Shown: positions 1 through 32,424 of the stretch, piece by piece
Layout: each line of letters opens with the position of its first letter
Position numbering within the stretch: position 1 is the first letter of the stretch
NCBI GenBank assembly: GCA_026984055.1
Contig: JALSSX010000285.1
Coordinates: 1-32,424, forward strand
Origin: Sedimenticola sp.
Lineage (GTDB): Bacteria > Pseudomonadota > Gammaproteobacteria > Chromatiales > Chromatiaceae
DNA: 32,424 nt
Direction of reading: 5' to 3'
Position numbers and translations under genes: made by a program
Notes under the pieces: generated by a model
What the model saw: the letters and a program-made list of their open reading frames with translations, nothing else
What the model was told of the DNA's origin: nothing
Database searches by the model: none

Positions 1-62
1 CCGATCTGGGACTGCGCGCCAAGACCTATCTGGAAGAGCATGGCGCGAAGGTGATCAAATGA
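1..62 (+). CDS. 3' end of an upstream gene, probably nosZ (partial)
   Basis: An open frame enters from the left edge, with its first full codon at 3, and ends at TGA 60-62. The visible tail is DLGLRAKTYLEEHGAKVIK. It is too short to identify by itself. It lies directly upstream and on the same strand of a clade II nos accessory cluster, where nosZ (the copper N2O reductase) is normally the first gene, so nosZ is the leading guess by position only. It could also be another nos-linked cytochrome or periplasmic protein. A stable hairpin follows the stop codon. Confidence 0.4.
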   Translation, partial: DLGLRAKTYLEEHGAKVIK

Positions 63-90
63 CGTCGATTTACTGACGTTAGTGTCGCTT

Positions 91-120
91 GACGGGGGGA
101 GCCGAGAGGCTCCCTCCGTC
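91..120 (+). terminator. Strong 13-bp hairpin between the upstream gene and nosC1
   Basis: Positions 91-103 pair with 108-120 (12 Watson-Crick pairs and one G-T) around a GAGA loop. Only a short T tract follows, so it may be a leaky terminator or an mRNA end-stabilising structure that lets the upstream gene, expected to be nosZ, be expressed above the accessory genes. Confidence 0.55.
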
Positions 121-162
121 GGTTTGGATAGTCGAAAACCATTTGAATAGAGAGGATTAGAC

Positions 163-486
163 ATGAATATGCTGAAGAAAAGTGCATTGGCCGCATTGAC
201 GGTACTTGGCCTGGGAAGCGCGGGTAGCGCGCTGGCCGCCGACGGCGCGGCCCTGTTTCAATCCAAGACCTGCTGGTCTTGCCACGGCAAGGACGCAAAG
301 ACTCCCATCATGCCCACCTATCCTCGGCTGGCCGGACAGAACGCCGATTATGCCTTCAACCAGATGAAGGACATCAAGAGCGGTGCGCGCAACAACGGCC
401 AGACCGCCGCGATGAAGGGTGTCATGGGCTTGGTGAGCGAGGACGAGATGCGCGCCATCGCGGATTGGTTGTCTTCGTTGAAATAG
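163..486 (+). CDS. nosC1: Monohaem periplasmic cytochrome c (NosC1-like)
   Basis: This is a small class I c-type cytochrome of 107 aa. A Sec signal peptide (residues 1 to about 25, cleavage after SALA) precedes the haem motif C37-W-S-C40-H41, so the mature protein is periplasmic. Met84 or Met88 in the following helix is the likely sixth ligand, and the stretch YPRLAGQNADY is typical of cytochrome c4/c5-type folds. The start is supported by an AGAGAGGA ribosome site about 10 bases upstream. In clade II nos clusters, small cytochromes called NosC1 and NosC2 are proposed to carry electrons from the menaquinol or quinol side to NosZ; that role is inferred from position. The gene is followed by a 200-bp gap containing an FNR box, so it is probably transcribed with the upstream gene rather than with nosC2. 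Confidence 0.8.
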   Translation: MNMLKKSALAALTVLGLGSAGSALAADGAALFQSKTCWSCHGKDAKTPIMPTYPRLAGQNADYAFNQMKDIKSGARNNGQTAAMKGVMGLVSEDEMRAIADWLSSLK

Positions 487-559
487 TGGCGCACCGGCCG
501 CGCCGCGTTCCGCGGGATGAGGAAGTCTGTTCATGGTGCGCGGAATTCTCTATAAGCGT

Positions 560-573
560 TTGATAATGATCAA
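560..573 (+). promoter_or_regulatory. Perfect FNR/DNR-type binding site upstream of nosC2
   Basis: The sequence TTGAT-AATG-ATCAA matches the FNR/ANR/DNR consensus TTGATNNNNATCAA at all ten conserved bases. It lies 114 bp upstream of the nosC2 start in the 200-bp nosC1-nosC2 gap. A class II promoter centred at about -41.5 would start transcription near 608. No strong -10 hexamer is evident, as is common for activator-dependent promoters. It predicts induction of nosC2 and the genes behind it under low oxygen or NO. Confidence 0.8.
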
Positions 574-686
574 TGAGTCCGCGTGGGGCGCTGTGAGAAA
601 CTGCGGGCGAATTCCAGAGGGTCCGGTAAGGGTCGTCTGTTACCAACAACATTTTTCCCGTACATGCGGGCAGGAGATACCAAACG

Positions 687-1427
687 ATGAAATGGGTACT
701 CAATACCACGACAATGGTGCTTGGCCTGGCGGTTTCCAGCGGCGCGCTGGCCTGGAATGAATCAGGCGGAGAGAAGGATGAAGCCTTGACGCTGAAACCG
801 GATCTCGAACGTGGCATGGAGGTCTTCGAGGTCTGCTCCGCCTGCCATGGCACCGAGGGTTGGGGCCGTAAGGACGGCACCTTTCCACAGATCGCCGGCC
901 AACATCGCACCGTGCTGATCAAGCAGCTTTCCGATATCCGCGCCAAGAATCGAGACAACCCGACCATGTATCCGTTTGCGTTGAACGACCAGATTCTCGG
1001 CGCGGCTGGTTATCGCCCAGGGCAGATGAACCCCGCGCAACTGGTCTCCGATGTAACCGCTTATATCGCCAAGTTGCCAATGAATCCGGACAATGGCAAG
1101 GGCCACTGGGGGGAAGGCACGCCGGAGTTCGAGCAGGGCAAGAAGCTCTTCAAGGACAACTGCGTGAAGTGTCATGGCGAGAATGGAGAAGGTAACGCGG
1201 AGAAATTCTATCCGCGTATCCAGGGCCAGCACTATGCCTATATGCTGCGTCAGTTCGAATGGATCGAGGCCGGCAAGCGGCGCAACGCCAACCCGGACAT
1301 GGTCAAGCAGATCAAGAACTTTACGCCAAAGGATCAGAAGATGGTCATCAACTATGTCTCCCGCATCCCGGTACCGAAGAAGGATCTTGCGCCCTCGGTC
1401 GATTGGATCAATCCCGACTTTGATTGA
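687..1427 (+). CDS. nosC2: Dihaem cytochrome c (NosC2-like, c4 type)
   Basis: This is a 246-aa secreted cytochrome with two tandem class I domains. A signal peptide covers about residues 1-22 (cleavage after GALA). Domain 1 binds haem at C50-S-A-C53-H54 with Met94 (NPTMYPF) as likely sixth ligand. Domain 2 binds at C159-V-K-C162-H163 with Met205 (NPDMVKQ). The overall plan is that of cytochrome c4. In clade II nos loci such a protein is expected to relay electrons to the periplasmic N2O reductase. The ATG at 687 is preceded by an AGGAG ribosome site (671-675), and the signal peptide begins there. It is the first gene after a perfect FNR box. The minus-strand cytochrome at 9171-9854 is a distant relative. 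Confidence 0.85.
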   Translation: MKWVLNTTTMVLGLAVSSGALAWNESGGEKDEALTLKPDLERGMEVFEVCSACHGTEGWGRKDGTFPQIAGQHRTVLIKQLSDIRAKNRDNPTMYPFALNDQILGAAGYRPGQMNPAQLVSDVTAYIAKLPMNPDNGKGHWGEGTPEFEQGKKLFKDNCVKCHGENGEGNAEKFYPRIQGQHYAYMLRQFEWIEAGKRRNANPDMVKQIKNFTPKDQKMVINYVSRIPVPKKDLAPSVDWINPDFD

Positions 1428-1652
1428 CCGGCAGGGTATTTGCGGTGATTCGACGTCCGGCTTGGGCGTGACGACAATGAGCGGAGATTCGATGCCCTGG
1501 GTGCCGCACCGGGATGCGCGGCCATTTCCAATGACGTTCTGTTACTGAAAATAGCGGAAACCGGGAAGCGTATTTCCTGTTTTGGAGGTAACCAGTCAGC
1601 GAAGCGTTCGCGAGCGAAGCAGCTGCTTTTGGCGTTGGATCGCTGATTCACG

Positions 1653-1684
1653 GTCGCCGTGGCGGATCTAGCCGCCTCGGCGAC
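1653..1684 (+). other. Long hairpin in the 5' leader of nosB
   Basis: Bases 1653-1659 and 1661-1665 pair with 1678-1684 and 1672-1676, giving 12 base pairs with one T-T mismatch around the loop ATCTAG. It ends 34 bases before the preferred nosB start (1719). There is no T tract, so it is more likely an mRNA stability, processing or translation element than a terminator. It would fall inside the coding region if the GTG at 1659 were the start, which argues against that start. Confidence 0.6.
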
Positions 1685-1718
1685 GATGATTTTCTCGACG
1701 ATAACGGGTCACTCGTTT

Positions 1719-2906
1719 ATGAAAGCCACACCCCATGCACAAAAACAAACAGTATTGGTCGCCGCATTGACTCTGGTCGCACTGAGCCTATTGTACCTGA
1801 TCTATGTATTGCCGACTTGGTGGGTCTCGCTGACCGCGCCGAACTATCCGAAGGAAGCCTTTCCCGATGGCGTGCGCATCGAGTTCCATATGAACGGCGT
1901 GTTCAATGGCTGTAAGAAAGTCGAAAAAAAGGAGATCTCCGAATCTGTCGCGCTCGATTGCGTGCATGAAATGGATACCATCAACCACTACGTCGGCATG
2001 TATCCGATTGCCGCGGGTGGGCCTATCGAAAGGGGTTTTTCGCAATTTCTGATCACCTTCCTCGGTGTCATGCTGCTAGGCTTCATGTGCATCAAGCCGA
2101 AGATCCGCATGGGTATCCTGGCGTTGGGTTTTGGCTTGGTCGCGGTGTGGATGTATCTGACGCTGTATGGTGAAGATGGCTTCAAACTGGAGAACGCCGG
2201 CTATGTCGAAGCGCTGGTGACCTCGTTGGATCAGGAAGCCGGTGGAGAGGGTGGGGGCGAATCTTCCTCGGGCGGTGGCATCGTCGAGATGCTGCGCAAG
2301 TCGCTGGAAGCATCCGGCGTAAAGATCGATATGCCCGGTGAACGGAAGAACGAGGTCGTCGACGAGAATCTTTCGAGGAAGGATCGCTTGATCGATCAAC
2401 TGCGCCAGACCTATGAGCGCGATCATGCCAAGGGACTGGTATCCGAACCCTGGAATGGCAGTACCTTTCAGATCATGGCCTGGCACTATGGCAAGAGTCT
2501 TGGGCGTTATTTCAACAACCAGGAAGAGATCCGGCCGATGGTGAAGCACCTGAAGCTGGCGATCAATGTGGTGTTCTGGGGATTGATCGGCGCGATGCTA
2601 TTGCTGATCTGGGGCGCGCGCAAGAACGGTGGAGTCCTCTACTGGCTGTTGGTGATCGTGCCGATGGCGCTGCCGGTTTTCTTCGTCATCGACTATTCCG
2701 CGTGGCTGTGGTGGTACGGGCATACCTTGAATTCGATGGGCGCGTTCTCGGTGAAGCCCTTCATGCCGACGGTCTTTGGTGACGGCAAGGTGGCGCAGTT
2801 CGCGACCCATTCCTACCCGGACAAGGGCTTCTTCGTGATGCTGCTGCTGGCGGCGGTGCTCGCCGTGGCCGCGCTGATTCGCCGGAAAGCGTTTCGTGGC
2901 GCTTGA
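1719..2906 (+). CDS. nosB: NosB-like multi-pass membrane protein of the nos locus
   Basis: This is a 395-aa inner-membrane protein with about six hydrophobic segments: one near the N-terminus (about 11-33), two around 105-150, a long soluble insert (about 155-275), then three at the C-terminal end. The insert carries a Gly/Ser/Glu-rich stretch. The motif DCVHEMDTINHYVGM in the first extracytoplasmic loop resembles the conserved signature of NosB proteins found only in clade II nos clusters. The biochemical role of NosB is unknown; context suggests electron transfer to NosZ or its maturation. The frame is open from a GTG at 1659, but MKATPHAQK at 1719 fits a membrane protein start better and lies after a large hairpin. 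No clear ribosome site is seen, so the start is uncertain. Naming rests on motif plus context. Confidence 0.7.
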   Translation: MKATPHAQKQTVLVAALTLVALSLLYLIYVLPTWWVSLTAPNYPKEAFPDGVRIEFHMNGVFNGCKKVEKKEISESVALDCVHEMDTINHYVGMYPIAAGGPIERGFSQFLITFLGVMLLGFMCIKPKIRMGILALGFGLVAVWMYLTLYGEDGFKLENAGYVEALVTSLDQEAGGEGGGESSSGGGIVEMLRKSLEASGVKIDMPGERKNEVVDENLSRKDRLIDQLRQTYERDHAKGLVSEPWNGSTFQIMAWHYGKSLGRYFNNQEEIRPMVKHLKLAINVVFWGLIGAMLLLIWGARKNGGVLYWLLVIVPMALPVFFVIDYSAWLWWYGHTLNSMGAFSVKPFMPTVFGDGKVAQFATHSYPDKGFFVMLLLAAVLAVAALIRRKAFRGA

Positions 2907-2957
2907 GCGAGGACAAGGCGGCGATGCGCATGTCCAAGGGGGCATTGTTCACTCGCG

Positions 2958-2988
2958 GGCTGTTGAAAAATGCCATTTTTCAACAGCC
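2958..2988. repeat. Family A palindrome, copy 1 (nosB-nosD gap)
   Basis: This is a perfect inverted repeat of 15 bases per arm (GGCTGTTGAAAAATG) around one base. It belongs to the same family as elements at 11193, 16938 and 22780. It sits in the 101-bp nosB-nosD gap and would form a stable mRNA hairpin inside the operon. The flanks CTCGCGG and GCTCGCGAG are also partly symmetric. Confidence 0.75.
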
Positions 2989-3007
2989 TGCTAGCTCGCG
3001 AGCCGCG

Positions 3008-4381
3008 ATGGCGCTTCCCCGTTTTCTTGGCCGGGCGCTTCGTCTGTTACCTGTCGTGCTGCTGCTTATGCCGGGCATGGCGGGCGCGCTGATTCAGACG
3101 ATGTCGTTACAAGCGCGCGTCGACGCGGCCGAGGAAAATGCGGTGATATTGTTGGAGGCAGGCACCTATGCGGGTCCCATCGTCATAGACAAGCCCCTGA
3201 CATTGGATGGCCGGGGCGTGGCAACGATAGACGCGGGGGGCAAGGGTTCCGTAGTCAGTATCGAAACCGACGGCGCCATTCTGAAGGGCTTGCATCTGAC
3301 GAACTCGGGCGATTCACACAACGATATCGACGCTGGCGTGCAAGTGCGGGGTGATTTCAATGTGCTCAAGGATCTGATCATCGACAACTGCCTGTTCGGT
3401 ATCGATCTCGGCCAGGCCAGCAACAATATCATCAAGCGAAACCATATCGCGTCCAAGCCATTCTCCCTGGGCCTGCGTGGCGACGCGATCCGGCTGTGGT
3501 ACAGCTTCAACAACAAGGTGACGGATAACGTCATCCGGGATTCCCGTGATACCGTGGTGTGGTATTCGGCGGACAATCTGATTGCCAGAAACGATGCGAG
3601 GCGGGGACGTTATTCCTTGCATTTTATGTATTCGAAACATAATGATGTGATTGATAATCATTATGAAAACAACGCTGTCGGGATATTCCTGATGTACAGC
3701 GATGGGGTCGTGATTCGTAACAATCTGATTGCCAACGCGAATGGCCCGACTGGCATGGGCATCGGCTTCAAGGAAAGCTCCGATGTGGAGATCGCCCACA
3801 ATCAATTGCTCTACAATGCGATCGGCATCTATCTGGACCTGTCGCCTTTCCAGCCGGATACCACCAATCGCATCCATGACAATATCATCGCCTTCAGCGG
3901 CATTGGTATCTCCTTTCTCAGTGATTGGCCGGGCAATCTGATCCAGCACAATGATTTTCGCGGCAACATTACCCAGGTGGCGGTATCCGGCAACGGGAAA
4001 TCAGTCGACCGAAATACCTGGGATGGCAACTACTGGGACGACTACGAGGGCTTCGACCTGAATCATGACGGCATTGGCGACCATGCTTACGAGCTTTACA
4101 GTTACGCCGACCGGATCTGGATGGACGTGCCGCCAGCGCGTTTCTTCAAGGGCACGCCGATGCTGGAGACGCTGGATTTTCTCGAACGTCTGGCACCGTT
4201 CTCCAAGCCGAGCAGGCTACTGAGCGACGCGCGACCGTTGATCGAGGCCAGCTTTACCGAAAAGCTGCTGACGCGGCGGCACAGCGAGGACGACGCGGAT
4301 GCCGCTTCGAATGACAACACGGCGGATCGAAGTGCGGAGTCCGACGCTTACCGAAAACTGCGGCAATCACTGGGCCGCTGA
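3008..4381 (+). CDS. nosD: NosD, periplasmic copper-maturation beta-helix protein
   Basis: This 457-aa protein begins with a signal peptide (residues 1 to about 27, cleavage after AGA). Nearly the whole mature protein consists of parallel beta-helix (CASH-type) turns, seen as repeated N-N-x-I and D-N-x-I strands. The C-terminal signature NTWDGNYWDDYEGFD and the following DRIWMDVPPARFFKG are highly typical of NosD. NosD works with the NosFY ABC transporter to assemble the CuZ centre of N2O reductase in the periplasm. The frame is open back to 2903, but that extension translates the family A palindrome and has no signal character, so ATG 3008 is chosen; the ribosome site is weak. It lies between nosB and nosG as in other clade II clusters. 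A hydrophilic Asp/Ser-rich tail follows the beta-helix. Confidence 0.92.
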   Translation: MALPRFLGRALRLLPVVLLLMPGMAGALIQTMSLQARVDAAEENAVILLEAGTYAGPIVIDKPLTLDGRGVATIDAGGKGSVVSIETDGAILKGLHLTNSGDSHNDIDAGVQVRGDFNVLKDLIIDNCLFGIDLGQASNNIIKRNHIASKPFSLGLRGDAIRLWYSFNNKVTDNVIRDSRDTVVWYSADNLIARNDARRGRYSLHFMYSKHNDVIDNHYENNAVGIFLMYSDGVVIRNNLIANANGPTGMGIGFKESSDVEIAHNQLLYNAIGIYLDLSPFQPDTTNRIHDNIIAFSGIGISFLSDWPGNLIQHNDFRGNITQVAVSGNGKSVDRNTWDGNYWDDYEGFDLNHDGIGDHAYELYSYADRIWMDVPPARFFKGTPMLETLDFLERLAPFSKPSRLLSDARPLIEASFTEKLLTRRHSEDDADAASNDNTADRSAESDAYRKLRQSLGR

Positions 4382-4396
4382 GAGGTTGATACAGTC

Positions 4397-5281
4397 ATGA
4401 CAGATAAAGCCAGGTCAAAGAAGAAAAAAGCGCTTGTCTCACCGAAGCGCCGTGAGCAGAACCGGCGTGAGTTTCTGCGTACCTCGGCGTTGACCGTGGG
4501 TATCGTCAGCGCGTCCTTGCTGGGCTTCATCCCGATCGCCAAGGGTTCCTCGGTGCGCCTGCGACCGCCAGGCGCGATCAAGGATCGGCTCGACGAGCAT
4601 GAGTTCTTCGCTGCTTGTATCAAGTGTGGGCAATGCGTTCAGGTGTGTCCGGTGAATGCTATCCATCTGGGCGATATCGACGACGGATTCGGCGTTGGCG
4701 TGCCGTTCATCGATGCGCGCGAGCAGGCCTGCGACTTCTCCTGTGATGGCTTGCAATGCGTGCTCGCCTGCCCAACGGGCGCACTGACCCATCACCTGGA
4801 TTTTCCCGCTGATGCGCGTATGGGTTTTGCACGATTAGCTAGGCCCAAGGCGTGTCTTGCGATGCAGGGCAAGGGTTTCAAGGGGCAGGCGCGGGGACCG
4901 GATTTCAAGGGAATTCTGCGTTACGCGGAGATCGATCGTTGGAACCCGGTGCCAGTCGCGGATCACCCGTACGATCTGGAGATCTGCGATCTGTGCGTGC
5001 GTCAGTGTCCGATCGAACAGCGCATCGTCGAGTGCGCCGAGCAGGACCGGCAGGCGAACGACGACAGGTTGGCGCGTGTCGCCCAACGTATCGGTAACGA
5101 ATGTCCGCCGAAGCATGCGATTACCTTGCAGCCGGTCGAATCGACCGATGGCGTGAAGCGCATGATGCCGATGGTGCAGGATGGCTGCGTGGGTTGCGGC
5201 GTATGCGAGATGATCTGTCCGGTCGAGAGCGCGGCGATCGTCGTCGATCTGGACAAGACCGCGGATTCGCTTGGAGGTTGA
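4397..5281 (+). CDS. nosG: NosG, Tat-exported polyferredoxin
   Basis: This is a 294-aa periplasmic iron-sulfur protein of the NapG/MauM family. A twin-arginine signal (N-R23-R24-E-F-L-R followed by a hydrophobic run) sits near the N-terminus. Four cysteine groups suit four [4Fe-4S] clusters: C74-x2-C-x2-C-x3-CP, the variant CDFSCDGLQCVLACP, CDLCVRQCP with a later Cys, and CVGCGVCEMICP near the C-terminus. With NosH it is thought to form a quinol-oxidising route to NosZ that replaces NosR in clade II organisms. The start has an AGAGGT ribosome site about ten bases upstream, and the gene begins 15 bp after nosD. Its stop lies one base before the nosH start, so the two are probably translationally coupled. 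Confidence 0.93.
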   Translation: MTDKARSKKKKALVSPKRREQNRREFLRTSALTVGIVSASLLGFIPIAKGSSVRLRPPGAIKDRLDEHEFFAACIKCGQCVQVCPVNAIHLGDIDDGFGVGVPFIDAREQACDFSCDGLQCVLACPTGALTHHLDFPADARMGFARLARPKACLAMQGKGFKGQARGPDFKGILRYAEIDRWNPVPVADHPYDLEICDLCVRQCPIEQRIVECAEQDRQANDDRLARVAQRIGNECPPKHAITLQPVESTDGVKRMMPMVQDGCVGCGVCEMICPVESAAIVVDLDKTADSLGG

Positions 5282-5282
5282 G

Positions 5283-6260
5283 ATGAGAAGAAACTATGTG
5301 GTCGAATCCCTGCGTCAGTTGTTCGGCTGGAAACCCACCCGGCCCAGCAAGGAAGAACAACCCGAGAAGCTCAAGCAGATCTATCAGGGCAAGCGCGGCA
5401 AGCTGACGAAGGCGGACCTTGAGGCCGCACATATCGAGCACAAGCGCACGTTTGGCAATAAATGGCAGATTCGGCGCTGGGCGACGCTGATCTTCATCAA
5501 CCTGCTGTTCGTTATCTCCTATCATTTCGATGTGCAGCTGGTCGAAGGCGCGCTCACCGCGTCGCGGGTCATGGGTTTTCACATGGCCGATCTGAATTCC
5601 GCATTGCAGGTGACACTGGCTTACAAGCATGTGGTGTTGAACCTGGTCATTGGCACGACCACGGTGTTCGTACTGTGGTTGCTGCTCGGTGGGCGCACCT
5701 TCTGTTCTTGGGTGTGTCCCTATCATCTGATCGCGGAATGGGCCGAGTATCTGCACCTGTGGCTGGTGAAGAAGAAGATCGTCAAGAACCATGTCTTCAA
5801 CCGCAAGGTGCGCGGCGTGTTCTGGTTGGTCTTCGCGTTGTTGGCGTTGGTCACCGGCTACACGATTTTCGAGACCATCTCGCCGACCGGTATCGTCAGC
5901 CGCGCGCTGATCTACGGTCCGGGGCTGGCGCTGATCTGGGTCGGTTTCCTGTTGTTGTTCGAGATTTTCTATTCTCGCCGCGCCTGGTGTCGCTATGCCT
6001 GCCCGATCGGCGTCACCTACGGTGTCGTCGGTCTGTTCTCGCCGGTGCGTGTGAAATACAACGCCGAGGCCTGCCATCACGAAGGGGATTGCCGCAAGGT
6101 GTGCTTGGTGCCGCATGTGTTGGATGTGACCATCCGTGGCGCGGCCTTCGATGTTGATCAGGATGTCGTCGCTGACTGTACGCGTTGTGGCATGTGCGTG
6201 GATGTCTGTCCGACCCACTCGCTGACCTACGAGATCAAGGGACTCGGCAAGTTTCTCTGA
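5283..6260 (+). CDS. nosH: NosH, membrane polyferredoxin
   Basis: This 325-aa member of the NapH/NosH family starts at ATG 5283, placed after a GGAGG site within the end of nosG. The TTG 12 bases earlier is in frame but less likely. The first about 70 residues are cytoplasmic and basic. At least four transmembrane segments follow, with the two conserved motifs FCSWVCPYHLIAEWAEY and CRYACPIGVTYG. The C-terminal part carries two ferredoxin-like groups, CHHEGDCRKVCLVP and CTRCGMCVDVCP. In the NapGH model, NapH oxidises quinol and passes electrons to the exported NapG partner; the same is assumed for NosGH. The stop overlaps the nosF start by one base (TGATG). Confidence 0.93.
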   Translation: MRRNYVVESLRQLFGWKPTRPSKEEQPEKLKQIYQGKRGKLTKADLEAAHIEHKRTFGNKWQIRRWATLIFINLLFVISYHFDVQLVEGALTASRVMGFHMADLNSALQVTLAYKHVVLNLVIGTTTVFVLWLLLGGRTFCSWVCPYHLIAEWAEYLHLWLVKKKIVKNHVFNRKVRGVFWLVFALLALVTGYTIFETISPTGIVSRALIYGPGLALIWVGFLLLFEIFYSRRAWCRYACPIGVTYGVVGLFSPVRVKYNAEACHHEGDCRKVCLVPHVLDVTIRGAAFDVDQDVVADCTRCGMCVDVCPTHSLTYEIKGLGKFL

Positions 6261-7132
6261 TGATTCGTTTCCAGCATGTCGTAAAGCGTTTTCGCCGCAA
6301 TGTGGTACTCAAGGGTATCGATTTGGAGATCACGCGGGGTCAGCGGGTCGCGTTGGTGGGTTCCAATGGCGCCGGCAAGACCACGTTGATTCGTTGTCTT
6401 CTGGGCGAATACAACTGTGATGGCGAGGTGAGCATCGACGGCCAGAACCCGCGTCGGTTCCGTCGCGAGGTATTGGCCAGGATCGGTTTCGTGCCGCAGT
6501 TGCCGCCGCCGTTGCGCATGCCGGTTGGTCAGTTGATCCGTTTTGCCGCCAGCCTGTGCGATTCGGACCCGGCGCGTATCGAGGAGGTCGCCGGGCTATT
6601 GGGTTTCGATGCTCCGGGCTTCCGAGGCCAACCGTTCGTCAAGCTGTCAGGCGGGCAGAAACAGAAACTGTTGATTGCCATCGCGCTCGGACGTGATGCT
6701 GAATTGCTGGTGATGGATGAACCCGCCGCCAATCTCGATCCGAAAGCGCGGCATATTTTGTTCCGGCTGCTGGCCGAGAAACAGCAGGATACGGCAATGC
6801 TGATCTCCAGCCATCGTCTCGATGAGGTGGCCTCGCTGGTGAATCGTGTTGTCGAGATGGATCAGGGCAGGGTGGTGTTGGACGACGAGGTTGCCGATTT
6901 GGTCGATCTGTCCAGCCGCTTGCGCTGCCGGGTCACGATGACGCGTGCCGAGGATGCCTTCGCGCGCGCGTTGAGAGAATGGCATTTCGTGCTGGCCGAT
7001 GGGGAGCGGGTCTGGGAGGGCTTGGTACCGGGGCCGGATAGGCTGCGTTTTCTCGGTATGCTGTCGCGTTACGCGGCCTTGCTCGGTGGGTTGGAGATGT
7101 TGGATGACGATGATACCGAAAGCGCGGCTTGA
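6260..7132 (+). CDS. nosF: NosF, ABC transporter ATPase
   Basis: This is a 290-aa ATPase with Walker A GSNGAGKTT, signature LSGGQKQKL and Walker B LLVMDEPAANLD followed by the switch histidine in SSHRLDE. About 75 residues after the ATPase core are typical of NosF. With NosY and NosD it forms the NosDFY machine, which supplies sulfur or drives copper insertion during CuZ assembly. The frame is open upstream to 6185, but that is nosH in another frame; ATG 6260 overlaps the nosH stop by one base, a coupled arrangement. The 3' end overlaps nosL by 29 bp. Confidence 0.93.
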   Translation: MIRFQHVVKRFRRNVVLKGIDLEITRGQRVALVGSNGAGKTTLIRCLLGEYNCDGEVSIDGQNPRRFRREVLARIGFVPQLPPPLRMPVGQLIRFAASLCDSDPARIEEVAGLLGFDAPGFRGQPFVKLSGGQKQKLLIAIALGRDAELLVMDEPAANLDPKARHILFRLLAEKQQDTAMLISSHRLDEVASLVNRVVEMDQGRVVLDDEVADLVDLSSRLRCRVTMTRAEDAFARALREWHFVLADGERVWEGLVPGPDRLRFLGMLSRYAALLGGLEMLDDDDTESAA

Positions 7133-7637
7133 ACTTTTCGCCAGCCTGTTGCTGCTGGTGTTGGCCTCCGCCTGTTCCAAGGATCCGGGTAGCGGGCCGG
7201 TGGCGGTGCATTGGGACCGGGATGTCTGCGAACGTTGTCGCATGGTGCTCAGTAATCCGCGTTTCGCCGTGCAGATACGTTATTTCCCACCGGGAGCGCG
7301 TTCGCGCGTGGCGAAGTTCGACGACATCGGTTGCGCCTTGTTGTGGCTGGACGAGCAGCCCTGGAAGAACACTATGAAGAGCGAGATATGGGTGGCCGAT
7401 TATCGCACCGGAAAATGGTTGGACGCGCGCCAGGCGAGTTATGAGAAAGTGAACAACACGCCGATGGAATACGGCTTGGGCGCGCGACCGGACAAGCCCC
7501 CTGGCAGCATGGATCTGGCTCAGGCCCATGCGCATGTCGTCGAGGTCGAAAAGCGCTTCGGTGTTCATGGATTGCAGCTGGAACAGACCTTGCGGCGGCA
7601 GGCGGCCAAGCGCCAGGCGCGGGAGAAGACGCGATGA
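7104..7637 (+). CDS. nosL: NosL, copper-binding lipoprotein
   Basis: This 177-aa lipoprotein has a lipobox LASAC with lipidated Cys24. The mature part contains the NosL copper motif C42-E-R-C45-R-M47, as in the family signature that binds Cu(I). NosL is a periplasmic copper chaperone that delivers metal to apo-NosZ. The start at ATG 7104 lies 8 bases after a GGAG site and overlaps the end of nosF; a second ATG at 7110 is possible. The gene precedes nosY here. The stop overlaps the nosY start (ATGA), so the nosG to nosY genes are all tightly packed and probably form one transcript. The C-terminal 30 residues are an Arg/Gln-rich helix. Confidence 0.92.
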   Translation: MTMIPKARLELFASLLLLVLASACSKDPGSGPVAVHWDRDVCERCRMVLSNPRFAVQIRYFPPGARSRVAKFDDIGCALLWLDEQPWKNTMKSEIWVADYRTGKWLDARQASYEKVNNTPMEYGLGARPDKPPGSMDLAQAHAHVVEVEKRFGVHGLQLEQTLRRQAAKRQAREKTR

Positions 7638-8461
7638 ATCATCTGCTATTGACTGCTTGGGCGGATCTCATCGAGTCGTTGCGCGCGCGCTGGTTCATCG
7701 TCTATGCGCTGGTGTTTGGCGGCATCGTTGTCTTGCTGTTCGCCTTCGGTCTGTCGGAATCACGCGTGATGGGTTTCACCGGTCTGTCACGTCTGTTGGT
7801 CACTTACATCCAGTTGTCGATGGCGATCCTGCCGATCTTTGTGCTGATCACAACGGTGCGCTCGGTTGCCGGTGATCGCGAGGCCGGCGTGTTCGAATAT
7901 ATGTTGTCGTTGCCGGTGAGTCTGTCGGCTTGGTTCTGGGGGCGCATGTCGGGGCGTTTCGTGGTGGTTTTTCTGCCGGTTTTCGTCGCGATGGTCGGCG
8001 CATTGCTATGGGGCGCTATCAAGGGAGGCGAGACCCCATGGGAGTTGTTCGCCTATTACACTGCTTTGCTGGTTGCATTGTGCTGGTGCTTTCTCGGCAT
8101 CGGCATGTTGATCTCGACGCTGGCGCGTTCGTCCGACGTGGCCCAGGGCGCGGCCTTCGTCGTCTGGCTGACCCTGCTGTTGTTTCTCGACCTGATCCTG
8201 TTGGGCGTGATGATCCGTGAAAGCCTGCCACCGGAGGATGCTGTGGCGTTGGCCTTGATCAATCCGTTGCAGGTGTTTCGCACCGCGACGATGATGCTGT
8301 TCGATCCGCAACTGGTGCTGCTGGGCCCCACAGCCTACGTGATTCTGGATAACTTCGGTCGCGCCGGCTATATCGCCTATGCGGTGTGCTATCCGATCGT
8401 GCTGGGCACGTTGTGCGCGTGGATAGGCTATCAGGTATTCAAACGTTCCGACTTGCCCTGA
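7634..8461 (+). CDS. nosY: NosY, ABC-2 type permease
   Basis: This 275-aa inner-membrane protein with six hydrophobic segments is the membrane partner of NosF. It has the usual features of ABC-2 family NosY: a first helix near residues 20-40, the loop RSVAGDREAGVFEYMLSLP, and a last helix ending about ten residues from the C-terminus. The DREAG motif is the coupling region that contacts the ATPase. It overlaps nosL by four bases, and the following small gene starts four bases after its stop. Confidence 0.92.
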   Translation: MNHLLLTAWADLIESLRARWFIVYALVFGGIVVLLFAFGLSESRVMGFTGLSRLLVTYIQLSMAILPIFVLITTVRSVAGDREAGVFEYMLSLPVSLSAWFWGRMSGRFVVVFLPVFVAMVGALLWGAIKGGETPWELFAYYTALLVALCWCFLGIGMLISTLARSSDVAQGAAFVVWLTLLLFLDLILLGVMIRESLPPEDAVALALINPLQVFRTATMMLFDPQLVLLGPTAYVILDNFGRAGYIAYAVCYPIVLGTLCAWIGYQVFKRSDLP

Positions 8462-8465
8462 TTGC

Positions 8466-8942
8466 ATGCGCGGATCCTATCTCGCGCTTGCTGTTGGCGC
8501 TATCGCGGGTATTGCAGCGTTGCTCGCCTGGTGGTCGTGGTCGGAAACGCCACGCTCGTCGCGGTTGCGGCCAGGTGTCGATCTATCGCCGGACAGTGCC
8601 TGCGATCTGCGCGCGGCCCCCTGTGTCAGTGTTGTGCCGAGCGGTGGAACGATCGCCTTTGGCATTCAGCCACGCGCGATTCCGTTGATCGAGCCATTGG
8701 CCCTTTCGGTGGTGTTGGCGGGTATTGATGCGACCACGGTGGGCGTCGACATCGTCGGGATCGGCATGAACATGGGGGCGAACCATAAGCGGCTAAAGTC
8801 TTTCGGCGAGGGCCGTTATTCCGGTGTCACCAGTCTGCCGGTATGCATCCGTCGGGCGATGGAGTGGGAGGCACGGGTGACGGTTTCCAACGGGGTAAAG
8901 TCGAGGACGATCGCGCGTTACCGCTTCATTACGACGCACTGA
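8466..8942 (+). CDS. Membrane-anchored periplasmic protein at the end of the nos operon (FixH/YtkA-like?)
   Basis: This 158-aa protein has one N-terminal hydrophobic segment (residues 5-25) that could be an anchor or an uncleaved signal. Two cysteines (CDLRAAPC, about residues 47-53) could form a disulfide or bind metal. The C-terminal half is rich in beta strands with the pattern G-M-N-M-G-x-N-H, then GRYSGVTSLPVC and a closing W-E-A-R-V strand. This recalls the FixH/YtkA beta-sandwich group, some of whose members handle copper, and the Met/His/Cys residues would fit copper binding. The start lies four bases after the nosY stop, so it is very likely cotranscribed with the nos genes. Function is not established; a copper accessory role for NosZ is an inference. 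Confidence 0.7.
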   Translation: MRGSYLALAVGAIAGIAALLAWWSWSETPRSSRLRPGVDLSPDSACDLRAAPCVSVVPSGGTIAFGIQPRAIPLIEPLALSVVLAGIDATTVGVDIVGIGMNMGANHKRLKSFGEGRYSGVTSLPVCIRRAMEWEARVTVSNGVKSRTIARYRFITTH

Positions 8943-8986
8943 GCCGTAGCGTGAAAGTCGTCTGCCGCTTGTCTGTGGTTTGCTTG

Positions 8987-9143
8987 CGGGAATGTCATGG
9001 ATACGTCTCTGTCGGCTTGGCCTCGGCATAACCCACGGGGAAGTGGGAATGCTGGAAATGCCGGGAGCACTTCCAGTGCCCTGCCTCGGACATCCCAGAG
9101 CCGAACCACGGGGAACCTTTCATGATCCGGGATGTTTCAGCAT
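8987..9143. repeat. Family B repeat, copy 1
   Basis: About 145-155 bp between two convergent genes. It is closely similar to the reverse complement of 32014-32160, sharing blocks such as CATAACCCACGGGGA and GCTGGAAATGCCGGG. Its right part also resembles 22813-22872. It contains internal inverted blocks (GGAAATGC and GCACTTCC types), so the RNA would fold. No protein is encoded. Its place between two converging transcripts would suit a bidirectional transcription end. Confidence 0.7.
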
Positions 9144-9170
9144 CCATATGTCACCATCTCCGGAGCGATT

Positions 9171-9854
9171 TTAGTCGTCGACGGTGGAGAGCCAAGCGAA
9201 TATATCCCGGATCTCGGTGTCATTGAAGTCGTCCAGCAGTTCCTCGTCCGGCTCGTCCGGGTCGTGGATGCGGATGTGCTTGCGCAGCTTTTTCACCTGG
9301 CGCCACAGGTAGCTGGTGTACTGGCCGGCGAGCATCGGCACGGCCTTTTTTCGACTACCCTGGCCGGAGCGGCCATGGCAGCTCGCGCATTCGTGGTGAT
9401 AGAGATCCCTGCCTTTCTCGATGTTGCCTTCCGTGCGTGGTATTTGCATCAGTTTCTTCGATTCGATCAGGCGCGCGTAGGCATCGAATCCCGGATCGTT
9501 CTCGTTCACCGGGGGCAGCTTGGTCTTCAGTTTGATACCTTGCAGATAGTGGGCGATGTTTAGGATGTCTTCATCGGGCATCTGGCGGTCGTCGACATAC
9601 TCGACCATCGCCAGGTTCGGGCGTTTGCGGTCACGGAACAGATGAAGCTGCTCCGCGATATAAGCTTCAGGTTGACTGGCCAGACGCGGATATTCGCCAT
9701 CCTTGCCACCTTGACCATATTCGCCATGACAGCCCGCGCAGACCTCGTTGATCTCCTCGCCGATGTCCGGGTCGTATTCCCAGGCCAACGCATGGGCGGT
9801 CAGACCGAAGCCCAGGATGAATGCAAGAATGAGGCGGGTATGCCAGGGTTTCAT
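9171..9854 (-). CDS. Dihaem c4-like cytochrome with an unusual second domain
   Basis: This is a 227-aa secreted cytochrome. The start is ATG 9854, where a signal peptide begins (MKPWHTRLILAF, cleavage after AHA-LA). The first haem site is C39-A-G-C42-H43, with Met83 (NLAMVEY) or Met92 as sixth ligand. The second is C156-A-S-C159-H160. After the second site the expected methionine is absent: the only Met, M174, lies in the PMLAGQ turn, which is not normally a ligand. The region holds H193, H197 and a very acidic run DPDEPDEELLDD instead. The second haem may therefore be His-ligated or five-coordinate. The gene faces the nos operon tail, has no clear ribosome site and seems to be alone. Its partner is unknown; electron transfer in denitrification or sulfur oxidation is a guess. 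Confidence 0.8.
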   Translation of the reverse strand: MKPWHTRLILAFILGFGLTAHALAWEYDPDIGEEINEVCAGCHGEYGQGGKDGEYPRLASQPEAYIAEQLHLFRDRKRPNLAMVEYVDDRQMPDEDILNIAHYLQGIKLKTKLPPVNENDPGFDAYARLIESKKLMQIPRTEGNIEKGRDLYHHECASCHGRSGQGSRKKAVPMLAGQYTSYLWRQVKKLRKHIRIHDPDEPDEELLDDFNDTEIRDIFAWLSTVDD

Positions 9855-9988
9855 TTCAGCGGTTCTTTGACGTTTTCCGAGCGGCGGATTATATCGTCTC
9901 CCGCAGGCAATCCAAACGCCGAATTTCATGCTCACGGCCACTTGGACATCGGATTTTGATGCGCTTGCTTGACTTTCGACGCTTCGCT

Positions 9989-10012
9989 GACCGTGGCCAT
10001 ATCGCCACGGTC
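9989..10012 (-). terminator. Hairpin downstream of the Asp-repeat gene
   Basis: GACCGTGGC at 9989-9997 pairs perfectly with 10004-10012 around a six-base loop. It follows the stop of the minus-strand gene at 10028 by about 15 bases. It lacks a T run, so termination would be weak or Rho-assisted. Confidence 0.45.
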
Positions 10013-10027
10013 ATCCCGGCATTGATG

Positions 10028-11032
10028 TCAGCCGCCGAAACCGCCAAATCCACCATTGCCCGAGGCGGCTCCAGGGCTGGAATCACCAGGGTTGCCGAAG
10101 GTGTTTCCCGATTCACCACCTCCGCTTTGATCCTCGTTTCCACCTTGATCGGCGTCAGGGATTTCACCACCCTGATCCTGTCCGTTGCCCGGCGTCTGAC
10201 CGCTGGAGAGATCGCCAAATTCCCCCAAGGGTTCCCCATCGACGGGAGATTGCGTTTCGCCAGCTCCCGGGCCGTGGTCTGGCTTATTACCATCGCCGCC
10301 GGCGTTGTCTCCCGATGCATTGCTGTTGTCATGGGAGGGGATCGGGAGATCGTCGCGAAAGCCGTCGAAATCCTTGTCCTGATCGGCGAAGCCGTCGCGG
10401 TTACTATCGTCATCGCGGAAGCCGTCATGGTCTCGGTCTTCATCGTCGAAGCCATCGTGGTCGGCATCGGTTTCACGGAAACCGTCCTTGTCCAGGTCGT
10501 TGTCGTGATAGCCGTCCTGATTCCTGTCGTCATCGAAGAACCCGTCGTGGTTGCGGTCGCCGTCCGCGAAGCCGTCGCCGTCGAAGTCGCCGCTGATCTC
10601 GGGAGGCAACCCAAGCTGAATGCCGACCTTATTCATCGTGGTGACACCGTTCACCCAATCCTTGATATTGGTAGGGTCGCCACCGGGCACGGTAACGATG
10701 CTGTATACCGGATAGCTGCGCGGGCTGAGTTCGGGGAAGGTGGTCAGTGAGTAGACCTCGAAGTGGCCTGAGAAGGTGCTGTTTGCGGTATGCGGTATCG
10801 GTTCAGCAGAGAGCTGACCGTCGGCAAGTAGGTAGATGCGTTGGCCATCTGCTTCGGTGAACAGGTAGAGGTCCCCGCTGGTGGGTGTTTTGAAGTCGAT
10901 CTCGATCTTGATCTGGTCGTTGTCCAGGCCAACGACAGACTTCGGTGTGGAGAGTACGCCTCCATCGGCGAAAACAGCGCCGGATAGCAAGGAAGCCAGC
11001 GCGCAGGCAATGAACGTCTTTTGGGATAGCAT
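10028..11032 (-). CDS. Secreted protein with eight 10-residue Asp-rich (calcium-type) repeats
   Basis: This 334-aa protein begins with a signal peptide (MLSQKTFIACALAS, cleavage after VFA, about residue 22). Residues 25-140 form a beta-rich domain I do not recognise (GDLYLFTEADGQRIYLL and following). Residues 148-227 are eight consecutive 10-residue units of the form x-D-x-[DN]-x-D-G-[FY]-x-[DE]. They are like the calcium loops of EF-hand, dockerin and thrombospondin type 3 repeats. The last about 100 residues are low-complexity Gly/Asp/Ser/Gln and end in GFGGFGG. I see no sorting anchor. The start at 11032 is preferred over an upstream frame extension because the signal sequence begins there, with an AGAGG site upstream. 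The role is unknown; a calcium-stabilised surface or extracellular protein is plausible. It is divergent from the VWA gene. Confidence 0.75.
   Translation of the reverse strand: MLSQKTFIACALASLLSGAVFADGGVLSTPKSVVGLDNDQIKIEIDFKTPTSGDLYLFTEADGQRIYLLADGQLSAEPIPHTANSTFSGHFEVYSLTTFPELSPRSYPVYSIVTVPGGDPTNIKDWVNGVTTMNKVGIQLGLPPEISGDFDGDGFADGDRNHDGFFDDDRNQDGYHDNDLDKDGFRETDADHDGFDDEDRDHDGFRDDDSNRDGFADQDKDFDGFRDDLPIPSHDNSNASGDNAGGDGNKPDHGPGAGETQSPVDGEPLGEFGDLSSGQTPGNGQDQGGEIPDADQGGNEDQSGGGESGNTFGNPGDSSPGAASGNGGFGGFGG
10349..10591 (-). repeat. Eight tandem 30-bp coding repeats (calcium-type loops)
   Basis: The DNA encoding residues 148-227 of the secreted protein has a strict 30-bp period. The diverged third positions show the units are old rather than freshly duplicated. 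The opposite strand stays open through this stretch and reads as a Val/Ile/Ala-rich frame, which is a composition artefact. Confidence 0.75.
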
Positions 11033-11192
11033 CGATAGGGCCTCTGAATATTGATGTATTTGAAGTGCCCTTATGGCGGCGTTTTGTGGTGATCTTTTAG
11101 GGCGATCAGCCCGGTGATGAAACATCCATTACCCGCCTGCCTAAAAACACTGTTTTATTCCGTCGAGGTCGGAAGAGGGAGGCCGAGCTTAA

Positions 11193-11301
11193 CAGGCCGT
11201 TGAAAAGCGGCATTTTCCGACGGCCTGTATGCGGTACAGGGAAATCGCATTTTCCGGTTCCGTTAAAAAGTCCATGGTAAGGACTTTTTCAGCATCCTGT
11301 T
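11193..11301. repeat. Family A composite element, copy 2
   Basis: Two hairpins are joined by a linker. The first (11193-11227) has arms CAGGCCGTTGAAAA and TTTTCCGACGGCCTG. The second (11261-11301) has arms GTTAAAAAGTCC and GGACTTTTTCAGC. The same pair in the same order, with the linker block GGGAAATCG, occurs at 16938-17098. It fills much of the 337-bp space between the divergent genes starting at 11032 and 11370. The rest of that space shows no gene, and no clear promoter could be assigned. Confidence 0.7.
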
Positions 11302-11369
11302 AAAGAAGTCTTCATCTCCGCCGTTAGGGATTCAGAATCTGTTTTCTCCCGAGGGTGATCGTGCGCGTG

Positions 11370-13106
11370 ATGAAAGCCACTTCGATAGCGCTGTTGTCTG
11401 TGAGTCTTCTGGCATGGCTCGTAGGCCCCGCGCACGCGCGGCAGATGGTCAATGATGTGCGTGTGTTGATCGATATATCGGGGAGTATGAAGCAGAACGA
11501 TCCACGTAATCTTCGTCGTCCCGCGTTGCGTTTATTGGTTGGCTTGCTCCCCAAGGGTACGCGCGCTGGTGTGTGGACCTTCGCTCGTTCGGTGAAGGCT
11601 CGGATACCGCTGGGCCAAGTGGACCAGCGCTGGAAGCGGAAAGCGCTGGCCGCAGCGTCGCGAATTGGCTCGCCTGGTCAACGCACGGATATCGCGGCTG
11701 CCCTGAAGCGCGCGACAAGGGACTGGAAAACGCCGGCGCCGAATCAGAATCGGCACGTGGTATTGCTGACTGACGGCATGGTCGATATCTCCCGAGATGA
11801 AAAACGCAACGAGGCGTCACGTCTCTTTATCCTCGATGAACTGCTTCCCCGTCTGACCGAACTGGGTGTACAGATTCATACGATTGCCTTGTCCAAGCAT
11901 GCCGACCATGAGTTGTTGGAAACCCTGTCGCGTGAAAGTGGCGGATGGTTCGAGGAAGTCGAGGATGCGGATCGCCTGCAACGCGTGTTCCTGCGCATGT
12001 TCGAGAAGGTCAGCAAGCCCGATACCGTACCGTTGAGGGATAACCGTTTCATTATCGACCGCAGCATCCAGGAGGCGACCCTGCTGCTGTTCTGCAAGGA
12101 CTGCGAACAGACCCGGCTGGTGATGCCGGGCGGTGGCTCGTTCGACCGCGAGCACAAACCCGACAACGTTGCCTGGAGTCGCGACGAAGGCTATGAATTG
12201 ATTACCATCACACATCCCCAGGCGGGAAAATGGAAAATCAGGGCGGCGGTCGATCCCGATAATCGTGTCATGGTGGTCACCAACCTGAAGATGCGCGCCA
12301 GCGACTTGCCGAATGTGCTGGTCGCTGGTGAGCAATTGCCGTTTACCGCGGAGTTTCTGAACAACGGTACGCGCATCACCCGCAAGGCATTTCTCGATGT
12401 CATCGAGGCGGATGTCACCAGCGCGCCACTCGGAACCCAGGGCAAGGCTGTGCCACTGATGGATGACGGTGGCGGTCTGGATGACAAGGCAGAGGATGGT
12501 TTGTTCTCCGTCGTGTTGACCGCAGTCGACGAGCCGGGTCTGCTCGAAGTGGTGGCAAGCGCGCGAGCCAGCACTTTCCGCCGGGAACGCCGGCAGACGG
12601 TCAGTGTTACGCCACCCGCCGAGGTGAGCGTGGATCAAGGTGTTCAACCTGTCAGCGTATCCGTGGCGTTGCAGGATGCGCTGGTCGATCTTGGCTCGGT
12701 CGATGTCGAGGCCTGGTTGGATGGCGGGGGAGGGAAAAAGCCGATACCGCTGCGTGGCGCCGGCCCGGGGCGCTTTCAGGCGAGCTTTTCGACCGATACC
12801 TTTCGTGGCATGGCCAAGCTGGTCGTAGAGATACAGACAAAAAGCAAACGCGGAAACCCGATCTCGTGGCGCTTTGAGGACGCCAAGATAAAAGGCCTGC
12901 TGCCGGATGTCGCCGAGGTGGCGGAGCCTGTCCCGGTGCCGGCCGCAAAAGCAGCGGTGGCGAAAACCGATTGGGGCAGGATCCTGTTGCTGCTCGGACT
13001 GGGAAACGGTTTGTTGATGGTGCTCGGTGGCTTGGCCTGGTGGTTGTTGCGCAGACGCCGCGCCACTGGCCGGATTGTGTTGGATGATGGCGCGGTGACG
13101 GCGTGA
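11370..13106 (+). CDS. Membrane-anchored von Willebrand factor A protein (TIGR03503-like)
   Basis: This 578-aa protein has a signal peptide (MKATSIALLSVSLLAWLV, cleavage after AHA) and then a VWA domain at about residues 28-215. The metal-ion adhesion site is complete: D35-I-S-G-S39, T106 and D135 (LLTDGMVD). The middle and C-terminal parts look like beta-sandwich domains. A paired cysteine motif FCKDC lies near residue 250. One transmembrane helix near residues 540-565 is followed by a basic RRRR stop, so the protein projects into the periplasm from the inner membrane. The layout fits the TIGR03503 family, whose function is unknown. GTG codons at 11355, 11361 and 11367 are alternative starts; a GAGGG site would suit 11361. 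The stop overlaps the next gene's start (TGATG), so the two are probably a functional pair. Confidence 0.82.
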   Translation: MKATSIALLSVSLLAWLVGPAHARQMVNDVRVLIDISGSMKQNDPRNLRRPALRLLVGLLPKGTRAGVWTFARSVKARIPLGQVDQRWKRKALAAASRIGSPGQRTDIAAALKRATRDWKTPAPNQNRHVVLLTDGMVDISRDEKRNEASRLFILDELLPRLTELGVQIHTIALSKHADHELLETLSRESGGWFEEVEDADRLQRVFLRMFEKVSKPDTVPLRDNRFIIDRSIQEATLLLFCKDCEQTRLVMPGGGSFDREHKPDNVAWSRDEGYELITITHPQAGKWKIRAAVDPDNRVMVVTNLKMRASDLPNVLVAGEQLPFTAEFLNNGTRITRKAFLDVIEADVTSAPLGTQGKAVPLMDDGGGLDDKAEDGLFSVVLTAVDEPGLLEVVASARASTFRRERRQTVSVTPPAEVSVDQGVQPVSVSVALQDALVDLGSVDVEAWLDGGGGKKPIPLRGAGPGRFQASFSTDTFRGMAKLVVEIQTKSKRGNPISWRFEDAKIKGLLPDVAEVAEPVPVPAAKAAVAKTDWGRILLLLGLGNGLLMVLGGLAWWLLRRRRATGRIVLDDGAVTA

Positions 13107-14053
13107 TGACACTCGATGTACTGACGGCCATCGTGCTTGGCGAACTCCTGCTGCTTGGCTGGCTACTGGCCGGTGGACTGCTGCTTGCCAAGCTGTGGTC
13201 CGGTGGCAAGGCCCGCCGCGCCGCGCGTCGGCTCGTGGAGCTGGTGATGGCGCAACAAGAGAGTAGAAGCGGGCGGCTGCGAGAAATACTGGTCGATCGA
13301 CATGGCTATGCCGAGGATAAGGCGGAACAGGTGAGCATCGATATCGATCGGAAAGAGAAGGCGTTCTATCAGGCATTCATCAACATTTATCTGGAAAGAG
13401 ACAACGCGGCGATTGCCGGCATCAACGTTCCTTTCGAGAGCGTGGTGGATGCCTATCGGGAACTGCTCCCCGAAGATGCACCCGAGAGTCCAGCGGAGGA
13501 GTGTGAAGAACCCCTGATGAGCAACGTCGAAGTGGGTCGCTTGCAAGCGCAGCTTGCTAGTGCAAGCGCAGACAAGGAGCGCCTCAGCGAGGAGCTTGGC
13601 ATGACCATGGAGGCGATGGGACGTATGCTGAACGAATACTCCAACATGGCGGAGGAAAACGACGGAAGCGATGTCGACCGTGGAAAGATTCTGAGCATGT
13701 TCCAGGAGAAGGACGACGACGATATCGCCGTCACCGATGAAGAGTTGGGGACCATCGAGGCATCGCTTGACTCCAGTGATACCACGATAAGCCAGGAGGC
13801 GGCGCGGGAAGTTGTTCCCATCGCTCAGGAAGAGACGGTGCTCGACGAAAGTGCTGGGGACGAAGCGCCCGAGGACATTACCGAGCTGTCCATCGACGAT
13901 CTGGAGATCGCCGTTGCGGAGGCGGATGAGGTTGCTGGAGAGGTTCTGTTGGATAAACTGGCGGAACCAGAGCTTGATGGTGATATGGCGTTGGAGAAGC
14001 CGGAGCGTGAAGGCGCGGAACAGGAACATCCGGACGCATTGGCATCCCCGTAA
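13106..14053 (+). CDS. Uncharacterised membrane-anchored coiled-coil acidic protein
   Basis: This 315-aa protein has one N-terminal transmembrane helix (residues about 4-30, rich in Leu/Gly/Ala) and then a basic stretch (GGKARRAARR), so the remainder should be cytoplasmic. Residues about 35-105 are helical, and about 140-180 read as a coiled coil. The last about 120 residues are strongly acidic (runs of Asp and Glu) and probably disordered. I recognise no family. Translation is coupled to the VWA gene by a one-base overlap. The pair would place a periplasmic VWA sensor or adhesin next to a cytoplasmic scaffold, which resembles an envelope or chaperone assembly only in outline. Confidence 0.75.
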   Translation: MTLDVLTAIVLGELLLLGWLLAGGLLLAKLWSGGKARRAARRLVELVMAQQESRSGRLREILVDRHGYAEDKAEQVSIDIDRKEKAFYQAFINIYLERDNAAIAGINVPFESVVDAYRELLPEDAPESPAEECEEPLMSNVEVGRLQAQLASASADKERLSEELGMTMEAMGRMLNEYSNMAEENDGSDVDRGKILSMFQEKDDDDIAVTDEELGTIEASLDSSDTTISQEAAREVVPIAQEETVLDESAGDEAPEDITELSIDDLEIAVAEADEVAGEVLLDKLAEPELDGDMALEKPEREGAEQEHPDALASP

Positions 14054-14149
14054 AAAAGGTGATGGGCGACAAAGCGTCACCCGGCTTACCGGGGAGTTCT
14101 TGGGTAGCGTCGGACGAACCATGAGCTATGCACTCACTCAAGGGATCTC

Positions 14150-14173
14150 AAAAAATGCCTTCCATGGCATTTT
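14150..14173 (+). terminator. AT-rich hairpin after the VWA operon
   Basis: AAAAATGCC pairs with GGCATTTTT (9 bp or more) around a six-base loop, ending in five T. It lies about 100 bp after the stop of the coiled-coil gene and could end that transcript. It is similar in core sequence to the family A palindromes and may be a relic of one. Confidence 0.5.
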
Positions 14174-14180
14174 TGCTCAT

Positions 14181-14371
14181 AGCAAAGAGAAAATGCGATG
14201 TAACTACTCAGCTCACCACTGAAATGCGCCATCTCTGCGTTGGAAAATGGTCATTTACACCTGTAAACTCACATTTCCCGCCTTGATCTAACACATTTCA
14301 GCTGCAATCTGAGCAGTTACAGTATGATTTTCCTACTTGCTGAGTAGTTACAATGCGATTTCCTCTTTGCT
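14181..14371. repeat. Family D element: tandem and inverted 31-bp units
   Basis: The unit CTGAGTAGTTACAATGCGAT and its continuation occurs twice head to tail (14309-14339 and 14340-14371) and once inverted at 14181-14212. This gives a 191-bp element with about 32-bp imperfect inverted ends. No open frame lies inside. Base composition is more AT-rich than the genes around it. It looks like a non-autonomous mobile element or the remnant of an insertion-sequence end with repeated transposase sites. Confidence 0.65.
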
Positions 14372-14457
14372 TACATTTTCAATTACTTATCATGATCGGA
14401 ATGGGTGGGACATCTCCGTTCCACTCGGGCACCTCGATTTTTCGAGATGTCCTCAAT

Positions 14458-14492
14458 AAAACCGGCGAGGCCATGCCTCGCCGGTTTTTTTT
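14458..14492. terminator. Strong bidirectional terminator at the end of the sox operon
   Basis: AAAACCGGCGAGGC-type arms pair perfectly over 14 bases (14458-14471 with 14475-14488) around a three-base loop. On the plus strand eight T follow the GC stem; on the minus strand the tract is TTTTATT. It lies 33 bases beyond the soxA stop and is therefore the probable end of the soxXYZA transcript. It also shields that operon from plus-strand transcription. Confidence 0.85.
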
Positions 14493-14524
14493 AACGCGGG
14501 ATGCGTGTTGGGTCGAGCCTGAAT

Positions 14525-15376
14525 TTATTTTCGCGCTGACGGGCCGTTGTATTCGATACCGTTGCTCATATGCGTCAGAAAATACTCCAGATTACGGTAC
14601 TGTCTATGTTGGGGCTTGAACGGTTTCGCGCGAACCTGCTTGTTACAGCCCTTGAAGCGGCGATGCAGCGTGCCAAGCTCACCCCATTTGGAACGGTAGA
14701 CAGGCCAGCCGGTCGTTTGTCCCAATGCCGGGCTGAGAATATCGGTGCGGATATGTTGCCCGGCGCTTTCCACATGACAACTGGCGCAGGAAAAGTTCAG
14801 CTGTCCGCGACGCGCGAAATAGAAGGACTTTCCGTCGTTGTACGCAGCCAGTGCATCGGCATCGCCTTTCGGGATGACGACGTGGGTTTTCTGACCACGT
14901 GACTCATATGCCATGTAGGACAGAATCCGGGTGATTGGACCCTTGGCCCATTTCAACGGCTTCTCGCCATTCTTTTCCCGGCATTCGTTGACCATCATTG
15001 GCAATGTGACGACCATCTTCCGTTTTGCGTCCCAGCGCGGATAGTTCTTCCGTTGCGCCGGGCCGTCGGGAAAGCAACTGGAATAGGTTTTTCCATTCGC
15101 GAATGGCTTGTTCCACATCTCCTCGCCTTCTTCGATCATCGGCTCGTAAGGGGGGAATTCCTCGATCGCTTCCCAGGAGTCACGTGATACTTTGTCGATG
15201 GCATAGACACCATTCTGAAACTCGTTTAATGGTACACCGGGAAATTTCTTCATGAAATAATCACGATAGACCTTCAGGTCTTCCTCGGGTGTTGTGTCAG
15301 TGGCCTTTTTGTTGGCGAAGGCACTGCCAGTAGCCAGCAGGCTAATGGCAAGTACGGCAACCAATTGTTTTTTCAT
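14525..15376 (-). CDS. soxA: SoxA, monohaem-type thiosulfate-oxidising cytochrome subunit
   Basis: This 283-aa protein starts at ATG 15376 after a clear GGAGGAG site, with a signal peptide to about residue 21 (SAFA-N). The frame is open further upstream, but that part overlaps soxZ. The C-terminal cytochrome domain has haem motif C197-A-S-C200-H201 and the active-site cysteine in RFKGC244NKQV, which ligates the haem as a persulfide. The N-terminal domain lacks a second CXXCH; C101 and C132 are placed where a structural disulfide is expected, so this is the one-haem SoxA type. With SoxX it forms the SoxAX enzyme that links thiosulfate to the SoxY cysteine in the periplasm. It is the last gene of the operon, and soxB does not follow. 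Confidence 0.95.
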   Translation of the reverse strand: MKKQLVAVLAISLLATGSAFANKKATDTTPEEDLKVYRDYFMKKFPGVPLNEFQNGVYAIDKVSRDSWEAIEEFPPYEPMIEEGEEMWNKPFANGKTYSSCFPDGPAQRKNYPRWDAKRKMVVTLPMMVNECREKNGEKPLKWAKGPITRILSYMAYESRGQKTHVVIPKGDADALAAYNDGKSFYFARRGQLNFSCASCHVESAGQHIRTDILSPALGQTTGWPVYRSKWGELGTLHRRFKGCNKQVRAKPFKPQHRQYRNLEYFLTHMSNGIEYNGPSARK

Positions 15377-15425
15377 GGATTGTGTCTCCTCCCGGGTGGG
15401 GTATAAGAGTTGAGTGAGTGGAAAA

Positions 15426-15743
15426 TCAGCGAATCTTTGCCGTGGCGGAGTCGCTGCCACCCTTGTTGTCAACCCAGCTGAGTTTGATCTCGTCACCCTT
15501 GCCCGCGCCGGTAAATTTGAAGGACAGATAAGGGTTCTTGGAAACGCCACCACTCATCTCGGCAACGAATACCTTTTTGCCGCCTGCTTCACAGGTGACC
15601 TCTTCGATGAAGTGGGCCGGAATCAGTTTGCCGGTCTTCTTATTCTTGCGCAGTCCGGTTTCCATTGGATGGGTGATCAATGTCTTGACGGTTGTCACGC
15701 CGCCTTTTTCCTTCGCGCGGATCTTGATGCTTGATTTTGCCAT
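15426..15743 (-). CDS. soxZ: SoxZ, sulfur carrier complex subunit
   Basis: This 105-aa protein is made of short beta strands in an immunoglobulin-like fold. The start MAKSSIKIRAKEK and motifs such as THPMETGLRK, IPAHFIEEVTC and NPYLSFKFTGAGKGDEIKLSW are diagnostic of SoxZ. It pairs with SoxY to form the periplasmic sulfur carrier; having no signal peptide, it travels with SoxY through the Tat system. It lies 49 bp after soxY and 49 bp before soxA on the same strand. Confidence 0.95.
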   Translation of the reverse strand: MAKSSIKIRAKEKGGVTTVKTLITHPMETGLRKNKKTGKLIPAHFIEEVTCEAGGKKVFVAEMSGGVSKNPYLSFKFTGAGKGDEIKLSWVDNKGGSDSATAKIR

Positions 15744-15792
15744 GCTTTGTATACCTTTATCGTGTTTACGGATGATCGGTTGACGTCAGTGA

Positions 15793-16269
15793 TCAACCGC
15801 CGCAGCCACCAATCGTGACCTTCACCGCCTTGGATGCCTTGTAAAGCTTGCCGTTGGCTTTGACGATGGCGACCACATCCCCGGTTTTGCCCATCTTGAT
15901 GCGCGTCGAGACGAAACCTTTTGCTCCAGGACCCAGCTTGGCATTGAAGATCAGCGGAGTCTGATTGCCGGTCGAGAGAATGCTGATGGACTCAGTGCCG
16001 GCGATGCCAGAGGTTACGGAAACCGGAACCACGGCACCATTCTCGGCAATATCCGGAGCCTTGATCTTGATCGCGCTGCTTGCCTCGGCGGCATTGCTGC
16101 CAAGCAGATTCTTCAGCGCGTTGGCGGAGGATTTGGCATGAAATGCGCTTTCCGACCACTTTGCCAGCACCGTCTGTGGTGTCAGCAGGCCGGCGCCAGC
16201 GGCAGCGCCAAGAGTACTGGCGGCCACGGAACCCTTGATGAAGCGTCTGCGTTTGATGTTCGTGTTCAT
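15793..16269 (-). CDS. soxY: SoxY, covalent sulfur carrier
   Basis: This 158-aa protein starts with a Tat signal (KRRRFIKGS, then a long Ala/Gly-rich hydrophobic run ending near VLAKW). Its C-terminus is GGCGG, where the cysteine (C156) carries the sulfur substrate on a flexible arm between SoxAX, SoxB and SoxCD. All hallmarks of SoxY are present. A GGAG site lies upstream (rc of CTCC at 16281-16284). It is the second gene of soxXYZA, 37 bp after soxX. Confidence 0.96.
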   Translation of the reverse strand: MNTNIKRRRFIKGSVAASTLGAAAGAGLLTPQTVLAKWSESAFHAKSSANALKNLLGSNAAEASSAIKIKAPDIAENGAVVPVSVTSGIAGTESISILSTGNQTPLIFNAKLGPGAKGFVSTRIKMGKTGDVVAIVKANGKLYKASKAVKVTIGGCGG

Positions 16270-16306
16270 TTTTTTATGTCTCCTGAAATGACAACGGTTA
16301 GGCGAT

Positions 16307-16675
16307 TCAAAGCGTGTAGAGGAAATCGACTACCGCATCGATCTCTTTTTCGCTCAGCACCTTGTGGCGACCAAACGGGATCATGCGTGAGTTGGGGTTG
16401 TTGGCGGTGGCATCCCAGATCTGCGCGCGTAATTTGTTGCGATCCGGGAAGCGGGCCTTCATCGCGACCAGGGGAGGACCGATGTCGCCAGGGCTGACGC
16501 CGCCGGCGATGGCATGACAGGCGAGACAATTGCCTTTCTTTCTGTTGAAAGCCGTCTTCTTGCCGAAGTCGACGCTGGATGACGCGCCGGCCGTTGCCAT
16601 CGACATGCCGCCGAACGTGCCTGCCAGTGTAATGACGCAAGCTGCGGCGGTGGTGATTATTGCGGAACTCCGCAT
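16307..16675 (-). CDS. soxX: SoxX, monohaem cytochrome of the SoxAX complex
   Basis: This 122-aa secreted cytochrome starts at ATG 16675, preceded by an excellent GGAGGAA site. The signal peptide is about 1-29. The haem motif is C50-L-A-C53-H54, and Met98 in SRMIPFGRHKVL is the sixth ligand; the ending IDAVVDFLYTL is typical of SoxX. It partners SoxA in the first step of periplasmic thiosulfate oxidation. It is the first gene of the operon and has a 13-bp palindrome about 62 bp upstream. Confidence 0.95.
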   Translation of the reverse strand: MRSSAIITTAAACVITLAGTFGGMSMATAGASSSVDFGKKTAFNRKKGNCLACHAIAGGVSPGDIGPPLVAMKARFPDRNKLRAQIWDATANNPNSRMIPFGRHKVLSEKEIDAVVDFLYTL

Positions 16676-16736
16676 AGGTATTCCTCCTAGATAACTGGTG
16701 TGGGTAAGGGGAATGATTGTATGGACTCGCGCCGCC

Positions 16737-16749
16737 ATAGGTGACCTAT
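16737..16749. promoter_or_regulatory. Candidate operator upstream of soxX
   Basis: ATAGGT-G-ACCTAT is a perfect 6+6 palindrome centred 68 bp upstream of the soxX start codon, in the sox promoter region. The stretch beyond it (16790-16900) is AT-rich, in keeping with a promoter. No known binding motif is matched with confidence. Confidence 0.4.
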
Positions 16750-16937
16750 CACAAAGCGCGTCTTGTCCTCTGTTAGGGTTGCAGTATCAACTCGAAAAAG
16801 TTTGAATGCGCCTTCAATATTACCGGAATTTCCAATGCTCGCAAGCGGTATATTTAACTTAAGTAAAGATGGATATGCTTATATTTGGCGGGGGCTGGCT
16901 ACGTATTACCCCTTAATGGTTTTGGGATGAACCCTGA

Positions 16938-17098
16938 CAGGTCGTTGAAAAATGGCATTTTCAACGGCCTGAGTGCAGTAAAGGGATGTGCCACCATTTT
17001 CGATGACTGCAAGTCATTGAAAATGAAGGAATCGGGAAATCGAATTTTTTGGTTTCGTCGTTGAAAAAGTCCATGGAAGGACTTTTTCAACATCCTGC
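16938..17098. repeat. Family A composite element, copy 3
   Basis: The first hairpin (16938-16971) has arms CAGGTCGTTGAAAAATG and CATTTTCAACGGCCTG. The second (17059-17098) has arms GTTGAAAAAGTCC and GGACTTTTTCAAC. They are in the same order as in the copy at 11193-11301, but the linker is about 50 bp longer. It fills the middle of the 516-bp space between soxX and the Maf gene. The rest of that space holds the sox upstream region and about 90 bp in which I see nothing. Confidence 0.7.
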
Positions 17099-17191
17099 CA
17101 GGAGTCTGTCGGGTTGAGGTGATCGTCGCGAGCATGGTGGGAAGGCGCAGTAGATTAATCCTAAATCCGGGCTAGGGGTGAAGGGTTGGTG

Positions 17192-17785
17192 TCAGGATAA
17201 TTCCTTGGCGGGCAGGGCGATTCCAACCGCTAGGAGCATGTCGGTCAACGCGATCAGTGGTAGTCCGACCAGGGTGTTGGGGTCGCGGCCCTGGAGGGCG
17301 TCGAACAGTACAATGCCGAGTCCTTCCGACATGAAGCTTCCGGCGCAATGGATCGGTTTTTCTATCGCGACGTAGGTTTCGATCTGTTTTCGGCTGAGTT
17401 CGCGAAAGGAGACCCGGTAGGTTTCAGACGTGACCTGCGCTGTATCCGCTTCCGTGTCGAGCAGACACAACCCGGTGTGGAAGGTGACTGTTTTTCCGGA
17501 AAGCTTCAGTAATTGCTCGACAGCATGCGCTTCGCTGCCAGGCTTGCCGAGTATCGTATCATCTGCATGCGCAACCTGGTCGCTGCCGATGATCAATCCG
17601 CGACTACCCTGGGCCAACGCCGCTCGTGCCTTGGCTCGCGCGAGGCGTTGCACCAGATCCGTTGGTGATTCCCCCGGGAGGATTGATTCGTCTACCCGTG
17701 GCGCGACGCAGTCGAAAGGCAGGCGGAGCTTTTCCAAAATCGCCTTGCGGAACGGAGAGGTAGAGGCGAGTATCAGTTTCTGCAT
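17192..17785 (-). CDS. yceF: Maf-family nucleotide pyrophosphatase, YceF type
   Basis: This 197-aa cytoplasmic enzyme starts at ATG 17785 (MQKLILASTSPFRKAIL). The SxSPRR-like opening, DESILPGESPTDLV, the catalytic region IGSDQVAH and the late motif CAGSFMSEGLGIVLFD with GRDPNTLVGLPLIAL match the YceF branch, which hydrolyses m7GTP and similar modified nucleotides as a house-cleaning enzyme. The frame is open 33 bases further, but no signal supports that. In many gammaproteobacteria yceF sits by yceD-rpmF-plsX; here it stands alone, divergent from gor. Confidence 0.9.
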   Translation of the reverse strand: MQKLILASTSPFRKAILEKLRLPFDCVAPRVDESILPGESPTDLVQRLARAKARAALAQGSRGLIIGSDQVAHADDTILGKPGSEAHAVEQLLKLSGKTVTFHTGLCLLDTEADTAQVTSETYRVSFRELSRKQIETYVAIEKPIHCAGSFMSEGLGIVLFDALQGRDPNTLVGLPLIALTDMLLAVGIALPAKELS

Positions 17786-17895
17786 GGTCCTGGACTTAGG
17801 GATCGGGCGAGGCAGCATAGCAAATCGTTCATGGATCTGTCGCGTTCTGGGTTAGAATTCCGCGTTTCCGTGGACAGACGAGCTTCCCCCCCCCA

Positions 17896-19245
17896 ATGAA
17901 AAAACACTATGACCTGATTGCTATCGGCGCCGGCAGCGGTGGCCTCTCGATAGCGGAGCACGCCGCCCAGCATGGCGCAAGCTGCGCGGTGGTGGAATCG
18001 GGCAGACTGGGAGGTACCTGCGTCAATGTCGGCTGTGTGCCGAAGAAGGTCATGTGGAACGCGGCGATGCTTGCGCATGCGCTGCGGGATGCGCCGGATT
18101 ACGCTTTTGAGGTGTCGCGGGGCGATTTCGATTGGGCGACGTTGAAACGCAAGCGGGATGCTTATGTGGGCAACATCAACGATTGGTATGAAACTTACCT
18201 GAAGGATTCAGATATCGACCTGATCCGCGGCCATGCGCGGTTTCTCGATGCCCACACATTGCGGGCGGATGGACAGGCGCTTTCTGCGGAGCATATCGTC
18301 ATCGCCCCGGGCACGCGCCCGATACTGCCAGATATCCCAGGCGCCCGGCTCGGGATTACCTCGGATGGCTTCTTCGAGTTGCGAGAAGTGCCGAGACGGG
18401 TTGCAATCGCCGGCAGTGGCTATATCGCCGTTGAGCTTGCCGGGGTGCTGAACGCGCTTGGCGCAGAAGTCAGCCTGTTTCTACGCAATCAGCACCTGTT
18501 GCGCGAATTCGACGCAATGCTGCGTGAAGGTCTGATGGAAGCCATGCTAGATGATGGCATCAACATCCTGCCGATGACGCGGATTGCCGCTGTCAGTCGC
18601 GAGAATGATGATAAACTGAGACTCGAACTGGACAATGGGCAGCTGTTGGCGGATTACGACCAGTTGATCTGGGCGATCGGTCGCGAGCCGAACGCGGATC
18701 GACTCGATCTCGCCAAGGCTGGTGTGGAGACTGATTCGCGCGGCTTCGTGCCGGTGGATGGATGGCAGAATACCTCGGTGCCCGGAATCTATGCGCTGGG
18801 AGACATCATCGGCAAGGCGCAGTTGACCCCGGTGGCGATCGCGGCTGCGCGGCGCCTTGGCGATCGACTTTTCGGCAACCAGCCGGAGCGGCGGCTCGAC
18901 TATGATCTGATTCCCAGCGTGGTGTTCTCACATCCGCCGATCGCCACGGTCGGCCTGAGCGAGGATGAGGCCCGTGCTCGCCATGGCGACGCGGTGCGTA
19001 TCTATCAAAGCCGCTTTACACCGATGTATCATGCATTTACGCGCCATCCCGTCAAGGTGTCGATGAAGCTGGTAACGGTAGGGGCCAGGGAGAAGGTCGT
19101 CGGATGCCACGTGATCGGCATGGGGGCGGACGAGATGCTACAGGGATTTGCCGTCGCGATGCGCATGGGGGCGACGAAACGGGACTTCGATGACACCATC
19201 GCGATACATCCGACCGGGGCGGAAGAACTGGTGACGATGCGCTGA
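17896..19245 (+). CDS. gor: Glutathione-disulfide reductase
   Basis: This 449-aa cytoplasmic flavoenzyme has an N-terminal FAD fold (IGAGSGGLS), redox-active disulfide [13 protein letters not shown], an NADPH-binding fold ([13 protein letters not shown] followed by basic residues), and the C-terminal dimer domain with catalytic HPTGAEE. It reduces glutathione disulfide with NADPH. The length is the usual 450 or so. A run of nine C lies immediately before the start codon (17886-17894), where a purine-rich ribosome site would be expected, so translation initiation looks unusual. A strong terminator follows the stop. Confidence 0.92.
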
Positions 19246-19280
19246 CGCCGGGGTGCCCGGCACGGCGCCCCGGCGGTTTT
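19246..19280 (+). terminator. GC-rich terminator after gor
   Basis: CGCCGGGGTGCC pairs with GGCGCCCCGGCG (12 bp, one G-T) around a six-base loop and ends in GTTTT. It starts directly at the gor stop and faces the convergent DUF2892 gene. Confidence 0.75.
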
Positions 19281-19294
19281 GCCGACTGCGGGAG

Positions 19295-19474
19295 TTACTT
19301 GCCGGTGCTGATCTTGAATGGTGTATATGCCGGGCACCAGCCGATAGCGGCGGTGAACAGCGGAATCAGGCCAATGGCGCCGAGCCAGTTCTGGGCATAG
19401 AACCCCCAGCCGATGACGCCGAGTCCGACGATGGCGCGCAGAATCCGGTCGATACTACCTACGTTCTTGCTCAT
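19295..19474 (-). CDS. Small DUF2892 membrane protein
   Basis: This 59-aa protein has two hydrophobic helices (LRAIVGLGVIGWGFYA and GAIGLIPLFTAAIG) and the conserved ending W-C-P-A-Y-T-P-F, the signature of DUF2892 (also found fused to rhodanese in YgaP-like proteins). ATG 19474 follows a GGAG site; the frame upstream is not used. It lies 129 bp downstream of the FNR-type regulator gene on the same strand and may be cotranscribed or controlled by it. Its function is unknown; family members often accompany sulfur-transfer proteins. Confidence 0.8.
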   Translation of the reverse strand: MSKNVGSIDRILRAIVGLGVIGWGFYAQNWLGAIGLIPLFTAAIGWCPAYTPFKISTGK

Positions 19475-19603
19475 GATGTTTTTCTCCAGTTGCTCCAATG
19501 TTCCATGGAAACCCGGTGAAGATCGCGGATTTCTCAATGTTTGACAGGGCCAGCTTAGTACGCCCGTAATCCTCTGTCTGTGACAAGATCACGCGCCGGG
19601 ATG

Positions 19604-20293
19604 CTACAGGCCGTTCGCGCCAATGCCAAGAAGGTAATCGCGGTCGATGACCGTCACTTGTCCGCGAGACAAACGGATCGCGTCACCTTGTTCGAACGAT
19701 TTCAACAGGCGACTGACGACCTCTCGCGAGGTGCCGAGTTCATCGGCGATCTCTTGATGCGTGGCGTGGATGGCGGTGGGCGATCCACTGCCGTGACGCA
19801 GCAGATAGGCGGCGACACGTTGGTCCAGTCGCTGGAATACCACCTCCTCGACAACTTGGATGATCGCGCTCAGGCGGTCGGCGACCAGGCTGAAGATATA
19901 GGCTTGCCAGGCGGCATCCTGTCCGATCCATTTGCGCACGAAATCGGCTGGCAGCAGCGCGGCGGCGAGGTTGGATTCTACATTCGCGGTTGCCGGGAAC
20001 GGTCTGCCGCTGAGGATGCAGGAGGCTGTGAGAACACAGCTTTCACCCGGATGGATCCGGTACAGGGTGATCTCCTTGCCGTTCTCGCCGCTCTTGTAGA
20101 TGCGCGCGACGCCTTCCACCAATAGTGGCAGATGGGTGCAGGTGTTGCCTTCGGCGCAAACCTCGTTGCCCGTTTTCAAGTGCGCGAGTATCACCTTGTC
20201 GAAAAAGGCACGACAAAAATCACTGCCCGCTCCTTGCAAAAAGGGAAACAGTTCCCTGAGCCGGTTCTCGTTGTCGGGATTGTTCATGCTCAT
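19604..20293 (-). CDS. Crp/Fnr-family transcription regulator
   Basis: This 229-aa protein has an N-terminal cyclic-nucleotide-type beta-barrel (about 15-120), a long dimer helix (about 125-160) and a C-terminal winged helix. The recognition helix TSRE191VVS194R195LLK carries the E-x-x-S-R pattern by which FNR reads TTGAT half sites. The N-terminal cysteine cluster that binds the oxygen-sensing [4Fe-4S] in FNR is missing. However, Cys27, Cys46, Cys52, Cys86 and Cys92 are present, the last two in GESCVLTASC, so redox, sulfide or NO sensing through thiols or haem is possible. ATG 20293 overlaps the response regulator stop (ATGA); ATG 20287 is an alternative. Coupling to that gene suggests shared control. 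Confidence 0.88.
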   Translation of the reverse strand: MSMNNPDNENRLRELFPFLQGAGSDFCRAFFDKVILAHLKTGNEVCAEGNTCTHLPLLVEGVARIYKSGENGKEITLYRIHPGESCVLTASCILSGRPFPATANVESNLAAALLPADFVRKWIGQDAAWQAYIFSLVADRLSAIIQVVEEVVFQRLDQRVAAYLLRHGSGSPTAIHATHQEIADELGTSREVVSRLLKSFEQGDAIRLSRGQVTVIDRDYLLGIGANGL

Positions 20294-22545
20294 TGGCCAA
20301 TATCCAGATGCTTACCTGTAATATAGCAGTCCGCACCGACCAGTTGGCTCAATGCGGCGTTATTGTCCGCATGTGGCAGCACCAGTTGAATCTCGCTGTT
20401 TCGTCCCAGATCGAAAAAGGATTTGATCTTGAACACATCTTCCTGGAGTGATTTGGGTGATAGGACTAGCTGCCTAAGGTTAAGATAATCCGCGATCTGA
20501 AATACGCTGGCGTGCAAGCCGACGTCGAAGGCCGAAGCAGCTATGCCGGCATCTTTGAGCGTATCCAGATAGGCTCGCGATTGTTGCAAGTTCCGGTTGA
20601 GCGCGGCGATAGGGAAAAGGCATACCATGCCGCTACCCACTTGTTGCTTGAGCCGGAGCGCGTCCCGCAGCCACGCCGGCTGATCAGATGCATCGATGAC
20701 CCTGGCTGACTGGGGTACGAGCAAGTGAGCGCCAAGGCTGCTTCGATGCAGCAATCGAATCCTGTCCAATGCGCTGGAGAACAGATCGCGGTCGAGTTGC
20801 AAGCGGGACTTCGCCGGGAGCCCCGCGTAGGCGACGGAGACCCCTTGCCATTGCCGGGTTTCAGGGAAGCTGGCGTCCGCCAGATAGGCGCAGACCGCAT
20901 GGGAGTCGGCCTGGCGAATCTCGCGAAGGTGGATATCCACGGGCTTGCGGCTGAGCACATGCCGGTTCAGTCGTTCAAGTTGTTCTTCCATCAAACGTTG
21001 TCTGGTGTCCGCATGCAACATGCACCGATGGCCGTTGCCAGTCTGGCTGGCGGAGGCGGCATATTCCCAGACCCGGGTGTCGCTTGGATCCTCGATAAGG
21101 TGCAGGCCGCTCTTGGCTACCTTTGTCGTTGGGACTTGGCGGGTCGGGCCGAAGGCGGCAAGCAGGATGCCATGCAGGTTGTTGGCGATCAGCACAATGC
21201 CCTCGATATCCTTGCCATGGATCACGCCGCGCAGGATGTTGTCGCCGGCCGGAAGGAGAAGTCCACGATTGCGGAGTCGGGTATTCAAGCTGCTTATCAG
21301 TTTGTCGATGACGCCCGGCTCGACCCGCGTATCGCCGTCAAGTTCGACATGCAGCGCGAGGCTTAGTAACCCGGGTTGCCGTTCACGCTGTTCACTTGTA
21401 TGACGGGCCATTTGTTCGAGAATATTCTGTTCGGGTCCGGGAGAGGCTGCTTCGTCGCGTGGCGCGGAGGTATCCGCCTGGGATTTGAGGGCTTCCTTTA
21501 CGGTTTTGATGAGCTTCTTCGGCCGAATGGGCTTTTCCAGGAAGCCGTTCGCGCCGGCGGCCAACGCGGCTTCCTGCTTGTCTTTCTCCAGTTCTCCGGA
21601 CAGGTAGATCAGCGGAATATCCCGATAATCCAGCTTGCCGCGCAGCATCACGGTCAGTTCTTCGCCGCTGATGTCAGGCATGTACAGGTCGATCAGTATC
21701 AGGTCTGGCACGAACTCGTCAGCCATCGCAAGCACCTTGGCGGGGTCGCTGATGGCGAGGGTGCGCATGCCGGCATTGGCGAGAATCGCGGCGGCGAATT
21801 CCGCCTGGCTCTCATCGTCGTCCACGACGATGACGCCGGGCAAAGCGTTCGGTGTGCTACGTGACGTCGAGGGAGGCGGGGCGGTGGTTCCCCGCTCCGG
21901 AAACAGCGTGTTAAGCAGTTCGCTGGCAATCAGCGGGACCGTGAAGAATCGTTCAGCGCCCAGTCGTTCCGCTTCCATCCTGGAATCCACGTCGTCCTCG
22001 ATACTGACGACCGAGAGAGTGATCGGCGATGCCTCCGCTCGTCGCGCAAAGGCATCCAGAAACGGTTGAAGTTTGTTTCCAGAACGCAGATCAACGAGCA
22101 GGTCGAGCGCGGTGGCGTTTTCCAGCGCGTGCGTCAGCGAGAATACATCGTCGATCAACGACAAGCGTATACGACGCTCCGCGCACAGGTCGTGAATGCC
22201 GAAAGGCAGGAGTTCCGGGTCGCCAAAATACAGCAGCGTGTTGTATTGCGCCGATGCGTGATCCGATTTCTTGAGGTAGTCACCGATATCCTGTGATAGC
22301 TTGCGGAGTTTTTCGAGTTGCCGTCTGTCGGGAAGGTTGGATCGGCCAGAGAATGTACTGAGAAATACGCTGAAGGAGAATGCGGCATTGTTCAGCCCGG
22401 GATAGGGGCTGTTTTTCTCGGTACTCTCTTCAAGCCGTTGGGCGGTTGTGTAGAGCGTTTCCAAGGCGGGCTGTGACGGCTGCTCCAGCAAGGCCTCCAT
22501 TTGGCGCAGCAGGTCTTTGATGATGTCCGATAACTGGGTGTCCAT
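20290..22545 (-). CDS. Multidomain response regulator with central REC and degenerate EAL-like C-terminus
   Basis: This 751-aa cytoplasmic protein has a helical N-terminal region (1-100) and then a REC-like fold without phosphorylation residues (about 103-215). A complete REC domain (about 236-355) follows, with VVDDDES, phosphoacceptor D286 in LILIDLYMP, YLSG and the conserved lysine in LEKPIRP. Residues 375-500 might be a degenerate diguanylate-cyclase-like module. The last about 240 residues resemble the EAL fold (QSARVIDASDQP, FDVGLHASVFQIADYLNLRQLVLS) but lack the E-A-L and the metal-binding acids, so c-di-GMP hydrolysis is unlikely. It is divergent from the hybrid kinase gene and coupled to the FNR-family regulator, so it probably receives phosphate from that kinase. 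The domain boundaries at the C-terminus are tentative. Confidence 0.8.
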   Translation of the reverse strand: MDTQLSDIIKDLLRQMEALLEQPSQPALETLYTTAQRLEESTEKNSPYPGLNNAAFSFSVFLSTFSGRSNLPDRRQLEKLRKLSQDIGDYLKKSDHASAQYNTLLYFGDPELLPFGIHDLCAERRIRLSLIDDVFSLTHALENATALDLLVDLRSGNKLQPFLDAFARRAEASPITLSVVSIEDDVDSRMEAERLGAERFFTVPLIASELLNTLFPERGTTAPPPSTSRSTPNALPGVIVVDDDESQAEFAAAILANAGMRTLAISDPAKVLAMADEFVPDLILIDLYMPDISGEELTVMLRGKLDYRDIPLIYLSGELEKDKQEAALAAGANGFLEKPIRPKKLIKTVKEALKSQADTSAPRDEAASPGPEQNILEQMARHTSEQRERQPGLLSLALHVELDGDTRVEPGVIDKLISSLNTRLRNRGLLLPAGDNILRGVIHGKDIEGIVLIANNLHGILLAAFGPTRQVPTTKVAKSGLHLIEDPSDTRVWEYAASASQTGNGHRCMLHADTRQRLMEEQLERLNRHVLSRKPVDIHLREIRQADSHAVCAYLADASFPETRQWQGVSVAYAGLPAKSRLQLDRDLFSSALDRIRLLHRSSLGAHLLVPQSARVIDASDQPAWLRDALRLKQQVGSGMVCLFPIAALNRNLQQSRAYLDTLKDAGIAASAFDVGLHASVFQIADYLNLRQLVLSPKSLQEDVFKIKSFFDLGRNSEIQLVLPHADNNAALSQLVGADCYITGKHLDIGQ

Positions 22546-22605
22546 AGACTGATAAACGATTCTATTTCTATTTGATTTTTATTGGCGCTGGTCGAGAGGT
22601 TTGAT

Positions 22606-22759
22606 TTATCGTCACGGCCAGCGAAACGTCGGGATGATAGCGCGACCTCATTCGTTCCTGGCGGTGTTACTCACATCGTTGTGGGAAGATACGCCCTCCT
22701 CGCGCCTTGCTAGGAACGAAATGGCGCGCATGCGGAAATTCGACTGGCTGCGGCGATAA
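22606..22759. repeat. Family C element, copy 1 (inverted-terminal-repeat element)
   Basis: This 154-bp element has imperfect 20-bp inverted ends (TTATCGTCACGGCCAGCGAA at the left; the right end reads GTTATCGCCGCAGCCAGTCG when inverted). An inner inverted pair TTCGTTCCT and AGGAACGAA is also present. It is related to 26691-26847 and to 31873-31990. It has no coding capacity. It lies between the divergent response regulator and kinase genes. Confidence 0.75.
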
Positions 22760-22779
22760 CAACCTCATTCAGTCTTTAG

Positions 22780-22815
22780 CAGGCCATTGAAAAATGGCAT
22801 TTTTCAATGCCTTGG
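22780..22815. repeat. Family A palindrome, copy 4
   Basis: CAGGCCATTGAAAAATGG is followed by CATTTTTCAATGCCTTG, a palindrome of about 16 bp per arm. It directly abuts a partial family B element, so two repeat types are fused here. The 551-bp space 22546-23096 holds this, family C copy 1 and family B copy 3. The remaining about 220 bp before the kinase start show no recognisable gene. Confidence 0.7.
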
Positions 22816-22872
22816 ACGTCCCACGGCCGAATCACAGGCAACCTTTACATGGTCCGGGGTGTTTTCCCATCA
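22813..22872. repeat. Family B repeat, partial copy 3
   Basis: This stretch aligns with 9086-9143 (shared pattern GGACRTCCCA, GCCGAA, CAACCTTT or GAACCTTT, ATGRTCCGGG). Only the right part of the family B unit is present. Confidence 0.6.
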
Positions 22873-23096
22873 TGAGAACCTGCTCCTGGCTGGGTTTTCG
22901 TTACATCCAGGTTTCACTATGCGCCTCGAAAGATCGAAAAACCAGCCTCGATTCAGACAGCCTCGCCACACCTCCCTGGTGGGTGGCCAACGTGGGCGCC
23001 ATTTCATTCCCGATGGCTGGCTGCTCAAGCCGGATTCACGGGTTATTGTACACAGATTGCGCGTCAGCCGGGATGTTGGCGTATCCTTATGGCGCT

Positions 23097-25871
23097 ATGG
23101 ATGACAAGGTGATTGATCTTCCCCAACAGGCTGCTTCGCGACATTGGGTGCGAAGTAGGTTGCCGATGCTTCCACTGTTCCTCGCGGCGGGCTTGCTGCT
23201 GCTCTGTGTATTGTTGACGGATGGGCTGGTTCAGTGGCTGGGTTTTGCCGCCGTGGGTGCTTTTGTTTCCGGCGCGGTGATTAGAAAAACGGCGGGCGAT
23301 ATCGGGTATCGCTTCGGTAGTAGCTTGCTGGCGGTGGCGGCATTTGTCTCAGGGTGGGTTTGGGTGCTGATGGCAAACGCGAGTTCATTGCCGACGAATG
23401 GGGCTTTCTGGGCGTCGCCGTTGCTGTTGTTCTTCCTCGCTGGCGCGTTTCTTCCGGTGCTACTGGCAATTTCCGCGCCACCGCGTATCGCGTTGTTTCA
23501 GTTGCTATTGCTGGCCGGACAGTTGTTCGGCATGCTCAAGTCTCTGTCCGTGATGATTGTGTCGGGTGCTTGGCCGTCGCCGCTCCTTCTGATGGTGCTG
23601 ACTTCGCATCTGCTGGCGTTTGTTCCGGGCGCGATGCTGAGACGCCGCTCCCTGGCGCTCGATGTGGTCGGTCGGGATCTGGTCCAGGTCCGCGAGGAGC
23701 TGGGGGAGGTTCGTGAAGCGCTGACGGATACGGCCCGCGCGCGTGATGCGGTGGAGCACGAGTTGGCGGTTACGCGTAACCAGGCCGAGATTGCCGACGT
23801 GGCGAAAACCGAGTTTCTCGCTACCATCAGCCACGAGATCAGAACACCGTTGAACGGCATTCTCCCTATTTTGGAGATGCTGCGGGATACCGAACTGAAA
23901 CAGGAGCAGCATCAGCATGTCGATACCGCGCTCAGTTCCTCGCGTCATCTGCTGCGAATCATCAATGACATACTGGATTTCTCCAAGATCGAGGCGGGTA
24001 AGCTCGAACTCGAGTCCATCAACCTGAATCTGCGTGATGTGATCCAGGCGGTTACTGCGCTGATGGCCAAGAGTGCTGAACGCAAGGGCCTGCGAATCTC
24101 GACCATCATCCAGGACGATGTGCCGTTGTTCGTGTCCGGTGACCCGATTCGGCTGCGTCAGATACTGATCAACTTGGTCGGCAATGCGATCAAGTTCACC
24201 AACAAAGGCGGCGTCAGCGTCGAGGTGATCAATCAACGCGCTGGACGACGTATCGTCGATCTGCTTTTTGTGGTGCGCGACACCGGTATCGGCATGTCGC
24301 CGGCAACGGCGCGCAAGCTGTTTCAATCCTTCTCCCAAGCAGATGCGTCGACAACCCGGAAACACGGCGGTTCGGGACTCGGGCTGGCGATCTGTAAACG
24401 CCTGGTCGAGTTGATGGGAGGCAGCATCGGGGTACGCTCGCAACAGGGCGTGGGTTCTTTGTTCTGGTTTCAGGTTCCGTTTCGGCGCACCTTGGAGATT
24501 AATGAGCATCGAACCAGCCTGAGCAATGCACGCGTGCTGGTGCTTTCCGAGGATGTCGCGCGGAAACGCCGACTGGATGACCTGCTTGGGCGCTGGGGAG
24601 TGATGAAGGCGATTGCACACAGCGCCGATGAGGCGGTGGCCAAGGTGACATCCTCGGCGCATCTCGGATTTTCCTGGGCCTACGAAGCGATTATTATCGA
24701 CATCCGCGCGCTGGATAGTGACGTGGTTGGGTTTATCCATGAACTGCGTCGCCTGACCGAGATGGATGACCTGAAGATCCTGTTGATCGGCGATCGGGTT
24801 CAGATTCAGTTGCCAGAGGACGCGGAGAGTTATGTCGAGATTCTCAGCGGAAAATGCAGCGATAAGGACATCAAGCAAGCACTGAATCATCTTCTTGGAG
24901 TCGGTCAGGCCGAGGCTGAGCAGACTTGGTGGAACGATGATGTACCCGAGCAGATGTTTTTCGAGGAGGAGTTGCTGGGGCTAGAGCAGACGCCCAGGCT
25001 TCCCGTTCAGGAATCCCCGGTTTCCGGTGCCGAAGGACACAAGGGATACCAAGGCCGGATTCTGGTTGCCGAAGATAATCCAGTGAATCTGACGGTCTTC
25101 CTCCACTTACTCAATAAGTTCGGCCTTGAGGTGGATGCGGCGGCCGATGGCGCCGAGGCGATAAAACAGATCGGTTCCAGATCCTATGACCTGGTGTTTA
25201 TGGATTGTCAAATGCCTGGCGTCGATGGCTACGAGGCGACCCGCATCGTGCGCGGACGGGAGCAGGAAGCGGGCGTCGAAGCCGGCGTGCCGATCATCGC
25301 GATGACGGCAAACGCCATGCCGGGTGATCGGGAACGCTGCTTGCACTGCGGGATGAACGATTACCTGTCCAAACCCGTCGACCGAAACAGCCTGCAACGT
25401 CTACTCGGCAGATGGCTGGACGAGCGCATCGTTCCGTCTGTTACGTCCGTCGAGGTGGAAACCTCCAAAGGCGAGTCAGCCATCGAACCGTCGGGTTCCG
25501 TGTCCATGCCGGCCTTGGATTCGGTGTTGGATGCCGATGTCATCGACGAGCTGCGGGACATCATGGAAAGCGAGTTTGCAGTGTTGTTGCGGCGCTATCT
25601 GGACACCGCGCCGGAGCAACTGGAGACGCTGGCGGCATTGTCGTTGAAGGCGCGTCTGGATGAAGTGTCGAAGATTGCGCATTCGTTGAAATCGAGTTGC
25701 GCGAACGTCGGCGCCATGCGGATGTCGGATCTGGCTCGCCAGATGGAAATGGCGGCAAAAGAGAACAACCAGATCACCTGTCTCGAATTGAATCGACGGT
25801 TGGATCAGGAGGCGCGACTGGTGGAGCACGCGCTGCGACGGCTACTTGAAACGGAACACGAATCATCCTGA
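23097..25871 (+). CDS. Hybrid sensor histidine kinase with two REC modules and Hpt
   Basis: This 924-aa inner-membrane kinase has about six transmembrane segments (27-181), a coiled coil, a HisKA domain with phospho-accepting H246 (ISHEIRTPLN), and an ATPase domain with N363, DTGIGM and GGSGLGLAI. A diverged REC-like domain follows (about 476-600), then a complete REC with D703 (FMDCQMPGVDGYEA) and KPVDR, and finally an Hpt domain with H862 (KIAHSLKSSCANVGA). This is a BarA/ArcB-like phosphorelay layout; the periplasmic loops are too short for a sensor domain, so sensing may be within the membrane. The frame is open back to 22794, but that part translates repeat elements. ATG 23097 or 23073 is the likely start, with no strong ribosome site. 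The divergent response regulator is the obvious partner. Confidence 0.88.
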   Translation: MDDKVIDLPQQAASRHWVRSRLPMLPLFLAAGLLLLCVLLTDGLVQWLGFAAVGAFVSGAVIRKTAGDIGYRFGSSLLAVAAFVSGWVWVLMANASSLPTNGAFWASPLLLFFLAGAFLPVLLAISAPPRIALFQLLLLAGQLFGMLKSLSVMIVSGAWPSPLLLMVLTSHLLAFVPGAMLRRRSLALDVVGRDLVQVREELGEVREALTDTARARDAVEHELAVTRNQAEIADVAKTEFLATISHEIRTPLNGILPILEMLRDTELKQEQHQHVDTALSSSRHLLRIINDILDFSKIEAGKLELESINLNLRDVIQAVTALMAKSAERKGLRISTIIQDDVPLFVSGDPIRLRQILINLVGNAIKFTNKGGVSVEVINQRAGRRIVDLLFVVRDTGIGMSPATARKLFQSFSQADASTTRKHGGSGLGLAICKRLVELMGGSIGVRSQQGVGSLFWFQVPFRRTLEINEHRTSLSNARVLVLSEDVARKRRLDDLLGRWGVMKAIAHSADEAVAKVTSSAHLGFSWAYEAIIIDIRALDSDVVGFIHELRRLTEMDDLKILLIGDRVQIQLPEDAESYVEILSGKCSDKDIKQALNHLLGVGQAEAEQTWWNDDVPEQMFFEEELLGLEQTPRLPVQESPVSGAEGHKGYQGRILVAEDNPVNLTVFLHLLNKFGLEVDAAADGAEAIKQIGSRSYDLVFMDCQMPGVDGYEATRIVRGREQEAGVEAGVPIIAMTANAMPGDRERCLHCGMNDYLSKPVDRNSLQRLLGRWLDERIVPSVTSVEVETSKGESAIEPSGSVSMPALDSVLDADVIDELRDIMESEFAVLLRRYLDTAPEQLETLAALSLKARLDEVSKIAHSLKSSCANVGAMRMSDLARQMEMAAKENNQITCLELNRRLDQEARLVEHALRRLLETEHESS

Positions 25872-25893
25872 CAGCCTTACCTTGGGGAGAGTT

Positions 25894-26325
25894 ATGTCCA
25901 CACAAGCCGAACCGAAAGCGATCAGCCCACGACAAGCGGCGGATATCCTTGCCCGGAATCCGCGCGCGATCCTGGTCGATGTGCGTTCCAGCATGGAATT
26001 CCTTTTCGTTGGCCACCCGGTCGGCGCCGTGCATGTCGCCTGGATAGACGAACCAGACTGGGACATCAATCCGGATTTCGTCGTCAAGGTGCGTAAATTG
26101 CTGCTTGGCGGGATTGCCCCGGAGCATACCGGATCGGATGCGATGGTCATACTGATCTGCCGTAGCGGTAAACGTTCGCACGAGGCGGGCAAGCTGTTGC
26201 TACAACATGGCATCGAGAACGTCTGCCATATCGACGAAGGATTCGAGGGTGAACTCGACGATGCTCATCAGCGCAGCAGTATCGGTGGCTGGCGGTATCA
26301 CGGTCTTCCCTGGGAGCAATGCTGA
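25894..26325 (+). CDS. Single-domain rhodanese-like sulfurtransferase
   Basis: This 143-aa protein without a signal peptide starts at ATG 25894 after a GGGGAGAG site. The rhodanese fold is complete: LVDVRSSMEF near residue 25 and the active-site loop C-R-S-G-K-R-S with catalytic cysteine near residue 89, followed by the usual GFEGELD ending. It should move sulfane sulfur in the cytoplasm. It begins 22 bp after the hybrid kinase gene, so it is probably in the same transcript. That is in keeping with a sulfur-related signal for the kinase, although this is inference. Confidence 0.9.
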   Translation: MSTQAEPKAISPRQAADILARNPRAILVDVRSSMEFLFVGHPVGAVHVAWIDEPDWDINPDFVVKVRKLLLGGIAPEHTGSDAMVILICRSGKRSHEAGKLLLQHGIENVCHIDEGFEGELDDAHQRSSIGGWRYHGLPWEQC

Positions 26326-26669
26326 CAAGGTCTGCTCGATGGCGGCCATACCTTGCAAATTCACCAAAACATGGAGCTTGGCTCCGTGGACTGTCATTCT
26401 TGTGTAAGCGTCCCTGGTACGTCTATCTGGCTCGCTGTCGCGACGGCTCCCTCTATGCTGGCATCACGACGGATCTTGAACGCCGCATCGAAGAACACAA
26501 CCACTCGTCCAAGGGTGCACGTTACACCCGCGCGCGCCGCCCGGTAACTCTAGCGTATTGGGAAATCTGCGGTGACCGCGCCGCGGCCAGTCGGCGCGAA
26601 CATGCCTTGAAGCAGCTCAGCCGGAAGGCCAAGCAATCCTTGGTCTCACGATATGAAGGTAATCTTTAA
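26319..26669 (+). CDS. GIY-YIG nuclease-superfamily protein
   Basis: The core starts near residue 31 (RPWYVYLARCRDGSLYAGIT), where the first motif appears as Y-V-Y and L-Y-A-G-I. It is followed by the arginine in DLERRIEEHN and the glutamate in SRREHALKQL, as in the small UPF0213/YhbQ group. The ORF of 116 aa begins at ATG 26319, seven bases inside the rhodanese stop. The first about 28 residues are unlike the family, so a later non-ATG start (TTG 26400 gives LCKRPWYVY) is possible. The substrate of this group is not known; DNA nuclease activity is an inference from the fold. Confidence 0.8.
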   Translation: MLTRSARWRPYLANSPKHGAWLRGLSFLCKRPWYVYLARCRDGSLYAGITTDLERRIEEHNHSSKGARYTRARRPVTLAYWEICGDRAAASRREHALKQLSRKAKQSLVSRYEGNL

Positions 26670-26690
26670 AAGTGGGAATTCATTCCCATC

Positions 26691-26847
26691 TTATGGCGGC
26701 GGCCAGTCGACTATCGGAATGATCCCGGATCTCTTTTGGCCTTGCCGGGAACGAAATGGCGTACACGCCAGCGACCATGATGGAAACATCATCTCGCTGG
26801 CAAGCGGCAGGGTACGTTCACGGTATATCGACTGGCCGTGACGATAA
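26691..26847. repeat. Family C element, copy 2
   Basis: This 157-bp element has 20-bp imperfect inverted ends: TTATGGCGGCGGCCAGTCGA at the left and, inverted, TTATCGTCACGGCCAGTCGA at the right. It shares the block CTTGCCGGGAACGAAATGGCG with copies at 22606 and 31873. It lies between the GIY-YIG gene and fmdB. Confidence 0.75.
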
Positions 26848-26873
26848 CCGACACATCACCGAATTCATCGTTA

Positions 26874-26900
26874 TTGATGAACTTTAGGATATGCTAAAAT
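26874..26900 (+). promoter_or_regulatory. Candidate promoter for the fmdB-like gene
   Basis: TTGATG (26874-26879) lies 15 bases before TAAAAT (26895-26900), which is preceded by TGC, so this could be an extended -10. It lies in an AT-rich island 46-72 bp upstream of the start codon. The spacing is short, so the -35 assignment is weak. Confidence 0.4.
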
Positions 26901-26945
26901 ATTCTGATTCTATTTCTATCATTGACTGAACGCGAAGAGGTTCCC

Positions 26946-27221
26946 ATGCCTATCTATGAATACCGTTGCGAGAATTGCGGCCACGAACTGGAAGCTATGC
27001 AGAAGATGGCCGACGAACCTTTGAAAGAGTGCCCGGAATGCGGCAAGCCAGCGCTGAAGAAGCTGATCTCGGCAGCGGGTTTCCGCTTGAAGGGGAGCGG
27101 CTGGTACGAGACCGACTTCAAGGGCGGCAAGAAAAAGAACGTCGCCGAAAGCGGTTCTTCGTCAGGGGACAAACCGGCTGCCGGCAAGGGTTGTGGCTCT
27201 GGTGGTTGTGGCTGCGGCTAG
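26946..27221 (+). CDS. FmdB-type zinc ribbon protein
   Basis: This 91-aa protein starts at ATG 26946 after an AGAGG site. MPIYEYRCENCGHELE and CPECGKPALKKLISAAGFRL are the hallmarks of the FmdB/CxxC_CxxC_SSSS regulatory domain: four cysteines (CENC and CPEC) bind zinc. The tail is Ser/Gly-rich and ends in GCGSGGCGCG, three further cysteines. The family is widespread and its function is not settled. It is nine bases upstream of the SQR-like gene, so the two are probably cotranscribed. Confidence 0.88.
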   Translation: MPIYEYRCENCGHELEAMQKMADEPLKECPECGKPALKKLISAAGFRLKGSGWYETDFKGGKKKNVAESGSSSGDKPAAGKGCGSGGCGCG

Positions 27222-27230
27222 GGAGGCGGC

Positions 27231-28358
27231 ATGGCTAAAATCACGATAATCGGTGCCGGCTTTGCCGCGTTGACCGCCATTCGGACATTGCGCGCCGCCG
27301 GCAAAAATGTCGAGATCACCCTGATCGCGCCGCAACCCCACATGATCTACCTGCCCAGCCTGATCTGGATCCCGTCCGGCCTGCGCCAGCCGGATGATCT
27401 GATCGTGCCGTTGGATAACTTCTTCGAACGCATGGACGTGCGTTTTCACCAGGGTCATGCCACCGGTCTGAAGGATGGCGGCAGAATCGTCGTCACCGAC
27501 AACGGTGACGTGGCCAACGATGGCCTGATCATCGCCAGTGGCGGACGTTTCCTGAAGAAGCTGGCGGGTATCGAGCATGCCATCACGCCCTGCGAGGGCA
27601 TCGACGCGGCGGTGCGGATTCGCGATCGTCTACGCGAACTGGATGGCGGTACCATCGCCGTGGGCTTTGCGGGTAACCCGAAAGAGCCAGCGGCGATGCG
27701 CGGTGGGCCGATGTTCGAATTTCTGTTCGGTATCGACAATCAGTTGCGCCGCGAGGGTCGCCGCGACAAGTTCAAGCTGACGTTCTTCACCCCTGCCGCG
27801 AAACCCGGCGCGCGGCTCGGCGAACGTGCCGTAGAGGGTCTGCTGGGCGAGATGGCGAAGCGCGATATCGGCACGCACCTGGGCCATAAAATGAAGGCCT
27901 TCACCGAAAACAGCGTGGTCACCGAAGGCGGCGAATTTGAAGCCGACATGATTTTGTTCATGCCCGGCATGACGGGCAATGAATGGTTCGACGCGACCGA
28001 TCTTCCGCGCTCGCCGGGCGGCCTGCTGAAGGCCAACACGTATTGCCAGGTGGAGAACCAGGACAAGGTCTATGTGGCGGGTGATTCTGGCAGCTTTCCG
28101 GGGCCGGAATGGATGCCGAAACAGGCACACATGGCCGACTTGCAGGCCGAGGCAGCGGCGAAGAATCTGCTTGCCGAACTCAATGGCGCGATGCCGACGG
28201 AAACCTTCAAGATCGAGCTGATCTGCATTGTCGACAACCTGAAGGGCGGCATGTTGGTTAAGCGCACGGACAAGGGCAGCACCATGCTGCCGTCGCTGGC
28301 GCCGCTGCATTGGGCGAAGCGAGGTTTCGAATGGTGGTATCTGCGTCAGTATCGCTGA
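27231..28358 (+). CDS. SQR-like flavoprotein lacking the usual catalytic cysteine
   Basis: This 375-aa FAD-dependent oxidoreductase related to sulfide:quinone reductase and type II NADH dehydrogenases starts at ATG 27231 after a GGGAGG site. It has an FAD-binding IIGAGFAALTAIR at the N-terminus, a second nucleotide-type fold near 140-190, and the FAD contact YVAGDSG near 281-287. In SQR the motif S-C-F-G-P-A-Y-E-F carries the active cysteine; here the equivalent is A-M-R157-G-G-P-M-F-E-F. Other cysteines are C121, C272 and C332 (LICIVDN, aligned with the last SQR cysteine). A C-terminal amphipathic stretch (LHWAKRGFEWWYLRQYR) suits membrane attachment. It may use C121 and C332 as in the less usual SQR types or act on another substrate. 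Cotranscribed with the zinc ribbon gene. Confidence 0.8.
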   Translation: MAKITIIGAGFAALTAIRTLRAAGKNVEITLIAPQPHMIYLPSLIWIPSGLRQPDDLIVPLDNFFERMDVRFHQGHATGLKDGGRIVVTDNGDVANDGLIIASGGRFLKKLAGIEHAITPCEGIDAAVRIRDRLRELDGGTIAVGFAGNPKEPAAMRGGPMFEFLFGIDNQLRREGRRDKFKLTFFTPAAKPGARLGERAVEGLLGEMAKRDIGTHLGHKMKAFTENSVVTEGGEFEADMILFMPGMTGNEWFDATDLPRSPGGLLKANTYCQVENQDKVYVAGDSGSFPGPEWMPKQAHMADLQAEAAAKNLLAELNGAMPTETFKIELICIVDNLKGGMLVKRTDKGSTMLPSLAPLHWAKRGFEWWYLRQYR

Positions 28359-28470
28359 TGCGCCGTTGAAAAATCTCGCGTTTGGCGAGCAGCGAGCATC
28401 GTTCCAGCGAGCGACGAATCTGGTATCCTTGGCGGTCATCCATTCATTATGAAACGGCAGGGTTACCTCG

Positions 28471-28767
28471 ATGAGCGACATTCAACTTTCCGGCGAGCTG
28501 ATGCACGATGTTCAGGATGCCGTGCGCAAGCACGCGCCGGATGCCGACATGGGCGAGGTCATGCAGTACCTCGCGGCGGTGATGGGTTATATGCTCGGCA
28601 ATCATACCAGCGATCTGGCGGTGAAGTCCGACTACATGGATCAACTCAACGGCTTCGCGCGCCAAGTCATGGAAGAATCCCACGAGCGCGTTCAGCAACA
28701 CCAACAAGCGGCCGCGCCAAAGCCTGCGTCCAATGACGCCTTCGGCTACTGGACGCCTTCTCGCTGA
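28471..28767 (+). CDS. Small helical protein of unknown function
   Basis: This 98-aa protein has no signal peptide or membrane segment. Residues 5-75 are predicted to be helical by eye (GELMHDVQDAVRKHAP, MQYLAAVMGYMLGNH, MDQLNGFARQVMEE), and the C-terminal part is Gln/Ala/Pro-rich, ending WTPSR. It is probably a cytoplasmic protein. I recognise no family. It starts 112 bp after the SQR-like gene and ends nine bases before the next gene, so it is likely to share a transcript with the following genes. Confidence 0.7.
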   Translation: MSDIQLSGELMHDVQDAVRKHAPDADMGEVMQYLAAVMGYMLGNHTSDLAVKSDYMDQLNGFARQVMEESHERVQQHQQAAAPKPASNDAFGYWTPSR

Positions 28768-28776
28768 TGCCATGCC

Positions 28777-29268
28777 ATGGCGATCTACGCGGCTGACAAA
28801 CTGATCGCGCAGGCGCGCGCGCTGGCCGCTGAATACCGGCGCGCCATGGGCAAACCCCTGCCTGGCGTCAGCAAGGAAGTGGCGGAATACGACGCCATGC
28901 AACTCCTCGAACTGGAGGTGCCGCCAGAGGGTGAGCACGGTTATGACGCCATCGATCCGGCGCGTGGTGGCAAGCGCATCCAGATCAAGAGCCGGATGCT
29001 GCCGGACGACGCCAGAACCAGTCCGCGCATCGGTCAGATCCGAATGGATCACGACTGGGACAGTGTTGTGCTGGTGCTGATGAACGAGGACTACGAGCCG
29101 ATCGAGATTCTTGAAGTCGACCGCGACGAGTTACTCGAATACCGGGACAAGTCCAGCTCCAGCCGGGCCAAGCGTGGCGCCTTGTCGGTTGCGCGTTTTC
29201 GCATCATCGGCCGTCTGCTGTGGACCGCCGAAAACGGCCGCGATGCCGATGGCTGGTCGAATCAGTGA
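28777..29268 (+). CDS. Uncharacterised protein with a possible PD-(D/E)XK-like core
   Basis: This 163-aa cytoplasmic protein has an N-terminal helix and then GYDAIDPARGGKRIQIKSR, in which Asp (57-60) and Q69-I-K71 are spaced like the catalytic core of restriction-type nucleases. GQIRMDHDWDSVVLVLMN and ILEVDRDELLEY follow. The pattern resembles the DUF6998-type group, but I am not certain of that name. A weak nuclease or DNA-binding role is possible; with Gln in place of Asp or Glu, activity is doubtful. Its stop overlaps the yoaA start (GTGA), so it is translationally coupled to the helicase. That makes a role in DNA repair worth testing. Confidence 0.75.
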   Translation: MAIYAADKLIAQARALAAEYRRAMGKPLPGVSKEVAEYDAMQLLELEVPPEGEHGYDAIDPARGGKRIQIKSRMLPDDARTSPRIGQIRMDHDWDSVVLVLMNEDYEPIEILEVDRDELLEYRDKSSSSRAKRGALSVARFRIIGRLLWTAENGRDADGWSNQ

Positions 29269-31205
29269 ACCTGGATGCCGACGAGGTTTTCGCGCCGGAC
29301 GGCCTGCTGTCCCGGCGGATTCCGGGTTACCAGTGGCGCGAACAGCAACAGCGCATGGCCGAGCGCATCGAATGCCTGCTCGATGAAGGCGGTATTCTGT
29401 GCTGCGAAGCTGGCACCGGCACCGGCAAGACCTTCGCCTACCTGGTGCCGACGTTATTGTCCGGCCAGAAGACATTGGTATCCACCGGCACCAAGAACCT
29501 CCAAGACCAACTCTTTCATCGCGACCTGCCGGTCATCCGCGAAGCGCTCGGCATTCCAGTCGCGGTGGCCTTGCTGAAGGGGAGGGGAAACTACCTATGC
29601 AAGCAGCGGCTGGCGCTGGCCGCTCATGACAGCCGCGCGCGCGGCCAGGAGATGGGCGATTGGTTGCACCGCGTCCGGAGATGGGCCAAGGCGACGAGTG
29701 ACGGTGACATCAATGAACTCAGCGGTGTGCCCGAGGACGCCGGCATCTGGCCATTGGTGACCTCGACCGCCGAGAACTGTCTCGGCCAGGAATGCCCGGA
29801 ATACACGGCATGCCATCTGGTCGAGGCGCGTAAGAAAGCCCAGGAAGCCGACCTGGTGGTCATCAACCATCATCTGTTGTGTGCTGATTTCTCCATCAAG
29901 GGCGAAGGTTTTGGCGAACTGCTGCCGGCGGCCGATTGCTACATCATCGATGAGGCCCATCAGTTGCCAGAGGTCGCGAGCAGCTTCTTCGGCACCACCA
30001 TCAGCTCGCGCCAGATGCTCGATCTGGTGCGTGATGCGGAGGCGGCTTATCACCTCGAAGCCGGGGATCTTCCCGGCCTGCTGGAACAGACCGAGGCGCT
30101 TGGCAAGGCATCGCGCGATCTGCGCTTGAGCTTTGGCCTTTCCAGCCGGCGGGCGGCCTGGGACGAACTGGAAAAAGAGCCTAGGGTCGGCGAAAGCCTG
30201 GAGAATCTGATCACCCAGTTGGATCTGCTCGGTGGCATGCTGGATGCGATCAAGGGGCGTGGCAAGGGGCTGGATAATGCCCTGGAACGCTGTCGCAAGC
30301 GGGTCGAGGAATTGAAGCTGCTGACCGCGCCGGTCTCGGAAGAGAATGTCCGGTGGTTCGAGACCACGATGCTGGGGTATCGGCTGAACAGCACGCCACT
30401 GGAGATATCCGATGTCTTTCGCCAGCATATGAATGCCGGCAAGACGACCTGGGTCTTCACCTCGGCGACTCTCGCGGTGGGCGATAGTTTCGGCCACTTC
30501 GAATCGCAACTTGGCATACAGGACGCCGCCAGCGAGAAATGGGACTCACCGTTCGACTATCCCCATCAAGCGTTATGGTTCGTGCCGCGCGGCATGCCGC
30601 CGCCACAAGACCCGCTGTTCAATCGTAAGGTCGCCGAATTGGCCATCGAACTCATCGAAGCCAGCGATGGACGTGCTTTCCTGCTTTATACCAGCCATCG
30701 GGCATTGAAAGAAGCCTCGATGTTCCTCGAAGGCAAGATCGATCATCCGATGCTGGTGCAGGGTACCCTGCCGAAGGCCGAGCTGTTGGAGCGGTTTCGC
30801 GACCAAGGCAACGCCGTGTTGCTGGGTACCGCGAGCTTCTGGGAGGGTGTCGATGTGCGCGGGGATGCCCTGTCTCTGGTGATCATCGACAAGCTACCGT
30901 TCGCCTCGCCCGGTGATCCGGTGATGCAAGCGCGTCTGGACGCGATGCGCAAGAGCGGCGGCAACCCGTTCATGCAGTATCAGGTGCCACAGGCAGTGAT
31001 TGCGCTGAAACAAGGCGCCGGGCGGCTGATTCGGGATACCAGCGATTACGGCGTGTTGACCATCTGCGATCCGCGCCTGCTCGGCAAGCCCTATGGTCAC
31101 GTTTTTCTGAACAGCATGCCGGACATGGCGCGTACGCGGAAACTCGAGGATGTCATCCATTTCTTCGATTCCCTGAGAAAGACAGATGAAGCTGCTGGCG
31201 CTTGA
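29265..31205 (+). CDS. yoaA: YoaA/DinG-family iron-sulfur DNA helicase
   Basis: This 646-aa superfamily 2 helicase of the XPD-like group has Walker A EAGTGTGKT near residue 50. Cysteines of the iron-sulfur domain (NYLCKQR, then ENCLGQEC and EYTAC) are followed by the DEAH box (YIIDEAHQL) and motif VI (QGAGRLIRDTSDYG) near the C-terminus. It unwinds DNA 5' to 3' and helps repair replication damage. The GTG at 29265 overlaps the previous stop by four bases and is preferred to GTG 29220. The adjacent tsaB matches the yoaA-tsaB pairing of gammaproteobacteria, which supports YoaA over DinG. The stop overlaps tsaB by 20 bp. Confidence 0.92.
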   Translation: MNLDADEVFAPDGLLSRRIPGYQWREQQQRMAERIECLLDEGGILCCEAGTGTGKTFAYLVPTLLSGQKTLVSTGTKNLQDQLFHRDLPVIREALGIPVAVALLKGRGNYLCKQRLALAAHDSRARGQEMGDWLHRVRRWAKATSDGDINELSGVPEDAGIWPLVTSTAENCLGQECPEYTACHLVEARKKAQEADLVVINHHLLCADFSIKGEGFGELLPAADCYIIDEAHQLPEVASSFFGTTISSRQMLDLVRDAEAAYHLEAGDLPGLLEQTEALGKASRDLRLSFGLSSRRAAWDELEKEPRVGESLENLITQLDLLGGMLDAIKGRGKGLDNALERCRKRVEELKLLTAPVSEENVRWFETTMLGYRLNSTPLEISDVFRQHMNAGKTTWVFTSATLAVGDSFGHFESQLGIQDAASEKWDSPFDYPHQALWFVPRGMPPPQDPLFNRKVAELAIELIEASDGRAFLLYTSHRALKEASMFLEGKIDHPMLVQGTLPKAELLERFRDQGNAVLLGTASFWEGVDVRGDALSLVIIDKLPFASPGDPVMQARLDAMRKSGGNPFMQYQVPQAVIALKQGAGRLIRDTSDYGVLTICDPRLLGKPYGHVFLNSMPDMARTRKLEDVIHFFDSLRKTDEAAGA

Positions 31206-31869
31206 CACCACCGAGTCGGCCTGTTCTGCGGCGTTGCTGATCGACGGTCACGCCACACAGCGCTTTCGCGATGAACCGCGCGCGCATGGTCGCCTGATAC
31301 TCGGGATGATCGACGCACTGCTGGCCGAGGCCGGTCTTGACCCCTCGCGGCTCGATGCCATCGCGTTCGCGCGCGGGCCGGGTTCGTTCACCGGGCTGCG
31401 CATTGCCGCCGGCGTCACTCAGGGTATCGCCTTCGGCGCGGATCTGCCGGTGTATCCGGTATCCAGCTTGCGCGCGTTGGCGCAGGGCGTGCATCGAGAA
31501 CGAGGCGCCAGCCGCGTATTCGCCGCGCTGGACGCCCGCATGCACGAGATCTATTGTGGCGCGTTCGGCCTCGAGGATGGCGTCATGCAAGCCCTGGATG
31601 ACGAGCGGGTAATCCGGCCCGATCGGCTTTGTATCGATACGGCGGCGACCACGGGTTGGGTTGGCGCGGGTTCCGGCTGGCGGGCGTATTCCGATGTGAT
31701 GGTGAAGCATTTCGCTATCGTCGAGCAATTTCCCGATGCCCGCTGCCATGCCATCGATGCCGGTTTGTGCGCCTTGGCGGACCAACGCAACGGGATCACG
31801 CCGTTGCCCGCGGAACAGGCGTTACCCATTTACCTGCGTGATCGCGTGGCCACACCTTCCCGATCGTAA
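31186..31869 (+). CDS. tsaB: TsaB, subunit for tRNA t6A37 synthesis
   Basis: This 227-aa ASKHA-fold protein begins MKLLALDTTESACSAALL and carries RGPGSFTGLRIAAG, the conserved TsaB motif, followed by YPVSSLRALAQG and DARMHEIYCG. It is non-catalytic and forms the dimer partner of TsaD in making threonylcarbamoyl-adenosine at position 37 of ANN-decoding tRNAs, with TsaE. The start lies 20 bp inside yoaA, so the genes are translationally coupled. The length is normal. Confidence 0.93.
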   Translation: MKLLALDTTESACSAALLIDGHATQRFRDEPRAHGRLILGMIDALLAEAGLDPSRLDAIAFARGPGSFTGLRIAAGVTQGIAFGADLPVYPVSSLRALAQGVHRERGASRVFAALDARMHEIYCGAFGLEDGVMQALDDERVIRPDRLCIDTAATTGWVGAGSGWRAYSDVMVKHFAIVEQFPDARCHAIDAGLCALADQRNGITPLPAEQALPIYLRDRVATPSRS

Positions 31870-31872
31870 GTC

Positions 31873-31990
31873 ATGGTCATGGCCGGCCAAGCGTCGGCAT
31901 TATTGCGTCTTCTCTTTCGTCCCTGGCGGTGTCGCTTGTCGTTGTGGGCGCGCGGTCTCCTCGCGCCTTGTCGGGAATGGAATGACGCAC
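31873..31990. repeat. Family C element, degenerate copy 3
   Basis: This follows tsaB directly. GTCATGGCCGGCCAAGCGTCGG matches the left end of copy 1 with several changes, and TCGTCCCTGGCGGTG through CGGGAATGGAATGACGCACTGGC matches its middle and right part. The right inverted end is damaged where it meets the next repeat. Confidence 0.6.
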
Positions 31991-32013
31991 TGGCTACCTC
32001 TCAGGTCGCGCGT

Positions 32014-32160
32014 CCCCGCTGTCGTGAAAGTCGCCTTTGGTTCGGCTGCGGGATGTCCGGGTCAGGGCACTGGAAATGTGCCCGGCATTTCCAGCATTCC
32101 CCACCTCCCCGTGGGTTATGTCGAGGCCAGGCCTACATTGACGTATCACGGTGTTCCCGC
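32014..32160. repeat. Family B repeat, copy 2 (inverted relative to copy 1)
   Basis: The reverse complement of this stretch aligns with 8987-9131 along its whole length, with conserved blocks CATAACCCACGGGGA, GGAATGCTGGAAATGCCGGG and CATTTCCAGTGCCC. It follows family C copy 3 closely, forming a cluster of repeats after tsaB. Confidence 0.7.
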
Positions 32161-32336
32161 GGATCACGACACATCGCTCATACTGCCTTGCTGGATAAAT
32201 AAAGTGTCTCGGCGGAGTGTATTGGTTTCGTGCTATCAGACCCTGATCCAGCGTGATATCGCGTCGTCGCACGGGAAGTGCGGGATCGCTTGTCGCCATG
32301 CGACAAATCTTACTTTTTCTTCCCGCTGTCAACCCA

Positions 32337-32424
32337 ATTCAGAAATGTCCTCTTTTCTGCCATTCAGAAGTGTCCGGTTTTGTGTGTCGTTTACGGGTTG
32401 GTTGGCGTATTTGAACAGCGATTG
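32337..32424. mobile_element. Possible insertion-sequence end with a paired 14-bp motif
   Basis: ATTCAGAAATGTCC (32337-32350) and ATTCAGAAGTGTCC (32362-32375) differ by one base and lie 25 bp apart in the same direction. Paired sites of this kind, with tgtcc boxes, are typical of multiple transposase-binding sites at insertion-sequence ends. No transposase reading frame is inside the window; if present it begins beyond the right edge. The preceding 32161-32336 shows no gene. This is a pattern call only. Confidence 0.35.

Follow-up and report, generated by a model that had tools for sequence, protein, structure and literature searches.

The regulator that overlaps a response regulator gene in this locus is, by its sequence, a member of an unnamed, widespread Crp/Fnr subfamily with conserved cysteines. 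Its predicted operator is TGTGAC-N3-GTCACA rather than TTGAT, and it probably turns on the adjacent gene for a DUF2892 membrane protein. Taken as a whole, the locus is best explained, in our judgement with somewhat better than even confidence, as two separable modules, a cysteine-bearing activator with DUF2892 and a kinase with a FimX-type relay partner. We found no description of a Crp/Fnr–DUF2892 pair in the open-access literature.

Results

Architecture of the locus

We analysed a window of 32,424 nucleotides (the whole stretch of DNA presented here), from a Sedimenticola sp. genome of 3.16 Mb in 325 contigs. The open reading frames and their Pfam matches confirm the gene order DUF2892–Crp/Fnr–response regulator on the minus strand, with a divergent hybrid kinase on the plus strand and a rhodanese after the kinase (Table 1). 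This is the layout given by the first-pass annotation, in which a kinase with an Hpt domain lies opposite a REC protein whose gene overlaps that of the Crp/Fnr protein, and DUF2892 (PF11127) and rhodanese (PF00581) proteins occupy the two arms. The stop/start overlap between the response regulator and Crp/Fnr reading frames is 4 bp (ATGA).

Table 1. Features of the regulatory locus and associated sites, in window coordinates.
Feature	Position	Strand	Details
DUF2892 / YgaP-like transmembrane protein	19295..19474	-	~59 aa; invariant Cys47; PF11127 1.8e-23
Predicted -10 element TAAGCT, DUF2892 promoter	19552..19557	-	From aligned promoters
Predicted operator CGTGATcttGTCACA	19579..19593	-	Consensus TGTGAC-N3-GTCACA; upstream of DUF2892; conserved in relatives
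Crp/Fnr-family regulator	19604..20293	-	229 aa; Cys46, Cys52, Cys86, Cys92; PF00027 and PF13545 above cut-off
FimX-type response regulator (RR)	20290..22545	-	751 aa; PF00072 and FimX profile match; order: pseudo-Hpt, degenerate REC-like, REC (D286), degenerate GGDEF, degenerate EAL
Hybrid histidine kinase (HK)	23097..25871	+	~925 aa; Pfam, 21-sequence alignment, hydropathy; order: 5-6 TM, HisKA (H347, ORF numbering), HATPase, REC-like, REC (D804), Hpt (H963)
Single-domain rhodanese	25894..26325	+	PF00581; 3' of kinase
FNR-box-like TTGATAATGATCAA	560..573	+	Perfect match, between two cytochrome genes of nos cluster

A hybrid kinase paired with a FimX-type response regulator

Pfam identifies HisKA, HATPase, REC and Hpt domains in the kinase, and H347, D804 and the Hpt residue H963 are invariant across an alignment of 21 sequences, so that the HisKA histidine, REC aspartate and Hpt histidine of a phosphorelay are all conserved. 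The layout is that of BarA/TorS-type hybrid kinases; however, the protein falls far below the curated cut-offs for these families and has a multi-TM sensor without a known sensory domain. It had been described as a six-TM kinase: the membrane assignment holds, but hydropathy indicates 5–6 segments and is not decisive for exactly six. We rejected the kinase start at 22794 as spurious in favour of a true start at about 23073/23097, because residues 1 to ~95 of the longer frame are partly encoded by a dispersed repeat and are missing from relatives, which begin at about residue 94–102 of the ORF in the 21-sequence alignment. The repeat, an intergenic element of ~70 bp at 22808–22877 of which the genome has more than 20 diverged copies, accounts for the false N-terminus. 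A palindromic TTGAAAAATGGCATTTTTCAA-like repeat is found at 22781–22812, 2963–2993 and 16938–16971; there are several in the window and more elsewhere in the genome.

The response regulator had been labelled 'EAL-like'. Its relation to REC and EAL proteins stands, and a family profile of 27 sequences supplies the fuller identity of a FimX-type degenerate GGDEF-EAL protein, matching FimX (4j40) with E=8.7e-72, far above ordinary GGDEF-EAL proteins. EAL is detected in every one of the 27 sequences, GGDEF in 24 of them, in tandem and both without catalytic motifs; the window's protein taken alone scores only 12.8 bits against EAL. An Hpt match, present in 7/27 members, is weak and covers an N-terminal region without a phospho-accepting histidine. 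D286, which the first-pass annotation had numbered correctly, is invariant in the family alignment. FimX itself is a type IV pilus c-di-GMP effector with which this family has the degenerate GGDEF-EAL in common. The window's protein differs from it in the pseudo-Hpt, degenerate REC-like and intact REC domains added upstream, in having a hybrid kinase as its partner, and in the loss of the EVLLR-like motif of FimX-type EAL domains. Since this E-x-L-L-R-like motif, kept in FimX and several relatives, has been lost in the window's genus, c-di-GMP binding there is doubtful. An AF2 model of the response regulator, built from two sequences, was too poor for use (pLDDT 35).

Two modules that are often joined

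The first-pass annotation had staked its reading of the HK-Hpt/REC-EAL-like/Crp-Fnr triplet on conservation in relatives, and a gene-neighbour comparison finds the triplet kept in 8 genera with operon-like spacing, so that this objection falls. The complete block, DUF2892-Crp-RR followed by the divergent kinase, occurs in the same order in 20 genomes of 8 genera within one GTDB family; these genomes were selected for carrying both hits on one contig, and 20 is therefore not a rate. In all 20 the RR and Crp genes share one strand and are separated by -4 to 48 bp. Among 33 further Crp-positive loci the majority retain Crp and DUF2892 alone, and that pairing is also found across the class; seven RR loci, conversely, have the kinase and lack Crp. 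Because each pair occurs without the other, the locus is made up of two modules that are often joined.

The tight, same-strand RR–Crp spacing in 20 genomes of 8 genera, together with 3 of the 33 further loci in which the kinase adjoins Crp without the RR, argues against the view that the two pairs are mere neighbours whose linkage reflects inherited gene order and no shared signalling. We nevertheless put that view only a little short of even, as each module is also found alone, FimX proteins are type IV pilus effectors, and the HK–RR gap holds no shared operator: a dyad scan upstream of Crp, RR and HK yielded nothing notable and so points to no regulatory connection between the modules.

Conserved cysteines in the regulator

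The regulator scores above cut-off against PF00027 (44.5 bits) and PF13545 (59.2 bits), which places it in the Crp/Fnr superfamily. We looked in its sequence for the FNR-type N-terminal cysteine cluster and found it absent, in agreement with the first-pass annotation, which had overlooked four conserved cysteines and a conserved operator. C52, C86 and C92 are near-invariant among 54 regulator sequences and are found again in most relatives across the class; 45 of the 54 have C46, which is often absent outside the family. The nearest solved chain, 3dv8 (E=6e-33), a Crp/Fnr-family structure from Eubacterium rectale, has cysteines at the equivalents of 52, 86 and 92 and lacks C46, which is usually there in the window's regulator family. 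In an alignment with E. coli CRP (alignment only), C86 and C92 coincide with the region of the nucleotide pocket, which is replaced in the regulator by a CVLTASC-type motif. The protein is not a cAMP-dependent CRP by the NCBIfam CRP model, against which it scores 35.5 bits for a cut-off of 266. An AF2 model from two sequences (pLDDT 49) was too poor for placing the cysteines.

Gases and redox are common signals for Crp/Fnr proteins. With three to four conserved cysteines in the effector domain and relatives across the class, it is quite possible, if short of even, that these residues hold a metal or Fe-S cofactor or form a disulfide switch for oxygen, NO or general redox, and that the induction of DUF2892 by sulfide is indirect.

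Reactive sulfur is our candidate signal for the regulator, with oxygen, NO or general redox as rivals, and a sulfur link of the locus is plausible from its context. The DUF2892 cysteine is invariant in 45 sequences, and the gene adjoins Crp in most relatives. In Azospira suillum, the DUF2892 gene Dsui_0042 is among the most abundant transcripts, is expressed ~10-fold higher under H2S oxidation and, when deleted, slightly delays H2S oxidation (PMC5358917). The first-pass annotation had drawn its sulfur hint from both arms of the locus. DUF2892 sustains it, as conserved neighbour, predicted target and by the Azospira data, whereas the rhodanese does not: it adjoins the kinase only within the genus, is absent at that position in other genera, and its linkage beyond the genus was rejected. 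The window also carries a sox cluster at 14525–16738 (SoxA-like, a SoxZ-like reading frame, SoxY and a cytochrome); glutathione reductase and Maf genes lie near it. Cysteine-based sulfur-responsive regulators encoded near rhodanese or YgaP-like genes include SqrR/BigR/YgaV, CstR and FisR; these belong to ArsR, CsoR or sigma54-dependent families, whereas the present regulator is a Crp/Fnr protein.

A predicted operator at the DUF2892 promoter

An unbiased dyad scan of the regions upstream of DUF2892, Crp, RR and HK recovered GTGA-N5-TCAC upstream of DUF2892 in 45 of 51 regions, with TGTGAC-N3-GTCACA as the best cases. Promoters aligned on this dyad share a further block, cTAnncT, whose distance does not vary, the operator centre lying 29 bp from it. 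Should this block be the -10 element, the centre of the operator would fall at about -41, the position of a class II activator (near -41.5), for a start site that is itself predicted.

A search of 146 genomes for the combined operator and -10 pattern gave 76 sites, spread over 70 genomes, where the reversed control gave 15; with the spacing shortened by one base there were 10 hits, none of them a known DUF2892 promoter. The pattern is present in 65 of the 75 regulator-positive genomes, the other 10 lacking it in exact form, and in 5 of 71 with no clear regulator (Fisher p=2e-24, a value inflated by genome relatedness). It remains with DUF2892 where that gene sits away from the regulator gene. 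Three class-level regulator relatives have no detected DUF2892 neighbour; the operator is still found in two of them. That the site tracks orthologues of the regulator, adjoins the regulator gene and has a spacing unlike the N6 of CRP makes it improbable that another Crp-family protein binds it, even though the genome encodes eight Crp-type HTH proteins that score above cut-off and the site resembles those of CRP.

The helix R190-E191-V-V-S194-R195, numbered correctly in the first-pass annotation, is conserved. R190, E191 and R195 align with R180, E181 and R185 of CRP, and S194 matches the FNR serine. With E. coli CRP the regulator shares the fold family, these three residues, a predicted TGTGA-type half site and a predicted class II promoter position; it differs in the spacer (TGTGA-N5-TCACA here, N6 in CRP), in the cysteines of the effector domain and in giving no sign of cAMP use. 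The likeness to FNR/ANR lies in the Crp/Fnr family and the E..SR of the helix, and the differences in the missing CxxC-x5-C N-terminal cluster, the arginine that precedes the helix glutamate and the predicted operator, TGTGAC in place of TTGAT.

Extra operator-like sites occur in single relatives before genes for a SLAC1 channel, an octaheme-type cytochrome and a SoxA/TsdA-like cytochrome, and a further one before a gene for a CoA-binding protein; the octaheme-type gene is accompanied by a putative cytochrome b561-type gene. These sites are suggestive of a wider regulon, yet their count does not exceed the chance background and we set that idea aside. We also dropped a weak match at 15483, which falls within coding sequence immediately 5' of soxA, at a soxZ-like position.

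The nos cluster

The nos cluster (163–8942) encodes two c-type cytochromes, NosD, ferredoxin-type proteins and ABC transporter genes; a large ORF in this region, at 1659–2906, has no Pfam match. The first-pass annotation had proposed an FNR-type regulator that recognises TTGAT and could tie sulfur state to N2O respiration through nos, and a TTGAT box, a perfect TTGATAATGATCAA, is indeed there at 560–573. Despite this box, the E-xx-S-R helix and the presence of sox, nos and the regulator locus in one window, we regard the proposed circuit as very improbable: the conserved operator predicted beside the regulator is TGTGAC-N3-GTCACA and not TTGAT-N4-ATCAA, R190 is CRP-like, no match to the operator with up to 3 mismatches was found in region 1–8942, and a canonical FNR encoded elsewhere in the genome (CQNC-x5-C, of the CxxC-x5-C form, and a VETVSR helix) suffices to explain the TTGAT box. 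With the TTGAT half site unsupported for the regulator and no match to its predicted operator in nos, control of nos by this protein is not supported at the level of sequence.

Discussion

In the two-module explanation that we favour, the Crp/Fnr activator, bearing C52, C86-x5-C92 and usually C46, would bind TGTGAC-N3-GTCACA near -41 and switch on the small membrane protein DUF2892. In this sulfur-oxidising lineage, the regulator cysteines would most likely respond to a reactive sulfur or redox signal. In the second module, the membrane hybrid kinase with its Hpt domain would phosphorylate D286 of the FimX-type degenerate GGDEF-EAL effector, a phosphotransfer suggested by domain logic and divergent pairing. 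The effector gene lies just upstream of the activator gene in 8 genera and the two are probably co-transcribed, so that the kinase pair and the activator may respond to related conditions.

A more ambitious version, which we offer tentatively and consider unlikely in its entirety, is that a class-wide, undescribed Crp/Fnr subfamily senses reactive sulfur through C52/C86/C92 in what was once the nucleotide pocket and uses TGTGAC-N3-GTCACA to activate DUF2892. In several genera it would share an operon with part of a kinase/FimX-type relay and be wired to it, so that sulfur chemistry would be coupled to surface behaviour.

The analysis removes a wrong lead, the control of nos by this regulator. 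For a Crp/Fnr subfamily that is widespread but unnamed, it would supply an operator open to testing, a promoter geometry, a main target and candidate residues for sensing. DUF2892, a small protein seen to be induced during H2S oxidation, would gain a likely direct regulator.
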